64,000 nt of DNA, taken from NCBI RefSeq assembly GCF_001429285.1, contig NZ_LMJJ01000023.1, positions 133,041-197,040 of the forward strand, read 5' to 3'. A program made the translations under genes and the position numbers. The DNA is from Ensifer sp. Root278 (GTDB taxonomy: Bacteria; Pseudomonadota; Alphaproteobacteria; Rhizobiales; Rhizobiaceae). The notes beneath the pieces were generated by a model. The model searched no databases. It saw only the letters and a program-made list of their open reading frames with translations, and was not told where the DNA came from. Of the stretch, positions 1 through 64,000 are shown one piece after another (the first letter of the stretch is position 1; the number at the start of each line of letters is the position of its first letter).

Positions 1-1062
1 CTCGATGCGCTGGCCCAATCCGGCCTGCTCGCGATCACAGTGCCGCCGGAATATGACGGCATCGACGTCTCCAATGCGGTTCTGGCAGAGATCACCGCCA
101 TCCTCTCGGAAGCAGACAGCTCGATCGGCCAGATCCCGCAGAACCACTTCTACATTCTGGAAGCGCTGCGCACTGACGGCACCGAGGAGCAGAAGGCGTT
201 CTTCTTCGGCCGTGCGCTTGCCGGCGACCGTTTCGGCAACGCCCTTTCCGAGCGCGGCACGAAGACTGTCGGCGACTACGCGACGCGGTTGGCGCCCGAT
301 GGTCCCGGTTTCCGGCTGAACGGGCGCAAGTACTATTCGACCGGCGTGCTGTTTGCCGAATGGATCGTGGTCTTCGCTCTGGATCCAAACGACAAGCTGA
401 CCATGTCGTTTTTGCCGCGCGGCGCCGAAGGATTGCAGGTCATCGACGACTGGGACGGCTTCGGCCAGCGCACGACCGGCAGCGGCACGACTGTGCTGCA
501 AAATGTCTACGTCACCGCCGATGCGGTGGTGCGTCATCACCGCGGCTTCGAGCGCCCGACGACGATTGGCTCCGTCGGCCAGATCATTCATGCCGGCATC
601 GACCTCGGCATCGCCCGGGCGGCCTTTGCCGAAACCCTCAATTTCGTACGTGATCATGCGCGGCCCTGGATGGACAGCGGCGTCGAGCGCGCTGCCGATG
701 ATCCCCTGACCATCGCCCGCATCGGCCAGCTCGCCATCCGGCTGGAGGCGGCAACCGCAACCGTCGAACGCGCCGGCAAAAAGGTCGATGTCGCCCAGAT
801 CAACGGCACCGAGGAGAGCGTCGTCGAGGCAACGCTGGCCGTTGCTGCGGCGAAGGTCCTGACGACCGAGATCGCCTTGGAAGCGAGCAACACGCTCTTC
901 GAACTCGCCGGAACCGCCTCGACGAAGATCGGCCTCAACCTCGACCGGCATTGGCGCAACGCCCGCACCCACACGCTGCACGACCCGGTGCGCTGGAAGC
1001 ATCACGTCGTCGGCAACTACCACCTGAACGGCGTCAAGCCGCCGAAGAACGGCGCACTTTGA
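1..1062 (+). CDS. SfnB-family acyl-CoA-dehydrogenase-fold flavin monooxygenase (5' end outside window)
   Basis: The reading frame is open from base 1, so the N-terminus lies upstream of the window and about 353 residues are visible. The protein has the acyl-CoA dehydrogenase fold seen in SfnB/DszC-type FMNH2-dependent monooxygenases, which act in organosulfur (sulfone, sulfonate) use rather than beta-oxidation. Visible family features are the mid-domain stretch FGNALSERG, the 'WDGFGQR-TGSGT' segment and the C-terminal 'RHWRNARTHTLHDP' block, which is shared with the protein at 2629-3858. It sits 80 bp upstream of an LLM flavin monooxygenase on the same strand, so the two are probably cotranscribed. 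The substrate is not readable from sequence. Confidence 0.85.
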   Translation, partial: LDALAQSGLLAITVPPEYDGIDVSNAVLAEITAILSEADSSIGQIPQNHFYILEALRTDGTEEQKAFFFGRALAGDRFGNALSERGTKTVGDYATRLAPDGPGFRLNGRKYYSTGVLFAEWIVVFALDPNDKLTMSFLPRGAEGLQVIDDWDGFGQRTTGSGTTVLQNVYVTADAVVRHHRGFERPTTIGSVGQIIHAGIDLGIARAAFAETLNFVRDHARPWMDSGVERAADDPLTIARIGQLAIRLEAATATVERAGKKVDVAQINGTEESVVEATLAVAAAKVLTTEIALEASNTLFELAGTASTKIGLNLDRHWRNARTHTLHDPVRWKHHVVGNYHLNGVKPPKNGAL

Positions 1063-1142
1063 TCCCATTGACCGCGCACAAGCGGCTCGAGGCGTGACCA
1101 ACGCTTCGGGCAACGCATAAACCTTGCTCGAAGGAGAACTCC

Positions 1143-2540
1143 ATGAGTCGCGAAATCCGGCTGAATGCCTTTGACATGAATTGCGTCGGCCATCAGTCGC
1201 CGGGGCTCTGGACCCATCCGCGCGACCAGTCCTGGCGCTACAAGGACCTCGACTATTGGGTGCATCTGGCAAAAACGCTCGAGCGCGGCAAGTTCGACGG
1301 CCTTTTCATCGCCGATGTGCTCGGCGTTTACGACGTGCTGAACGGCAATGCAGACGCGGCTCTTCGCCATTCGGCCCAGGTTCCGGTCAACGACCCCCTA
1401 CAGCTGGTGCCGACCATGGCCCACGAAACCGAACATTTGGGCTTCGGCCTGACGGCGTCGCTTTCCTTCGAACACCCCTATACCTTCGCCCGCCGCATCT
1501 CGACGCTCGACCATCTGACCAAGGGGCGGATCGGCTGGAACATCGTCACCTCCTATCTGAACAGTGGCGCCCTCAATGTCGGCCAGGCGCAGCAGACGCG
1601 CCATGACGACCGCTATGATCTCGCTGAGGAATATCTCGAGGTCTGCTACAAGCTCTGGGAAGGCAGCTGGGAAGACGGTGCAGTCGTCCGCGACCGGCCA
1701 ACCGGCATCTTCACCCACCCCGACAAGGTGCACCCGATCGACCACCGCGGCCGCCATTTCACCGTTCCGGGCATCCACTTGAGCGAGCCTTCGCCGCAGC
1801 GCACGCCAGTGCTCTACCAGGCTGGCTCTTCGAGCAGAGGCAAGGACTTTGCCGGCCAGCACGCCGAATGCATCTTCGTCGCCGCGCCCTCAAAGACCGT
1901 ATTGAAACGCTATGTCGCCAATGTCCGGGAGGCGGCAGAGCGCGCCGGCCGCAACCCGCGCGAAATCCTTGCCTTCAATCTGCAGACGGTGATCCTCGGC
2001 GAAACCGATGCCGAGGCGAAGAAGAAGTTCGACGAGTACCGCAAGCACGTCTCCTATGAGGGCGCTCTGGCGCTGATCTCCGGCTGGACGGGCATAGATT
2101 TCGGCCAGTTCGCGCCGGACGAACCGCTGCGCCACCGCTACACCAATGCTGTGCAATCGGCCGTCGAGACCTTCACGACCATCGATCCGGATCGCGTGTG
2201 GACGGTACGCGAGATGGCCGACTGGGTCGGCATCGGCGGCTTCGGACCGGTCTTCGTCGGCTCGCCCTCGACGGTCGCCGACCTCATGCAGGAATGGGTC
2301 GAGGACACCGATGTCGACGGCTTCAACCTCGCCTATGCGGTCACGCCCGAGACCTTCGAGGACGCCGTCGACCTGCTGGTACCGGAACTGCAGAAACGCA
2401 GCGTCTACAAGACCGGCTATCGCCAGGGCACGCTCAGGGAAAAGCTGTTCGGCGCCGGGCCAAGGCTTGCAGCGCCGCATCCGGGCGCCGGCTATCGGGA
2501 TCTCGGCGGACAGCGACAAGCAATCGCAGCCTCCGCTTAA
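1143..2540 (+). CDS. NtaA/SnaA/DszA-family FMN-dependent (LLM class) monooxygenase
   Basis: The 465-residue product matches the class C flavin-dependent monooxygenase family (DszA, NtaA, SnaA, usually 430-470 residues), TIM-barrel enzymes that use FMNH2 from a separate reductase. Characteristic stretches are the N-terminal LNAFDMNCVGHQSPGLW, 'KFDGLFIADVLGVYD', 'GRIGWNIVTSYLNS' and 'YQAGSSSRGKDFAGQHAECIF'. The ATG at 1143 follows AAGGAGAA. Pairing with SfnB/DszC-like genes on both sides suggests successive oxidation and C-S cleavage of a sulfone or sulfonate; a nitrogenous chelator as in NtaA is the main alternative. No reductase gene is in the window. A strong terminator follows. Confidence 0.9.
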   Translation: MSREIRLNAFDMNCVGHQSPGLWTHPRDQSWRYKDLDYWVHLAKTLERGKFDGLFIADVLGVYDVLNGNADAALRHSAQVPVNDPLQLVPTMAHETEHLGFGLTASLSFEHPYTFARRISTLDHLTKGRIGWNIVTSYLNSGALNVGQAQQTRHDDRYDLAEEYLEVCYKLWEGSWEDGAVVRDRPTGIFTHPDKVHPIDHRGRHFTVPGIHLSEPSPQRTPVLYQAGSSSRGKDFAGQHAECIFVAAPSKTVLKRYVANVREAAERAGRNPREILAFNLQTVILGETDAEAKKKFDEYRKHVSYEGALALISGWTGIDFGQFAPDEPLRHRYTNAVQSAVETFTTIDPDRVWTVREMADWVGIGGFGPVFVGSPSTVADLMQEWVEDTDVDGFNLAYAVTPETFEDAVDLLVPELQKRSVYKTGYRQGTLREKLFGAGPRLAAPHPGAGYRDLGGQRQAIAASA

Positions 2541-2556
2541 GGCGGGGCCATCCAAG

Positions 2557-2591
2557 AAACGCCGCCGGGACCTGGTCCAGGCGGCGTTTTT
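2557..2591. terminator. Rho-independent terminator between convergent genes
   Basis: AAACGCCGCC (2557-2566) pairs with GGCGGCGTTT (2580-2589); an inner GGACC/GGTCC pairing extends the stem, and the plus-strand copy ends in a run of T. It follows the monooxygenase ending at 2540 and faces the gene ending at 2629, so it may work in both directions. Confidence 0.85.
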
Positions 2592-2628
2592 AGTTCAGGC
2601 CGAGGTAATCGCGCCTGCGGGGCGGCGC

Positions 2629-3858
2629 TCAGCTGTAAAGGCTTACCGGCGGGATCCGACCGTTCAATGCGAAATCGCCAACCTCGCGCGCCTTGTAGGC
2701 GACCGGATCGTGCAGCGTGTGAGTGCGGACATTGCGCCAGTAGCGGTCGAAGCGATAATGCCCGGCCGTGGCGCGTGCGCCCATCAGTTCGAAGACCTTC
2801 GTCGTCACGTCGAGCGAGACATGGGTCGAGTGCACCTTGGCCGCATAGGCCTGGATCGCCGCCTCGCCGCGCGCCTCAGCCGTCACCGACCTCCCCTGCG
2901 ACAGTGCCGCCTCGACGGTTGCCGCCGCCGTATCGGCCAAAGCGACCGACGCCTTCAGGCTTGCCTGCAACTCGCCGATCCGTTCGAGGATATAGGGATC
3001 ATCGCCGGCGCGCTCGACACCCGATGTCACCCAGGGACGCGTCGTGCTGCGGACGTAGTCGAGGGCCGCGGCAAACGCACCTTCGGCCGTGCCGAGGTAG
3101 AAATTGACGAAGACGAGCTGGATCAACGGCGTGTTGAACGTCGCCTGCACCACTGGCGGATCGGAGGGATCAGCAAGCGGCAGGATGAAATCACGCTCGT
3201 AGACGGGGAAATCGCGGAACTCGACGCTGCCACTGTCCGACAGGCGCTGGCCGATATTGTCCCAGTCGTCGTTGGTGATGTAACCCGGCCGATCGGTCGG
3301 CACGACGAAGTTGGCGATCTTGCCGCCGATCGCAGCGTTGACGTTGATGCGGTCGGAGACATGCGCGCCGGTCGAAAATGTCTTGCGGCCGTTCAGCACA
3401 TAGTGGCCACCACGTCGTTCCAATGTCAGGCCCGGATCGCGCGGGTTGACCGCGGCACCCCAATAGAGCTGCCGCTCGACGGTCTCCGCCCCAAGCACCC
3501 AGGCCTGCTTCGGATCGGCAGCGGCCCAGTATACATATTGGCTGTTGACGTAGTGATAGCCAAGCAATTGGCCGATCGAGCTTTCGCCGCGCGCGATGAT
3601 GCGTACCAGCCGCAGCCCGTCGACCCAGCTCAGCCCCGCTCCGCCAATCTCGGGCGAATGCAGTGCCGTCAGCAGACCGGCCTGACGGAGCGCCTCGACC
3701 TCTTCCCGCGGCGGCGCTCCGACGCGGTCGAGTTCGGCGCCACGCCGGGCAAGATCCCTAGACAGCGTCTCGGCGCGGGCAAACAGCTCCCGCCGTTTTT
3801 GATCATGTTCGCTGTTGTCGGCCGCCACCAGCTCTTTGAGGAAATGTACGTTGCTCAT
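2629..3858 (-). CDS. SfnB/DszC-like acyl-CoA-dehydrogenase-fold monooxygenase
   Basis: A 409-residue protein of the same SfnB/DszC-like group as the truncated gene at 1-1062. Both contain 'FSTG/YSTG' after an 'LNGRK' turn, a 'DDWDxxGQR' segment and a C-terminal 'RYWRNVRTHTLHDP' block. I take the start as the ATG at 3858 (MSNVHFLKEL), because GGAGAGGCGG lies directly upstream; the frame stays open to 3891. It is convergent with the LLM monooxygenase and lies downstream of the Rrf2 gene on the same strand. It probably uses FMNH2 supplied by a separate reductase to oxidise an organosulfur compound. A desulfurisation role is inferred from family and context. Confidence 0.85.
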   Translation of the reverse strand: MSNVHFLKELVAADNSEHDQKRRELFARAETLSRDLARRGAELDRVGAPPREEVEALRQAGLLTALHSPEIGGAGLSWVDGLRLVRIIARGESSIGQLLGYHYVNSQYVYWAAADPKQAWVLGAETVERQLYWGAAVNPRDPGLTLERRGGHYVLNGRKTFSTGAHVSDRINVNAAIGGKIANFVVPTDRPGYITNDDWDNIGQRLSDSGSVEFRDFPVYERDFILPLADPSDPPVVQATFNTPLIQLVFVNFYLGTAEGAFAAALDYVRSTTRPWVTSGVERAGDDPYILERIGELQASLKASVALADTAAATVEAALSQGRSVTAEARGEAAIQAYAAKVHSTHVSLDVTTKVFELMGARATAGHYRFDRYWRNVRTHTLHDPVAYKAREVGDFALNGRIPPVSLYS

Positions 3859-3970
3859 CCGCCTCTCCATGGTTGAGGCGAAATAATGCACATATTATAT
3901 AGATAAAGACAGCAATCCAGTTCCACGGCGGCGCGGCCGTTGGAAATGTCCTACCCGCTTCCGCGCCGCC

Positions 3971-4429
3971 TCAGCCCGCCTCGGCATCGCGCAACGCTAC
4001 GATCTCGGAGGCGTTGTCATTGGCGGCGAACTGCTCCAGCGTCATGTTGTCGAGGATCGAGGCGATCGCGTCGCGAACATTGCTCATCGACTTGCGCACA
4101 TGACAGTTGACCGGATCTGCGCAGTCGTCGCAGGCCTCGAAGGCGGTGCGGCTGGCACAGCGGATCGGCGCCAAGGGGCCATCCAGCGTCCGGATGACCT
4201 GGCCGATGCGGATGTCGGAGGCTGGTCGAGACAGAGAATAGCCGCCGCCCGGACCCTTCTTCGAGCGCAGGATGCCGGCATTGCGCAGTTCGAGAAGGAT
4301 CGCATCCAGGAACTTCTTCGGAATATTGTTCCGCGTGGCGATCTCGGTGATGAAGGCGGTCTCTCCTGGCTCCAGTTGAGCCAGGTCGACAAGGGCCTTG
4401 AGCCCGTATTTTCCTTTTTTGGTCAACAT
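3971..4429 (-). CDS. Rrf2-family transcriptional regulator with four cysteines
   Basis: A 152-residue Rrf2 winged-helix regulator starting MLTKKGKYGL at 4429; the frame extends to 4465 but the short start fits the family. The recognition helix region and wing (KKGPGGGYSLSRP, residues 58-69) are typical. Cysteines at 91, 100, 103 and 109 fall in the part of the protein where IscR, NsrR and RsrR bind an Fe-S cluster. CymR, the cysteine-metabolism member of the family, lacks these. The gene lies 112 bp upstream of an SfnB-like monooxygenase on the same strand, so sulfur-source or Fe-S/redox control of that group is plausible. Cluster binding is inferred only from cysteine placement. Confidence 0.88.
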   Translation of the reverse strand: MLTKKGKYGLKALVDLAQLEPGETAFITEIATRNNIPKKFLDAILLELRNAGILRSKKGPGGGYSLSRPASDIRIGQVIRTLDGPLAPIRCASRTAFEACDDCADPVNCHVRKSMSNVRDAIASILDNMTLEQFAANDNASEIVALRDAEAG

Positions 4430-4742
4430 GTCACTTCGCTTTCGTGAACAAGAAGGCCGCCACAATTCCGCTCCTCAGGCATTTGCCGGAGGCAACGGGT
4501 TGTGACGGCCGCACTCTTTCGCTTAGGATGTCCTACACCCAAACCGTACCATTCTCAAGAAATTACGTGAGTTACTGCATAGATTTAGTGCGCTTTCTTG
4601 GCGCTTTCATGGCAGAGACCGCGATTTCTCATAAATGAGCCTTCGGTGGATTGAGGTTCGGTCCGCGGCGCCAGCACCTGCGCACGCGAACGATGGCGCC
4701 CCTTGCAGGACACCTGACACCAGAGATGCCGGTAGCGGGTGA
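4430..4742. other. Intergenic region between urtE and the Rrf2 gene
   Basis: A 313-bp stretch that is visibly more AT-rich than its surroundings between about 4530 and 4640, as expected for the promoter of the leftward Rrf2 gene. A short rightward frame (4444-4638) has no recognisable product and I do not call it. I see no clear terminator for urtE. Confidence 0.4.
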
Positions 4743-5438
4743 TCAAACCGTAAGATGTCGTCGGGCCTCGGCCGTATCCAACGTCTCTGGCGGCCCCTCG
4801 TGCACCACGGCGCCGCGGTCCATGATGTAGACGTGATCGGCGAGTTCCCGGCAGAAATCCAGATATTGCTCGACCAGCAGGATCGCCATTCCGGTCGAAT
4901 CCCGGAGGTAGCGGATCGCCCGGCCGATATCCTTGATGATCGAAGGCTGAATGCCCTCGGTAGGCTCGTCGAGCACCAGGATCTTCGGCCGTGTCACCAG
5001 TGCCCGGCCGATCGCCAGTTGCTGCTGCTGCCCGCCGGAGAGGTCGCCTCCGCGACGCCCGAGCATCGAACGAAGAACCGGAAAGAGATTGAAGACGTCC
5101 TCCGGTATCGAGCGATCGCCCCGCTTCAACGGGGCGTAGCCGGTTTCGAGATTCTCCTTGACCGTCAGCAGCGGAAAAATCTCACGGCCCTGCGGCACGT
5201 AGCCGATGCCTTCCTTGGCACGGCGGTAGGGCGCCATACCCGCGAGTGCTACGCCGTTGAAGCCGATCGCGCCGGCGCTAACCGGATGCTGACCGGTAAC
5301 GGCCCGGAGCAGGCTCGACTTGCCGACGCCGTTGCGGCCGAGCACGCAAGTGATCCTGCCCATCTCGGCGGTGATCGACACGTTGCGCAGCGCCTGCGCG
5401 GCACCGTAGTGAAGATTGACGTTTTCGACGCTCAGCAT
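4743..5438 (-). CDS. urtE: Urea ABC transporter ATP-binding protein UrtE
   Basis: The second ATPase of the urea importer, 231 residues, close to the usual UrtE length. Walker A is GRNGVGKSS, the signature is LSGGQQQQLAIG and Walker B is ILVLDEPTEGI; the 'TEGIQPSIIKDIGRAI' stretch is typical of UrtE against LivF. The start is the ATG at 5438 (MLSVENVNLHYG); the open frame further upstream overlaps urtD and is not coding. It is the last gene of urtABCDE, 35 bp after urtD. It acts at the inner face of the cytoplasmic membrane. No urease genes are within the window. Confidence 0.95.
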   Translation of the reverse strand: MLSVENVNLHYGAAQALRNVSITAEMGRITCVLGRNGVGKSSLLRAVTGQHPVSAGAIGFNGVALAGMAPYRRAKEGIGYVPQGREIFPLLTVKENLETGYAPLKRGDRSIPEDVFNLFPVLRSMLGRRGGDLSGGQQQQLAIGRALVTRPKILVLDEPTEGIQPSIIKDIGRAIRYLRDSTGMAILLVEQYLDFCRELADHVYIMDRGAVVHEGPPETLDTAEARRHLTV

Positions 5439-5473
5439 GGCGCGCCCTCCTATGACGTTTGCTGGATGGGGCA

Positions 5474-6238
5474 TTACCGGCCGAGATAGTTCTCGATCAC
5501 CTTCGGGTCGCTGCTGACGAAGTCGATCGAGCCTTCCGCCAGCACTGCACCTTCGGCAAGGCAGGTAACCTTGACCCCCAATTCGCGGATGAAGCCCATG
5601 TCGTGCTCGACGACCACCACGGATCGGGTCTTTGCGATCTCCTTGAGCAGAACCGCGGTCTCGGCCGTTTCCGCATCCGTCATCCCGGCGACGGGCTCGT
5701 CGACCAGAAGCAGTTCCGGCTCCTGGGCAAGCAGCATGCCGATCTCCAGCCACTGCTTCTGGCCGTGCGAGAGGTTGGCGGCGAGATCGTCGCGACGCGC
5801 AGAAAGCCGGACGGTCGCAAGGATTTCCTCGATCCGGGCTTTGTCCGCGGCCGTCAGCTGATAGAACAGCGTCGCGAAGACGCCTCGTCTTCGGTTCAAG
5901 GCGAGTTCAATATTGTCCCACACCGTATGGCTTTCGAAGACCGTCGGCTTCTGGAACTTTCGGCCGATGCCGAGCGAGGCGATCTCAGCCTCGTCCTTCT
6001 TCGTCAGGTCGATCCCGCCCTTGAAGAAAACCTGCCCCTCGTCGGGTCGGGTCTTGCCGGTAATGATGTCCATCATCGTCGTCTTGCCGGCCCCGTTTGG
6101 GCCGATGATCGCCCGCAGTTCGCCGGGTTCGATGACGAAGGAGAGCGCGTTGAGCGCCTTGAAGCCGTCGAAGGAGACGGAGACGCCATCGAGATAGAGA
6201 AGGCTGGTCGGTTTGGTCTGGCCGATCGTCTGGTTCAT
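5474..6238 (-). CDS. urtD: Urea ABC transporter ATP-binding protein UrtD
   Basis: A 254-residue ATPase with Walker A GPNGAGKTT, a signature written LSHGQKQWLEIGMLL rather than LSGGQ, and Walker B LLLVDEPVAGM. The LSHGQKQWLEIG variant is typical of UrtD and separates it from LivG. It forms the heterodimeric motor with UrtE under the UrtB/UrtC membrane pair. It begins 5 bp after the urtC stop, so translation is likely coupled. Confidence 0.95.
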   Translation of the reverse strand: MNQTIGQTKPTSLLYLDGVSVSFDGFKALNALSFVIEPGELRAIIGPNGAGKTTMMDIITGKTRPDEGQVFFKGGIDLTKKDEAEIASLGIGRKFQKPTVFESHTVWDNIELALNRRRGVFATLFYQLTAADKARIEEILATVRLSARRDDLAANLSHGQKQWLEIGMLLAQEPELLLVDEPVAGMTDAETAETAVLLKEIAKTRSVVVVEHDMGFIRELGVKVTCLAEGAVLAEGSIDFVSSDPKVIENYLGR

Positions 6239-6243
6239 GTCGC

Positions 6244-7404
6244 CTACTCCGCCGCAATGGGTTCAACAGCAAGATTGTCCGGCGTTTCGCCCGTCTGCGC
6301 CCTACGCTCAGCACGCCGGCGGGCGAAATAGGCGCTGGCCGTTCCGACGACGCCCTTCGGCAGGAACAGGGTGACGAGCACGAAAAGACCGCCGAGGGCG
6401 AAGAGCCAGAATTCAGGAAACGCAGCGGTGAAGATGCTCTTGCCGCCGTTAACGAGGATGGCGCCGACGATTGGGCCGATCAGCGTGCCGCGCCCACCGA
6501 CCGCCGTCCAGATCACCACCTCGATCGAATTGCCCGGTTCGAACTCGCCGGGATTGATGATGCCGACCTGCGGCACATAGAGCGCACCGGCGATGCCGGC
6601 CATCATCGCCGAGACGGTGAAGGCGAAGAGCTTGATGTGCTCCACCCGGTATCCGAGGAAGCGGGTGCGGCTTTCCGCGTCGCGCACGGCGACGAGCACC
6701 TTGCCGTATTTGGAGCGAACGATCGCCGAGGTGAGGATGAGGCAGAGCGCCAGTATCAGCGCCGAGACCGCGAACAGTGTGGCGCGTGTGCCATCCGCCT
6801 GGATGTTGAAGCCGAGGATATCCTTGAAATCGGTCAGCCCATTGTTGCCGCCGAAGCCCATGTCGTTGCGGAAGAAGGCGAGCAGCAGCGCATAGGTCAT
6901 CGCCTGGGTGATGATCGAGAGATAGACGCCGTTGACGCGCGAGCGGAAGGCGAACCAGCCGAAGACGAAGGCGAGCAGGCCCGGAACCAGCACCACCATC
7001 AGCGCGGCGAACCAGAACATGTCGAAGCCGTACCAGAACCAGGGCAGTTCCTTCCAGTTGAGGAACACCATGAAATCCGGCAACAGCGGATTGCCGTAGG
7101 AGCCGCGCGCACCGATCTGGCGCATGAGATACATGCCCATGGCATAGCCGCCGAGCGCGAAAAAGGCGGCATGCCCAAGCGAGAGAATGCCGCAGAAGCC
7201 CCAGACAAGATCGAGCGCCAGCGCCAGCAGCGCATAGGTAAGATACTTGCCGAACAGCGAGACCAGATAGGTCGGCACGTGCAGCGGATGATCGGGCGCG
7301 GTCAGAAGGTTGAGCGCGGGTACGAGGATGGCGAGGCCGAGGAGGATCGCCACGACGACGAGGATGCTGCGGTCCAGCGATTTCATGAGAAACGACGTGA
7401 TCAT
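6244..7404 (-). CDS. urtC: Urea ABC transporter permease UrtC
   Basis: A 386-residue permease of the branched-chain amino acid/urea (LivM-like) type with about ten hydrophobic segments; 'LSLGHAAFFALGGYAMGMYLM' and the 'AVRDAESRTRFLGY' loop (the EAA-like coupling region) are diagnostic. The ATG at 7404 overlaps the urtB stop in an ATGA (7401-7404), so I reject the much longer in-frame extension that lies inside urtB. It pairs with UrtB to form the urea channel. Confidence 0.94.
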   Translation of the reverse strand: MITSFLMKSLDRSILVVVAILLGLAILVPALNLLTAPDHPLHVPTYLVSLFGKYLTYALLALALDLVWGFCGILSLGHAAFFALGGYAMGMYLMRQIGARGSYGNPLLPDFMVFLNWKELPWFWYGFDMFWFAALMVVLVPGLLAFVFGWFAFRSRVNGVYLSIITQAMTYALLLAFFRNDMGFGGNNGLTDFKDILGFNIQADGTRATLFAVSALILALCLILTSAIVRSKYGKVLVAVRDAESRTRFLGYRVEHIKLFAFTVSAMMAGIAGALYVPQVGIINPGEFEPGNSIEVVIWTAVGGRGTLIGPIVGAILVNGGKSIFTAAFPEFWLFALGGLFVLVTLFLPKGVVGTASAYFARRRAERRAQTGETPDNLAVEPIAAE

Positions 7405-9017
7405 GCTTCGACCGCCCTTCCCTTGAGTGCGAAGAGCCCGCGCGGTTTCTTCTGGATGAACAGGATGATCAACACGAGCACGAGGATCTTGCCGAGCACG
7501 GCGCCGGCATAGGGTTCGAGGAACTTGTTGAGGATGCCGAGCGAGAAGGCGCCGACGAGCGTGCCCCAGAGATTGCCGACGCCGCCGAAGACGACGACCA
7601 TGAAGCTGTCGATGATGTAACCCTGGCCGAGATTGGGCGAGACGTTGTCGATCTGCGAGAGCGCGACGCCGGCCATGCCGGCGATGCCGGAGCCGAGCGC
7701 AAAGGTCAGCGCATCGACCCAGGGCGTGCGGATGCCCATGGAGGAAGCCATGCGGCGGTTCTGGGTCACGGCCCGCATCCGCAGGCCCATCGATGTCCGT
7801 TTCAACAGGAAGAGCAGAGCGGCAAAGACGGCCAGCGCAAAGACGATGATCCACAGCCGGTTCCAGGTGATCGTCAGCCCGCCGAGATCGAAGGCGCCGG
7901 ACATCCAGGAGGGATTGCCGACCTCACGGTTGGTCGGCCCGAAGATCGAGCGCACCGACTGCTGCAGGATCAGCGACAAGCCCCAAGTGGCAAGCAGGGT
8001 TTCCAGCGGGCGGCCATAGAGGAAACGAATGACGCCGCGTTCGATTGCAAAGCCGACGGCCCCGGTGACGAGAAAGGCAAGCGGCAAGGCGATCGCCAGC
8101 GACCAGTCAAAAAGCGCGGGATAGGAATTGCGCACGACCTCCTGCACCATGAAGGTCGTGTAGGCGCCAAGCATGACCATCTCGCCATGGGCCATGTTGA
8201 TGATGCCCATGACGCCGAAGGTGATGGCAAGCCCGATCGCCGCCAGCAGCAGAACGGAGCCGAGCGACAGGCCGTACCAGACATTCTGGCCGGCGCTCCA
8301 AAGCGCCTGGGTCTGTTCGATGCGGGCGATCGCCGCCTCGATATCGGGTTTGAGGGAAGCATCGGCAGTGGCCAGCGCGGATGTCAGAACGGCAAGCCCG
8401 TTGCGCCCATTGCCCTCGGCAAGGAGTGTTATCGCCTGGCGCTTTTCATCGTCGCCTCGCTCCGACAGGAGGAGCGTCACGGCTCTCGCCTCGTCGAGAA
8501 CCCTGCGAACTGTTGCATCCTTTTCGGCCGCAATCGCGGTCTCGATCGCCTCGAGCGCATCGGCATTCGGCGTCTGCAGCATCGACTGCGCCGCCTTCAG
8601 TCGGGCGCCGGCGTCATCGCTGAAAAGGGTCAGGCCGCCGAGCGCACTGCGCACGGCGCGGCGCACCGCATTGTTCACCTTGACCTTCTGCATCGCCGCC
8701 TTTGGCGCTTGCCCAGCTTCCGTTCCCGTCACGGGATCGACGAGCAGCAGGTCCGCGCCTTGCGCCTTGACGAGGAAGACCTTGCCATCGGATTTGCGCT
8801 GATAGAGCTCTCCCTCGCCCAGTGCCTCCAAAACGGGAATGACCTTGGCGTCACCGGTCTTGGCGAGCGCCGAGATCCGCTCGTCCATTTCCGAAAGTTT
8901 CGCGGCGCCGAGCTGGTCGACCAGCGCGCCAAGGTCGTCCGCCGCACGCAGACCGACCACGTGGGTCGATATCAACAGGCACAGCGCAACAAACAGGATC
9001 TGCAGAATTCGGTACAT
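7401..9017 (-). CDS. urtB: Urea ABC transporter permease UrtB with N-terminal exported extension
   Basis: A 538-residue protein, longer than a plain LivH-type permease (about 290). Residues 1-25 look like a signal peptide (ILFVALCLLISTHVVGLRAADD), followed by about 220 residues of helical, HEAT-like character. The permease core starts near NVWYGLSLGSVLLLAAIG and includes 'GIINMAHGEMVMLGAYTTFMVQ'. This extension is usual for proteobacterial UrtB. The start is set at 9017 because GAGAGGGTA precedes it; the frame is open to 9080. It is separated from urtA by strong RNA hairpins. Confidence 0.93.
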   Translation of the reverse strand: MYRILQILFVALCLLISTHVVGLRAADDLGALVDQLGAAKLSEMDERISALAKTGDAKVIPVLEALGEGELYQRKSDGKVFLVKAQGADLLLVDPVTGTEAGQAPKAAMQKVKVNNAVRRAVRSALGGLTLFSDDAGARLKAAQSMLQTPNADALEAIETAIAAEKDATVRRVLDEARAVTLLLSERGDDEKRQAITLLAEGNGRNGLAVLTSALATADASLKPDIEAAIARIEQTQALWSAGQNVWYGLSLGSVLLLAAIGLAITFGVMGIINMAHGEMVMLGAYTTFMVQEVVRNSYPALFDWSLAIALPLAFLVTGAVGFAIERGVIRFLYGRPLETLLATWGLSLILQQSVRSIFGPTNREVGNPSWMSGAFDLGGLTITWNRLWIIVFALAVFAALLFLLKRTSMGLRMRAVTQNRRMASSMGIRTPWVDALTFALGSGIAGMAGVALSQIDNVSPNLGQGYIIDSFMVVVFGGVGNLWGTLVGAFSLGILNKFLEPYAGAVLGKILVLVLIILFIQKKPRGLFALKGRAVEA

Positions 9018-9086
9018 TACCCTCTCGCTCGGGTCTTGCCGTGTCGCGTGGGCGACGGGCGTTTCGGTCGAGGATTTCACGTTAAG

Positions 9087-9176
9087 ATCCCTCCGCCCGG
9101 CCGCATCATCGGACGGAGGGATGCTTGCCCCCGGATTTCGTCATGCAAGGATTGGCCGGGCGGACTGCCCGCCCGG
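9087..9176 (-). terminator. Two intercistronic hairpins between urtA and urtB (attenuator/mRNA stabiliser)
   Basis: CCGGGCGG (9156-9163) pairs with CCGCCCGG (9169-9176), and ATCCCTCCG (9087-9095) pairs with CGGAGGGAT (9114-9122). Neither is followed by a T-run on the minus strand, so a full stop is unlikely. They more probably lower read-through or protect the 3' end of the urtA mRNA, which must be made in excess of the membrane subunits. Confidence 0.7.
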
Positions 9177-9196
9177 TCTATGACTCGGTGATGAAA

Positions 9197-10489
9197 TCAG
9201 GAGCCTTTGCCGCCGCATTTGCCGGTGGCGACGTTGAAGTTGCCGCACGACATCGGCGCGCGCCAATCGGAGATCAGGTCCTTCGAGTCGGGCAGATAGT
9301 CGGACCATTCGTCGCCGACGACGAGCCCGGGGGTTTCCCAGACGGTCTCGAACTGGCCGTCGCCCTGGATCTCGCCGATCAGCACCGGCTTGGTAATGTG
9401 GTGGTTCGGCATCATCGTCGAATAGCCGCCCGAGAGGTTCGGCACGGAGACGCCGATCATCGCGTCGAGAACGGCGTCGGTATCGGTGGTGCCTGCCTTC
9501 TCCACTGCCTTCAGCCACATGTTGAAGCCGATGTAATGCGCTTCCATCGGGTCGTTGGTCACGCGCTTGTCGTTCTTGGTATAGGCCTTCCAGGTTTTGA
9601 TGAACTCGGCATTGGCGGGTGTGTCGACCGACTGGAAATAGTTCCAGGCGGCGAGATGCCCCACGAGCGGAGTGGTATCGAGGCCGGCGAGTTCCTCTTC
9701 GCCAACCGAGAAGGCGACGACCGGGATATCCTCGGCCTTGACGCCCTGGTTCGCCAGTTCCTTGTAGAAGGGTACGTTGGCATCGCCGTTGATGGTTGAG
9801 ACGACGGCGGTCTTCTTGCCGGCCGAACCGAACTTCTTGATGTCGGAAACGATCGTCTGCCAGTCGGAGTGACCGAAGGGCGTGTAGTTGATCATGATAT
9901 CCTCGGGCTTCACGCCCTTGGAGATGAGATAGGCCTCGAGGATCTTGTTGGTCGTGCGCGGATAGACATAGTCGGTGCCGGCGAGCACCCAGCGCTCGAC
10001 GCTTTCGTTCGCCATCAGGTAGTCGACGGCCGGGATCGCCTGCTGGTTCGGAGCGGCACCGGTATAGAAGACGTTGCGCTGGCTTTCCTCGCCCTCGTAC
10101 TGGACCGGATAGAAGAGGATCGAATTGAGCTCCTCAAACACCGGCAGGACCGACTTGCGCGACACCGAGGTCCAGCAGCCAAAGACCGCCGAAACCTTGT
10201 CGACCGAGACCAGTTCGCGCGCCTTTTCGGCAAAGAGCGGCCAGTCGGACGCCGGGTCGACGACGACGGCTTCTAGTTTTTTGCCGAGCAGGCCGCCCTT
10301 CTTGTTCTGCTCGTCGATCAGCATCAGCATGGCATCTTTCAACGTCGTCTCGGAGATCGCCATGGTGCCGGAGAGCGAATGCAGGATGCCGACCTTGATC
10401 GTGTCATCGGCGGCGAAGGCGCCGTTGAACGCCGTCGTCGACAGGACGGCAGCTAGGAATGCGCCGGTGACGCTTGCCTTGATATTCAT
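9197..10489 (-). CDS. urtA: Urea ABC transporter substrate-binding protein UrtA
   Basis: A 430-residue periplasmic binding protein. The signal peptide is MNIKASVTGAFLAAVL..., with cleavage likely after AFA. The UrtA family is identified by 'VGILHSLSGTMAISE', 'VDPASDWPLFAEKARELV', 'VFGCWTSVSRKSVLPVFE' and 'LFYPVQYEGEESQRNVFY'. The ATG at 10489 has GAGAGGGG at good spacing, so the frame upstream to 10585 is not used. First gene of the urt operon. I looked for an RpoN -24/-12 element upstream, since urea transport is often Ntr-controlled, and found none. Confidence 0.96.
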   Translation of the reverse strand: MNIKASVTGAFLAAVLSTTAFNGAFAADDTIKVGILHSLSGTMAISETTLKDAMLMLIDEQNKKGGLLGKKLEAVVVDPASDWPLFAEKARELVSVDKVSAVFGCWTSVSRKSVLPVFEELNSILFYPVQYEGEESQRNVFYTGAAPNQQAIPAVDYLMANESVERWVLAGTDYVYPRTTNKILEAYLISKGVKPEDIMINYTPFGHSDWQTIVSDIKKFGSAGKKTAVVSTINGDANVPFYKELANQGVKAEDIPVVAFSVGEEELAGLDTTPLVGHLAAWNYFQSVDTPANAEFIKTWKAYTKNDKRVTNDPMEAHYIGFNMWLKAVEKAGTTDTDAVLDAMIGVSVPNLSGGYSTMMPNHHITKPVLIGEIQGDGQFETVWETPGLVVGDEWSDYLPDSKDLISDWRAPMSCGNFNVATGKCGGKGS

Positions 10490-10841
10490 CTGATGGAACC
10501 CCTCTCGTTCTGGAGCAACTGGGCTTTCGGTGCTTTTTAGCCGTTGCTTGAGGGGATCATCGGACAGCCACACTGCACTGCACATACGTCATTCTACGTA
10601 GGCGCCGGGGGCAAAGAGGAACGGCCGACGACGGGAAGGCCGAAGCTCACGCGCAATCGTCCCCGTCCATGCTTGACCTTGCCACCGTTGGAAGCTCTAG
10701 AAACGGACAGGCCAACGGCATCGGACCGAGCGATCGCGTCACGGAATCGACGTGAATCGACTGTCAGCAAAGGCTGGCAACGACAGCAACGGTCGAACTT
10801 GCGCGGGGGGCAGGGTGTTTCAAATCTCGGGGCCGACAGGC
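10490..10841. other. Divergent intergenic region urtA / adenylate cyclase
   Basis: A 352-bp region that should carry the promoters of both divergent genes. The only symmetry I noted is TACGT-N6-ACGTA at 10585-10600. No -24/-12 element, riboswitch or small gene is recognisable. Confidence 0.4.
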
Positions 10842-12188
10842 ATGACGTCTTCATTACATCCCCATTGGGACTTCGCCCGCGAGATGCGTTCGATCCTGCT
10901 TCGCTTCGTCGCTTTCGGCATCCTGCTCGCAAACCTGCTGCTCGGCGGCAACGAGGGCGCAGAACGGATGCACGCGATCGTCGTCGTCAGCTATCTCGCG
11001 ATCAGCATCGCCTCCGTGGCGACGGCCCACTACCTGCCTGGCCGTTCGTGGCTGAAGACCTTTTTCGTGGTCCTCGACGCCCTGTTGGTCGCGCTGCTGC
11101 TCTACGCGCACATCCTCGCCGGGCCGGTAACGGAAAACCACAATCTGACGACCACGGGCCTGGTCGTCGCCTTTATCCTGCTCGTCCATGTCGGCCTGAA
11201 GCTCGAACGACGGCTCGTTCTCATCTTTTCAAGCATCGTGCTCGTTGCCTGGGTGGCGATGCTCGCTACGACCGCCGCAAGGCATCAGGCCGCCGGCACG
11301 CTTTCCCTGCTCGGGTCGTTCTTCAACCAGGATCTCGGCCTGACTGTCAGCTTCGGTTTCACGGCCTTTGCCATCTATCTTCTCCCGCGCGATCACGACC
11401 GGACCCGCAAGGAAGCGCTGAAAGCGGATCAACGACGCCAGAACCTCTCCCGGTTTTTCTCGCCGCTGGTGGTCTCGGCGCTGCAGAAAAAAGGCGATGC
11501 GCTTGGCCCCGAACGCCGAGACGCTGCGATCATGTTCGTCGACCTGCGCGACTTCACCCTGTTTTCCGAGACAGCCCCTGCTCCTGAACTCGCCTTCGTC
11601 CTGGCGGAATACCGTCAGCTCGTCTCCCAGACGATCTTCGAGCATGGCGGCACGGTGGACAAATTCATTGGCGACGGTGTGATGGCCGTCTTCGGCCAGC
11701 CGAGGCCGATGGACGACGACGCGGATCGGGCGATGGCCTGCGCGCTTGATCTCGTCGACGCGCTAAACGACTGGAAGAACCACAATGCGCTAAACGGCCA
11801 CCCCGCCCTCGATGCCGGCATCGGCCTGCACTACGGCAAGGTCGTCGGCGGCGTTCTGGACAGCGGTTGCCACAGCGAATTCACTGTCATCGGCGATGCA
11901 GTCAATGTCGCCCAGCGCTTGGAAAGCCTGTCCAAAGCACTCGACGCGCCACTGGTGGTGTCGGCCGCGCTGATGGCGCGCCTCAGGGCTCCGGTTCCAC
12001 CCGCCAACTGGGTGGCGCAGAACGACGTCTCGCTACCCGGTCGCAGGCTGCCTGTCGATGTCTGGTATCTGCCCCGCCACGCCGGCAGCATGTCCGCCGC
12101 GTCGACGTCCCCCTATGAGAGCGGCACCATGCAAACCGCTCTCAGGGGACCGGTTTTCCAATCAACCGATACCGACACCCGCACGTAA
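10842..12188 (+). CDS. Membrane-anchored class III adenylate/guanylate cyclase
   Basis: A 448-residue protein with about six hydrophobic segments in residues 15-185 and a class III cyclase domain from about 220 to 430. The two metal-binding aspartates are present: D234 in IMFVDLRDF and D278 in FIGDGVMAVFG. The distal 'VIGDAVNVAQRLE' motif (about 349-361) supplies the transition-state-binding Asn. It should make cAMP from ATP; a guanylate cyclase cannot be excluded. I take the start as the ATG at 10842 (MTSSLHPHW); a longer in-frame start at 10752 exists but adds no recognisable segment. Rhizobia carry many such cyclases. No partner gene is adjacent. Confidence 0.88.
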   Translation: MTSSLHPHWDFAREMRSILLRFVAFGILLANLLLGGNEGAERMHAIVVVSYLAISIASVATAHYLPGRSWLKTFFVVLDALLVALLLYAHILAGPVTENHNLTTTGLVVAFILLVHVGLKLERRLVLIFSSIVLVAWVAMLATTAARHQAAGTLSLLGSFFNQDLGLTVSFGFTAFAIYLLPRDHDRTRKEALKADQRRQNLSRFFSPLVVSALQKKGDALGPERRDAAIMFVDLRDFTLFSETAPAPELAFVLAEYRQLVSQTIFEHGGTVDKFIGDGVMAVFGQPRPMDDDADRAMACALDLVDALNDWKNHNALNGHPALDAGIGLHYGKVVGGVLDSGCHSEFTVIGDAVNVAQRLESLSKALDAPLVVSAALMARLRAPVPPANWVAQNDVSLPGRRLPVDVWYLPRHAGSMSAASTSPYESGTMQTALRGPVFQSTDTDTRT

Positions 12189-12206
12189 TAGTCCATGCCT
12201 CGTCTG

Positions 12207-14141
12207 TTACCGGCCACCGAGGCTGAGCTTGAAGCGTGTGGTGAAATCACCGCCCCACCACATCGGAAAGTTGGTGCCCCATTTGTTGTTGTGGATGTTG
12301 AACCGGACCCCGCCGGAATAGTCGGGCAGGTCCTTGCAAAAGGCCATGAACGGCCACGCCTGAGGTGCGGCGAGCGGCGTGTCGAGGTTCTCGACCAAAA
12401 GTTCTGCGCGCTCTTCCGTTCGCCCGCGGACAGCCGTGACCGCCTGAAGTTGGGCACCGCCGGCGCGGGCGAAATTGTCGGTCGCGTGCCAGAGCCCCAT
12501 CTTGCGCACGATCCACTCAGAGCGCCCCTCGGGTGTGAACGACAGGAAGCTTGCTTCCGGCATACGGTTGGCATTCTTGCCGTAGAGCGTCAGCCGGATA
12601 TCGAGGCCGTCCTTCCCGCCGGAGAATTCAATGGCGATCTCAGCCGGTGCGCCGAATTGCTCGACCGCCTCGGCCGGCATTGCCGCGACGATCGACGTCG
12701 CCGTCGTGCCCCGAAGCTTAGGTGAATAGGTTTGCGAACGGGCCTCCGCGACCTGGGCAAGCCCGGGCTTGTCATGATCGAGCACCGCCCAGTCCATCCA
12801 ATGCGTCAGGTAGGTATCCATGTGACGGCGCACATCGCCGGCATCATAACTTTCGTAGCGATAGGCGATCAGCGAGCCGTTGGCGCCGCGGATCGTTCGA
12901 CCGTCGGGCGCTGTCAGCGCGGCAACGTCGCCCGTTACCGGATCGAGGTCGATGACCCAGCCGCCAACGTCAAGTCTTGCTGCAGCACTGCCAGGTTCGG
13001 GCCGCGGCGAAACGGCAAGCTCGGCAAGCGCCGCTTCGGCGCGCGCGGCATCCTCCGCATCCAGCTCCGCAACGGCCTGGTCGAGATAGGCGCGCTGCTC
13101 CGCCCAGGATGCCTCCGTATAGTGGAAACGAGGATCCGTCTTTCGCGCCGCCTCGAAAGCCGGGCGCGCCCAGGCCTTTTCGTCGCGCAGGAAAGATTTG
13201 ATATCGACGCCGCAGGTGTGTTCGGCAACCAGCGCCAGCTTGCGCCCGAAGGCCTGACGGCTCGCCGTCATCCGCTCCTCAGCGAAGCGACCGTAGAGCC
13301 GCTGCAGTGCGAGATAGCGGGAGATCTTTTCCGGATCGGTGCCGCTGCCGTGGATCCAGCTATCGCCGAGTTCCTTTTCCACGACCGGGAAGCGCTCGCG
13401 TGCCTCCCACATCAATGCGCCGTAGTCCTCAAGCGTCGCGGCGCGCACGCTGGCGCCGGGCTCGTGCTTCAGGATCTCGCGATAGGCTTCGGCCGTCTGC
13501 GACACGCTCTGCGGTCCGATATTGTCGCTCGTATGGGCGAAGCTCAGGCCGTCGGAAATCCCCTCCGGGAAATAAGTCTCGCCATAGGAGCGCTGGTACA
13601 TGACGACGATTTCCGCGCCATCAGGCGCCCGCCAGCGGTAAACGTCAGGGATTTCCGGCGGCGGCGAGGCCGAGTTCACGCCGATGTGCAAGAAGCGTAC
13701 GCCGGCTTGCGCCAAGAGCGGCACCATGCCGAGCGTATGGCCGGGCACGTCGGTCATCTTGGCGGCGATCGTCTTCAGGCCGAAGCGGCGGTCGAGCTCC
13801 TGCGCATAGGAAAGCCCGGTGCGAAAAAGGTCCGGCGACATCAACTCCGTATGCGTCGTGAACGGCAGCGCGTGCCAGCGGATCAGGCCGCGCTCGATCG
13901 CCTGCTCCAGCCGCGCGACCTCTTCCTTCGAGCGAGAATTCAGGTGATCCCAGATCAGCCAGGCGCCTGTCGTCCAGACGAACAGCGGCTCGTCCGGGTT
14001 CTCATTGTAGAAGTGTGCGCCGGTTTCGATCGCCTGCGGAATGAAGCGCTCGTGATACTGCTTTCGGATCTTCTCGGCGTGATCGGTAAAGCCGATGTCG
14101 AGATGGGTCTTGAAGACGACGTGGATGCGTTTTTTGGTCAT
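12207..14141 (-). CDS. GH38-like glycosidase, DUF5054 family
   Basis: A 644-residue protein of the DUF5054 group, related to the N-terminal domain of GH38 alpha-mannosidases. The first metal-binding motif is KTHLDIGFTDH (His13, Asp15), matching the H-x-D of GH38. A likely nucleophile is Asp131 in AKMTDVPGHTLGM, equivalent to the 'D-x-x-GHS' motif. No signal peptide is present, so the enzyme would work on imported substrate in the cytoplasm. It ends 12 bp before the LacI-type gene, from which it runs downstream on the same strand, and the sugar-type ABC importer lies just beyond. The function is inferred; characterised DUF5054 enzymes are not known to me. Confidence 0.85.
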   Translation of the reverse strand: MTKKRIHVVFKTHLDIGFTDHAEKIRKQYHERFIPQAIETGAHFYNENPDEPLFVWTTGAWLIWDHLNSRSKEEVARLEQAIERGLIRWHALPFTTHTELMSPDLFRTGLSYAQELDRRFGLKTIAAKMTDVPGHTLGMVPLLAQAGVRFLHIGVNSASPPPEIPDVYRWRAPDGAEIVVMYQRSYGETYFPEGISDGLSFAHTSDNIGPQSVSQTAEAYREILKHEPGASVRAATLEDYGALMWEARERFPVVEKELGDSWIHGSGTDPEKISRYLALQRLYGRFAEERMTASRQAFGRKLALVAEHTCGVDIKSFLRDEKAWARPAFEAARKTDPRFHYTEASWAEQRAYLDQAVAELDAEDAARAEAALAELAVSPRPEPGSAAARLDVGGWVIDLDPVTGDVAALTAPDGRTIRGANGSLIAYRYESYDAGDVRRHMDTYLTHWMDWAVLDHDKPGLAQVAEARSQTYSPKLRGTTATSIVAAMPAEAVEQFGAPAEIAIEFSGGKDGLDIRLTLYGKNANRMPEASFLSFTPEGRSEWIVRKMGLWHATDNFARAGGAQLQAVTAVRGRTEERAELLVENLDTPLAAPQAWPFMAFCKDLPDYSGGVRFNIHNNKWGTNFPMWWGGDFTTRFKLSLGGR

Positions 14142-14152
14142 GTTCGCTACCT

Positions 14153-15193
14153 TCAGCCGACGGTGCCCCGCACGATCAGGCGGGTGTTGAGTGTCTCGGT
14201 AAACGGCTCGGCATCGGGCGCACGAAGCCGCATCAGGATGAGGCGGACGAGCGCACGCACGCGCTCTTCGAGGTCGATGCGCACGGTGGTGAGGTTGTAG
14301 CTCTTCCAGTGCGCCTGCGGGATGTCGTCGAAACCGACGACCTTGACGTCCTCAGGCACCGAAAGCCCGAGCTCGTGGCGCAGCGCGTCGATCGCGCCGA
14401 AGGCGCCGACGTCATTGGCCGCAAAGATCGCGTCCGCACCATCGCCGACCCGGAAGAGGTCGAGCGTCGCCTGATAGGCTGTGTCATAGGTGTAATCACC
14501 CGCAAGCACGATCGGCGCATCCATGCCGCGTTCGGCGAGCGTCTCCTTGAGAGTGCGCTCGCGCTCGGCATTGGCGAGTGACTGCGCCTTGCCGCCGAGG
14601 TAGGCGATGCGGCGCGCGCCGTAACCCTGAAGCAATGCAACGGCCTGCTCGATGCCGTTCTTCTGTCGGACAAGCAGCCGATCGTAGAGCGTGCCCGAAG
14701 CCGCGCCCGCGAACTGCTCGACGTCGTCGTAGATGACGTAGATCGGCACGGCGCGATCGAGAAAACCACAGAGCACATCAGGCAGGATGTTCTCGGTAAA
14801 GGCGATCACCGAGTCCGGATTGAAGCCGCGCATATAGGTGAGCAGCCGCGGATCCATGCTGAAATCGGCCTTCACCTTGAACAGCAGCGTGGCGAAGCCT
14901 TCTGCCTGAAGCGCGGTCGTCAGCGCGTCGATCTCCTGGCTCTCCCAGGGACTGCAGACATCCGGCACGATCATGCCGACGAGGTGCGAACGTCCGGTAA
15001 CCAGCGAACGCGCCGCCATGTCGGGCGTGTAGTTTAACTCGCGCGCCACCTTGAGAATGCGGTCACGTTTTTCCGGCTTCAGCGAGGCGTTCGGGTTGAA
15101 GGCCCGGGACACCGCGACACGGGAGACATTGGCCGCGCGCGCCACCTGGTCTGCGGTGGCTCGGGCAGCTTTCTTTTCGGCGCGATCGTTCAT
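14153..15193 (-). CDS. LacI-family transcriptional regulator
   Basis: A 346-residue LacI/GalR repressor. The N-terminal HTH (residues about 13-35, [22 protein letters not shown]) is followed by the hinge helix [13 protein letters not shown] and a periplasmic-binding-protein-like effector domain ending RLIVRGTVG. It is transcribed with the GH38-like gene and divergently from the ABC importer; two matching near-palindromes in the shared promoter region are its likely operators. The effector is probably the imported sugar or a product of it. Confidence 0.93.
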
Positions 15194-15209
15194 CTATCCG
15201 TCACAAAAT

Positions 15210-15223
15210 GAAAACGTGTTCAC
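15210..15223. promoter_or_regulatory. Candidate LacI-family operator O1
   Basis: TGAAAACGTGTTCA, a 14-bp near-palindrome with the central CG typical of LacI-family operators. It lies 17 bp upstream of the start of the divergent LacI gene (autoregulation). A second copy differing at one base is at 15316-15329. Confidence 0.65.
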
Positions 15224-15315
15224 TCACAAAAGAGGACAACTCGCCGATTTCGTCAAGTGGAATAGAAATTCTCCCGACAATCGCAGAAAGAACTCCTGGT
15301 CCGTGTTGACAAAGA

Positions 15316-15329
15316 TGAAAGCGTGTTCA
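15316..15329. promoter_or_regulatory. Candidate LacI-family operator O2 in the importer promoter
   Basis: TGAAAGCGTGTTCA differs from O1 at one base. It lies just after a -35-like TTGACA at 15306-15311, where a bound repressor would block RNA polymerase. The two sites begin 106 bp apart, about ten helical turns, so looping between them is possible. Confidence 0.65.
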
Positions 15330-15425
15330 TTCTTGATCGTCGTCGGGACAGCGGACCTGGAGGAGGACCGGACTGTCGCAGCCAGACACATGGGTCCTTG
15401 AGAGGATCGACCGGGAGGAGAAAAC

Positions 15426-16787
15426 ATGCGTACCAGGTTTCATTCCCTATTGCTCAGCGCAGCCGCGGCCATCGCCTTTGCCGCGCCGGTGAGCGCCACC
15501 GAACTCAACATCACCTGCCGCTGCATCATCGGCGGCGTAAACAGCGGCATGGCCGAGTGGATCGAAAAGAAGGTCATTCCGGCCTTTACCGAGAAGATGA
15601 AGGCCGAAGGCAAGGACGTCACCGTCAAGCTCACCCAGTTCGGCGGCGAGGACGAGCAGCTGACGCAGCAGCTCGCGCTCGATTTCTCCACCGGCGCCGG
15701 CCCTGATGTCTCCGGCTTCGACGGTTTCCTGATCCCGAGCTTCGTCCAGGGCAATCTCCTGAAGTCGCTCGAGGAAGTGGCCGGCCCAGACGTTCCGAAG
15801 TGGGAGGGCTGGCGGCATATCTCCGACGGCACCAAGGCGCTGATGAGCTACCAGGGCAAGCCCTATGGCATCGCGCTCGGCACCGACGCCCGCATGATCT
15901 TCGTGCGCAAGGACCTGTTCAAATCGGCCGGCCTCGATGCCGACAGCTGGCAGCCGAAGTCGTGGGAAGAGCTGCTCGACGCCGCCCGCAAGATCAAGGC
16001 GGCCGCCCCCGACAGCTTCCCGTTGCAGCTCAACGCCGGTGTCTCCATGGGCGAGGCGACCACCATGCAGGGCTACTGGATGGCGCTGCTCGGCACCGGC
16101 GAACAGGTCACCGACGACAGCGGCAAATATATCGTGTCGAGCCAGGGCATCCTCGACACGCTGAAGCTCTACAAGACCATCTATGTCGACGACAAGCTCG
16201 GCGACCAGCGCGCGCAGCTGCTTGCCGACGGCCGCAACCGCACCTTCGCCAATTTCCGCGATGGCAAGACTGCGATGCTCGTCGAGGGCGACTGGTTCTA
16301 TCGCTCGGTCACAGCACCCGGCGCCGAATTCGCCGTCGCCGATCGCGACAACACCATGACCTGGAAGAAGATGCCCGCCGCAGCACCCGGAAAGGGCTTA
16401 CGCGGCCAGGATTTCGTCACGATGTCCGGCGGCACCGGCTTCGTCATCAATCCGCATACGGACGCGCCTGTCGAATCCTGGGCGCTGCTTTCCTTCATGA
16501 ACAGCAAGGAGCAGCTCGACGCGTTCCAGGAAATCCAGCCGGCCATCCGTATCCGCGACGACGTGGCGATCCCGAACTCGCCGTTCCTGACGGAAACGGC
16601 AACGACGCTGCTGCCGATCACCACGGCCCGTCCGAACGACGCCAATTACAACAAGGTCTCGACCGAGATCCAGCGCATGACCGAAAGCGTCGTTTCCGGC
16701 GAGCTCTCGCCCGAGGACGCGATGGCCCAGTACAAGGCGGCCGTCATCGCCATCGTCGGCGAAGAAAACACCGTCAGCACGCTCTAA
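15426..16787 (+). CDS. Sugar-type ABC transporter substrate-binding protein
   Basis: A 453-residue family 1 (MalE/UgpB-like) binding protein. The signal peptide MRTRFHSLLLSAAAAIAFAAPVSA ends in an A-x-A site. 'LDFSTGAGPDVSGFDGFLIPSF' and 'FRDGKTAMLVEGDWFY' are typical of the family. It has four Cys or fewer and is a periplasmic receptor for the permease pair and ATPase that follow. GGGAGGAGAAAAC precedes the start. The substrate is unknown; a saccharide acted on by the GH38-like or PHP enzymes of this locus is the natural guess. Confidence 0.92.
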   Translation: MRTRFHSLLLSAAAAIAFAAPVSATELNITCRCIIGGVNSGMAEWIEKKVIPAFTEKMKAEGKDVTVKLTQFGGEDEQLTQQLALDFSTGAGPDVSGFDGFLIPSFVQGNLLKSLEEVAGPDVPKWEGWRHISDGTKALMSYQGKPYGIALGTDARMIFVRKDLFKSAGLDADSWQPKSWEELLDAARKIKAAAPDSFPLQLNAGVSMGEATTMQGYWMALLGTGEQVTDDSGKYIVSSQGILDTLKLYKTIYVDDKLGDQRAQLLADGRNRTFANFRDGKTAMLVEGDWFYRSVTAPGAEFAVADRDNTMTWKKMPAAAPGKGLRGQDFVTMSGGTGFVINPHTDAPVESWALLSFMNSKEQLDAFQEIQPAIRIRDDVAIPNSPFLTETATTLLPITTARPNDANYNKVSTEIQRMTESVVSGELSPEDAMAQYKAAVIAIVGEENTVSTL

Positions 16788-16794
16788 AGCCAAT

Positions 16795-16828
16795 GCGGGA
16801 TGTGGCCGCAACGGGGCCCTCATCCCGC
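16795..16828 (+). terminator. Intercistronic hairpin after the binding-protein gene
   Basis: GCGGGATG (16795-16802) pairs perfectly with CATCCCGC (16821-16828), with further GGCC pairing inside. There is no T-run. It lies directly after the stop of the binding-protein gene and before the permease gene, as in the urt and ribose-type operons of this window. Confidence 0.65.
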
Positions 16829-16903
16829 TTCGATCCAACGACAGAGCGCCCGGCTGCCATCCGTGGCCGGGCTCCCGATCCAGGATATGGGCATGAAACG
16901 CGC

Positions 16904-17812
16904 ATGAAGAAATTCTCCCTGCTTTCGACGCGCGCCGGCGCGCTTTTCCTGGCACCGGCCACGGCCCTCGTCGGGGTCTTCGTCATCGTTCCCTTCTTCT
17001 GGGTGATCTTCGTTTCCTTCACCAACCGCACACTGCTCGGCCGCACGGCCGTCGACCCCGATTTCGTCGGCCTGCAGAACTATTTCGCGCTCTTCAATCC
17101 GGCGACCTTCTTTACCCGCGGCCAGTTCGGGTTTTCGCTGATCCTGACGATCCAGTTCGTGCTGCTCTCGGCGCTGATCGGCCAGGCGCTGCTCGGGCTG
17201 CTGCTCGCCTGGCTCAGCCAGACGGTCACGCCGACGCTCAAATCCTTCCTGCAGACCGCGGTCATCGCCGCCTGGATCTTGCCGGAGGTGGTGATCGGCT
17301 TTGCCTGGTTCGCGTTCCTCGATTACGACAACGGCACGCTCAACATGATCCTGCGCGGCCTCGGTCTGCCGCCGGGCGACTGGCTGCTGCAACAACCGTT
17401 CTGGGTGATCGTGTTCTTCAACACCTGGCGGGGCGCCGCCTTCTCGATGATGCTGTTTAATTCGGCCTTCCAGTCGATCCCGCCGAGTTATTTCCAGGCA
17501 GCCGATGTCGCAGGCGCCACCTCGTGGCAGAAGCTGCGCGACATTGCGCTGCCGCTGATCCGCGGCCATGTCGTCACCGATCTGATCCTCATCACCATGT
17601 GGACCTTTAACGTCTTCACGCCGTTCCTGCTCACCCATGGCGGGCCGTCCTATCGCACCGAGATCCTGTCGATCTACACCTACCGCATCGCGTTCAAGGA
17701 TTTCGAGTTCGGCAAGGGCGCTGCCGTCGGCGTGGTCATCATGCTGATCAATCTCGCCTTCGCGCTCGTCTATCTTCGCCTTGCCCACAAGAAGCCGGTG
17801 GAGGCGGAATGA
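16904..17812 (+). CDS. Sugar-type ABC transporter permease (MalF-like)
   Basis: A 302-residue inner-membrane subunit with six predicted helices and the EAA coupling loop 'YFQAADVAGATSWQKLRDIALPLI'. The ATG at 16904 (MKKFSLLSTR) is chosen; an open frame reaches far upstream but it runs out of frame through the binding-protein gene. Overlaps the next permease by an ATGA. Confidence 0.92.
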   Translation: MKKFSLLSTRAGALFLAPATALVGVFVIVPFFWVIFVSFTNRTLLGRTAVDPDFVGLQNYFALFNPATFFTRGQFGFSLILTIQFVLLSALIGQALLGLLLAWLSQTVTPTLKSFLQTAVIAAWILPEVVIGFAWFAFLDYDNGTLNMILRGLGLPPGDWLLQQPFWVIVFFNTWRGAAFSMMLFNSAFQSIPPSYFQAADVAGATSWQKLRDIALPLIRGHVVTDLILITMWTFNVFTPFLLTHGGPSYRTEILSIYTYRIAFKDFEFGKGAAVGVVIMLINLAFALVYLRLAHKKPVEAE

Positions 17813-18642
17813 TGCAGAAGACTCAGAACATCTTCGTGCGGCGCGCGATCTTTGCGGCCGCTGCCACCTTCCTCGGCACGGTCTTTGCGCTGCCGCTCGT
17901 CTGGTTCGTCTTTGCGCCGTTCAATGCCCGTGCCGAACTTGGCCTTGCCATACCGTCGCCCTTCACGCTTTCGAACTTCGCCACCGTCTTCCAGAACACC
18001 TTCGCGATGCAGGCGCTGCTGAACAGCCTCATCCAGGCGGCGGGCGGCGTGGTTCTGGTTGGTGGGGCGGCAACGCTTGCCGCCTACGCACTGTCGCGCT
18101 CGCCGATCCCCGGCAAGGGCGCCGTCACCTATATCCTGCTGCTCTTCTCGTCGGTCGTTTCAGGCTCGGCGGCGATGGTGCCGATTTTCCTCATCATCTC
18201 GGCGGCAGGCCTGATCGATACCCATCTTGCCGTCATTCTCGTCTTTGCCGGCGGGCTGTTGCCGACGGCGATGTTCATTCTTCGCGATTTCATCGACGCC
18301 ATCCCGCGCTCCTATGAGGAGAGCGCCATGGTCGCCGGCGCCTCGCCGCTGCAGGCGTTCTTCGATGTGGCGCTGCCGGTCATCCGGCCGGGCATCGTCG
18401 TGGTTGTCGTCTGGGCCTTCGTCAACATCTGGGGCAGCTTCCTCATCCCCTTCATCCTGTTGCGCAGCGACAAGCTGATGCCGGCATCCGTCGCGATCTA
18501 CTCCTTCTATTCGGAGGCCGGCACACCAATCGTCACGCTGCTGGCTGCCTATTCGCTGATCTATTCGCTGCCCGTCATCGCCCTCTATCTCTTCGTGAAT
18601 TGGAAATTCGGTTTCCGGTTCTTCGGTGGCATCAAGTCGTAA
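17809..18642 (+). CDS. Sugar-type ABC transporter permease (MalG-like)
   Basis: A 277-residue second permease subunit with about six helices and the EAA loop 'YEESAMVAGASPLQAFFDVALPVI'. The start ATG at 17809 overlaps the upstream stop; a second ATG follows directly at 17812. It pairs with the 302-residue permease. Confidence 0.92.
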   Translation: MMQKTQNIFVRRAIFAAAATFLGTVFALPLVWFVFAPFNARAELGLAIPSPFTLSNFATVFQNTFAMQALLNSLIQAAGGVVLVGGAATLAAYALSRSPIPGKGAVTYILLLFSSVVSGSAAMVPIFLIISAAGLIDTHLAVILVFAGGLLPTAMFILRDFIDAIPRSYEESAMVAGASPLQAFFDVALPVIRPGIVVVVVWAFVNIWGSFLIPFILLRSDKLMPASVAIYSFYSEAGTPIVTLLAAYSLIYSLPVIALYLFVNWKFGFRFFGGIKS

Positions 18643-18655
18643 TCGGAAATCTGTC

Positions 18656-19759
18656 ATGGCCTCTGTCGAATTCCAGAACATCTCCAAGACCTTCGGCGCC
18701 TTCGTCGCCGTGCCCGACATCAGCTTCCAGATCGCCGACGGCGAGTTCATCTGCCTGCTCGGCCCGTCGGGCTGCGGCAAGACGACGAGCTTGCGCATGA
18801 TCGCGGGTCTCGAAACGCCAAGCTCCGGCCGGGTGATGATCGGCGGCAGGGACGTCACCTATCTGCATCCGAAGGACCGCGGCATTTCCATGGTCTTCCA
18901 GGACTATGCGCTCTATCCGCACATGAACATCGCCGACAACATCGCCTATCCGCTGAAGGTGCGCGGCGAGGCCGAAACCAAGCGTCATGCCCGGGCAAAG
19001 GATGTGGCCGACGTGCTCAAGATCGGCGACCTTCTGAAGCGGTTGCCGAGCCAGATTTCCGGCGGCCAGCAGCAGCGCACGTCGCTCGCCCGCGCACTGG
19101 TCTATCCGAGCGAAGTCTATCTCTTCGACGAACCGCTCTCGAACCTCGACGCGAAGCTCCGGCTCGAAGCCCGCGGCTTCCTCAACCATCTGCAGCGCGA
19201 CATGGGCATGACTGCCGTTTACGTCACCCACGACCAGGCGGAAGCGATGGCGCTCGCGACCCGCATCGCCGTCATGGACAAGGGACGGATCGTGCAATTC
19301 GCCCCGCCGATCGAGATTTATCGCCGGCCGGCGACCACTTTCGTCGCCAATTTCGTCGGCAACCCGCCGATGAACCTGGTTCCGGTCGAGGCGTCCGTAG
19401 GCGACGGCGCGCTGCATCTGCGCGCCGACGGACTTCAGGTTGCGCCGATCGAACTCACCGACGCCGTCGCCAAGGCGGCGAGATCAGGCAAGATGACGCT
19501 TGGCGTGCGCCCGGAGCACCTACGCATCGCCGGCGCCACCGACCACAACATTCTTTCCGGCGAGCTCTTCGCCAACGAGAACATGGGGCCGGAAAGCCTC
19601 GTTACGCTCGAGCGCGGCGACAACGGCCGCGTCACGGCGCGCATTTTCACCGATGACGAAATCAAGGTCGGAACCTCCGTGCACCTCGCCTTTGACGCCA
19701 GGCACGTCACCCTCTTTGACGACACCGGCGCGCGCATTCCCGCAGCCGACGAGCGCTGA
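18656..19759 (+). CDS. ABC transporter ATP-binding protein (UgpC/MalK-like)
   Basis: A 367-residue ATPase with Walker A GPSGCGKTT, the signature ISGGQQQRTSLARAL, Walker B VYLFDEPLSNLDAKL, the His-switch VTHDQAEAM and a C-terminal TOBE/OB-fold region that begins near residue 235, as in MalK/UgpC. The start is the ATG at 18656 (MASVEFQNIS), 14 bp after the permease stop; the frame upstream overlaps that gene. It powers the importer encoded just upstream. Confidence 0.94.
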   Translation: MASVEFQNISKTFGAFVAVPDISFQIADGEFICLLGPSGCGKTTSLRMIAGLETPSSGRVMIGGRDVTYLHPKDRGISMVFQDYALYPHMNIADNIAYPLKVRGEAETKRHARAKDVADVLKIGDLLKRLPSQISGGQQQRTSLARALVYPSEVYLFDEPLSNLDAKLRLEARGFLNHLQRDMGMTAVYVTHDQAEAMALATRIAVMDKGRIVQFAPPIEIYRRPATTFVANFVGNPPMNLVPVEASVGDGALHLRADGLQVAPIELTDAVAKAARSGKMTLGVRPEHLRIAGATDHNILSGELFANENMGPESLVTLERGDNGRVTARIFTDDEIKVGTSVHLAFDARHVTLFDDTGARIPAADER

Positions 19760-19766
19760 GGCCGCT

Positions 19767-21170
19767 ATGTTGGAATTTTCCGCGAGGATCACCCGCAGGG
19801 ATCAGGCGGCCGATCCCTATTTCTACGTCCCCTTCGATGTACCTGAGGGCGTGACGCGGATCGACGTGACGCTGAGCTATCCGAAGTCGGAGCAGTGCAT
19901 CATCGATCTCGGCGTGCTTGACCCGCGCGCAACCGACTATCCGACCGATCAGGGATTTCGCGGCTGGAGCGGCGGCGCGCGCGACCACTTTTTCGTCGCC
20001 ACCGACGACGCCACCCCCGGCTACATCCATGGCGAGATACCCTCCGGGCGGTGGAAGGTCATGTTGGGTCTCTATAAAGTCCCCGAAGGCGGCGTCGACG
20101 TGCTGGTGATCGTAGACCATGACAGCAGCCGGCGTGCGATCGCGCCGCAGCCGTCGCGACAGTTTCCGGTCCGCAAGGGGGCCGGCTGGTATCGCGGCGA
20201 CCTTCATTGCCACACGTTCCATTCGGATGCGGCCGGTTCCCCGGAACTGCTGCACGCCGCCGCGCGACAGGCAGGGCTCGACTTCCTGGCGGTCGCCGAC
20301 CACAACACCATAACCCAGCGGCGCTACTTCCATCCGCATTCCTCCGCCGACCTCGTCTTCATCCGCGCCATGGAAATCACCACCGCCGTCGGCCACGCCA
20401 ATGTCTTCGGCGTCGACGACTGGATCGATTTCCGCATGACCAGGCCCGAGCATGCCCATACGCTCGAACGTCTCGTGCATGAGCGCGGCGGACTGCTGTC
20501 GATCAACCACGACAAGCCGACCATCCCCTGGGATTACGACCTGCCCAAGATCGACTGCATGGAGGTCTGGCAATCCCATTGGCTTGCCTGGAACTGGGTA
20601 TCGCTGGAGCGCTACCAGCAGCGGCTGGCCTCCGGCCTGAAGATCTCTGCCATCGGCGGTAGCGACTTCCATCAGCCGGCGCGACTGATGCCGGAGGGGC
20701 CTCTGGTGCTCGCACGCCCGACGACGGTGCTCTTTCTCGCAGAGCTTTCGGAAGAGGCCGTGCTCGGCGCAATGAAATCCGGCCACGGCTATGTCACCGA
20801 AGGCCCAACGGGACCGCATCTGGAACTCACCGCCAACGGCCAGCCCATGGGATCGACCGTCACCGGGCAAGTTGCGGCAGAGGCTTTGGTTCGCGGCGCC
20901 AAGGGCGACAAACTCCTGTGGCTCGATGCCTCCGGCATCGTCGGGGAGCAGATGATCGAGGCAGACGACTGGACGGGCCACTATATGGGTTCGCCGTCGA
21001 TTTTCCTGCGAGCCGAGATCGTCGCGTTCGCGAGCCGAGACGCCATCGTCGCTGCTTTCCGCGAGGCGCTGCCCGGAAATAGCCTGCCGTGGCAACTCTC
21101 CAATGACGATCTCGCGCAGCGCACGGTTCGCCGCGCCATCAGCAATCCGGTTTATTGCATCCCCGCCTGA
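19767..21170 (+). CDS. CehA/McbA-family PHP-domain metallohydrolase
   Basis: A 467-residue protein. Residues 1-130 resemble a beta-sandwich accessory domain; from about 140 a PHP (polymerase and histidinol phosphatase) domain begins with GDLHCHTFHSD (His147, His149), then LAVADHNT (Asp178-His179), SINHDKPTIPWDY and IGGSDFH, which together supply the metal ligands. Relatives are annotated as CehA/McbA carbaryl hydrolases, and PHP proteins in general are phosphoesterases. The gene starts 7 bp after the ATPase stop and so belongs to the importer operon. No signal peptide is seen, so it should act on the imported compound in the cytoplasm. Whether it cleaves a phosphate, carbamate or other ester is open. 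Confidence 0.88.
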   Translation: MLEFSARITRRDQAADPYFYVPFDVPEGVTRIDVTLSYPKSEQCIIDLGVLDPRATDYPTDQGFRGWSGGARDHFFVATDDATPGYIHGEIPSGRWKVMLGLYKVPEGGVDVLVIVDHDSSRRAIAPQPSRQFPVRKGAGWYRGDLHCHTFHSDAAGSPELLHAAARQAGLDFLAVADHNTITQRRYFHPHSSADLVFIRAMEITTAVGHANVFGVDDWIDFRMTRPEHAHTLERLVHERGGLLSINHDKPTIPWDYDLPKIDCMEVWQSHWLAWNWVSLERYQQRLASGLKISAIGGSDFHQPARLMPEGPLVLARPTTVLFLAELSEEAVLGAMKSGHGYVTEGPTGPHLELTANGQPMGSTVTGQVAAEALVRGAKGDKLLWLDASGIVGEQMIEADDWTGHYMGSPSIFLRAEIVAFASRDAIVAAFREALPGNSLPWQLSNDDLAQRTVRRAISNPVYCIPA

Positions 21171-21356
21171 CCGCCGAGACCATCAGACCTCAAATGCGCC
21201 CGGATCACCGCATTCGGCTATCCCCATAGCCGAATCCGCTGGTCGCGCTTTTTCTTTGCTGCACCGCACATTTTCACCGTTGCAGTAATTTTAAGCAGAA
21301 AACATCCGTGCTAAGAAAAAAGGCAGGACCTCCCTCGACGGCACGTTAGGAACCCC

Positions 21357-24300
21357 ATGGCGGCACGCCAGCGCATTATCCCCGTTCGGCGTGAATACAA
21401 TCGCTGGGTCGCCAACCAGACGCTGGAAGACTATGCGCTGCGCTTCACCGCCAAGAGCGCGCGACGCTTTTCCTCCGAACGCATTTCCCAGACGGCGATT
21501 GGCGCGATCTCCTTTCTGGCGCTGGAAGCGATCGGCGGCGCGATCACCATGTCCTATGGCACCACCAACGCAATCGTCGCGATCCTGGTCGCGAGCCTGA
21601 TGATCCTGACGGTTGGGCTGCCGATCAGCCGTTATGCCATCCGCCACGGCGTCGACATCGATCTTCTGACCCGCGGCGCCAGCTTCGGCTATATCGGCTC
21701 GACGCTGACCTCGCTGATCTATGCGAGCTTCACCTTCATCCTCTTTGCGATCGAGGCCTCTATCATGTCGGGAGCGCTCGAACTCGCACTCGGCATCCCC
21801 TTGTGGATCGGCTACATCGTCAGTGCCGTCATGGTCATCCCACTCGTCACCCACGGCGTGCGGCTGATCAGCAAGTTCCAGCTCGTGACCCAGCCCTTCT
21901 GGATCGTTCTCAATATCCTGCCCTTCGCGTTCATCGCCTTTGCCGATTGGGAAAAAGTCGGCGCCTGGCTTGCCTATTCCGGCATTCATCACGCATCAGG
22001 GCCGCCCGGTACGATCGCCCCTTTCGATCTCGTCGAATTCGGGGCGGCATCGGCCGTGATCTTCGCGCTGATGGCGCAGATCGGCGAGCAGGTCGACTTC
22101 CTGCGTTTTCTGCCGCCGGACGGCCAGCGCAAGCTGCATCACCGCATCGCCATCTTTCTTGCCGGCTCCGGCTGGGTGCTCGTCGGCGCGCCGAAACTGC
22201 TCGCCGGCTCCTTCCTCGTGGTTCTGGCGCTTTCTGCCGGCGTGCCCTCGACCAGGGCGGCCGATCCGGCGCAGATGTACTACACCGCCTTCGGCTACAT
22301 GATCCCGTCGGAAACGGCAGCCCTCCTGCTGATGGTCGCCTTCGTCGTCGTCTCGCAGCTGAAGATCAACGTGATGAACGCCTATGCCGGGTCGCTCGCC
22401 TGGTCGAACTTCTTTTCGCGGCTGACGCACAGCCATCCGGGCCGCGTCGTCTGGCTCATCTTCAACGTCGCGATCGCGCTTCTTCTGATGGAACTCGGCA
22501 TCTATCGGCTGCTCGAGGAAACGCTCGGCGTCTTTTCGATCATCGCCATGGCCTGGCTCTGCACGATTTCGGCCGACCTCTTCATCAACAAGCCGCTTGG
22601 CCTATCGCCGCCCGGTATCGAATTCAAGCGCGCGCATCTCTACGACATCAACCCGGTCGGCCTCGGCGCCATGGCGATTTCGGCGACGGTGGCGCTGACG
22701 GCGCATTTCGGCGTATTCGGCGACATCGCCGCTTCGCTCGCACCCTATATCGCACTCGTTGTGGCTTTCATCGCCTCGCCGTTGATTGCCTGGGGTACCG
22801 ACGGCAAGTTCTACCTCGCCCGCAAGCCACGCCGGAGCTGGGCCAGCAAGACCGAGATCACCTGCTCGATCTGCGAACATCCGTTCGAACCGGAGGACAT
22901 GGCCTGGTGCCCGGCCTATGCGGCGCCGATCTGCTCGCTCTGCTGCTCGCTCGACAGCCGCTGCCACGACATGTGCAAGCCGAAGGCGCGTTTCAACGCC
23001 CAGGTCGCGACCGTCGCCAACACGCTGCTGCCCAGCGCGATCACCGAAAAGCTGGCGACCCGTCTCGGCCGCTACGCGATCTCCGCCGTTTTGTCGATCG
23101 CCGGCATCGGCCTGATTTTGGCTATGATCGCCCACCAGACGGCCGGATCATCCCCAGAGGTCGCCGCGGTGGTCGAGCGTACCGTCGCCGTCGTCTTCTT
23201 TGTCTTCGCCGTGCTCGCGGGCATCGTCTCCTGGTTCTATGTGCTCGCCCATGACAGCCGCGTGGTGGCCGAAGAAGAATCCTCCCGCCAGAACACGCTG
23301 CTGCTCAAAGAAATCGCCGCCCACAAGAAGACGGACGCCGCCCTGCAGCAGGCAAAAGAAACTGCGGAAGCCGCCAATCGCGCCAAGAGCCGCTATGTCG
23401 TCGGCCTCAGCCATGAGCTCAGAACGCCGCTCAACGCCGTGCTCGGCTACGCCCAGGTGCTGGAGCGCGACGAGACCATTCCGCCGGCGCGACAGGGCGC
23501 GATCAAGGTCATCAAGCGCAGCGCCGACCATCTCTCCGGCCTGATAGACGGGCTGCTGGATATCTCCAAGATCGAGGCCGGCAAGCTGCAGGTTTATTCC
23601 AACGAGATCAACATTTTCGATTTCCTCGACCAGATCGTCGAAATGTTCCGGCCGCAGGCGCAGGCAAAAGGCATCGCCTTTGAGCACGAGCGCGCCGCCA
23701 GCCTGCCGCGTTATGTGAAAACCGACGAGAAGCGCCTGCGCCAGATCCTCGTCAACCTTCTCTCCAACGCACTGAAATTCACGGAGCGCGGCGGCATCCG
23801 CCTGGATGTCGCCTATCGAAGCCAGGTGGCGACCTTCACCGTTATCGATAGCGGTCGTGGCATTGCTGACAAGGACCTGCCGCGCATCTTCGACCCTTTC
23901 CAGCGCGGCGAGGCCGAGCATCAAGGCAGCATGCCAGGCCTCGGGCTGGGCCTGACGATCACCCGGCTTTTGACGCAGACGCTCGGCGGCGAAATCGCCG
24001 TCACGAGCACGCTTGGCAAAGGCACCACCTTCCGCGTCCGGCTGATGCTTTCGGCCGTCGACCGTCCGGCGCTCGCGGCACCCGTCCGGCGCGTCACTTC
24101 CTATCTCGGCTCGCGGCGCACGATCGTCGTCGTCGACGACAATGCCGATCATCGCACGTTGATGCGCGAGATCCTGGTGCCCATGGATTTCACGGTCTTC
24201 GCCATCCCATCCGGGGCCGATTGCCTGTCCCTCCTTGCGGACGTCAGCCCTGACCTCTTCCTGATCGACATCTCGATGCCGGGCATGAACGGCTGGGAAC

Positions 24301-24743
24301 TCGCCGCCAGGCTGCGTGAAGCAGGACAAACGGCGCCGATCATCATGCTGTCGGCCAATATCGGCGACGGCTCGACCACCGGCGCCTTCACCGGCCACAA
24401 CGACACGCTCGCCAAACCCTTCGTCGTCGGCCAACTCGTCGACAAACTTGCGGTGCATCTTGACCTCACCTGGATCCACGAAGACGAGGAACAGCCGCCG
24501 CATGCCGCGCCACCGGTCCGATCGATGACGCGTCCGGATCTTCATCATGTGCAGGAACTGATCCGCCTCGGCGAGATCGGTTACATCAGGGGCATCGAGG
24601 CCAAATTGACGGAGATCGCGCTCGCACCCGAACACCAATCCTTCGTCGAGGAGGCGCGGACCTATGTGCAGGCCTTCGATCTTTCCGGCTACGACGCCTT
24701 CCTCAGGAACAACACCCAAGAAGGAGGCGAGGCCCGTGGCTGA
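21357..24743 (+). CDS. NCS1-transporter / cysteine-cluster / hybrid histidine kinase fusion
   Basis: A 1128-residue fusion. Residues 1-490 are a near-complete NCS1 (purine/cytosine permease, CodB-like) module with 10-12 hydrophobic segments. Residues 503-540 hold eight cysteines (C503, C506, C518, C526, C529, C530, C536, C540), a probable metal or Fe-S site. Two more hydrophobic segments follow (about 570-595 and 608-632), then a short coiled coil (635-680). The kinase has the H-box SHELRTPLNAV with His686, an N-box NLLSNALKF, G1 DSGRGIAD and G2 GLGLGLTI. A receiver domain runs from about 920 to 1035 with phospho-acceptor Asp971. The 3' end overlaps the next gene by 8 bp. It likely senses a nucleobase, hydantoin or similar ligand while binding or transporting it; the ligand is inference. 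Confidence 0.93.
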   Translation: MAARQRIIPVRREYNRWVANQTLEDYALRFTAKSARRFSSERISQTAIGAISFLALEAIGGAITMSYGTTNAIVAILVASLMILTVGLPISRYAIRHGVDIDLLTRGASFGYIGSTLTSLIYASFTFILFAIEASIMSGALELALGIPLWIGYIVSAVMVIPLVTHGVRLISKFQLVTQPFWIVLNILPFAFIAFADWEKVGAWLAYSGIHHASGPPGTIAPFDLVEFGAASAVIFALMAQIGEQVDFLRFLPPDGQRKLHHRIAIFLAGSGWVLVGAPKLLAGSFLVVLALSAGVPSTRAADPAQMYYTAFGYMIPSETAALLLMVAFVVVSQLKINVMNAYAGSLAWSNFFSRLTHSHPGRVVWLIFNVAIALLLMELGIYRLLEETLGVFSIIAMAWLCTISADLFINKPLGLSPPGIEFKRAHLYDINPVGLGAMAISATVALTAHFGVFGDIAASLAPYIALVVAFIASPLIAWGTDGKFYLARKPRRSWASKTEITCSICEHPFEPEDMAWCPAYAAPICSLCCSLDSRCHDMCKPKARFNAQVATVANTLLPSAITEKLATRLGRYAISAVLSIAGIGLILAMIAHQTAGSSPEVAAVVERTVAVVFFVFAVLAGIVSWFYVLAHDSRVVAEEESSRQNTLLLKEIAAHKKTDAALQQAKETAEAANRAKSRYVVGLSHELRTPLNAVLGYAQVLERDETIPPARQGAIKVIKRSADHLSGLIDGLLDISKIEAGKLQVYSNEINIFDFLDQIVEMFRPQAQAKGIAFEHERAASLPRYVKTDEKRLRQILVNLLSNALKFTERGGIRLDVAYRSQVATFTVIDSGRGIADKDLPRIFDPFQRGEAEHQGSMPGLGLGLTITRLLTQTLGGEIAVTSTLGKGTTFRVRLMLSAVDRPALAAPVRRVTSYLGSRRTIVVVDDNADHRTLMREILVPMDFTVFAIPSGADCLSLLADVSPDLFLIDISMPGMNGWELAARLREAGQTAPIIMLSANIGDGSTTGAFTGHNDTLAKPFVVGQLVDKLAVHLDLTWIHEDEEQPPHAAPPVRSMTRPDLHHVQELIRLGEIGYIRGIEAKLTEIALAPEHQSFVEEARTYVQAFDLSGYDAFLRNNTQEGGEARG

Positions 24744-25659
24744 GACCTATGACCGCCGCGACATCGTTCTGCTCGTCGATGATTCGCCGGAAGCTCTCGG
24801 CTTCCTGACCGAAGCGCTGGAGCAATCGGGCTTCTCCGCGCTGATCGCAACGTCGGGCAACGCCGCGCTTTCGATCGCGGAGCGCATTACTCCCGACGTC
24901 ATTCTGCTTGACGCGGTCATGCCGGGCATGGACGGGTTCGAAACCTGCCGGCGCCTCAAGGCCAACGCCGCCGTCGGCCAGACGCCGGTACTGTTCATGA
25001 CCGGATTGACCGAGACCGAGCATGTTGTCCGCGCCCTTGAAGCCGGCGGCGTCGACTATCTGACGAAGCCTATCAACATCGACGAGCTCCGGGCACGCAT
25101 CCGCGTCCATCTCTCCAACGCGCGCTCCGCCCAGAGCGCCCGCGTCGCGCTCGATGCGGCCGGGCGCCATCTCCTGGCTGTGCGCGCAGATGGCAGCATC
25201 TGCTGGTCGACGCCGCAGGCAACCCGCCTCGTCAATGCCGCAACCGGCCGTGACGATGGACTGAGCACGGTCACGAAACGCATAGCGCGCTGGATGGATA
25301 ACCGCACCCGCGGGCCGTCATCGCCCGAAGAGAGCTTCACGCTCGACCAACCCGGCCAAGCGGGCCTGCAGATATCCTATCTCGGCGGCATCGGCCCGAA
25401 TGAATATCTCTTCCGCCTGACGGCCGAGAACCGGCTGACGGACGACGAAATGCTGCGCCAGCACTTCGCGCTGACGCAGCGGGAATCCGAGGTGCTTCTG
25501 TGGATCGCCAAGGGCAAGGCGAACCGCGACATCGGCGAGATCCTGGGCCTGAGCGCGCGTACGGTGACCAAGCATCTGGAACAGATCTATGTGAAGCTCG
25601 GCGTCGAGAACCGGGCATCGGCCGCCGTCAAGGCAACGCAGGTTCTGCACGGGATCTGA
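24736..25659 (+). CDS. Response regulator with receiver and LuxR-type HTH
   Basis: A 307-residue response regulator. The start is a GTG at 24736 inside the 3' end of the kinase gene, with AAGGAGG at 24721-24727. The receiver domain (about 8-125) has the acidic pair VDDS and phospho-acceptor in VILLDAVMPGMDG, and the K in LTKPI. A middle segment (about 130-230) has no family I recognise. The LuxR HTH at the C-terminus begins LTQRESEVLLWIAKGKANRD. The 8-bp overlap with the transporter-kinase makes it that kinase's cognate partner. Target genes are not evident; no catabolic operon is directly attached. Confidence 0.92.
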   Translation: MAETYDRRDIVLLVDDSPEALGFLTEALEQSGFSALIATSGNAALSIAERITPDVILLDAVMPGMDGFETCRRLKANAAVGQTPVLFMTGLTETEHVVRALEAGGVDYLTKPINIDELRARIRVHLSNARSAQSARVALDAAGRHLLAVRADGSICWSTPQATRLVNAATGRDDGLSTVTKRIARWMDNRTRGPSSPEESFTLDQPGQAGLQISYLGGIGPNEYLFRLTAENRLTDDEMLRQHFALTQRESEVLLWIAKGKANRDIGEILGLSARTVTKHLEQIYVKLGVENRASAAVKATQVLHGI

Positions 25660-25756
25660 AGCGAAGAACGGAACATCTGCCACGCTGACACGTTCGGCTG
25701 GTGACCCAGATGCCCACTGATGTACTATTGATGCCGCTGAACGGAGGGTTGCATCC

Positions 25757-26257
25757 ATGCCACGATGGCTGTTGCTTGTCGTCATGACCGCATGCGCCGC
25801 CGGCGTTGCGCGCGCGGACGAGGGCGCGTTCCTGAAGTCCTTGGGCGGGAGCTGGGCGGGCAGCGGCGTCGTCCGTATCCGGACCAACATGTCGCCAGTC
25901 AACGTGTCCTGCAGCTTCAATTCCGAAGCAATCGGCCTCGCGCTGTCGATGGCCGGTGTCTGCCGGGGCATGTTGCTGATCTCACGCTCCATCGACGCGA
26001 AGCTTCGCTATACAGGCTCAACCTATAGCGGCTCTTATCTCGGCCCGCGCGGCGGCCGTGCCGGTCTCAACGGCAGTCGCCGCGGCGATGCGATCAATCT
26101 GACCATCCGTTGGGCTAAGGAAGTCAACGGCGACCGCCGCGCCGACCTGACCGTACGCAAGATCGGCGCCGACGGCATGCAGTTGACGACGGTTGATGTC
26201 GACCCAGCTTCCGGCAAGCGGGTGGTGACGAGCGAGATCAACCTCAAGCGAAAATAG
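25757..26257 (+). CDS. Conserved hypothetical exported protein
   Basis: A 166-residue protein with a clear signal peptide (MPRWLLLVVMTACAAGVARA, cleavage before DEGAF). The mature part starts 'FLKSLGGSWAGSGVVRI', a pattern common to small rhizobial periplasmic proteins with a lipocalin-like beta-rich fold, and has two Cys (in VSCSF and GVCRG) that could form a disulfide. The rest is rich in beta-strand-forming and basic residues. ACGGAGGG precedes the start. Not part of an obvious operon; function unknown. Confidence 0.75.
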   Translation: MPRWLLLVVMTACAAGVARADEGAFLKSLGGSWAGSGVVRIRTNMSPVNVSCSFNSEAIGLALSMAGVCRGMLLISRSIDAKLRYTGSTYSGSYLGPRGGRAGLNGSRRGDAINLTIRWAKEVNGDRRADLTVRKIGADGMQLTTVDVDPASGKRVVTSEINLKRK

Positions 26258-26260
26258 CGG

Positions 26261-26288
26261 AAAAAGTGCCGCCCTCGACGAGAGCGGC
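26261..26288 (-). terminator. Rho-independent terminator of the GST gene
   Basis: GCCGC (26268-26272) pairs with GCGGC (26284-26288) with an inner CTC/GAG pairing, and on the minus strand the hairpin is followed by TTTTT (26265-26261). It lies directly downstream of the gene ending at 26301. Confidence 0.8.
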
Positions 26289-26300
26289 CACTCAGCGCAG

Positions 26301-26912
26301 TCAGGCCGCGGCCGCGGTGCGAGTGTCGTAGTCGGCTGTCCATTGCAGCGACGGGCGCTGCCCGCAGCGTTCGACCCACGCCTTGACGACCGCGCTGTCC
26401 GGTGTCGCTGCAGGATACCAGGCAAAGGGCGAATGCAGCAGCAGGTCGACCGCCGAGTAGTGTTCGCCCATCAGATAGGGCCTGTCCTTCAGCGCGTTTT
26501 CAAGGCGCTGTGCCATCTGTTCCGGACCGCGGAAGGTGCTATCCAGATAGGGATGCGAAAGCCCCGCCGCCTGCGTGATCAGCACCGGCTCGACGACGCC
26601 GGCATACCAGGCAAGCCAGCTCAGATAACGGCCGCGCTGCGGGTCGCCGACAGGCGGCGCCAGCTTCTTTTCCGGAAAGAGATCGGTCAGATACTGAATG
26701 ATCGCAATGCTTTCCCACAGCACGACGCCGTCATGAACGAGTAGCGGCACCTTGCCTTCCGGATGCGGGTTCGCCGGGTCCTTCCGGCCACTGCCGTCGC
26801 CGCGGGTGATGTCGACGATCTTGATTTCGACCTTGTCGAGGGCGTCGAGTTCGCGAAGCAGCGTGATGATGCGCGACGAGCGCGAGCGCGGGGCGTGAAA
26901 GAGCGTCAGCAT
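26301..26912 (-). CDS. Glutathione S-transferase family protein
   Basis: A 203-residue two-domain GST: a thioredoxin-fold N-domain beginning MLTLFHAPRSRSSRI with the cis-Pro/Ser pair 'GKVPLLVHDGVVLWESIAIIQYL' that binds the glutathione gamma-glutamyl part, then an all-helical C-domain. Ser in the active-site turn (RSRSSR) suggests a Ser-type or beta/nu-like class. The start at 26912 is preceded by GAGGA; the open frame goes on to 26963 but runs into the promoter region. It is divergent from a YafY-type regulator that probably controls it. The substrate is unknown. Confidence 0.88.
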   Translation of the reverse strand: MLTLFHAPRSRSSRIITLLRELDALDKVEIKIVDITRGDGSGRKDPANPHPEGKVPLLVHDGVVLWESIAIIQYLTDLFPEKKLAPPVGDPQRGRYLSWLAWYAGVVEPVLITQAAGLSHPYLDSTFRGPEQMAQRLENALKDRPYLMGEHYSAVDLLLHSPFAWYPAATPDSAVVKAWVERCGQRPSLQWTADYDTRTAAAA

Positions 26913-26951
26913 GATGAAGTCCTCGGTTGCGTTAGCGAATGCGGAACCTAT

Positions 26952-26967
26952 ACAGTTGCCCAACTGT
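26952..26967. promoter_or_regulatory. Palindromic operator candidate between GST and YafY-type regulator
   Basis: ACAGTTG-CC-CAACTGT, a perfect 7-bp inverted repeat, lies midway in the 90-bp divergent region, 40 bp from the GST start and 36 bp from the regulator start. It is the obvious site for the YafY/WYL-type regulator encoded beside it. Confidence 0.7.
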
Positions 26968-27002
26968 CAGTTTCCGTCAGTAGGCTTCGTCTATCTTCAG
27001 TC

Positions 27003-27722
27003 ATGGCCCGTAGTGATCGTTTGTTCCGCCTGCTGCAGGCGCTGCGCACCCTCCCTTCCCCGGTGACGGCCGCTCGGCTCGCCGAGGAGACCGGTGTGTC
27101 GTTGCGCTCGCTTTACCGGGACATCGACAGCCTGCGCGCCGCCGGCGCCGTCATCGATGGCGAGCGGGGCTTCGGCTACCGGCTGACGGAGGACATCGCC
27201 TTGCCACCCCAGACCTTCACACGTCTCGAAATCGAGGCACTGGTGCTCGGCCTCGCCGAAGTGCAGCACATGGGCGAGCCTGATCTCGCGGCCGCGGCAG
27301 GCGCTGTGCTTTCGAAGATCACGGCGACGCTGCCCGACCGGTTGCAGCGCCAGGCGCTGCACGCCGCATCGCAGGTCTATCGCTTCGAACGCCGGGATCC
27401 ACCGGTGGCCGATGTCAGCCTGCTGCGCGAAGCCTGCTGGCAGGAGCGCGCGGTCGTCATCGGCTATGTGGACGCTGGGCAACAGAGGACCGACCGGCAG
27501 GTGCTGCCGCTGGCGATCGTCTATCTGGAGCGGGTGCTGGTGCTGCTCGCCTGGTGCTGCCTCCGGCAGGACTACCGCAAATTCCGCGTCGATCGCATCG
27601 CCGATGTCCGCATGGCGGACGAGAGCTTCCGCCCGCGCCGGGTGCCGATGCTTAGGGAGTTCATCGCCTACTTGAACGGTGGTGCGCCTGATAAACCGAA
27701 GATGACGCTGAGCGGGCAATGA
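27003..27722 (+). CDS. YafY-family regulator (HTH_11 plus WYL domain)
   Basis: A 239-residue regulator: an N-terminal winged helix (DRLFRLLQALRT...TAARLAEETGVSLRSLYRDIDSLRAAGA) of the HTH_11/DeoR-like type, and a WYL-domain-like C-terminal half (about 130-225) that ends with 'DYRKFRVDRIADVRMADESFRPR'. WYL domains bind small effectors or nucleic acid. The start is the ATG at 27003, in line with the HTH. Divergent from the GST gene; likely represses or activates it and itself through the palindrome at 26952. Confidence 0.9.
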   Translation: MARSDRLFRLLQALRTLPSPVTAARLAEETGVSLRSLYRDIDSLRAAGAVIDGERGFGYRLTEDIALPPQTFTRLEIEALVLGLAEVQHMGEPDLAAAAGAVLSKITATLPDRLQRQALHAASQVYRFERRDPPVADVSLLREACWQERAVVIGYVDAGQQRTDRQVLPLAIVYLERVLVLLAWCCLRQDYRKFRVDRIADVRMADESFRPRRVPMLREFIAYLNGGAPDKPKMTLSGQ

Positions 27723-27735
27723 GCCCAAACGACGA

Positions 27736-27761
27736 CGCGGCCCGTGTTGCCACGGGCCGCG
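27736..27761. terminator. Strong hairpin between convergent yafY-type gene and dctA
   Basis: CGCGGCCCGTG (27736-27746) pairs perfectly with CACGGGCCGCG (27751-27761) around a TTGC loop. There is no long T-run on either side. Its place between two convergent gene ends points to a bidirectional terminator. Confidence 0.75.
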
Positions 27762-27801
27762 TTCGGACTGCGCTTAGGCAGTCATGCCTTGGGAGGCAAG
27801 C

Positions 27802-29127
27802 TTATTCGGCCGGCTGCAGTGCCGGCTGCGGCAGCGCTTCCGGCGTGCGACCACCAAGGACAGCCGCCATCTGTGCCTCGTCCAGCTCGCCTTCCCACTT
27901 CGCAACGACGATCGTCGCGACCGCATTGCCGACGAAGTTGGTGAGTGCGCGGCATTCCGACATGAAGCGGTCGATGCCGAGGATGAGTGCCATGCCGGCA
28001 ACCGGAACGGCGGGAACGACCGAGAGCGTTGCGGCCAGCGTGATGAACCCGGCGCCGGTGATGCCGGCGGCACCCTTGGAGCTCAGCATGGCGACGAGCA
28101 GCAGCAGCACCTGGTCGCCGAGCGACAGTTGGATATCCATGGCCTGGGCGATGAAGAGGGCCGCCAGCGTCATGTAGATGTTGGTGCCGTCGAGGTTGAA
28201 GGAGTAGCCGGTCGGAATGACCAGGCCGACGACCGAGCGCTTGCAGCCGGCCTTTTCCATCTTGCTCATCAGGCCCGGCAGTGCCGCTTCCGACGAGGAT
28301 GTGCCGAGAACCAGCAGCAGTTCTTCCTTGATGTAGCGGATCAGCGCGATGATCGAGAAGCCGTTGTAGCGGGCGACGGCGCCGAGAACCAGGAAGACGA
28401 AGAGGAAGGACGTCAAGTAGAAGGTGCCGATCAACATCGCCAGATTGGCGATCGAGGCAACGCCGTATTTGCCGATGGTGAACGCCATGGCGCCGAAGGC
28501 GCCGATCGGGGCGGCCTTCATCAGGATGCCGACGAGCTTGAAGACCGGCAGCGTCAGCGCGTGCAGGAAATCGACGACTGGCTCAGCCTTCTTGCCGACC
28601 ATCGCCAGCGCAAGACCGAAGAGCACGGAGATGAACAGCACCTGCAGGATGTCGCCATCGGCAAAGGCACCGACCAGTGTCGTCGGGATGATGTTCATCA
28701 GGAAGCCGGTGATCGTCTGCTCATGTGCCTTCTCGGCAAAGGTCGTCACCGCCTTGGCGTCGAGCGACGCCGGATCGATGTGCATGCCGGCGCCCGGCTG
28801 AACGACATTGGCGACGATCAGGCCGATGATCAGCGCCAGCGTCGAAAAGGTCAGGAAGTAGATCATCGCCTTCCCGGCGACGCGGCCGACCTTGGCGAGA
28901 TCGGTCATGCCGGCAATGCCGGTCGCAACCGTGAGGAAGATGACCGGGGCGATGATCATCTTGACGAGGCGGATGAAGGCATCGCCGAGCGGCTTCAGCT
29001 CGGTGCCGAGCGACGGATAGAAATGGCCGAGCAGGATGCCCGCGGCGATCGCCGCCAGCACCTGGACATAGAGATGACGATAGAAAGGTGTCTTGCCGCG
29101 CGGTTCCGCGGATTGGTCGATAATCAT
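27802..29127 (-). CDS. dctA: C4-dicarboxylate:cation symporter DctA
   Basis: A 441-residue member of the DAACS family, the same length as S. meliloti DctA. It imports succinate, fumarate and malate, the carbon source that feeds nitrogen-fixing bacteroids. Recognisable motifs are the serine-rich hairpin '[19 protein letters not shown]' and '[23 protein letters not shown]' of the substrate site. The ATG at 29127 has GGAGG upstream, so longer in-frame starts are rejected. Expression depends on the -24/-12 promoter at 29221-29236 and DctB/DctD encoded divergently. Confidence 0.97.
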
Positions 29128-29220
29128 GATATCCTCCACTGGACCCAGTCCGGCGTCATGCCGGGCCTCCCGGGTCAATTTCCGATGCGCGACAGCTCGG
29201 GCTGTCATGAGGATGTCATT

Positions 29221-29236
29221 TGCAACGGGCGTGCCA
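29221..29236 (-). promoter_or_regulatory. RpoN (sigma-54) -24/-12 promoter of dctA
   Basis: On the minus strand the sequence is TGGCACGCCCGTTGCA, a perfect match to the TGGCAC-N5-TTGCA consensus. It points toward dctA, whose start is 94 bp downstream, and fits the known DctD/RpoN control of dctA. Confidence 0.95.
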
Positions 29237-29314
29237 GTTCTCTGCGGCGAGAGCCAAGCCCTTGAATCGACGTGGATGTTTCGTTCACACGGCTCGACAC
29301 GCACAAAGAGTTGA

Positions 29315-29326
29315 GCGGATTTCCGC
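29315..29326. promoter_or_regulatory. Candidate DctD upstream binding site
   Basis: GCGGA-TT-TCCGC inverted repeat about 85 bp upstream of the sigma-54 promoter, in the place where DctD enhancer sites lie in rhizobial dctA promoters. A second, tandem site is expected between here and 29240 but I could not define it. Confidence 0.6.
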
Positions 29327-29355
29327 ACAGGTCACCTGGAAGTCTGAGCGAAAAA

Positions 29356-31224
29356 ATGCACAATCGCGCCATGTTCAGTGCCCTATCCGCCCCCCTCAAC
29401 CTGGCAGATCTCGACCGGTCGATGCGCCGCACCTGGCTGGTGTTCGCCGGCCTCGCTCTGGCGCTGCTCGTCGCCGGCCTTCTGTTCGCCGGTGAATATG
29501 GACGCAACCAGGCGCTCGAAACCGTCGACGCCCAGAGCCGGATCGATGCCAATCTGAAAGCCTCGCTGCTGCGCGCCGTGCTCGAACGTCAGCGCTCGAC
29601 GCCGCTGGTGCTGGCCGACGACGTCGAGGTGAAAGCAGCGCTTTCGACCCGCGACGGCCAGGCGCTGCAGCGGTTGAACGAGAAGCTGCAGGCACTTGCC
29701 GCCAACACGGACGCCGCCGTCATTTATGTGATCGGCAACGACGGCGTCGCGGTCGCCGCCAGCAACTGGCGTGAGCCGACGAGCTTCGTCGGCAACGACT
29801 ACGCCTTCCGCGAATATTTCCGCATGGCGATGCGGGACGGCAAGGCGGAGCATTTCGCCATGGGCACGGTCAGCAAACGGCCGGGACTCTATATCTCCCG
29901 GCGGGTGCAGGGGCAGGACGGCCCGATCGGCGTCGTCGTCGCCAAGCTCGAGTTCGACGATGTGGAAGCGGAGTGGCTCGCCTCCGGCAAGCCGGTCTAT
30001 GTTACCGACCGGCGCGGCATCGTGCTCATCACCAGTTTCCCGTCCTGGCGCTTCATGACCACCAGAACCATTCCGCGCGATCGTGTCGCTGCGATCCGCG
30101 ACAGCCTGCAATTCGGCGATGCCTCGCTGCTGCCGCTGCCGTTCCGCGACATCGGGCCGACCAGCGACGGCTCCAGCGAGCTGCATGCGCTGCTGCCCGG
30201 CGACAGCGAGCGGCGGTTCCTGCGGGTCGAAACCATGGTTCCGACCACGAGCTGGCGGCTGGAGCAACTGGCGCCATTGGATGGGGCGGTCTCGGCGGCA
30301 ACCCGCGAGGCCCGGCTGATTGCGCTGGCCGTGATCGTGCCGCTGCTTGCGCTTGCGGCCTTCCTCCTGCGTCGTCGCCAGGCCCTGACCTTGGTTGCGA
30401 CAAGGGAGCGTGCCGCGCGCGATGAACTGGAGCACCGCGTGGCGGAGCGCACCCAGGATCTCAGCCTTGCGCGTGATCATCTCGAAACGGAGATTGCCGA
30501 TCACCGGCGCACCGGCGAGAAGCTGCAGGCCGTGCAGCAGGAACTGGTTCAGGCGAACCGTCTGGCGATCCTCGGCCAGGTGGCCGCCGGCGTCGCCCAC
30601 GAGATCAACCAGCCGGTCGCGACCATCCGCGCCTATGCCGACAATGCCCGCACCTTCCTCGACCGGGGGCAGCAGCAAACGGCGGTGGAGAACCTCGTCA
30701 GCATCGCCGAGCTGACCGAAAGGGTCGGTACAATCACCGACGAACTCCGCAGCTTTGCCCGCAAGGGCCGCTTCGTCGCCGAGCCGACACCGATGCGCGA
30801 GGTGATCGAGGGCGCCTTGATGCTGCTTCGCAGCCGCTTTGCCGGCCGCATGGATGCCATCGTCATCGACCTGCCGGAAAACGGGCTCAGCGTTTACGGC
30901 AGCCGCATCCGTCTTGAACAGGTCCTGATCAATCTCCTGCAGAATGCCTTGGAGGCACTCGGCGAGCGCAGCGATGCCGAGATCCGCGTGCGCTGTGAGG
31001 AGGACCCTTCCGGCACGGTCTTGCTTGTCGTTACCGACAACGGCCCCGGCATACCACAGCATATCCGCGAGGATCTGTTCACGCCGTTCAACACCTCGAA
31101 GGACGAAGGGCTCGGCCTTGGACTCGCCATCTCCCAGGAGATCGTCGCCGACTATGGCGGCGAGATATCAGTCGAAACCAGCGACAAGGGCACCGTCTTC
31201 ACGGTGCGCCTGAAGAGGGCCTGA
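29356..31224 (+). CDS. dctB: C4-dicarboxylate sensor histidine kinase DctB
   Basis: A 622-residue kinase, matching the known DctB length (621-622). A transmembrane helix near residues 22-42 ([18 protein letters not shown]) is followed by a large periplasmic PDC/double-Cache sensor domain that includes '[16 protein letters not shown]', a second helix near 315-335, a coiled coil and the kinase core with H-box '[20 protein letters not shown]' and ATP-binding motifs [16 protein letters not shown] and GLGLGLAI. The start is not certain: ATG 29356 gives the family length, ATG 29371 and upstream starts are alternatives. It starts 228 bp from dctA, divergently, and is 3 bp from dctD. Confidence 0.95.
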
Positions 31225-31227
31225 GCG

Positions 31228-32592
31228 ATGCAGCCATCCGTCTACCTCATCGACGACGACAACGATCTGCGCAAGGCGATGACGCAGACGCTGGAGCTCG
31301 CCGGATTCGCCGTCACTTCGCTTGCAAGCGCCGCCGAAGCCTTGGGAACCCTCGACGCGAATTTTGATGGCATTGTCGTCAGTGATATCCGCATGCCCGG
31401 CATCGACGGGCTGCAGCTCTTTCGCCGCATCGCTGCCTTCGATGCCGACCTGCCCGTGATCCTGGTGACCGGCCACGGCGACATACCGATGGCAGTTCAG
31501 GCGCTGCAGGATGGCGTCTACGACTTCATCCCAAAACCCTTTGCCGCCGACCGGCTGGTGCAGAGCGTGCGCCGCGCGCTGGAAAAGCGCAGTCTCGTCA
31601 TGGAGAACCGCGCGCTCAAACGGGCGGCCGAAACGGCCGGCGACAGCCTGCCGCTGATCGGCCAGACGCCGGTCATGGAGCGCTTGCGCCAGACGATCCG
31701 GCACATCGCCGACACGGATGTCGACGTGCTCGTCGCCGGTGAAACCGGCAGCGGCAAGGAGGTGGTCGCGACGCTGCTCCACAATTGGAGCCGGCGCCGC
31801 GACGGCAATTTCGTGGCGCTGAACTGCGGCGCGCTGCCGGAAACGGTGATCGAGAGCGAACTCTTCGGTCACGAACAGGGCGCCTTCACCGGCGCCCTGA
31901 AGAAGCGTGTGGGCCGGATCGAACACGCGAGCGGCGGCACGCTATTCCTCGACGAGATCGAGGCGATGCCGCCGGCGACCCAGGTCAAGATGCTGCGCGT
32001 TCTCGAAGCCCGCGAGATCACGCCGCTCGGCACCAACCAGGTGCGCCCCGTCGATATTCGCGTCATCGCCGCCGCCAAGATCGATCTCGGCGACCCGGCC
32101 CAGCGCGGGGACTTTCGTGAAGATCTCTACTTCCGATTGAACGTCGTAACGCTGTCGATCCCGCCGCTGCGCGAGCGCCGCGATGATATCCCGCTGCTCT
32201 TTTCGCACTTCCTGACGCGGGCGGCGGAGCGCTTCAAGCGGGACGTGCCTCACGTCTCGCCGGCAGTGCAGCAACACCTGATGACCCATGCCTGGCCCGG
32301 CAATGTGCGCGAACTCTCACATTTTGCCGAACGCGTGGCGCTCGGCGTCGAAGGCCCGCTGGGACAGCCGGTTGCGCCAGCAGAACAGCCGGGTTTCGCG
32401 CTACCGGAACGGCTCGAACACTACGAGGCAGAGATCCTGAAGGAAGTGCTTCGCGCCCAGCGCGGCGACGTCAAGGCGACGATCGAGGCGCTCGGTATTC
32501 CGCGCAAGACATTCTACGACAAGCTCCAGCGCCACGGCATCAACCGAGCCGACTATGCGGAGCGCGGCGTTCCGGAAAAATCCGGCAGCTAA
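31228..32592 (+). CDS. dctD: Sigma-54-dependent response regulator DctD
   Basis: A 454-residue NtrC-family activator. The receiver domain has Asp53 in VVSDIRMPG. The AAA+ domain has Walker A GETGSGKE (171-178), the RpoN-contacting loop GAFTGA (218-223) and Walker B '[12 protein letters not shown]'. The C-terminal Fis-type HTH is '[24 protein letters not shown]'. When phosphorylated by DctB it activates RpoN at dctA. The gene follows dctB directly and is cotranscribed with it. Confidence 0.97.
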
Positions 32593-32694
32593 CTCTCGTC
32601 AGCGGCCAAAATACACCCAAAAATTGCATCTTCGTCGACGGGCGAATTCGCGCTTGACGACCCGTGCCGTTCGATGGCTATCTCTTGGGCATTC

Positions 32695-34727
<2,033 letters not shown>

Positions 34728-34736
34728 AGCGCAACA

Positions 34737-34770
34737 CGTCGGGAGGGACGCCTCGTAGTCCCTTCCGACG
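34737..34770 (+). terminator. Hairpin after thiC
   Basis: A 13-bp stem with one G-T pair (arms 34737-34749 and 34758-34770, around an 8-nt loop) begins 9 bp after the thiC stop. It lacks a T-run but is strong enough to end or stabilise the single-gene thiC transcript. Confidence 0.65.
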
Positions 34771-34941
34771 GCAAGGCGGATGCTGGGCCCTGGGGGAATA
34801 GCTTGCTCCCTTATCGGTTGAACGATATGTAAAACTCACGCAAAAGTCGCCGCCGGCGGACCCGTCATTCACGCCAAGCTGCCGTCCTCTGCGGCGCTCT
34901 TGCAGGACGACGAAAAAAACGCCGTTTACGAGGAGAATGAC

Positions 34942-35457
34942 TTGAGGACACGCCTGCTGAGACTGACGGCCCTGTCGATAGGCGGCCTTGTGGCACTCGC
35001 TGGAGATCTGCCACGCCTCGACGACAGCGGGAGTTTTGCCGCGGGTTTTTCCTGGATTTCCGCCGCCCATGCGGACGACGCCGATGTCGGCGGGAATGGT
35101 GAAAATGGCGCTGATGGCAGCGACCAAGGTGGCGAAAACGTCGGGAGCGGCGGAAGCAACGGCACAGAGGGTGGCGGCGATGGGGGTGGTGGCGATTGGG
35201 GCACCGGTGACGGCAGCGGCGTAGGCGGCGTTCCCGGCGGCACCGGCGCAGGCGGCGGAGGTGCTGCCGTCATCGACAGCGATAGCCACAGCGAGCCCCA
35301 CTCATCGATGCGCGACTCACGGGATTACGGACCAAGCGGCAAGGTCTGGCACGGCGGCAGCAATTTCCTTAACCTTTTCCGCCAGACGCCGGAAAGGCGC
35401 TTCGAACGGAGCCAGCCTGAATCGTCTGCCCGGCAGAAGACCGTTGACACGAAATGA
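34942..35457 (+). CDS. Glycine-rich exported protein, TTG start
   Basis: A 171-residue protein of unknown function. The start is probably the TTG at 34942, because AGGAG lies 6 bp upstream; the ATG at 34937 is followed at once by a stop. The N-terminus (MRTRLLRLTALSIGGLVALAG) is a signal-like segment, with a possible cleavage site after SAAHA near residue 46. Residues about 48-108 are a low-complexity Gly/Asp/Asn/Ser stretch with no charged basic residue. A polar tail with several Ser-His and Arg-rich pieces follows. Could be a secreted or cell-surface protein; a non-coding stretch with an accidental frame is less likely given the signal peptide and ribosome-binding site. Confidence 0.65.
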   Translation: MRTRLLRLTALSIGGLVALAGDLPRLDDSGSFAAGFSWISAAHADDADVGGNGENGADGSDQGGENVGSGGSNGTEGGGDGGGGDWGTGDGSGVGGVPGGTGAGGGGAAVIDSDSHSEPHSSMRDSRDYGPSGKVWHGGSNFLNLFRQTPERRFERSQPESSARQKTVDTK

Positions 35458-35679
35458 GAGCCTTGAAGACAGGTCAACTTCGTCGCAACGGAGGGGGACC
35501 TGCGCTATTTCTCGAAACCGGACTCCGGATGTGCGGTAGGAACGGGTTCTGACGCGCGAGAACAGATCAGCCGGCGTCAGAGCTTTACATTCGAGATATG
35601 TCTATCCCGATCACGACCTGCCGGAGTGTGGCGGCGGAGTTACGGATACAGACCATCGTCTTTCTCGCCGCGAGTATTC

Positions 35680-36963
35680 CTAACTGCCTTTCCAGCCGCT
35701 GCAAGCAATCCGCTCGACGACATCGAGCAGCACATTCGCCCCGGCAACCAGATCATCCGCCTCCGTGTGTTCGCGCGGATTGTGGCTGATGCCGTCGCGG
35801 CTCGGCACGAAGATCATCGCCGTCGGCGCGATGCGTGCGATCATCTGCGCATCGTGGCCGGCGCCCGAAGTCATGCGCCGGCTCTTCAGGCCCCGCGCCT
35901 TCGCCGAAGCCTCGATCGTGGCGACAATGCCCAGATCGAAGGCGACCGGCTGGAAACGCGCCAGGCGCTCGACCGATATCTCGACACCCTCTTCAGCGGC
36001 GACACGCAGGAGGAAATCCGCAAGCGCCGCCTCCAGCGCCTGCAGCCGATCCTCGTCCGGGTCGCGCAGGTCTACGGTGAAGACCGCCCGCGACGGAATG
36101 ACGTTGATTGCGTCCGGCTCGAAACGCATGGTGCCAATGGTCGCGACGCTCGGAGCGTTCGAGCGGGTTATATGATCGCGCAGGAAAAGGCCGATGCGGG
36201 CGGCCGCAAGCCCGGCGTCACAGCGCATCGCCATCGGCGTCGTGCCGGCGTGATTGGCGACACCGTCGATCGTCACCCGCTGCCAGGAAATGCCCTGCAG
36301 GTTTTCGACCGCGCCGATTGCCATGCCCTCGCGCTCCAGCACCGGTCCCTGCTCGATATGGAGCTCGACATAGGCGTGGGGGATGAGGAACCCCGGTTCG
36401 ACATTGCCCGCATAGCCGATCCGCGCGAGTTCCTCTCCCAGCACCGCGCCATCTGTGCCGACGGTCGCAAGCGCCTTCTCCACCGGCAGCCCGCCGGCAT
36501 AGACGAGCGAGCCGAGCATGTCGGGCGCAAAACGCACGCCCTCCTTGTTGGTGAAGGCGGCAACGACGATCGGCCGGGCCGGCGTCAGACCGCGCTCTCT
36601 CAAAGTTTCGATCACTTCGAGCGCGGCAATCACGCCGTAACAGCCGTCATAGATGCCGGCATTGATGACCGTGTCGACGTGCGAGCCGAGCATGATGGGC
36701 GCCTCGCCGGCATTACCCTCGTCGCGCCAGGTGCCGAAGATATTGCCGATGCGGTCGATGGCGACTTCGAGACCCGCCGCCTCGATCCAGGCGACGAGGC
36801 GATCGCGGCCAGCCTTGTCGTTGTCGGAACCGGCCAGTCGCGTCAATTGCCCGTGGGGATCGCGGCCGATCTCGCCAAGATCGTGAATACGCCCGAGGAG
36901 GCGCGCGGCATCGATGGTCTGCATTGGCTTGGCTGTCCTGCTTTCATGCGGATTTCTGTTCAT
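35680..36963 (-). CDS. Zn-dependent hydrolase of the carbamoylase/allantoate amidohydrolase family with altered motif
   Basis: A 427-residue M20-related enzyme (HyuC/AmaB/AllC group). It hydrolyses N-carbamoyl amino acids, ureidopropionate-type compounds or allantoate in characterised members. Metal ligands are visible: His95 in MLGSHVDTV, Asp106 in YDGCYGV, Glu141, and a His near the end in SGAGHDAQ. The usual 'NEEGxRF' motif reads NKEGVRF here: the first Glu, the catalytic base in this family, is Lys140. The ATG at 36963 overlaps the upstream stop in an ATGA, so it is the third gene of the dpaL operon. It may be inactive, or the substrate may differ. Confidence 0.9.
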   Translation of the reverse strand: MNRNPHESRTAKPMQTIDAARLLGRIHDLGEIGRDPHGQLTRLAGSDNDKAGRDRLVAWIEAAGLEVAIDRIGNIFGTWRDEGNAGEAPIMLGSHVDTVINAGIYDGCYGVIAALEVIETLRERGLTPARPIVVAAFTNKEGVRFAPDMLGSLVYAGGLPVEKALATVGTDGAVLGEELARIGYAGNVEPGFLIPHAYVELHIEQGPVLEREGMAIGAVENLQGISWQRVTIDGVANHAGTTPMAMRCDAGLAAARIGLFLRDHITRSNAPSVATIGTMRFEPDAINVIPSRAVFTVDLRDPDEDRLQALEAALADFLLRVAAEEGVEISVERLARFQPVAFDLGIVATIEASAKARGLKSRRMTSGAGHDAQMIARIAPTAMIFVPSRDGISHNPREHTEADDLVAGANVLLDVVERIACSGWKGS

Positions 36964-38135
36964 GGCCGGGGCTCAGTCGGCGCCAGTCTCTGCCGGGTGA
37001 TTTCCGCGTGGTAGCGCGCGCCGAAGATCAGGGCATCATCGTTGAAATCGTAACGCGGATTGTGCAGCGGCGCCGACGTCTCGCCGTTGCCGATGAAGAC
37101 GAAGCAGCCCGGCACGTGCTCGAGGAAGCGCGCGAAATCCTCCGAACCGGTCATAGGCTCAGCGGCCGTCGCGACATTCTCAGGCCCGAACACCGCTTGC
37201 GCCGCAGCAAAGGCGTGGCCGGTCAAGGCCGGGTCGTTGATGAGCGGCACGAACTCGCGTGTGTAGCTGACCTCGACCTCGCAGCCATAGGCATCCGCCG
37301 TGCCCTTGGCGATCACGCGCATCTCCGCCTCGATCTTGGCGCTGACCTCGGGGCGGAAGCTGCGGGCGTCCCCGAGGATCCGGGAGAGGCCGGGCAAGGC
37401 ATTGCGCGTGCCGTCGGTCAAGAGTTCGGTCACCGAAACGACGCCGATATCCGTCGGCGAAAGGCGCCGCGAGACGATCGTCTGCAGATTGACGACGGTA
37501 GCGCAAGCCGCGACAAGCGTCTCATTGCCCCAATGCGGCCGCGCCGCATGCCCGCCAACACCCTTCAGCACGATTTCGAAATTGTCCTCCGCCGACATGA
37601 TCGCGCCGACACGGGTCTCGAAGCGGCCGACCGGCAGCCCCGGCATGTTGTGCAGGCCGTAGATCTCGTCGAAGGGGAAGCGCTCCATCAGGCCGTCGTC
37701 GAGCATCGCCAGCGCGCCCTTGCCCCACTCTTCGGCCGGCTGAAAGATGAAACAAACGGTGCCGTCGAAGCCTCCGCCTTCTGCCAGCATTTTCGCTGCC
37801 CCGAGCAGCATTGCGGTGTGGCCGTCATGGCCGCAGGCATGCATAGTGCCGGGCCGGGTCGAGCGATAGGACTGCTCTCCCTGCTCCGGTATCCGGAGCG
37901 CGTCCATGTCGGCGCGAAGGGCGATGGCGCGATTGCCACTGCCGCGTTTCAGCCGGCCGACGACACCGGTGCCGCCGACGCCTTCCACGACCTCGTCGAG
38001 CCCGAATTCTCGAAGCTTCGCCGCGACGAAGGATGCGGTGCGCTGCTCCTCAAAACCGAATTCCGGATGCGCGTGCAGATCACGGCGCCAGGCGGTCATA
38101 TCCTCGACAAGCCGATCAAAGTCGATTCCCACCAT
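36960..38135 (-). CDS. M20D-family amidohydrolase (hippurate hydrolase/aminoacylase-like)
   Basis: A 391-residue metallo-hydrolase with the family's metal-binding cysteine in 'MHACGHDGHTAML' (Cys101), the catalytic glutamate in FQPAEEWGKGA and a lid-domain stretch 'GVGGHAARPHWG'. Members remove an acyl group from an N-acyl amino acid. The gene starts 3 bp after the dpaL stop and overlaps the next gene by 4 bp, so all three are one transcript. In E. coli, ygeX (diaminopropionate lyase) is likewise next to an M20 hydrolase, ygeY. An N-acyl diaminopropionate is a plausible substrate; this is inferred. Confidence 0.92.
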   Translation of the reverse strand: MVGIDFDRLVEDMTAWRRDLHAHPEFGFEEQRTASFVAAKLREFGLDEVVEGVGGTGVVGRLKRGSGNRAIALRADMDALRIPEQGEQSYRSTRPGTMHACGHDGHTAMLLGAAKMLAEGGGFDGTVCFIFQPAEEWGKGALAMLDDGLMERFPFDEIYGLHNMPGLPVGRFETRVGAIMSAEDNFEIVLKGVGGHAARPHWGNETLVAACATVVNLQTIVSRRLSPTDIGVVSVTELLTDGTRNALPGLSRILGDARSFRPEVSAKIEAEMRVIAKGTADAYGCEVEVSYTREFVPLINDPALTGHAFAAAQAVFGPENVATAAEPMTGSEDFARFLEHVPGCFVFIGNGETSAPLHNPRYDFNDDALIFGARYHAEITRQRLAPTEPRP

Positions 38136-38138
38136 GAG

Positions 38139-39344
38139 TCACCCTCTTTCGTTCGGTGTGTTCGCGACAGTCTCGGGCGACAGACCCACCAAGGCAGCAT
38201 AACGCTCGGGATCCGTGGCCCCCTCGGTATTCATGACGAAGACGCGCGACTGTGCGGTCAATCCGAGCGCTTCCCGCAACGCCGGATCTCGGGCAACCGC
38301 CAGAAGCCCGGCCAGCCCGACGCCACCGCTCTCACCGGCGACGATCGCCGGGTCAGCCCCCTTCGGGCGCGCGAGCCGGTTCATGACCGAAACGGCGTCC
38401 TCATCATCGACGGTCATGAAGGCATCGGCCACGCGGGACAGGATACGCCAGGCGACGAGCGACGGCTCGTAGCATTCGAGCATCGCCATGATGGTCGGCT
38501 CGCCATGTGGTACCTTGACGGTTTGCCCCGCCTTGGCGCTTTCGTAGAGGCAGGCGGCCCGTGCGGGATCGACGACGACGAAACGCGGTCTCTCCGCTCC
38601 ATAGCGCAACGCCAGATGTCCCGCGGTGGCGGCGGCAATGCCACCGACGCCTGCCTGCACGAAGACATGGGTCGGCGGCTCTTCCATCTGCCGCAACGCC
38701 TCGCTGAGCAGCGCCGTGTAGCCCTGCATCACCAGGCCGGGAATGTATTCGTAGCCGGGCCAGGATGTGTCGGAAACCACCGTCCAGCCATTCTCGTCGC
38801 AGACCCGCGCCGCCTCGCGGACAGAATCGTCATAGGTGCCGGCCACCCGAACGATCTCGGCGCCATAGTGAGCGATCGCCTCGATGCGTTTCTCGCTGAC
38901 GCCCGCATGCACGAAGATCACCGATCTCGCACCAACGAGCCGGGCGCCCATTGCGACGGACCGGCCATGATTGCCATCGGTGGCGCAGCCGAAGGTCATC
39001 GCCCCGGCAATCGCCCGGACCTCGGGCTGATCGAGGTCATCGAGATCGAGGCTGCGCCCGAGACGCCGTTCCGCCTCTTCGATCACCAGACGGATCACAG
39101 CATAGGAGCCGCCGAGCGCCTTGAAACTTCCAAGGCCCAGGCGATGGCCTTCGTCCTTGACGAAGATGCACGCAACACCGATCTCGCTGGCCAAGGCAGG
39201 CAAGGCATGAAGCGGTGTCGGCCGATGATCGGGGCGCCGGGCAAGCTGCCGCTCGACATTTGCTGCGGCCGCGAGCGACAGCATGTCCTCATCCTCGGGC
39301 AGCAGGTGATGGCCGAAATCGGCATGGGTGTTGGCAAGGAACAT
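38139..39344 (-). CDS. dpaL: 2,3-diaminopropionate ammonia-lyase
   Basis: A 401-residue fold-type II PLP enzyme that converts 2,3-diaminopropionate into pyruvate and two ammonia. PLP is bound by Lys75 in 'LGLGSFKALGGSYA'. Other family blocks are 'FGCATDGNHGRSVAMGARL', 'VQAGVGGIAAATAGHL' and 'GESGGVGLAGL'. It is the first gene of a three-gene operon, divergent from an Lrp/AsnC regulator. Diaminopropionate occurs in non-ribosomal peptides and as a breakdown product of the grass-pea toxin ODAP. Confidence 0.95.
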   Translation of the reverse strand: MFLANTHADFGHHLLPEDEDMLSLAAAANVERQLARRPDHRPTPLHALPALASEIGVACIFVKDEGHRLGLGSFKALGGSYAVIRLVIEEAERRLGRSLDLDDLDQPEVRAIAGAMTFGCATDGNHGRSVAMGARLVGARSVIFVHAGVSEKRIEAIAHYGAEIVRVAGTYDDSVREAARVCDENGWTVVSDTSWPGYEYIPGLVMQGYTALLSEALRQMEEPPTHVFVQAGVGGIAAATAGHLALRYGAERPRFVVVDPARAACLYESAKAGQTVKVPHGEPTIMAMLECYEPSLVAWRILSRVADAFMTVDDEDAVSVMNRLARPKGADPAIVAGESGGVGLAGLLAVARDPALREALGLTAQSRVFVMNTEGATDPERYAALVGLSPETVANTPNERG

Positions 39345-39366
39345 GGTGCAATCTCCGTAGACCAGC

Positions 39367-39379
39367 GAAAATCTATTTC
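39367..39379. promoter_or_regulatory. Candidate Lrp/AsnC site upstream of dpaL
   Basis: GAAA-ATCTA-TTTC, a short inverted repeat 23 bp upstream of dpaL, in the 159-bp region shared with the divergent Lrp/AsnC gene. Lrp-type sites are degenerate and this call rests on symmetry and position only. Confidence 0.35.
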
Positions 39380-39503
39380 ATCGCGGGCGAGAAATGCGCT
39401 CTAAATGATCACCGCTGATGCAAGTTTGTAAAGCAGATCAGGTATGCCGACGCATGGCATTCCGCTCACAACCGCTCTGAACGCATGAACCGATAGGCAC
39501 CGG

Positions 39504-39986
39504 ATGGCCCCTTCGAAAAAACCCCAGGTCGAACTGGATCGTTTCGACCTCGCGATCCTCGCCATTCTGCAGAAGGACAACACGACGCCGCAGCGCCAGA
39601 TCGGCGAAGCGGTCAATCTATCCGCTCCGGCCGTTCAGCGGCGGATCAAGCGCATGGAGGAAACCGGCGTCATCCGCGCCAATGTCGCGCTGATCGATCC
39701 GGTCAGCGTCAACCAGGCGCTGACGATCCTGGTAGAGGTGGAGGTCGAGAGCGAGCAGATCGCCCTGCTCGACGCGGCGAAGGTGGCATTCACCGCCGCG
39801 CCCGAGGTGCAGCAATGCTACTACGTGACCGGCGATGTCGATTTCATGCTCGTCGTCATCGTGCCGACGATGGCCGACTACGAGGCCTTTACGCGGCGAA
39901 TGTTCTTCGGCAATGCCAATATCAGGCGGTTCCGCACCTTCGTGACGATGGACCCGGTCAAGGTCGGCCTGTCGGTGCCGATTTAG
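39504..39986 (+). CDS. Lrp/AsnC-family transcriptional regulator
   Basis: A 160-residue regulator with an N-terminal winged helix (LDRFDLAILAILQKDNTTPQ...AVNLSAPAVQRRIKRMEE) and a RAM/ActR ligand-binding domain (from about residue 70; 'VTGDVDFMLVVIVP'). Such proteins respond to amino acids and act as octamers. It is divergent from the dpaL operon, whose pathway uses an amino acid, so it most likely regulates that operon, with diaminopropionate or a related amino acid as ligand. Confidence 0.93.
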   Translation: MAPSKKPQVELDRFDLAILAILQKDNTTPQRQIGEAVNLSAPAVQRRIKRMEETGVIRANVALIDPVSVNQALTILVEVEVESEQIALLDAAKVAFTAAPEVQQCYYVTGDVDFMLVVIVPTMADYEAFTRRMFFGNANIRRFRTFVTMDPVKVGLSVPI

Positions 39987-40033
39987 AGTGGTGCCACTAA
40001 CAGTCGCCGTTCGAATGGCGTTGTTCCACCCCC

Positions 40034-40270
40034 CTATTTCGAGCCCGTGAGCGCCTTTTTCTCCGCTTCCGCATCTAGCGGCTGGCCGGCGCCGATCGAT
40101 GTCAGAAAGGCGTCGACGGTTTCGAGCGACGAGGCGGGCGCATATCCGTCTCCGCCTTCGGGCCTGGCGACGGACGCAGCCGAAATCGACGAGACTTGAG
40201 CGAGATCAATGCCAGGATACCTGGTCGGCGGAGACTGGCGGTTGGACGATCTCTTTAGAAGAGGAGAGCC
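40034..40270 (-). pseudogene. Possible 3' remnant of a lost gene
   Basis: A 78-codon open frame on the minus strand ends TVDAFLTSIGAGQPLDAEAE then KKALTGSK and a TAG. It looks like the amphipathic C-terminus of a soluble protein, but has no ATG, GTG or TTG codon in frame and is preceded by a stop at 40271-40273. The upstream part overlaps a FixK-type box. It may be the end of a gene removed when the neighbouring gene was inserted; chance coding is the alternative. Confidence 0.35.
40196..40209 (+). promoter_or_regulatory. FixK/FNR-type box upstream of the PPOX-fold gene
   Basis: TTGAGCGAGATCAA matches the TTGA-N6-TCAA anaerobox. Its centre is 70 bp before the start at 40273; activation from -41.5 would place the transcript start near 40244 with a 29-nt leader. 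Confidence 0.75.
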
Positions 40271-40272
40271 TC

Positions 40273-40722
40273 ATGTTGATCAGAGAAATGACGCGACAGG
40301 AATGTCTCGACCTTGTCGCTGAGAACCATATCGCCCGCCTGGGCTGTACCCGAGATGGCCAGCCCTATATCGTTCCCATCCAATATGCTTTGGCCGCCAA
40401 CCGGCTCTACAGCTTTTCGATGCCCGGGCAGAAGATAGACTGGATGCGCGCCAATCCGCGTGTCTGCGTACAGGTCGACACGGCAACGGATCGGCAGAAT
40501 TGGCGAAGCGTCGTCATCCACGGCCGCTACCAGGAACTGCCGGACACCAAGCAATGGCACCGCGAGCGCATGAATGCCTGGTCGCTTCTCGAACAGCGCA
40601 TCAACTGGTGGGAACCGGGTGGCCTGAAGCCCGGTGAACAGCCGGTTGCAGGCGCATCGCCGCATCTCTTTTTCGAAATCGAGATCGACGATGTGACCGG
40701 ACGTGCCGCCTCTGCCGGCTAA
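40273..40722 (+). CDS. Pyridoxamine 5'-phosphate oxidase-fold flavin-binding protein
   Basis: A 149-residue split-barrel protein. 'LVAENHIARLGCTRDGQPYIVPIQYA' and 'YSFSMPGQKIDWMRANPRVCVQVDT' are typical of the Pfam group Pyridox_ox_2, whose members bind FMN, F420 or haem and often reduce small molecules. The start is the ATG at 40273, after AGAGGAGAG; upstream frame is noncoding. The gene carries a FixK-type box and is convergent with the universal stress gene, which carries another. In rhizobia both families are common members of the low-oxygen (FixK) regulon. The physiological substrate is unknown. Confidence 0.85.
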   Translation: MLIREMTRQECLDLVAENHIARLGCTRDGQPYIVPIQYALAANRLYSFSMPGQKIDWMRANPRVCVQVDTATDRQNWRSVVIHGRYQELPDTKQWHRERMNAWSLLEQRINWWEPGGLKPGEQPVAGASPHLFFEIEIDDVTGRAASAG

Positions 40723-40772
40723 CGATTGTCGGCGCGCAGGCAAATGCTGCGCGCCGTTCCGGGCGCTGCCGG

Positions 40773-41609
40773 TCAATGCGCCATGAGCACGGGGACCACG
40801 GCGTTTTCGAGCATCGAACGGGTAACGCCGCCAAAGACGCGTTCACGCATCCTGGAGTGCCCATAGGCACCCATGACGATCAGGTCGGCCGCAACATCCG
40901 ACGCAAACCGATTGATCACGTCGTCAACCGGATGTCCGCCGCTCGGCAGTCTCTCGACGGAGACGGAAACGCCGTGCCGCGCGAGATAGCCGGCGATATC
41001 GGCGCCCGGTTCCTCACCGTTCTTGCCATAGGCGGAACGGGGGTCGACCATCGTGACGTAGACGGTCTCGGCTCCGATCAGCAGATCGAGCGCTTCACGC
41101 ACCGCGCGCGCGGCTTCCAGCCTGGAGTTCCAGGCGAGTACCACGGTCTTCGGATCAAGCCGCACGGCCTTGCCCCTGGGCATGATGAGGACTGGGCGCG
41201 CTGAGCTGAACAACGTCCCGTCGATGGTGCGGGAGCGCAGTTCCGGGTCCAGCATCAGGCCATCACCGACCAGCGTCAGGTCGGCGTAACGCGCACGCTC
41301 GCCGATCTCGTCATCGGCCCAGGCGACCTCGGTATATTTCGTCTCGACGCCGAACGAGATGCCTTCCTTGGTGAGAACATCAACAGCTTTTTCCGCACAG
41401 GATTCGAGTTTGTCGACGTCACGCTGCCGCTCGTTCAGCCAATCAATGGAGATGGCGGCGGCATAATCGCCGATCGGCGGTGAGGCGGCGAGCTTGACGA
41501 TCAACAGGGAGAGGTGGGCGTTTGCGGAAGCACAGACCTGTGCTGCCGAACGCAGATGCTCCACGGAATGATCGACACCAACGACGGCGAGAATGGTCTT
41601 GTATGTCAT
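40773..41609 (-). CDS. Tandem-domain universal stress protein
   Basis: A 278-residue protein with two UspA domains, a duplication of the usual 140-residue unit. The second ends with the nucleotide-binding type loop 'LIVMGAYGHSRMRERVFGG' followed by 'TRSMLENAVVPVLMAH'. The first keeps a partial motif ('TLVGDGLMLDPELRSRTIDG'). A FixK-type box lies 67 bp upstream. Such Usp proteins are induced on oxygen limitation or growth arrest and probably bind ATP. Confidence 0.92.
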   Translation of the reverse strand: MTYKTILAVVGVDHSVEHLRSAAQVCASANAHLSLLIVKLAASPPIGDYAAAISIDWLNERQRDVDKLESCAEKAVDVLTKEGISFGVETKYTEVAWADDEIGERARYADLTLVGDGLMLDPELRSRTIDGTLFSSARPVLIMPRGKAVRLDPKTVVLAWNSRLEAARAVREALDLLIGAETVYVTMVDPRSAYGKNGEEPGADIAGYLARHGVSVSVERLPSGGHPVDDVINRFASDVAADLIVMGAYGHSRMRERVFGGVTRSMLENAVVPVLMAH

Positions 41610-41675
41610 CGGGTTTTCTCCTGGCGACCAGATTTGGGGTCAGCATCAGCGTAGGTAGAAGCCCGTGCGGCGGCA

Positions 41676-41689
41676 TTGATCCCCGTCAA
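41676..41689 (-). promoter_or_regulatory. FixK/FNR-type box upstream of the universal stress gene
   Basis: TTGATCCCCGTCAA matches TTGA-N6-TCAA. The centre is about 73 bp before the start at 41609, giving a predicted transcript start near 41641 and a leader of about 32 nt: nearly the same geometry as for the PPOX-fold gene. Confidence 0.8.
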
Positions 41690-41878
41690 CAAAGATCGCG
41701 GACATGGGCGTATAATTCCGAAAGAGTTTTGCCCTCACGCAGCCGCAGTCTTTCGCGGCGGCGAGAACAGGTGGGATGGGCGCATAGCGCCGCCGATGAA
41801 CTGCACGACCCAGAACGTGGCCCCGTCGTCTCGACACCTCTACGTTTGGTGATGGAGTTCGGGGAGGAAAGGCGGTCG

Positions 41879-43123
41879 TCAGGCACTTCGGCGCGCGACG
41901 ACCGGCACGTAGTGCTCGAGCTCCGGTGCCGGGAACTTGAGCGTCGCGTTGATTTCCGCCGAGCGGTAGAGGCCCATCAGCATCTCGACGACGGCGAGCC
42001 CGTCCTCGAAGGTTTCGAGCGGCTTCTCGCCCTTGCGGAAGCACTCGACCATGTGGCGGTTCTCATCGGTATAGCCATAGACACCGGCTTCGTCCTCAAG
42101 CACCGGCATCAGACCCTGCTCGGCGTTCTGCTTCTCGACAAGATCCTCGCCTTCGGAGCCCTTCACCTCGCGCGACATGAAGATCTTCAGGCCCGTGCTC
42201 AGCGAATTGTATTCGAGCGCATATTCCGGCCCGAGCAGTTCAAGCTGGATGCGCAGCCCGGCGCCGACATAGGCCCAGGAGGTGGTCGCCTCGATCATCA
42301 GTTCGTTACCGTCCTGGTCTTCGAGCGTCACCGTGGCGCGGGCAAAATCTTCCGACGGCCGGTTGCGGTAGTCCACTTCGTTGCCGAAGCGCTTGCGCAA
42401 TTGTTCGGCATAATTGGGTCGCGTCCATTTGAGGTTGGCGACGGTGCCGTTGACAGCCTTGATTTTCAGTGAGTTGCGCGGTGCGCCGGGCGCCGTGAGC
42501 AAGTAGCGCGCCACCTCGACGCTGTGGCACATCATGTCGGAGAGCACGCCGCCGCCCTGCTTGTCGCCCTGCCAGAACCAGGGCTCGTGCGGGCCGGAAT
42601 GTTCCTCCGCGGCGCGCGCCAGATAGGGGCGACCAGTGGTCGAGACGGCGCGCCGCCAGATGATCTCCTTGCCGCGCAGCACCGGCGTGCAGAACACCTG
42701 GTTTTCAAGATAGCCGTGATTGAGGCCGGCGTCCTCGGCAAGCGATAGCATCTCTCGCGCCTCGGCAATGGTGCGGGCAAGCGGCTTCTCGCAGGCGACG
42801 GCAAACACCGTGCTGCGGCCATCCTTGACCGCCTTGTGGAGAGTACGCATGACGTCGAGGCGGGTGTAATTGGGCGAGAGAATCCAGATCGCGTCGACAT
42901 CATCGGCGGTCAGCAGCGCCTCCAGGCTCCCATGGGTGCGGCAGGTGCCAAGACCAAGTGCGGCGACCTCCTTGGCAAATTTCTCCCGGTTTTCGGGCTT
43001 GCGGCTGAAGACGCCGGTCACCTCGACATTGCGCACACCGATCATCGATTTCAGATGGAAATGGGCGATGAAGCCCGATCCGACGAAACCCACACGCAGC
43101 GTCTGCTTCGGTAGCTGTGTCAT
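41879..43123 (-). CDS. Gfo/Idh/MocA-family oxidoreductase
   Basis: A 414-residue NAD(P)-dependent sugar or cyclitol dehydrogenase. The Rossmann motif is FVGSGFIAHFHL; 'ACEKPLARTIAEAREML' is the family's EKP motif with the catalytic Lys. It lies 84 bp downstream of the LacI gene of the ribose-type ABC operon and on the same strand, so it probably oxidises the imported sugar. The substrate is not readable. Confidence 0.92.
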   Translation of the reverse strand: MTQLPKQTLRVGFVGSGFIAHFHLKSMIGVRNVEVTGVFSRKPENREKFAKEVAALGLGTCRTHGSLEALLTADDVDAIWILSPNYTRLDVMRTLHKAVKDGRSTVFAVACEKPLARTIAEAREMLSLAEDAGLNHGYLENQVFCTPVLRGKEIIWRRAVSTTGRPYLARAAEEHSGPHEPWFWQGDKQGGGVLSDMMCHSVEVARYLLTAPGAPRNSLKIKAVNGTVANLKWTRPNYAEQLRKRFGNEVDYRNRPSEDFARATVTLEDQDGNELMIEATTSWAYVGAGLRIQLELLGPEYALEYNSLSTGLKIFMSREVKGSEGEDLVEKQNAEQGLMPVLEDEAGVYGYTDENRHMVECFRKGEKPLETFEDGLAVVEMLMGLYRSAEINATLKFPAPELEHYVPVVARRSA

Positions 43124-43207
43124 TCTGTTCTCCCGGGTTGTCGTTTTTCTGAAGTCGGCGCGGGATGCGGGCGGAATACCGCCCTCACTTTCCTCATCCC
43201 GCTCTGG

Positions 43208-44227
43208 TCATTTCTTCGGCGGCGCGGTGCTGCCGCGAATGTTGAGGGCGGTCGGCAGCACGACGGCCGGTGCAGCGGCAACATCGTCGCCGGACAGGAT
43301 ATCGAGAAGCAGCGACATCGCCGTGCGGCCGATATCGGCGCGCGGCTGGCTGACCGTCGTCAGCGGCGGATAGAAGGCCTTGCTCAGATAGAGATCGTCG
43401 AAGCCGACGACCGAGACGTCGCCCGGAACATCGCAGCCGAGCCGTCGCAAGGCGTGGATCGCGCCATAGGCCATCTCGTCGTTGGCGGCAAAGATCGCCG
43501 TCGGTGGCTCCGGCAGGGCGAAGAGTTCGGCGACGCAGGCCTCTCCGCTTTCGAGCAGGTAGTCGCCGCGCACCTCGTAACCCTCAGGGATCGGCAGACC
43601 GGCGGCTGCCATCGCGGCCCGGTAACCGTCACGCCGGTGCATCGCCATCACCTCCGGCAATGGGCCGGCGACATGGGCGATGCGGCGATGCCCGAGTGCA
43701 ATCAAATGCTCAACCGCCGAACGCGCCGCGGCAGAGTTGTCGATCTGCACATGCGGAAAGCCTGCAGTTTCGATCATTTCGAGCGCCACGACGATGGGAA
43801 GGTGAGAAACCGCAGCGCTTTCGCCCGGCTGCGGCTCCGGCAGCTTGCCGGTCATCAGGATCATGCCGTCGGCATGGCCATCGCGCAGCATGTTGAAGTA
43901 TTCGACCTCGCGATCCGGATCATTCTCGGTATTGCCCATGAGAACGGCGTACCCGGCCGCCCGGGCCGTCGCCTCCACGCCCTTGAGGATCTCGAGATAG
44001 AAGGGGTTGCCAACATCTCGCACGACGAGCAGCACCGACATCGACCGGCGTGTCCTCAGGTTTCTTGCGCTGACGTTCGGCCGGTAGTTCAACTCGCGCG
44101 CAAGCTCGTGGATGCGCTTGCGCGTCTCGTCGGTCACCAGGCTGGAGCCGCTGAGCGCGCGGGAAACGGTCGCGACCGAGACTCCGGCCCTCTCCGCAAT
44201 GTCCTTGATTTTCGGCCGCTCGCTCAT
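43208..44227 (-). CDS. LacI-family transcriptional regulator of the ribose-type operon
   Basis: A 339-residue LacI/GalR regulator with the HTH at the N-terminus (IKDIAERAGVSVATVSRALS), hinge 'NVSARNLRTRRS' and effector domain. Its ATG at 44227 overlaps the preceding permease stop in an ATGA, so it is encoded within the operon it should control. A matching palindrome lies upstream of the binding-protein gene (48902-48915). The longer open frame through the permease region is not used. Confidence 0.94.
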   Translation of the reverse strand: MSERPKIKDIAERAGVSVATVSRALSGSSLVTDETRKRIHELARELNYRPNVSARNLRTRRSMSVLLVVRDVGNPFYLEILKGVEATARAAGYAVLMGNTENDPDREVEYFNMLRDGHADGMILMTGKLPEPQPGESAAVSHLPIVVALEMIETAGFPHVQIDNSAAARSAVEHLIALGHRRIAHVAGPLPEVMAMHRRDGYRAAMAAAGLPIPEGYEVRGDYLLESGEACVAELFALPEPPTAIFAANDEMAYGAIHALRRLGCDVPGDVSVVGFDDLYLSKAFYPPLTTVSQPRADIGRTAMSLLLDILSGDDVAAAPAVVLPTALNIRGSTAPPKK

Positions 44228-45180
44228 GCCCGCATCGCCCGCCCACGGCCGTAGAACAACATCAGGAGCAGCAGCGTCGCGCCAAACACCATCTGGCGGC
44301 CGGATTCGTCGATATTGACCGTCGTCAGGATGCCCTGGAGGATGACGAGCAGCAGGGCGCCCGCCATGGTGCCGGTGTAGCCGCCCTTGCCGCCGGCAAG
44401 CGAGGTGCCGCCGAAGACGACCGCGATGATCGAGGAGAGCATGTATTGCTCTCCGACATTGGCGAAGGACGAGCCGGAATAGCCGAGCAGGCAGAGCCCG
44501 GCGATCGCAGCGAACATGCCCGAAATCATGAACAGACCGACGCGCATGAGGCGGACCGGGACGCCGGTCATATAGGCCGCATGTTCGTTCGAGCCGATCG
44601 CATAGATGCGGTGGCCGAAGACGGTGCGGTTCAACATGAAGGCCATCAACAGGCCGATCGCGATCCAGAGCCAGATGATGCCGGGAATGCCGAGCGCGAA
44701 GGGTTGCGTGACGAAGGCCGAAAGCCCCGGCGCGGCCCGACCCGAAGGGATACCCTGGCGGATGACGACGAGCAGGCCCTGCAGCACGCCGAGCATGCCA
44801 AGCGTCATGACCAGCGGCGGTATGCGCAAAAGCGTCACGCCGAGACCGTTCAAGAAGCCGAAGAACGCGCCGGCCGCCAGGCAGGCCAGCACCGCCGGCA
44901 GGATACCGCCATCGGCGCCGTTCATGACGTTGCCGGCGATGATCGCCGACAAGGAGACGATACCGCCGACGGAGAGGTCGATGCCCTCGCGGCCACCGAG
45001 AATGACGACGTTCTGGCCGGCGGCGACGATGCCGAGCAGCGAGGCGACGATCAGGAGACGCAGGATCTGGTCGGCCGAGGCGAAGCCGGGCGAAAGGCTT
45101 TGACCGAGATAAAGCAGCGCGACGATGAGGATCAGCGCAACGACCAATGGCTGTTTGAAGAAGGTGGTAACCGCAGTCAT
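44224..45180 (-). CDS. Ribose-type ABC transporter permease 2 (RbsC-like)
   Basis: A 318-residue inner-membrane permease of the CUT2 family with 8-10 hydrophobic segments. The CUT2 coupling stretch is the 'NVVILGGREGIDLSVGGIVSLSAII' segment. It overlaps the other permease by an ATGA (45177-45180). CUT2 importers often have two different permeases of this type. Confidence 0.93.
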   Translation of the reverse strand: MTAVTTFFKQPLVVALILIVALLYLGQSLSPGFASADQILRLLIVASLLGIVAAGQNVVILGGREGIDLSVGGIVSLSAIIAGNVMNGADGGILPAVLACLAAGAFFGFLNGLGVTLLRIPPLVMTLGMLGVLQGLLVVIRQGIPSGRAAPGLSAFVTQPFALGIPGIIWLWIAIGLLMAFMLNRTVFGHRIYAIGSNEHAAYMTGVPVRLMRVGLFMISGMFAAIAGLCLLGYSGSSFANVGEQYMLSSIIAVVFGGTSLAGGKGGYTGTMAGALLLVILQGILTTVNIDESGRQMVFGATLLLLMLFYGRGRAMRA

Positions 45181-46169
45181 ACGCGTGCCCTCCGGCCGGC
45201 AAGCACGCCGGCCATCAACACCAGGAGAATGGCAAGGCCCTGGACGAAGTTCTGCCATTCCGAAGGCGTGCCCATGAAGAAGACCAGCGAGTTGACGAGG
45301 CCGATCGTCAGAGCGCCGAGCAGCGAACCAACCACCGTCGTCCAGCCGCCGGCGAGCGCACTGCCGCCGAGCACGACCGCCGCGACGCTGTAGAGCGTCA
45401 TCTTGCCGCCGACGAGCGGATCGCCGCTGGCCGTATCGCCGGTCAGGCAGAAGGCCGCGAGCGCCGAGAAGAGGCCGCTGAGCAGGTAGCCCCTAATGCG
45501 GACAGCCACGACCGGCAGCCCCGTCTGATAGGCGGCCTGCTGGTCATCGCCGACGGCCAGCAGTTCGGTCACGATACGGGTGCGCGACAGGAGATAGAGC
45601 AGCACGGCGAGAGCCGCGAGCACGTAGAAGACGAAAGGCAGGCCGAGCAGGCGTCCGCCATAGGTGTGCCAGAAGAGCGCCGGCGCCGGCGTACCGGCGA
45701 CCGGCATGACGTAGAGCGCCAGGCCGATGAAGAAGATGCTGGTGGCGAAGGTGGCGACGATCGCCTGCAGGCGAAGGGCTGCGACGACGAGGCCGTTGAC
45801 CAGGCCGCAGGCAAGGCCGATCAAGACGCCGAGCGCAAGCGCGAGCAGCACCGCACCGGCACCGCCGCCCCAGCGCTCCATCAAGACGACGATCGCCACG
45901 TTGACCAGCGACAGCGTCGCGCCGGCCGAGAGGTCGATGTCTCCGGCGGACACCACATAGGTTTGGGCGATCGCCAGCATGATCAGCGCCATATAGGTGC
46001 TGAGAAGTCCAGTCAGCGATCGAAAACTCAGGCTATTCGGAGAGAAGAGGCCGTTGAGCGCCAGTAGTGCAACAACGATCACAAGCGCCGGCAGGAAGGG
46101 GTAGCGCTCCAGCCAGGAACGGAGGCCGCCCGCCCCGGAAGTTCGCATGTCGGTCGTTGTCGATGTCAT
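45177..46169 (-). CDS. Ribose-type ABC transporter permease 1 (RbsC-like)
   Basis: A 330-residue CUT2 permease with 'TYVVSAGDIDLSAGATLSLVNVAI' in the family's conserved region. The start is the ATG at 46169, which overlaps the ATPase stop by one base; a GTG at 46172 would also overlap it and is the alternative. It forms the channel with the 318-residue permease. Confidence 0.92.
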   Translation of the reverse strand: MTSTTTDMRTSGAGGLRSWLERYPFLPALVIVVALLALNGLFSPNSLSFRSLTGLLSTYMALIMLAIAQTYVVSAGDIDLSAGATLSLVNVAIVVLMERWGGGAGAVLLALALGVLIGLACGLVNGLVVAALRLQAIVATFATSIFFIGLALYVMPVAGTPAPALFWHTYGGRLLGLPFVFYVLAALAVLLYLLSRTRIVTELLAVGDDQQAAYQTGLPVVAVRIRGYLLSGLFSALAAFCLTGDTASGDPLVGGKMTLYSVAAVVLGGSALAGGWTTVVGSLLGALTIGLVNSLVFFMGTPSEWQNFVQGLAILLVLMAGVLAGRRARV

Positions 46170-47674
46170 CACGCGGCCTCGTATGCAGCCTGGTAGAGAT
46201 TGTAGCGGGTGCGATCGTCGCCGGTCAGTTCACGCGTCACCGAGCCGCCGTTGAAGACGAGGATGCGGTTGGCATTGCCAAGCAGCTCGGCGTCTTCAGA
46301 CGAATAGAGCAGAATACCGAGGCCGTCGGCCGCAAGCTGCCGGATCAGCGCGAAGAGATCGGCCTTGGCCGAGAGGTCGATGCCCTTGGTCGGATCGTCG
46401 AGCAGCAGCACGTCGGGCCGGTCGATCAGCCAGCGGGCGATGATCACCTTCTGCTGGTTGCCGCCGGAAAGCGAATTGATCGGATGGAAGAGGCTGGCAA
46501 ACTTCGTGTGCATCGCCGCGAGCGCCGGCATCGCCTTGTTTTTCAGGCTTGAGGGCCGCGCAATCATCAGCCGGTCGCGGAGATAGTGGATCGGCGTGAC
46601 ATTCTCGATGATTGGGCGGCCGCTGATGACCCCGTCACGGCCGCGGTCGCCGGAGACATAGGCGCAGCCGCGCCGGATCGCATCGCGCGGGCTCTTGGCG
46701 TTATAGCGTTCGCCGCCGATCGTCACCTCACCTGACGTCACGGCGCTTGTGCCAAAGATCGCTCTCAGCAGCGCCGACTGCCCTTGGCCGTGCAGACCAC
46801 CAAGGCCGAGGATCTCTCCCCGTGCCACCTCGAAACTGACATCGCGAAAGCCCTTGCCGGTTAGATTTCGGACCGAGATCGCCGCCTTCGCCCGGGTTTC
46901 CACCACCGCTGGCGCCGAGGACCGGGCCGCCGGCATGTCGCTGGCACCGCCGACCATCAGCCGGATCACCGTTGCTGGATCGGTATCGGAGAGCTTGAGC
47001 GTCTCGATGGTCTCGCCGTCGCGGATGATCGTCACGCGATCGCCGATCGCGGTGATTTCGTCCATTCGGTGCGAGATGAAGATGACGCCGCGCCCTTGCG
47101 CCTTGAGGCCACGCAGGATTTCGAAGAAGCGATCGACCTGGGCGCGATCGAGCGCCGAGGTCGGCTCGTCGAAGATCAGGATCGGTGCTTCACTGGCGAG
47201 CGCCTTCATGATTTCGACCAGTTGCCGCTGGTCGGCCCTAAGATTGCCAACGAGCGCCTCCGCATGGAAGCCTTCGCCGGCGACCTCGGCGAACAGCGCG
47301 ATGTAACGCGCCGCCCGCGCCTTCAGCGCCCGCCGGTCGATGAAGAAGCCGGCCTTCACCGGCAGGGCGGAGAGGCAGATGTTCTCTTCGACCGAACGAT
47401 GGCTGGCCAGGCTAAGTTCCTGATAGAAGATGCCGATGCCGGCAACGCGCGCGGCTTGCGGCCCGGAAATCGTCACGGGCTTGTCATTGATCAGGATCTG
47501 GCCGCCGTCGGGGCGCACGCTGCCGGCGATGACCTTGCAGAGCGTGCTCTTGCCGGAGCCGTTGGAGCCCATCAGCACATGCACCTCGCCGGCGGCGACG
47601 TCGAGATCGCCGCGGCGTAACGCCAGCGTCGCGCCGTAAGCCTTGCTCACGCCGTTCAGTCTCAGTTTCGACAT
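46169..47674 (-). CDS. Ribose-type ABC transporter dual ATPase (RbsA/MglA-like)
   Basis: A 501-residue protein with two ATPase halves. The first has a full Walker A (GSNGSGKST) and Walker B (LIFDEPTSALD). The second has a degenerate Walker A (GLHGQGQSA, no GK), normal for this family, a strong LSGGNQQKVIIARWL signature and Walker B with DD in place of DE (LLLDDPTKGID). So only one site is likely to hydrolyse ATP. It serves both CUT2 permeases. Confidence 0.94.
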   Translation of the reverse strand: MSKLRLNGVSKAYGATLALRRGDLDVAAGEVHVLMGSNGSGKSTLCKVIAGSVRPDGGQILINDKPVTISGPQAARVAGIGIFYQELSLASHRSVEENICLSALPVKAGFFIDRRALKARAARYIALFAEVAGEGFHAEALVGNLRADQRQLVEIMKALASEAPILIFDEPTSALDRAQVDRFFEILRGLKAQGRGVIFISHRMDEITAIGDRVTIIRDGETIETLKLSDTDPATVIRLMVGGASDMPAARSSAPAVVETRAKAAISVRNLTGKGFRDVSFEVARGEILGLGGLHGQGQSALLRAIFGTSAVTSGEVTIGGERYNAKSPRDAIRRGCAYVSGDRGRDGVISGRPIIENVTPIHYLRDRLMIARPSSLKNKAMPALAAMHTKFASLFHPINSLSGGNQQKVIIARWLIDRPDVLLLDDPTKGIDLSAKADLFALIRQLAADGLGILLYSSEDAELLGNANRILVFNGGSVTRELTGDDRTRYNLYQAAYEAA

Positions 47675-47780
47675 CGGCTGTCCACCATTTTGGTTGCTTG
47701 CTGCACCACCTCAAGTCGCGCCTTGGCGAGCTCCGCTGCAGCTGATTTCATGCCCGATACGATCCTGCCCTGGGAGCCGT

Positions 47781-47823
47781 CGGCGGCATTGGCCGCCGGG
47801 CAACTCAGATGCGAGCTGCCCGG
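47781..47823 (-). terminator. Overlapping hairpins after the binding-protein gene
   Basis: CGGCGGC (47781-47787) pairs with GCCGCCG (47792-47798), and CCGGGCA (47796-47802) pairs with TGCCCGG (47817-47823). The two share three bases, so they compete. They begin 12 bp after the binding-protein stop and precede the ATPase gene; the role may be mRNA protection or read-through control. Confidence 0.6.
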
Positions 47824-47834
47824 TGGATCAGCGC

Positions 47835-48860
47835 TTACTTGAACAACGCCGTCGCGTCGTCGATCGAAAGCGCGTTGGTGTAGGAGTAATAACCCGGCTT
47901 GCCGTCGAGCTGCTTGGCCGCGTCCGCGAGGTTCTTGGAATCGATGAACGGGATCGGCAGATACATGGCGTTCTTGTACTGCCCCGCCGTTGCCGGCTCC
48001 TTCAGTTCCTTGCCCTGCAGCATCAGCACCGCGACGTTGAGCGCGCTCGCCATGACGCCGGGCGGGTTGACGGTCGCGCCGGAATTCAGCTTGTCCTTCA
48101 CCCAGAGGTCGATGAAGTCCTTGCGGATTTCGCCGGTGGCGGCGATCTGGCCGGTCTTGCCGGCATCCATGATCGACTTCCAGGCCCCGGCGGCCATGCC
48201 GTCCTGCACGACGACGCCGTTGATGTCAGGATAGGTCGCAAGGATGTTCTGCATCGCCTGCTGGCCTTGCGCCTGATCCCAGTTGGCGTTGACTTCGTTG
48301 ACCACCTGGATATCCGGATAATCCTTGAAGACGCTCTTGTAGCCGGCAACGCGCATCTCGTTTGCCGGATGACCGGCGACGCCGTTGATGGCAACGACCT
48401 TGCCCTTGCCGCCGAGCGTATCGGCCAGCCACTTGGCGCCGGCCGCACCCCAGGCCGTCTGATCGATGCCGACATAGATCGCATCCGGCGACGACACTTC
48501 GGCGTCCGTCGCGATCACCAGAATGCCGGCTTCCTTCGCCTGAGCGAAGATCGGATCGAAGGCGGTCGGGCTGTTGGGGTTGATGATGATGGCGTTCACG
48601 CCCTCGGCAATGAAGTTGCGCACCTGCGCAATCTGCCCGGGCACGTCGACATTGGCACTCTGGACCGAGACTTCGACGTCGACGCCTTTTTCCTTCCACT
48701 TCGCCGCGGCCTCCTTGGCCTCGTCGATCATCTGCGTGCGCCATTCGCTGCCGACCCAGCCGTTGGACAGGCCGATCTTGAAGGTCTCGGCATTGGCGAA
48801 AGAAGCGGAAATGGCAATGGTAGCGACAGCGCCAAGCGCTGCGGCGATAAATCTCTTCAT
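47835..48860 (-). CDS. Ribose-type ABC transporter substrate-binding protein
   Basis: A 341-residue periplasmic binding protein of the RbsB/Peripla_BP_4 type: signal peptide MKRFIAAALGAVATIAISASFANA, then 'IGLSNGWVGSEWRTQM' and 'FIAEGVNAIIINPNSPTAFDPI'. The start is the ATG at 48860 with GGAGGATC upstream; the frame runs far beyond but is noncoding there. It starts the operon of SBP, ATPase, two permeases, LacI regulator and oxidoreductase. The sugar or polyol is unknown. Confidence 0.95.
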   Translation of the reverse strand: MKRFIAAALGAVATIAISASFANAETFKIGLSNGWVGSEWRTQMIDEAKEAAAKWKEKGVDVEVSVQSANVDVPGQIAQVRNFIAEGVNAIIINPNSPTAFDPIFAQAKEAGILVIATDAEVSSPDAIYVGIDQTAWGAAGAKWLADTLGGKGKVVAINGVAGHPANEMRVAGYKSVFKDYPDIQVVNEVNANWDQAQGQQAMQNILATYPDINGVVVQDGMAAGAWKSIMDAGKTGQIAATGEIRKDFIDLWVKDKLNSGATVNPPGVMASALNVAVLMLQGKELKEPATAGQYKNAMYLPIPFIDSKNLADAAKQLDGKPGYYSYTNALSIDDATALFK

Positions 48861-48901
48861 AAGATCCTCCCAAATCTTGCGAAACCTATGAAGCCAGAAA
48901 A

Positions 48902-48915
48902 TGTAATCGATTTCA
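48902..48915. promoter_or_regulatory. LacI-family operator candidate
   Basis: TGTAATCGATTTCA, a 14-bp near-palindrome with central CG and one mismatched pair, 42 bp upstream of the binding-protein gene. This is the usual place and form for a LacI/GalR operator and fits the regulator encoded in the same operon. Confidence 0.75.
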
Positions 48916-49313
48916 ATGGGGGTTTTCCAGGGATTTTTACAGAGGATTCTATTTCGGCCACTCACCTGACCCCCGGAGCAATGGAATGCGGCAACGCGCA
49001 GACGCCTGGCCACTTCCGGAGGAGTGCAAAGGAGGGGGCAATAGCGCTTGGCACCCCCTTCCCGCTGTGCAACAGCTGGGGCAGAGGCGACGACGATTCG
49101 TCGTGACGCCAGCTGGAATGAAATGCAGGAATGAAGCCATGACATGAAGGCGCTGCGGGACTGATCCCGATTGCCGCCGGAGCGACGGCCAGCCCGTTGC
49201 TCAAATCGCAACACTTCGTTGCTTGCCGGCCGGCTAGCCGCAATTTGCCCTCTCCCCCTACTGTGAAATCTGGGCAAAGAACAACAACTGGCTCCCAACC
49301 AGAGGAGAACATC
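48916..49313. other. Intergenic region upstream of the DUF3100 gene
   Basis: About 400 bp between divergent operons. It holds a repeated element GTTGC-N7-GCAAC-N5-GTTGC (49196-49222) 92 bp before the DUF3100 start, possibly a binding site for the LysR protein encoded downstream. I tested for a -24/-12 element and found none with correct spacing. No coding frame here looks real. Confidence 0.45.
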
Positions 49314-50132
49314 ATGACCGGAAAAACCGGAGCCGCCTCGGGCGCGCTCTATCTGCACATCCTTGTGCTGGCGATCGTCATCGTCTCCGAGCTGATCGGC
49401 ATTCAACGCCTTCCGATCGGCATCGGCACCGTCATCTTCCTGCCGATCCTCTACGCTTTCGCGCTCGGCATCCTCGTCAATCCCGCCATTTTCAAGGCGA
49501 GCGCCAAGTTCCTGTCGCGCGATGCGGTCAAGCTTTCCGGCGCGATGATCACCGTCGCCATCATGCCGTTCATCGCCAAGTTCGGAACGACCGTCGGCCC
49601 GCAGATCTCCAAGATCATCGAGGCCGGCCCGGCGCTGGTGCTCCAGGAGCTCGGCAATCTCGGCACGATTCTCGTCGCCTTCCCGGTCGCGGTATTCCTG
49701 CTCAAGATGGGCCGCGAGGCCGTCGGCGCGACCTATTCGATCGACCGTGAACCGAACCTCGCGCTGATCGCCGACAAGTACGGTCTCAACTCGCCGGAAG
49801 GTGCGGGCGCCATGGGCGTCTATGCCACTGGCACGCTGATCGGCACCTTCGTCTTCGCCATCATGCCGCCGATCGTCCATGGCCTCGGCATCTTCGACGT
49901 GCGTGCGCTCGCCATGTCCTGCGGCGTCGGCTCCGGCTCGATGCTGGCGGCCTGCACCGGCGGCCTCGTGGCTGCCGTGCCCGACCAGAAGGACATCATC
50001 CTCGCGCTTGCCGCCGCCAGCAACATCCTGACCTATGCCACCGGGCTCTATGTCGGCATGTTCGTCGCGCTGCCCTTGACCGAGTGGCTCTACAACAAGG
50101 CTCGGCCGTCCGAGCGTCGCGCTCAAGCCTGA
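49314..50132 (+). CDS. DUF3100-family membrane protein (transporter-like)
   Basis: A 272-residue integral membrane protein with about seven hydrophobic segments and almost no loops. The C-terminal half has 'MSCGVGSGSMLAACTGGLVAAVP', a small-residue-rich stretch like the discontinuous helix regions of secondary transporters. Known only as DUF3100. AGAGGAG precedes the ATG at 49314. The next gene is another small membrane protein 14 bp away, then an M20 amidohydrolase, so the pair may import an N-acyl or amide compound that the hydrolase cleaves. The transport role is inferred. Confidence 0.82.
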   Translation: MTGKTGAASGALYLHILVLAIVIVSELIGIQRLPIGIGTVIFLPILYAFALGILVNPAIFKASAKFLSRDAVKLSGAMITVAIMPFIAKFGTTVGPQISKIIEAGPALVLQELGNLGTILVAFPVAVFLLKMGREAVGATYSIDREPNLALIADKYGLNSPEGAGAMGVYATGTLIGTFVFAIMPPIVHGLGIFDVRALAMSCGVGSGSMLAACTGGLVAAVPDQKDIILALAAASNILTYATGLYVGMFVALPLTEWLYNKARPSERRAQA

Positions 50133-50146
50133 TCGGGAGAGATATC

Positions 50147-50662
50147 ATGGCCAACCAGACCAACACCTCCGCCAACTACGCCGACGATCTCCCTCTTAAC
50201 GCCGAAGACGAGCGCAAGATCGATGTCGTCGGCCATGCCGGCCTGCTTCTGATCGCTTGCGCCATCGGGCTTATCGCCAATTGGGTCGGCACCGGCACCT
50301 CGCCGCTGACGGCGCTCCCGGGCATGGCAACGCTCTACGTCGCCTGCATCGTCGGCCTGGCGCTCGCCCGCTTTGTGCCCTTCTACCTGCCTGGTGTCGC
50401 CTGGGTGTCGCTGATCGCGATCCTCATCACCATCCCCGGCGTCCCGGGTGCGGCCTGGGTCAGCGAACAGGTTGAACACCTGAACTTTCTCGCGCTGGCA
50501 ACGCCGGCGCTTGCCTATGGCGGCCTCGCGCTCACCGCCAGCGAATTCACCATCGCCCGCCGCTCGGGCTGGAAGATCGTCATCGTCGCGATCTGCGTGA
50601 TGGTCGGCACCTACATGGGTTCCGTCGTCGTTGCCGACCTCTTCCTGCGCCTCGGGCAATAA
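50147..50662 (+). CDS. Small five-helix membrane protein, partner of DUF3100
   Basis: A 171-residue membrane protein with a soluble 28-residue N-terminus (ending DERKIDVVGH) and about five hydrophobic segments (roughly 29-48, 56-80, 83-100, 112-135, 145-168). I do not recognise a named family. GGGAGAGATATC precedes the ATG. The 14-bp spacing from the DUF3100 gene and complementary number of helices suggest that both form one complex. Confidence 0.75.
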   Translation: MANQTNTSANYADDLPLNAEDERKIDVVGHAGLLLIACAIGLIANWVGTGTSPLTALPGMATLYVACIVGLALARFVPFYLPGVAWVSLIAILITIPGVPGAAWVSEQVEHLNFLALATPALAYGGLALTASEFTIARRSGWKIVIVAICVMVGTYMGSVVVADLFLRLGQ

Positions 50663-50736
50663 CCGAGACCCTGACACAAGGATTGGCCGGCCCGCGCAGG
50701 CCGGCCAGCCATCCCTTCATCGACAGGATGCAAACC

Positions 50737-51894
50737 ATGACACGCCACGACATCAGCCCCGAACGCATCGAGGAAACGATCCGCTGGCGTCATCACCTGC
50801 ATGCCTATCCCGAGCTTGCCTTCGAAGAGCGGCAGACTGCGGCCTTCATCGCTGGCCGGCTGGCCGAATGGGGCATCACGGTGAAGGACGGCTATGGCGG
50901 CACCGGCCTCGTCGGCACGCTCACGCGCGGCACGTCGAGCCGCGCCATCGCCATCCGCGCCGACATGGACGCGCTGCCGATCATAGAGACGAGCGGCGTT
51001 GCCTATGCCTCGAAAACGCAGGGCAAGATGCATGCCTGCGGCCATGATGGCCATGTCGCAATGCTGCTTGCCGCCGCGCGGCAGGCAAGCGAAATGGATT
51101 TCGACGGCACGGTGCACTTCATCTTCCAGCCGGCCGAAGAGGCCGAAGGCGGCGCGCAGGTCATGGTCGCCGACGGGCTCTTCCGCGATTTTCCGGCCGA
51201 TGCCGTCTATGCGTTGCACAATTGGCCGGCGCTCGACGTCGGCTCGGTGGTCGCGCGCGACGATGCGATGATGGCCGCCTTCGGCGTTTTCGAAATCGCC
51301 ATCACCGGCCGCGGCGCCCACGGCGCCATGCCGCACGAGGGCGCCGACCCGCTGGTCGCGGTCGCCCAGATTGTCACCGCGTTGCAGACTATCGCCAGCC
51401 GCAACGTCTCGCCGCTCGAAGCTGCCGTCGTCTCCGTCACGCAGATTCATGGCGGCGACGCCTGGAACGTCATCCCGGAAAAAGCCGTGATCCGCGGCAC
51501 CACGCGCTGGTTCGACAAATCGGTCGGCGACACGCTGGAAACACGCATGCGCGTACTCGTCACGGCGCTTGCCGAAGGGCTCGACTGCAAGGCGGAGTTC
51601 GACTATCAGCGGCGTTATCCCGCCACGATCAACGACCCGGCTGCCGCCGCCCTTGTGCGTGCCATTGCCGCCGAGGACACCACATTGACCGTCGTCGACG
51701 CGCCGCCAAGCATGGCCGCGGAAGATTTTGCCTTCATGCTCGACGAACGCCCGGGCTGCTATCTCTGGCTCGGCGCCCGGCGCGAAGGCGCCAATCCCGG
51801 CCTGCATTCACCGCACTACGATTTCAACGACGCGATCATCGGTGAGGGCGTAAACCTCTGGACACGCCTCATCTCCACATCGCTTGGTCGTTGA
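50737..51894 (+). CDS. M20D-family amidohydrolase
   Basis: A 385-residue metallo-hydrolase closely related in layout to the one at 36960-38135: metal-binding Cys101 in 'KMHACGHDGHVAML', catalytic Glu in FQPAEEAEGG, lid stretch 'GRGAHGAMPHEGADP'. It probably removes the acyl group from an N-acyl amino acid. I chose the ATG at 50737 because CAGGA lies 8 bp upstream; ATG 50728 is the alternative. The gene follows the two membrane proteins by 74 bp and precedes the LysR gene. Confidence 0.9.
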   Translation: MTRHDISPERIEETIRWRHHLHAYPELAFEERQTAAFIAGRLAEWGITVKDGYGGTGLVGTLTRGTSSRAIAIRADMDALPIIETSGVAYASKTQGKMHACGHDGHVAMLLAAARQASEMDFDGTVHFIFQPAEEAEGGAQVMVADGLFRDFPADAVYALHNWPALDVGSVVARDDAMMAAFGVFEIAITGRGAHGAMPHEGADPLVAVAQIVTALQTIASRNVSPLEAAVVSVTQIHGGDAWNVIPEKAVIRGTTRWFDKSVGDTLETRMRVLVTALAEGLDCKAEFDYQRRYPATINDPAAAALVRAIAAEDTTLTVVDAPPSMAAEDFAFMLDERPGCYLWLGARREGANPGLHSPHYDFNDAIIGEGVNLWTRLISTSLGR

Positions 51895-51918
51895 CCCCGA
51901 GGGGATTCCGTCGCATCC

Positions 51919-52836
51919 ATGACCGCCATGGATGTACTCGACGCGAAAGCGCTCAGGATCTTTATGGCGGTTGCGCGCATCGGTTCGATCCGGGGTGCTG
52001 CGGAGCATATGGGGCTGGCGCCATCGGTCGTCAGCCGGCAGGTCGCCGACACCGAACGCGACATCGGCCTTTCCCTCTTCGAACGCACCGCGCGCGGCAC
52101 GGTCTTGACCGATGCCGGCGAACTGGTGCTCGAACACGGCAAGCGGGTACTCGAAGACAACGGACTGCTCGCTGAACAGCTCGACCAGATCCGCGGCGTG
52201 CAGCAGACCCGCATCCGTATTCGCTGCGGCGAGGGCTTCATGGCCGATCTGGTGGAAAACGGGCTTTCCTCGTTCTCCAGGGCGCACTCCTACGTGCGCT
52301 ACATCGTCGAGCTCGGCAGCACCGAAGACGTGGTCGACGCCATCGCCAACAGCGACGCCGATATCGGCATCGCCTACACCCCCTTCACCGACCCGCGCAT
52401 CCGGGCGCTGGCAATCGCCCGCCAACCGCTCTGCGTCATCGTGCCGACAGGTCACCCGCTGTCAACACGCCGCGACCTGAAGCTCGCCGATTGCCTGACC
52501 TCGTCTTGTGCGCTGCTCGGCAAGGGCAATGGCGTGACGCAACTGGTGGCGCGGGTGGCGGCCGATGCGGGACTGGCGCTGGCGCCGCTGCTCGAAACCC
52601 ATTCGATCGAGGTGCTGCGCCGCTTCGTTGCCGCCGGCCTCGGCGTCACATTCCTGCCGCGCACGGCCGTTGCCGTCGAAATCGCGCGCGGGGCGATGCA
52701 GGCGATCGACCTCGCCGATCCGCTGCTGCGCGAGGCGAGTGCCCACCTCATGGTGCGCGCCCACCGCCGCCTGCCGCTCTCGGTCGAAAAACTCGGCCAA
52801 CATCTCGCGGAAGAAATGCAATCCTTCCGCGGCTGA
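51919..52836 (+). CDS. LysR-family transcriptional regulator
   Basis: A 305-residue LysR regulator: HTH at the N-terminus ('LRIFMAVARIGSIRGAAEHMGLAPSVVSRQV') and a periplasmic-binding-protein-like effector domain. It is on the same strand 24 bp downstream of the M20 gene, an unusual place for LysR, which is more often divergent from its targets. It may control the DUF3100/M20 group or the dehydrogenase pair that follows. Confidence 0.92.
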   Translation: MTAMDVLDAKALRIFMAVARIGSIRGAAEHMGLAPSVVSRQVADTERDIGLSLFERTARGTVLTDAGELVLEHGKRVLEDNGLLAEQLDQIRGVQQTRIRIRCGEGFMADLVENGLSSFSRAHSYVRYIVELGSTEDVVDAIANSDADIGIAYTPFTDPRIRALAIARQPLCVIVPTGHPLSTRRDLKLADCLTSSCALLGKGNGVTQLVARVAADAGLALAPLLETHSIEVLRRFVAAGLGVTFLPRTAVAVEIARGAMQAIDLADPLLREASAHLMVRAHRRLPLSVEKLGQHLAEEMQSFRG

Positions 52837-53043
52837 CGCATCGGCTCCGCGCCACCTCGCCCTTAGTTCTGAACGGCCGTCCACGGTTCTCGGCAGCTAA
52901 GCGCGCCCTCTCGGCGCCGCTGGACAACGCCGCAGACGTTGCCACGCCAGCAACGCATTGTACCAGGCGCGCCGTCTACCCGCTCGCCACCCCGCATGCC
53001 ACCTTCGCCCGATCATCAGAACCAGACGAGGGTAGAGAAGATC

Positions 53044-53925
53044 ATGACGGCGGAACGAACGACAGTGGGCGTGGTGGGATTGGGCGCCATGGGGCTCGGC
53101 ATCGCGACGACGCTCGCCCGAGAGGGTTTCGCGGTCAAAGGTTTCGACCTTTCGGAAGCCCGGCGCACCCTTGCGGCCGAAGGTGGCGTTTCCCCGGTCG
53201 CCTCGCTCGCCGACGTCTTCTTCGATACCGATTTCATCGTCTTCTCTCTGCCGACCGCGAAGGACGTCGCCGCTGTCGTCGAGGCCAATCTCGAGGCGCT
53301 GAAATCGGCCAGCCCGCGGGTCGTGATCATCGACACCTCGACATCCGAGCCGGATGTCTCGCGTGATCTCGCCGCAGCCCTTGCCGGCCTCGGCCACGGC
53401 TTCATCGACGCGCCCGTGTCCGGCGGGCCGGCCGGTGCCGCAAGCGGCAAACTGACGATGATGATCGGCGGCAGCGATGCGGACGTCGCCCTTGCCGGCC
53501 CCGTCATCGAGGCGATGTCGGCGAAGGCGCTGCATGTGGGTGAAAGCGGCGCCGGCAACGTCGCCAAACTTGTCAACAACCTGCTCGCCGCCGCCCATAT
53601 GGTTACGACGGGCGAAGGCCTGAAGCTGGCGCTTGCGGCCGGGCTTGACGCGGAAGTGGCGCTGAAGGTGCTGAACGCCGCCTCCGGCAAGTCGATGATC
53701 AGCGAGGTGCATTTCCCGACCTGGGTGATGAACGGCCGCTTCGACAGCGGCTTCACCATGGGGCTGATGCGCAAGGACGTGCGGCTTGCGAGCGAACTTG
53801 CAGCGCGCACCGGCGCCGAGCTGCCGCTTTCGCGTGCTGTCGCAAGGCTCTGGGCCGAGAGCCCGCTCGACAATGCAGATGACTTCACCCGCATGGGCGC
53901 CTTCCGCCCCGCCAACGACAACTGA
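53044..53925 (+). CDS. NAD(P)-dependent 3-hydroxyisobutyrate/threonate dehydrogenase-type enzyme
   Basis: A 293-residue beta-hydroxyacid dehydrogenase. Rossmann motif VGLGAMGLGIA, substrate-binding 'DAPVSGGPAGAASGKL' and the catalytic Lys in GNVAKLVNN are present. L-threonate dehydrogenases (LtnD) and hydroxyisobutyrate dehydrogenases are the closest family types. The gene begins at the ATG at 53044 and is followed 17 bp later by an aldehyde dehydrogenase, so the two work in the same oxidative route. Confidence 0.9.
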   Translation: MTAERTTVGVVGLGAMGLGIATTLAREGFAVKGFDLSEARRTLAAEGGVSPVASLADVFFDTDFIVFSLPTAKDVAAVVEANLEALKSASPRVVIIDTSTSEPDVSRDLAAALAGLGHGFIDAPVSGGPAGAASGKLTMMIGGSDADVALAGPVIEAMSAKALHVGESGAGNVAKLVNNLLAAAHMVTTGEGLKLALAAGLDAEVALKVLNAASGKSMISEVHFPTWVMNGRFDSGFTMGLMRKDVRLASELAARTGAELPLSRAVARLWAESPLDNADDFTRMGAFRPANDN

Positions 53926-53942
53926 TACCCAAGGGAACGACG

Positions 53943-55484
53943 ATGAACGAAATGACCATGCCCGCCAAGGCCGAGCGCATCCGCGCTCTCTTTCACGGTT
54001 TCCTTCCTGGCACGGAAATCGGCAGCTATGTGGATGGCGCGCTTGTGCCCGGCTCCGGCGATGAGCAGAAGCTGACGGATCCGGCGACCGGCGAAGTCTT
54101 TGCCACCTTCAAGGATGCCGGCAAGGACGTCGTCGACGCGGCGATGCAGGCCGCAGCGCGTGCCCAGCGCGAGTGGATTTCGATGACCGCTTCGGCCCGT
54201 GGCCGGGTGATGAACGAGATCGCCCGCAATATCCGCGAGCGCGCCGGCGAGATCGCCGAGCTCGAAAGCCGTTCGGCCGGAAGACCGATCCGCGACATCC
54301 GCGGCGAGGCCGTCCGCGTCGCCGAAATGTTCGAATATTATGCCGGCTGGTGCGACAAGCTCCATGGCGAGGTCATCCCGGTGCCGACTTCGCACCTGAA
54401 CTACACCCGGAACGAGCCGCTCGGCGTCGTCGCGCAGATCACCCCCTGGAACGCGCCGCTCTTTACCGGCGGCTGGCAGATCGCACCGGCGATCTGCACC
54501 GGCAACGGCGTCGTCATCAAACCGTCGGAACTGACGCCGCTCAGCACGCTGGTGCTCGGTGCGCTCTGCGAGGCGGGCGGCGCGCCGCGTGGTCTCGTCA
54601 ACGTCATCGCCGGCCAGGGCGTGACGGCAGGCCAGGCGATGGTCGCGCATCCGAAGACGGCACTCGTCGTCTTCGTCGGTTCGGCGCTGGCCGGTTCGGC
54701 AATTGCGGCGGCGGCCGCAAGGAACGTCGTGCCCTGCATCCTCGAACTCGGCGGCAAGTCCGGCAACATCGTCTTTGCCGATGCCGATATCGACCGCGCC
54801 ATCGTCGGCGCTCAGTCGGCGATCTTCTCCGGCGCCGGCCAGAGCTGCGTTGCCGGCTCGCGCCTGCTCGTCCACCGCTCGGTGCATCAGCAGTTCGTCG
54901 AGCGCTATGCCGAGGCCGCCGCGCGCATCCCGGTCGGCGATCCCTATCTCGAAACGACGCAGATCGGCCCGATCAACAATGCCCGTCAGTGGGCGAAGAT
55001 CGAGGAAATGGTCAAGCAGGGCGTGGCGGAAGGCGCCACGCTTGCGACCGGCGGCGCCAAGCCAACGGCACTTCAATCCTCCGGCGGCTTCTATTTCGCC
55101 CCGACCATTCTCGACAACGTCAAACCGGAGATGACGATCGCCCGTGAGGAGGTCTTCGGCCCTGTCGTCGGTGTCACCGTCTTCGACGATGAAGAAGAGG
55201 CAATCACGCTCGCCAACGACAACCCCTATGGCCTTGCCGGTGCGGTCTGGACCCGCGATGTCGGTCGCGCGCATCGCGTTGCTTCCAAGGTACGGGCCGG
55301 AACCTTCTGGATCAACGGCTACAAGACGATCAGCGTCATGTCGCCCTTCGGCGGCTTTGGTCGCTCCGGCTATGGCCGTTCCTCCGGTCGTGATGCCTTG
55401 ATGGCCTATACCCAGACGAAGAGCGTCTGGGTTGAAACAGCAGAAAATCCGGCCATCGTCTTCGGCTATGCGCCGGAAACGTGA
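53943..55484 (+). CDS. NAD-dependent aldehyde dehydrogenase
   Basis: A 513-residue ALDH-superfamily enzyme with the catalytic glutamate in 'ILELGGKSGNIVF' and the catalytic cysteine in 'FSGAGQSCVAGSRLLV'. 'QITPWNAPLFTGGWQIAPAI' is the usual N-terminal NAD-site block. AAGGGAACG precedes the ATG. It oxidises an aldehyde arising from, or feeding, the upstream dehydrogenase. A textbook terminator follows. Confidence 0.94.
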   Translation: MNEMTMPAKAERIRALFHGFLPGTEIGSYVDGALVPGSGDEQKLTDPATGEVFATFKDAGKDVVDAAMQAAARAQREWISMTASARGRVMNEIARNIRERAGEIAELESRSAGRPIRDIRGEAVRVAEMFEYYAGWCDKLHGEVIPVPTSHLNYTRNEPLGVVAQITPWNAPLFTGGWQIAPAICTGNGVVIKPSELTPLSTLVLGALCEAGGAPRGLVNVIAGQGVTAGQAMVAHPKTALVVFVGSALAGSAIAAAAARNVVPCILELGGKSGNIVFADADIDRAIVGAQSAIFSGAGQSCVAGSRLLVHRSVHQQFVERYAEAAARIPVGDPYLETTQIGPINNARQWAKIEEMVKQGVAEGATLATGGAKPTALQSSGGFYFAPTILDNVKPEMTIAREEVFGPVVGVTVFDDEEEAITLANDNPYGLAGAVWTRDVGRAHRVASKVRAGTFWINGYKTISVMSPFGGFGRSGYGRSSGRDALMAYTQTKSVWVETAENPAIVFGYAPET

Positions 55485-55508
55485 TCGATACGCAGTTTAA
55501 ACGAGAAG

Positions 55509-55537
55509 CGGCCGGCATATGCCGGCCGTTTCTTTTT
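55509..55537 (+). terminator. Rho-independent terminator of the aldehyde dehydrogenase operon
   Basis: CGGCCGGCATATGCCGGCCG, a perfect 20-base palindrome at 55509-55528, followed by TTTCTTTTT. Confidence 0.92.
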
Positions 55538-55562
55538 GCTAACTGAAATCTGGGCAGCAGCC

Positions 55563-56080
55563 TCAGAAATCAACCGAAGCCGAAAGCATGAACGTGCGTG
55601 GTGCGCCGGCCGAGAGGAAGCCACAGGCAGACGATGCCCAGTAGTTCTCGTTGAAAACGTTCTCGACCGTCGCCCGGAATTCCAACGGATTGCCGTTTTC
55701 TCGCGCGCGCGCCGAGATTAACCCGCGTCCAGTCCGAAACCTTCTGCGTGTTCGCCCGATCATAATAGCTGCTGCCGGTGTAAATGACGCGACCCGTGAG
55801 CGTCAGGTCCTCAAACCCAGGGCATATCGTATTCGCCGTAAAGGCTGATCACCGTTTTTTTGGGACGCCCGTGACGCTCTTGCCGTCGTGCAGGCCGCCT
55901 TGTGTCTTTGCCAGCTCGACATCCATGAAAGTAATGCCGCCAAGCAGACGAAGACCGTCCATCGGCTCACCGAAGGCAGAGAGCTCAAGGCCACGATTGA
56001 CCTGAAGGCCGCTCATCGAGAAGAGGCGGGTCGGTGAAGCAGTTAGGCTGCCGGATCTCGAACAGCGCCGCACTGAGCAT
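55563..56080 (-). pseudogene. Decayed 3' fragment of a TonB-dependent siderophore receptor
   Basis: Minus-strand pieces in different frames rebuild the C-terminal barrel of a FoxA/FhuA-type receptor: 'GLQVNRGLELSAFGEPMDG' and 'RLLGGITFMDVELAKTQGG' (about 55850-56030), then EDLTLTGRVIYTGSSYYD and SDWTRVNLGAR in another frame (about 55700-55820), then 'ATVENVFNENYWASS' and the terminal 'APRTFMLSASVDF' in the frame ending at 55563. At least two frameshifts are needed, one in the poly-A/T tract near 55855 and one near 55705, and the signal peptide, plug and most of the barrel are missing. It is clearly non-functional. Confidence 0.88.
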
Positions 56081-56253
56081 CATCGGGCGCGACCGAGGAG
56101 AAAGGCGCCGCCAGTGCAGCCCGGTGCCAGCGCTGGCGCTACGATCGGCAGGTTGCCTTCATACAAAGGCCGGCAGAAAACGGGATAATTTGATTGACAG
56201 GGGCCGCGTCCACGCAAGGTCTACCCTGGCGATCCCGCGTGCTCGTCTGATTG

Positions 56254-57213
56254 TCAGGCGCGGAACCGATCGAAAGCGGTCAAGCGTTTGATCGGCGGAT
56301 CGGCTTCATTCCAGCGATAGATCTCCGAGCGCAGATAAAGGAGCTCGTCCTCAAGCGCAGCATCGGCGATCTCGATCCACCAGGATTTCGGACGGCCGTC
56401 GCTTCCGTCAGACCAGCGATAACCGCGCGCTTTCAGATGGTCCTTCATGTCGAACGGGCTGTTCTCCGCGAAAATGCGGATGCGCGTTCGCTGGCTTGCC
56501 TGATAAAGCTCGGCAAAGGGCGTGTTTTCGGAGCCGCCATCCTTGGCAAGGACTTCGAGCAGGGCGAAACAATCGTCGACCGCCCGGTGGCCGTCGTGGA
56601 AATAGCCGGCCTGCCCGATCAGATAACCAAGTTTCGTGCCTTCGAAGCCGCGAGAGGACCAATCGACCTCAGAGACGGAACAGGCCCATGCCTTTCCTTC
56701 GAAGACGGGTGAAAAGGCCTCACAGAAGGGACGGTCGAAGCCGGCATTATGCGCGATGACAAGGTCCGCTCTTTCCATCAGCGTCCGTATCTCGGCGAGA
56801 TCGATCGCCTTTCCCGCGACCATCGCATCGGTAATGCCGGTCAGGCGCGTGATGTCCGCAGGGATCGGATTGGCCGGTTGCCGCAAACCGCCATAAACGC
56901 CCGTCACATCGCCGAGGTTCCCCTTTTCATCGAAGGTAAAAGCGATCAGCCCGATCTCGATAATCTCGTCCTTGCGATTGTTGAGCCCAGTGGTCTCGGT
57001 ATCGAGGATGACGCCTTTCAGCGGAAAGCCGGGACGAGCAACAGGCACCACGGCGCGCGGCACAAGCCGCTGCAGCAGGCGGTAGCGGCCCGTCGCCTGA
57101 AGGTGACGGACCATATCTTCCTCGTTCAACGAGGTCCTCTTGACCGCTGACCCGCCGCCTGCCTTTTTGGTAGCTGCCTCGTTCGAAGCAAAGAGGTCGA
57201 ACTGCTGCGTCAT
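56254..57213 (-). CDS. DnaQ-like 3'-5' exonuclease
   Basis: A 319-residue DEDD-type exonuclease. Motif Exo I is ILDTETTGL, Exo II is the 'VIAHNAGFDRPF' block and Exo III the 'HRAVDDCFALLEVL' block (DEDDh type, His-x-x-x-Asp). The extra C-terminal half after about 225 ends in 'YRWNEADPPIKRLTAFDRF' and has no family I recognise. The ATG at 57213 is preferred; a TTG at 57228 is the alternative. It resembles the epsilon proofreading subunit but is likely a stand-alone repair nuclease. Confidence 0.9.
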   Translation of the reverse strand: MTQQFDLFASNEAATKKAGGGSAVKRTSLNEEDMVRHLQATGRYRLLQRLVPRAVVPVARPGFPLKGVILDTETTGLNNRKDEIIEIGLIAFTFDEKGNLGDVTGVYGGLRQPANPIPADITRLTGITDAMVAGKAIDLAEIRTLMERADLVIAHNAGFDRPFCEAFSPVFEGKAWACSVSEVDWSSRGFEGTKLGYLIGQAGYFHDGHRAVDDCFALLEVLAKDGGSENTPFAELYQASQRTRIRIFAENSPFDMKDHLKARGYRWSDGSDGRPKSWWIEIADAALEDELLYLRSEIYRWNEADPPIKRLTAFDRFRA

Positions 57214-57571
57214 TCGGTTGTCCCGCAAATCAACGACTCACACGTGTGCCTTCCAGAATAGCCGCTAACAGCGCTTCACAGCAATTCAGGAAGAATGATG
57301 GAGCCACCACCCGCGCAAGCCCCGCAGGCCGACCGGGTTTGTTCTCGCAAACGGGGCCGGCCGAACCGACGCGGCGCTATCGGCGGGTGGGAAGGAGCGT
57401 CTTCGCCAGACGCACCAGCGCCCGGATCCCCGGGGGCGGCAATGCGGAGACTATCGCCCCTCTGAAAAGCCTGCGGCGGCCTCCGCGCCCTGCCCCGCAA
57501 ATGCAGTGCAGGAAGGACAGTGCCGCCGCAGATATGGCTTCACTTGAGCGCGTGTAACTTTCGCCCCTCGA
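57214..57571. other. Intergenic region between the exonuclease and chemoreceptor genes
   Basis: A 358-bp stretch that should hold the exonuclease promoter and the 3' end of the chemoreceptor transcript. It is GC-rich with no convincing coding frame, terminator or operator that I could define. Confidence 0.4.
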
Positions 57572-59473
57572 TCAGGCCGCCCGGCTCCAGCTGTCGCGTG
57601 CACTCTGCGCTTCGAGCTTGAACTTCGCCAGCATCGTACGGAGCTGGCGGCTTTCTTCGGCAAGCGTGCCGCTTGCCGCCGTCGTTTCTTCCACCATCGC
57701 CGCGTTCTGTTGGGTCATCTGGTCCATGTGGTTGACCGAGGTGTTGATCTCCTGCAGCGCCGTCGCCTGTTCGCGGGCGGCCGTCGCGATCGTGTTGACG
57801 TGGCCGCTGACATTGTTGACCAGCGTCTCGATCTCCAGCAGAGCCTCACCGGTGGAGCGCACCAGCGCCACGCCATTCTCGACTTCCGACGCTGAGCTGT
57901 GGATCAGCGTCTTGATCTCCTTTGCGGCGTTGGCCGAGCGTTGCGCCAGTTCGCGCACTTCCTGGGCGACGACGGCGAAACCACGACCCGCCTCGCCGGC
58001 GCGGGCCGCTTCGACGCCGGCGTTTAGCGCCAGAAGGTTGGTCTGGAAGGCGATCTCGTCGATCACCGAGATGATCTGGTTGATGCGGTTGGACGAATCC
58101 TCGATCCGGCCCATCGCATCGACCGCGCTGCGCACGATCGCGCCGGATCGGCCGGCACTGTCTTTGGTGGCGCGCACCATTTCATGCGCCTCATTCGCCC
58201 GCTCGGAAGCTGTGCGCACGGTCGAAGTGATCTCGTCGAGAGCGGCGGCCGTCTCTTCGAGCGCTGCGGCCTGCTGTTCGGTGCGCTTCGACAGATCGTT
58301 GGCGGCAGAACTCAGCTCGGCAGAGTTGTCGTTGATGGTGCTTGCCGCGGTGCGTACGTTCTGCATCGTCGAGCGCAGCGTCACCATCGTCTGGTTGACG
58401 TTCGTCTGCAGTTCGGCGAATGCGCCGTGGAATTCGCCACGCATGGTCTGCGTCAGGTCGGCATCGGCGAGTGCGGCGATCACGCGGCGGACTTCGTTGA
58501 CCGTTTGGTCGACGCTCGAGACGAGCTCGTTGACGCTCGATGCGAAGCGGTTGAGGTCGTCGTTTTCATAGTCCTTGGTGATGCGGCCGGTGAAGTCGCC
58601 GGCAACGGCGGAAGCGACGACGACGCTGATGTTCGACTGCAGGTCGCTGCTGCGGGCATGCAGTGCGGCTTCCTGCGCCTTCATCGCGCGCATGGCAATG
58701 CCGTTCTTGCGGAAGACTTCGACGGCACGGGCCATCTCGCCGATTTCATCCTGGCGCGAGACATCGGTACCGTTGCCATCAAGCTTGCCGTCGGCAAGTT
58801 CGCTCATGGTCGAGGTGAGTTCGCGCACCGGCATGACGATACCACGACGGGCAACGAAGAGGCTGACGCCGACGCCGAAGAGGACGCAGGCCGCAGCGGC
58901 GGCGGCCAGGATGGTCATCGCGACGGAAGAGGAATTGAGCGCTTCGGAGCGGGCGGCGGCGAGCGCGTCGCCGGAGTAGGTGCTGTAGGTCTTGACCGTC
59001 GCCGTCACCGTCTTTTGGGCTTCGAGCGCCTTGTCGAGTGCCGCCTTGACGGCGCCAGTGTTTGTGCCCGTGTCGGCGGCAACGGCGATCATCGCGCGGA
59101 TCTCGTCGAAATAACTGTTGAGCGTGATGCGGATGTCGTTCAGCAGCTTGTCTTCCGCATCGTCGGCAACAGCCTCGATCTTCGTCAGACGGCCGAGCAT
59201 TTCCCCGGCGCGCTTCTCGGTTTCCTGGCCGAAATCGGCGGCTTTCTCGGGCGCTGCAGCAAGCTGGTAGGTCATGCGGCTGATGGCGATGATATCGACG
59301 CGCAGGTCCATCGCCTCGCGTGCTGCCTCTTCGCGCGCGCCGACGTCGATGATCGTCGCGCCGAGAGAGGAAAGACCGCGCGCACCGGCAAGCGCGATCA
59401 GAATGGAAGATATGCCCATGACCACGACCACAAGGCCGACCTTGGTCAATATCGATAGGTTCTTGAACGTCAC
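57572..59473 (-). CDS. Methyl-accepting chemotaxis protein
   Basis: A 633-residue chemoreceptor if translated from the GTG at 59473, which has AGGAG 8 bp upstream; the ATG at 59518 is the other candidate. The N-terminus carries a transmembrane helix ([19 protein letters not shown]), a periplasmic four-helix-bundle sensor and a second helix near residues 185-210. Two HAMP-type stretches follow, then the signalling domain with the hairpin tip '[37 protein letters not shown]'. Methylation regions contain Glu/Gln-rich heptads. No C-terminal CheR-docking pentapeptide (NWETF-like) is seen. The ligand is unknown. Confidence 0.93.
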
Positions 59474-59682
59474 TGCCGTGACTCCTGTGATGTCGCGATC
59501 GCGTTGTTGGGAGGACATGGTCAGCCATACCGGCGGGAGGAGGACCGGCTGTTTGCGTGCGCTATTTAGGAGGAATTGCAGCGCGCACTGACCGATAAGT
59601 ACATAGTAATCTTGCATTTAAATTCGGGTTAAAAAAGCGATCGCAGCTTTTCGCAGTGCAGCAAAAAATGGAGACGGGAGCG

Positions 59683-59719
59683 AAAACGAAAAACGGGCGG
59701 ACGATCGCTCGCCCGCCCG
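59683..59719 (-). terminator. Rho-independent terminator of the 5-oxoprolinase gene
   Basis: On the minus strand an 11-bp stem (59719-59709 with 59704-59694) is closed by a GCGA tetraloop of the stable GNRA type and is followed by TTTTT then CGTTTT. It lies 41 bp after the stop at 59760. Confidence 0.92.
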
Positions 59720-59759
59720 CAGACCACCGCAGCAGTCTTGGGAGATCTTGTTTCGAAGC

Positions 59760-62700
59760 CTACGACCGGCCGTAGCCGCCGCCGGTCGGCGTTACCACGG
59801 TAAAGGCTTCACCGGCTTCGAGAACCGTGTGGGCGCAGCCCGGCAATTCTTCCGTCCGGCCGTCGTTGCGGCGTACCAGGTTGCGGCCAAGCTCGCCGGG
59901 GCTGCCGCCCTTGATGCCGAAGGAGGCTACACGGCGATGGCCGGAGAGGATGGCGAAATCCAGTTTCTCGCGAGCGCGGATCGTGCGTTTGGTACCGTTG
60001 CCGGCGTTCCATTGGCCACGGCCGCCCGAGCCGACACGAATATGGAAATCTTCGAGCACCACCGGGAAGCGGGTTTCGAGGATTTCCGGGTCGGTGAGGC
60101 GCGAATTGGTCATGTGGGTATGGACCGCATCGGCGCCGTTGTAACCGGGACCGGCCGGCGCACCGGAGCAGATCGTCTCGTAATACTGGTAGTTCTGGTT
60201 GCCGAAGGTCAGATTGTTCATCGTGCCTTGCGCGCCCGCCTGACTCTGAACGGCGCCGAACAGGCAGTTCGTCACGGCCTGGCTGACCTCGACGTTGCCG
60301 GCAACGACCGCAGCCGGATAGCGCGGCGTTAGCATCGTTCCCTCTGGAATGACGATGTGGATCGGACGCAGGCACCCGGCATTCATCGGGATGTCCGCCT
60401 CGACCAGTACACGGAAGACATAAAGCACTGCGGCGCGGGTGACCGGCGCCGGGGCGTTGAAATTGTCACCGCGTTGCTCGGACGTCCCCGTGAAATCGAC
60501 GGTCGCCTCGCGCTTGTCGCGATCGACGGTGATCTTGACCACGATGCTGCAGCCCTGGTCCATCTCGTAGGAGAATTCACCATCGGGCAGCTGATCGAGG
60601 ACGCGGCGCACGCTCTCGGCGGCATTGTCCTGAACATGGCCCATATAGGCCTCGACCACGTCCTCGCCGAACTGGGCGATCATCTTCTTGAGTTCGGCGA
60701 CGCCCTTTTCGTTGGCCGCGACCTGCGCCTTCAGATCGTTGACGTTCTGCAGGATGTTGCGCACCGGATAGCGCGCGCCATTGAGCAGCGTCTCGAGTTC
60801 TGCCTCGCAGAAGCGGCCGGCATCGATGAGCTTGAAGTTGTCGATATAGACGCCTTCCTCCTCGATATTGGTGGCCAACGGCGACATCGAGCCCGGCGAA
60901 ATGCCGCCGATATCGGCGTGATGGCCGCGGCTGGCGACCCAGAAACGGATCTCCTTGCCGGCATCGTCGAAGACCGGCGTGCAGACGGTAAGGTCAGGCA
61001 GGTGTGTGCCGCCGTTATAGGGCGCGTTGATCAGGAACACGTCGCCCGGCTGGATCACCGGATTCTCGCGGATCGCGGTCGCGACCGAGGCATCCATGGA
61101 GCCGAGATGCACCGGCATATGCGGCGCGTTGGCAACGAGATTGCCGCGGTTGTCGAAAACGGCGCAGGAGAAATCGAGCCGCTCCTTGATGTTCACGGAA
61201 TAGGCGGTGTTCTGCAGCGTCACACCCATCTGCTCGGCGATCGACATGAACAGGTTGTTGAAGATCTCCAGCATGACCGGATCGGCATGGGTGCCGATCG
61301 CGCTCTGCTGCTGCAACGCCTTCACGCGGCGAAGCACGATGTGGTCCTTGGCCGTCAGTTCCGCCTGCCAGCCATCCTCAACGACGATGGTCTGGTTCGG
61401 TTCGATGATGATCGCCGGACCGTCGAGCCGCTGGCCGGGCGCGATCTCGGCGCGCAGCAGGACGGGCGCGTCGTGGAACTGGCCCTGCGAATAGAAGCGC
61501 GTGCTGCGGACGATATCCGGCGTTCCCTTAGTGACCGCCCCACCCTCGCGCTCCATCTGGGCAGCACCGCCACCGACCGTCTCGACCTCGACGGCGTCGA
61601 TGACCAGCGCCTTGTTCTCGGCGACGAAGCCGAAGCGGCGCTTGTGCAACTCTTCGAACTCGGCGCGCAGGCGGGCGATGTCGTCATGATCCGGGAAGGT
61701 CGCGTCGACCGCGAGCACCGTATCGGTGCCGGCGTAACGGATATGGGCGCGCAGATGCGTGCGGATCTCGTCGCGGGCGATACCCTGCGCGTCGAGTTCG
61801 GCAAGGCATTCGACCTCGAGCTCGGCGCCAAGGGTGCTGAGCGCTACCGGCGCCTTGTCGTCAAGCGCCACGCCGAGCGCCTTCTGGCGCGTCGAACGAA
61901 TATCGGCGAGCCCCATGCCATAGGCCGAAAGCAGACCGGACATCGGGTGCACGAGAATGCTCTTCATGCCGAGCTGATCGGCAACGAGGCAAGCATGCTG
62001 CCCACCGGCGCCGCCGAAGCAGCTTAGCGCATAGCGCGTCACGTCATAGCCACGCTGGACGGAAATCTTTTTGATCGCCTCGACCATGTTGGCAACCGCG
62101 ATGCGGATAAAGCCGTCGGCTACATCCTCCGGGCTACGGCCGTCGCCGATCTCGCCGGCCATCGTTGAAAAGCGCCCGCGCACGGTCTCGACATCGAGGC
62201 GTTCGTCCTGGTTCGGGCCGAAGAGCGCCGGGAAGAATTCCGGCAGCAGCTTGCCGAGCATCACATTGGCATCGGTAACCGCGAGCGGGCCGCCGTTTCG
62301 GTAGCAGGCAGGACCCGGATTGGCGCCGGCCGAATCCGGCCCAACGCGGAAGCGCTCGCCGTCGAAATGCAGGATCGAGCCGCCGCCGGCGGCAACCGTA
62401 TGGATCAGCATCATCGGCGCACGCACGCGCACGCCGGCGACCTCGGTCTCAAACGCACGTTCATATTCGCCGTCGAAATGGGCGACGTCGGTCGAGGTGC
62501 CACCCATGTCGAAGCCGATGACGCGCTCAAAACCGGCAGCTTCGCCGGTTTTTGCGAGCCCGACGACGCCGCCCGCCGGACCGGAAAGGATTGCATCCTT
62601 GCCCTGGAACATTTCAGCCGCAGTCAGGCCGCCCGAAGACATCATGAACATGACGCGCGCGCCGGTGCGGGCGATATCGAGTTCGCCCGAGACCTGGGCG

Positions 62701-63380
62701 ACGTAGCGGCGGAGAACCGGTGACAGATAGGCGTCGATGACGGTGGTGTCGCCGCGCCCGACATATTTGATCAGCGGCGAGACTTCGTGGCTGACCGAGA
62801 CCTGCTCGAAGCCGAGTTCGCGGGCAATTCGGGCAACGACCGCCTCATGCTCGGGATATTTGTAGGCGTGCATGAAGACGATGGCGACGGCCTTGTAGCC
62901 CTTGCCCTTCAGGTCTTCGAGTGCCGCGCGCGCCTTCGCCTCATCGAGCGGCGTCTCGACTGTTCCGTCGGCCAGCACGCGTTCGTCGAGCTCGACGATG
63001 TCCTGATAGAGCGCTTCCGGCTTGATGATCTCGGTTGCGAAGATCTTCTTGCGCTCCTGGTAGCCGATCTTCAGAGCGTCGCGGAAACCCTTGGTGGTCA
63101 CGAGCGCCAGCGGCTCGCCCTTGCGTTCGAGCAGTGCATTGGTGGCAACGGTCGTGCCCATGCGCACTTCGCCGATGAGACCGGTCGGGATCGCGGCACC
63201 GGTCGCAAGGCCGAGATGCAGGCGAATGCCCTGCACTGCGGCGTCGCGATAGGCTTCCGGATTTTCCGAAAGCACCTTGCGCGCATGCAGCACCCCTTGC
63301 GGATCGCGGCCGATGACATCGGTGAAGGTGCCGCCGCGGTCGACCCAGAAGTCCCAACTGCCGGTTTCGCGTGCGCTCAT
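59760..63380 (-). CDS. 5-oxoprolinase/hydantoinase, fused HyuA and HyuB domains
   Basis: A 1206-residue fusion typical of OPLAH-type 5-oxoprolinases: HyuA-like ATPase part (about 1-690) with [29 protein letters not shown]-type motif and '[15 protein letters not shown]'; HyuB-like part (about 710-1200) with 'NPCIQ'-type replaced segment '[14 protein letters not shown]' and '[19 protein letters not shown]'. It opens 5-oxoproline with ATP to give glutamate; related N-methylhydantoinases use a similar reaction. The start is the ATG at 63380 (MSARETGSW). Divergent from a MarR-type regulator. Confidence 0.93.
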
Positions 63381-63445
63381 TGTCCATCCCTCTCGTTCGC
63401 GAGCCGCATGACTGTGCAAGCCCGGAAATTCATCAAAGCAGTTCG

Positions 63446-63485
63446 TTGACAAAATGTCGATAAAATGATGACATAAAATCGTCAA
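63446..63485. promoter_or_regulatory. Divergent promoter with nested inverted repeat
   Basis: TTGAC (63446-63450) mirrors GTCAA (63481-63485), and inside it TGTC (63455-63458) mirrors GACA (63470-63473). On the minus strand the outer arm is a -35 TTGACG with a 17-bp spacer and TATCGA as -10. The symmetry would suit a dimeric MarR regulator that shuts off both divergent genes. Confidence 0.65.
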
Positions 63486-63501
63486 GATGAGGAAGAGCTG
63501 A

Positions 63502-64000
63502 ATGACGAAGAAGCCTGAGGATAGCTTCGAAGGTCGGGAATGGGCCGAAAACGCCCTGCCCGAACATCTAAAGCCGGTCGCGGCCATCGGCCCGATCGTT
63601 TCCTCCGCGCACTTGGCGGAAGGCGGTTCCCCTGGTCTTTCGGAAGTGGAATACGGCCTGATCCTCGCGTCGCACGCCTTTCATCGCTGGATGATGCGCT
63701 GCATGGCGGCCGCCGGCGTGCCGGGCCTTTCGCCGATCGAAATCCTGATCCTGCACACGATCCGCCACCGCGACCGCGGCAAGAAGCTCGCCGACATCTG
63801 TCTGGTCCTCGATATCGAAGACACCCATGTCGCGACCTATGCCATCCGCAAGCTCGAAGCCGCCGGCCTGGTAACCACGGGCAAGGAAGGCAAGGAAAAG
63901 ACCATCCTCATCACCGACAAGGGGTCGGACGCCTGCACGCGCTACGCTCAGATCCGCGAACGCCTGCTGGTTTCCTCGACCGCGAAAGCCCGCCCCTCCG
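63502..64000 (+). CDS. MarR-type winged-helix regulator (3' end outside window)
   Basis: At least 166 residues; the stop is beyond the window. The start ATG at 63502 has GAGGAA upstream. A long helix (about 52-70, [20 protein letters not shown]) leads into a winged helix '[14 protein letters not shown]...[35 protein letters not shown]', the MarR arrangement. Divergent from the 5-oxoprolinase gene, which it presumably regulates. Confidence 0.88.

Follow-up and report, generated by a model that had tools for sequence, protein, structure and literature searches.

A predicted urea or short-chain amide receptor built from an NCS1-type permease and a hybrid histidine kinase in Ensifer sp. Root278

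Secondary transporters fused to (hybrid) histidine kinases are known from CbrA, CrbS/MxtR, RpuS, and PrlS, which are of the SLC5 type and mostly carry STAC, with LuxR-type regulators as the partners of CrbS and PrlS, according to the accessible parts of the reports (PMC9100948, PMC5715377, PMC7918813, and PMC13022988). Ks-Amt5 of an anammox bacterium likewise uses a transporter domain as the kinase sensor for a small nitrogen compound, although the domain is of the Amt type and the compound is ammonium, as given in the available portion of that paper (PMC5764959). The S-component/5TMR sensor kinases also make use of a transporter fold, in the excerpt available (PMC11109136), but their fold differs from that described here and is not NCS1. 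No NCS1-kinase fusion appears in the titles and abstract openings of the literature searched, with subscription journals lying mostly outside the search.

We describe a protein of this kind in a 64,000-nucleotide stretch of Ensifer sp. Root278 (the window). Its transporter part is NCS1 and not SLC5, with the SSF model (PF00474) giving no match to residues 1 to 498 at E values up to 10, and the region that holds STAC and PAS in CbrA and CrbS is taken up here by a cysteine module and a helix pair. It is accompanied by urea/amide genes, in contrast to the histidine, acetate, or pyruvate genes of the CbrA group, and a common origin of the fusions is not implied. The sensor family is present in 52 of the 398 genomes sampled in the phylum, and the Sinorhizobium meliloti orthologue, SMb20609, is termed uncharacterized in a published report. 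The sensor and the regulator gene behind it are made up as follows.

21357..24743, + strand: NCS1-permease/eight-cysteine/helix-pair/hybrid histidine kinase, 1128 aa, orthologue of S. meliloti SMb20609
21411..22829, + strand: NCS1-type permease domain, residues 19-491 (hhalign versus five NCS1 permeases, E 5.4e-28)
22863..22976, + strand: eight-cysteine module, residues 503-540 (spacing exact in 151/151 sensors counted; weak model)
23061..23246, + strand: predicted extra helix pair, approximately residues 569-630, leading into the signaling helix (predicted model of residues 485-680)
23385..23582, + strand: HisKA, residues 677-742, phospho-acceptor H686 (Pfam)
23721..24050, + strand: HATPase_c, residues 789-898 (Pfam)
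24123..24449, + strand: receiver domain (Response_reg, residues 923-1031) with D971 and K1020 (Pfam)
24736..25659, + strand: LuxR-type response regulator (REC and GerE), 307 aa (Pfam; start by orthologue and ribosome site)

The initial annotation placed an NCS1 permease, an eight-cysteine cluster, and a hybrid kinase on one polypeptide, and the single 1128-aa ORF, with 0 internal stop codons and Pfam matches to HisKA, HATPase_c, and Response_reg, agrees with this. Judged from profile comparison, the permease part is distantly but firmly related to NCS1: a profile of 56 sensors aligns with that of the five NCS1 permeases (four of which exceed the PF02133 cut-off) over residues 19 to 491 of the window protein at 99.8%, and with L215 alone as the NCS1 partner the alignment is less strong (90.9%, E 1.1e-6, 174 columns). 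A near-full-length NCS1 permease at the N-terminus is borne out, though Pfam has no relevant model for residues 1 to 498, PF02133 included, even at E 10. Only 1/63 relatives reaches PF02133 at E 0.1, and an unfused sister permease from a urease operon (L086) lies above its threshold (37.7 bits; cut-off, 23.5). Searching the PDB by sequence, whether with profiles A1 and A2 or with the single NCS1 permeases L216 and L208, returned nothing credible, and an AlphaFold model of residues 1 to 680 with 45 close relatives (pLDDT 44.8) was discarded.

Mhp1 and the bacterial NCS1 permeases belong to the same family and share several core polar positions with the sensor. At the alignment positions of the Mhp1 substrate-site residues Q121 and N318, the sensor retains the polar core residues E133 and N341, and many polar core residues are identical across all 63 sequences of alignment A2, sensors and unfused sisters together. 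Unlike Mhp1, the sensors have Leu/Phe at the position of the stacking Trp117, an invariant Lys336 in place of the sodium-site residue Ser312, and a fused kinase. The sisters are the closest unfused relatives found (38 to 48% identical, with a homologous tail) and include urease- or formamidase-linked "cytosine/allantoin permeases" of Klebsiella, Acinetobacter, Moraxella, and Actinomycetota, but they lack the kinase, and their tails have eight, five, four, or one to two cysteines. Twenty-two near-invariant positions separate sensors from sisters, among them E57 (56/56 sensors, versus F in 6/7 sisters) and F53 (versus Y in 7/7 sisters).

The cysteines at residues 503, 506, 518, 526, 529, 530, 536, and 540 follow the pattern CxxC-x11-C-x7-CxxCC-x5-C-x3-C within 38 residues, and the spacing is exact in all 151 homologous kinases counted and in 0/2000 shuffled proteins; the count leaves out L165, a fragment at a contig end that lacks this part, and L167, a distant unfused permease. 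With this spacing conserved and the substrate-site residues retained, neither of the two losses that the initial annotation had named as fatal to its sensor model is seen. An unfused permease of Methylovirgula has all eight cysteines and other sisters have fewer, which places the module within this branch of permeases. AlphaFold prediction of residues 485 to 680 (pLDDT 69.7) served only as a hint for the module, which it models weakly (pLDDT 54 to 67) as a knuckle, a hairpin, and a second knuckle at a helix, looking like a treble-clef-type zinc fold; the Pfam match of the N-terminal part to Prok-RING_1 is weak (E 0.63). The module most likely holds structural zinc, probably at two sites, which fits better than a redox or Fe-S sensor since cysteine number varies among the sisters. 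The same model predicts helices at 569 to 595 and 600 to 656, and the pair at about 569 to 630 probably represents two transmembrane helices, as placed by eye from the sequence.

H686 is identical in the window protein and 67/67 divergent hybrid sensors, as are D971 and K1020 of the receiver in that alignment, and with the HisKA histidine, HATPase_c, and the receiver Asp and Lys the protein is a hybrid histidine kinase. Behind the receiver, residues 1035 to 1128 contain no His conserved at ≥70% in the divergent hybrid-sensor alignment, and a Pfam search of the sensor gave no HPt model, so it is not classed as a hybrid phosphorelay with HPt. The S. meliloti Sma0113/0114 proteins were considered as a related system and dropped because they are presumably an HWE kinase with PAS domains. 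The regulator GTG at 24736 is preceded by a good ribosome site and is where the orthologue alignment begins; with the kinase TGA at 24741-24743, the 8-bp overlap reported initially is correct. In 64/70 divergent loci and 81/81 Rhizobiaceae, the kinase gene is immediately followed by the regulator gene. The proposal that the two form a signaling unit is supported.

A complete urt gene set and a palindrome share the window with the sensor.

9197..10489, - strand: urtA, urea ABC transporter binding protein (TIGR03407, 570 bits; cut-off, 492.75; start by orthologue)
7401..9080, - strand: urtB permease (TIGR03409, 438 bits; cut-off, 250.3; model covers residues 265-555 only)
6244..7404, - strand: urtC (TIGR03408, 452 bits; cut-off, 296.2)
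5474..6238, - strand: urtD (TIGR03411, 383 bits; cut-off, 304.1)
4743..5438, - strand: urtE (TIGR03410, 335 bits; cut-off, 285.8)
10585..10600, no strand assigned: palindrome TACGTCATTCTACGTA, predicted operator of the regulator, centered approximately 104 bp before the urtA start

These urtABCDE genes (4743-10489, - strand), all above the NCBIfam curated cut-offs, are absent from the initial annotation. Among divergent sensor loci, urt, formamidase/amidase, or urease genes adjoin the sensor in 64/71, with at least three urt genes at 53, formamidase/amidase at 44, and urease at 11 (two of them by one gene only). A divergent urtA starts within 1.5 kb at 49/70 loci, and when all long ORFs of 70 loci are clustered, the response regulator, Urt, and FmdA rank top. 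The seven loci without such neighbors are L165 and L191 (contig ends), L175 (urtA and urtB only), and L177-L179 and L183 (no urea/amide genes). The upstream gene of loci L177-L179, checked in L177, codes for an AAA/APH protein with no clear amide connection. Urea/amide genes also adjoin seven of the eight unfused sisters opened, all from plasmid records: L086, L087, and L213 are in urease operons, L211 and L212 are beside fmdA, L210 is beside an aliphatic amidase, and L089 follows the kinase-regulator pair at a formamidase-amidase locus; the Streptomyces sister L209 has no urea/amide gene nearby. The source genome has urease, with no match to FmdA in a search run without a positive control and no aliphatic amidase (best matches only 29 to 30%).

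TACG-N8-CGTA occurs once in the window, at 10585-10600, and the extended TACGT-N6-ACGTA is the sole occurrence in the window and the 7.1-Mb genome, in which the backward control pattern occurs twice. In the k-mer counts of the conservation analysis, each word is tallied on both strands, so that 60 stands for 30. The site lies upstream of sensor-linked urtA in 67/85 nonredundant cases (control pattern, 2/85; outside Rhizobiaceae, 29/47) and of urtA in 0/40 sensor-less genomes; the consensus was derived from the sensor-linked regions, and the sensor-less set is independent. In 20 sensor genomes with a second urtA (one such gene, L246, also occurs within L150 among the sensor-linked cases), the site precedes that gene in 8/8 with a urease-linked sensor versus 0/12 others, and the eight are not independent events since six come from one family. 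In a ninth urease-linked genome, G618, the 750 bp around urtA contain no site; the sole one in 12 kb is approximately 1.3 kb upstream of fmdA, a gene that stands ahead of urt and ure there. The site precedes fmdA and the amidase gene in Methylovirgula, and a scan of the source genome's own urease operon gave none.

Computation shows the architecture, conservation, the neighborhood, and a DNA site that co-occurs with the sensor. We consider it likely that the protein is a receptor derived from a transporter, that it responds to urea or short-chain amides, and that it activates urtABCDE by way of its LuxR-type partner. The uracil, hydantoin, allantoin, or xanthine ligands suggested initially are not upheld, because gene neighbors, DNA site, and unfused sisters point to urea and short-chain amides; in this organism the ligand is most likely urea, and elsewhere urea and formamide/acetamide are not separable. 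A small amide would bind the NCS1 domain in the old substrate site of the permease. The eight-cysteine module, probably with two structural zinc sites, and then the helix pair would relay the conformational change to the signaling helix, altering autophosphorylation at H686. The LuxR-type partner would then receive the phosphate, the receiver (D971) acting as relay or brake, and once phosphorylated, this regulator would bind TACG-N8-CGTA approximately 100 bp before urtA and activate urtABCDE, and in relatives also fmdA and amidase genes.

Transport may persist in these proteins, and it is conceivable, if on balance unlikely, that the sensor is a working urea/amide carrier whose kinase reads transport flux or coupling-ion movement and not ligand occupancy. 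The polar core shared with the sisters favors this, as does the transport of histidine by CbrA (PMC7918813, accessible part), but the 22 sensor/sister differences, such as E57 and F53, argue against it, as does Ks-Amt5, which binds without translocation in the available portion of its report (PMC5764959). NCS1 homology and the retained E133 and N341 are also consistent with sensing of a nucleobase, hydantoin, or ureide (allantoin, uracil, xanthine), with urt and urease co-controlled because ureides are degraded to urea. We regard this as very unlikely, as no purine/ureide metabolism was recognized among the 24 commonest ORF clusters in the surroundings of 70 sensors (the five unlabeled ones comprise one UreF, one ABC ATPase, and three without a Pfam match), the unfused sisters adjoin urease, formamidase, and amidase, and Leu/Phe replaces the stacking Trp117.

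The invariance of the cysteines in 151/151 sensors could mean that they are the primary sensor (of redox state, through Fe-S, or of a metal such as urease nickel), with the NCS1 domain anchoring or tuning, but their membership of the permease branch, including the unfused Methylovirgula protein with all eight, and the resemblance of the weak model to a treble-clef-type zinc fold make this improbable. Slightly more doubtful is a combined reading, in which these are a widespread family of NCS1-type transceptors with the module as a second sensor of zinc, nickel, or redox; urea/amide uptake would then be on only when substrate is present and the metal or redox state is also right, a dual requirement that would suit urease, a metal-dependent enzyme. 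That the palindrome is another regulator's site and the kinase-regulator pair merely travels with the urt genes seems least probable of all. In its favor, 18/85 sensor-linked cases and one urease-linked genome lack the site near urtA; against it, none of the 40 sensor-less urtA upstream regions has the site, and the second-urtA site follows sensor type, albeit with six of eight cases from one family.

If urea/amide reception through the NCS1 domain holds, NCS1 joins the few transporter families known as kinase sensors, and an unnamed sensor family gains a candidate ligand class, target operon, and DNA site that are testable in a standard laboratory rhizobium. A dedicated regulator is also predicted for the Klebsiella plasmid urea transport system, which is described without one in the published accounts consulted. 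The sensors and their unfused sisters with a homologous tail would allow direct comparison of the change from carrier to receptor.

The gene neighborhood of the sensor points to a receptor for urea or short-chain amides. In the window, urtABCDE is followed by an insert of other genes, then by the kinase-regulator pair and dctA-dctB-dctD-thiC, and this order is kept on pSymB of S. meliloti with a different and shorter insert.

4743-10489, minus strand: urtABCDE, urea ABC transporter genes, all five subunits above curated cut-offs
21357-24743, plus strand: sensor kinase ORF, 1128 aa
24736-25659, plus strand: LuxR-type response regulator

The insert between urtA and the kinase (12207-21170) codes for a DUF5054 protein, a LacI-type regulator, a sugar ABC transporter, and a CehA/McbA-type metallohydrolase, with other genes in the S. 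meliloti locus; about 260 N-terminal residues of UrtB (7401-9080, minus strand) lie outside the urea permease model. Among 71 divergent sensor loci, 53 carry at least three urt genes, 44 a formamidase or amidase, and 11 urease (nine of these with two or more genes), and 64 have at least one of these functions. The seven without such neighbors are L165 and L191 (contig ends), L175 (urtA and urtB only), L177 to L179 (one genus), and L183. In 80 Rhizobiaceae loci, mostly with 6-kb flanks, at least three urt genes are present in 42 and at least one in 73, and amidase or urease in none. Clustering of all long ORFs around the sensors yields the same gene families as these counts, and three of the five frequent unlabeled clusters lack a Pfam match, the other two being UreF and an ABC ATPase. 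The nine urease-linked sensors fall into groups of seven and two in a tree of the N-terminal part built by a quick method. A more distant NCS1 permease (L208, 5950-11014) is accompanied by a nitrilase-type hydrolase, a substrate-binding protein, and an ANTAR protein, a set that we take to be reminiscent of AmiC/AmiR amide control.

The N-terminal domain (residues 1-498) has no relevant Pfam match at E values up to 10, and PF02133 is matched by 1 of 63 relatives. Its proposed NCS1 identity is borne out not by Pfam but by profile-profile comparison, in which a 56-sensor profile matches a profile of five NCS1 permeases (E 5.4e-28, residues 19-491), four of which exceed the PF02133 cut-off, with the fifth (L167) being 80% identical to one of these. 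One of the five, the Root278 NCS1 permease L215, matches the sensor profile by itself over 174 columns (E 1.1e-6) and the permease Mhp1 at E 7e-23. Mapped through alignments, Mhp1 Q121, N314, and N318 correspond to E133, N338, and N341, which are identical in all 63 sequences of an alignment of sensors and the closest kinase-free relatives found (unfused sisters); the TM8 mapping comes from a MAFFT merge and is moderately certain. The position of Mhp1 Trp117 is Leu or Phe, and that of its sodium-site residue Ser312 is an invariant Lys336.

The eight cysteines have exactly the spacing described in the initial annotation, and this is kept in all 151 sensors counted, including 70 of 70 divergent ones. 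A weak structure model places a hairpin between two knuckles, the second of them at a helix, which is the order of treble-clef zinc folds. All eight cysteines are also found in the tail of an unfused Methylovirgula NCS1 permease (L089, 19685-21331), whose gene sits behind a kinase-regulator pair of the sensor family; the unfused sisters of Klebsiella, Acinetobacter, and Moraxella have four plus histidines, that of Streptomyces has five, and those of Arthrobacter and Tsukamurella have one or two. Given this variation in the same tail of the unfused sisters, the module is a tail belonging to this permease branch, retained in every kinase fusion counted. Two non-hybrid variants, in loci containing formamidase genes, keep the permease, cysteines, and helix pair, followed by HisKA and HATPase_c without a receiver.

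L161, 7502-10156, minus strand: non-hybrid sensor variant, about 880 aa
L162, 7666-10305, minus strand: non-hybrid sensor variant, about 880 aa

Since both retain the whole N-terminal part without the receiver, this part acts as one sensory unit.

Pfam identifies HisKA, HATPase_c, and receiver domains in the sensor, and a receiver and a GerE domain in the regulator, whose start at GTG 24736 (from the orthologue and ribosome site) confirms the 8-bp overlap reported for the two genes. Alignment of the window protein with 67 divergent hybrid sensors shows H686, D971, and K1020 to be identical throughout. Behind the receiver, no histidine of the tail is conserved in this alignment, so direct phosphotransfer to the regulator by the kinase, modulated by the receiver, is as likely as a relay.

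In the class, 20 of 289 sampled genomes have a sensor match at E 1e-20 or better, and in the phylum 52 of 398 do; these counts include Root278, which has a single copy. Residues 1-648 match 536 plasmid records, of which 342 are Klebsiella, and most of the Klebsiella matches listed are at ~46% identity across the whole query. Among the Klebsiella records, L088 (a kinase locus) and L086 (an unfused permease) were examined at locus level. L088 (12001-16264), on a Klebsiella IncF plasmid, has a 46%-identical sensor-regulator pair divergent from the adjoining urtABCDE-amiF, with TACGTCATTTAACGTA between them. On Enterobacter roggenkampii plasmid NZ_CP056738.1 (H95), the sensor match is split in two and overlies an annotated IS5-like element.

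The palindrome TACGT-N6-ACGTA is present in 31 of 63 nonredundant urtA-kinase intergenic regions (the commonest dyad in five shuffled sets reaches 3). With one mismatch allowed, it occurs once in the window, before urtA (0.20 expected; at least one in 17 of 100 shuffles), and the exact form occurs once in the genome, at the same place, with two occurrences of a backward control pattern; its rarity is thus no proof, and its place is what counts. The core TACG-N8-CGTA lies upstream of 110 of 129 sensor-linked urtA genes (67 of 85 nonredundant, including 29 of 47 outside Rhizobiaceae), compared with 2 of 85 for a control pattern and 0 of 40 in chosen genomes (six Rhizobiaceae) without a sensor match at E 1e-20 in the class and phylum samples. 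The site center, by a fuller consensus, is mostly 94 to 107 bp before the aligned urtA start, others being at 159 to 249 bp and one at 441. Among 20 sensor genomes chosen for another urtA, the core precedes it in eight, exactly those with a urease-linked sensor; the other 12, where the sensors are linked solely to urt/amide genes, lack it. Four of the eight site-bearing genes are ~40 to 245 kb from the urease-linked sensor gene and four within some 12 kb; six genomes are from one family, and one (L246) also counts in the sensor-linked set (L150). In G618, the ninth genome whose sensor is urease-linked, the 750 bp around urtA contain no site; one lies ~1.3 kb ahead of fmdA, and fmdA itself stands before urtABCDE and the urease genes. 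In Methylovirgula, the site precedes fmdA by 95 bp and an aliphatic amidase gene by 141 bp, and a scan of the Root278 urease operon gave none. G618 and the window and genome control counts tell slightly against relying on the site alone, and the odds of the readings are left unchanged because the sensor-less control is unaffected. In L177 to L179, the palindrome precedes the kinase gene, at a distance of ~110 to 155 bp, and the gene upstream of the sensor in L177 codes for an AAA/APH-domain protein.

The S. meliloti orthologue is SMb20609, as the PhaR site printed in PMC12542648 maps to pSymB 1622073-1622093, which is 95 bp ahead of the start determined here for the kinase. That paper reports PhaR binding to the SMb20609 promoter and places the gene, as a putative two-component sensor kinase, among those of uncharacterized function. 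In a tolC mutant, SMb20602-20605 fall along with nitrate and ammonium uptake genes, according to PMC2912261, which labels them branched-chain amino acid transport; by gene order they are probably the urt genes. The Klebsiella urt-amiF cluster has been described (PMC5506382, PMC13060141), and the accessible text of both contains neither "sensor" nor "histidine kinase." The literature searched yielded no paper describing a fusion of an NCS1 permease to a kinase.

Root278 has urease (72% identity), matches aliphatic amidase at 29 to 30% only, and gave no FmdA match in a search without a positive control, in which an empty result shows little. These observations make urea the likely ligand of the sensor in this organism; in loci where fmdA or amidase genes follow, the sensor may instead bind formamide or acetamide.
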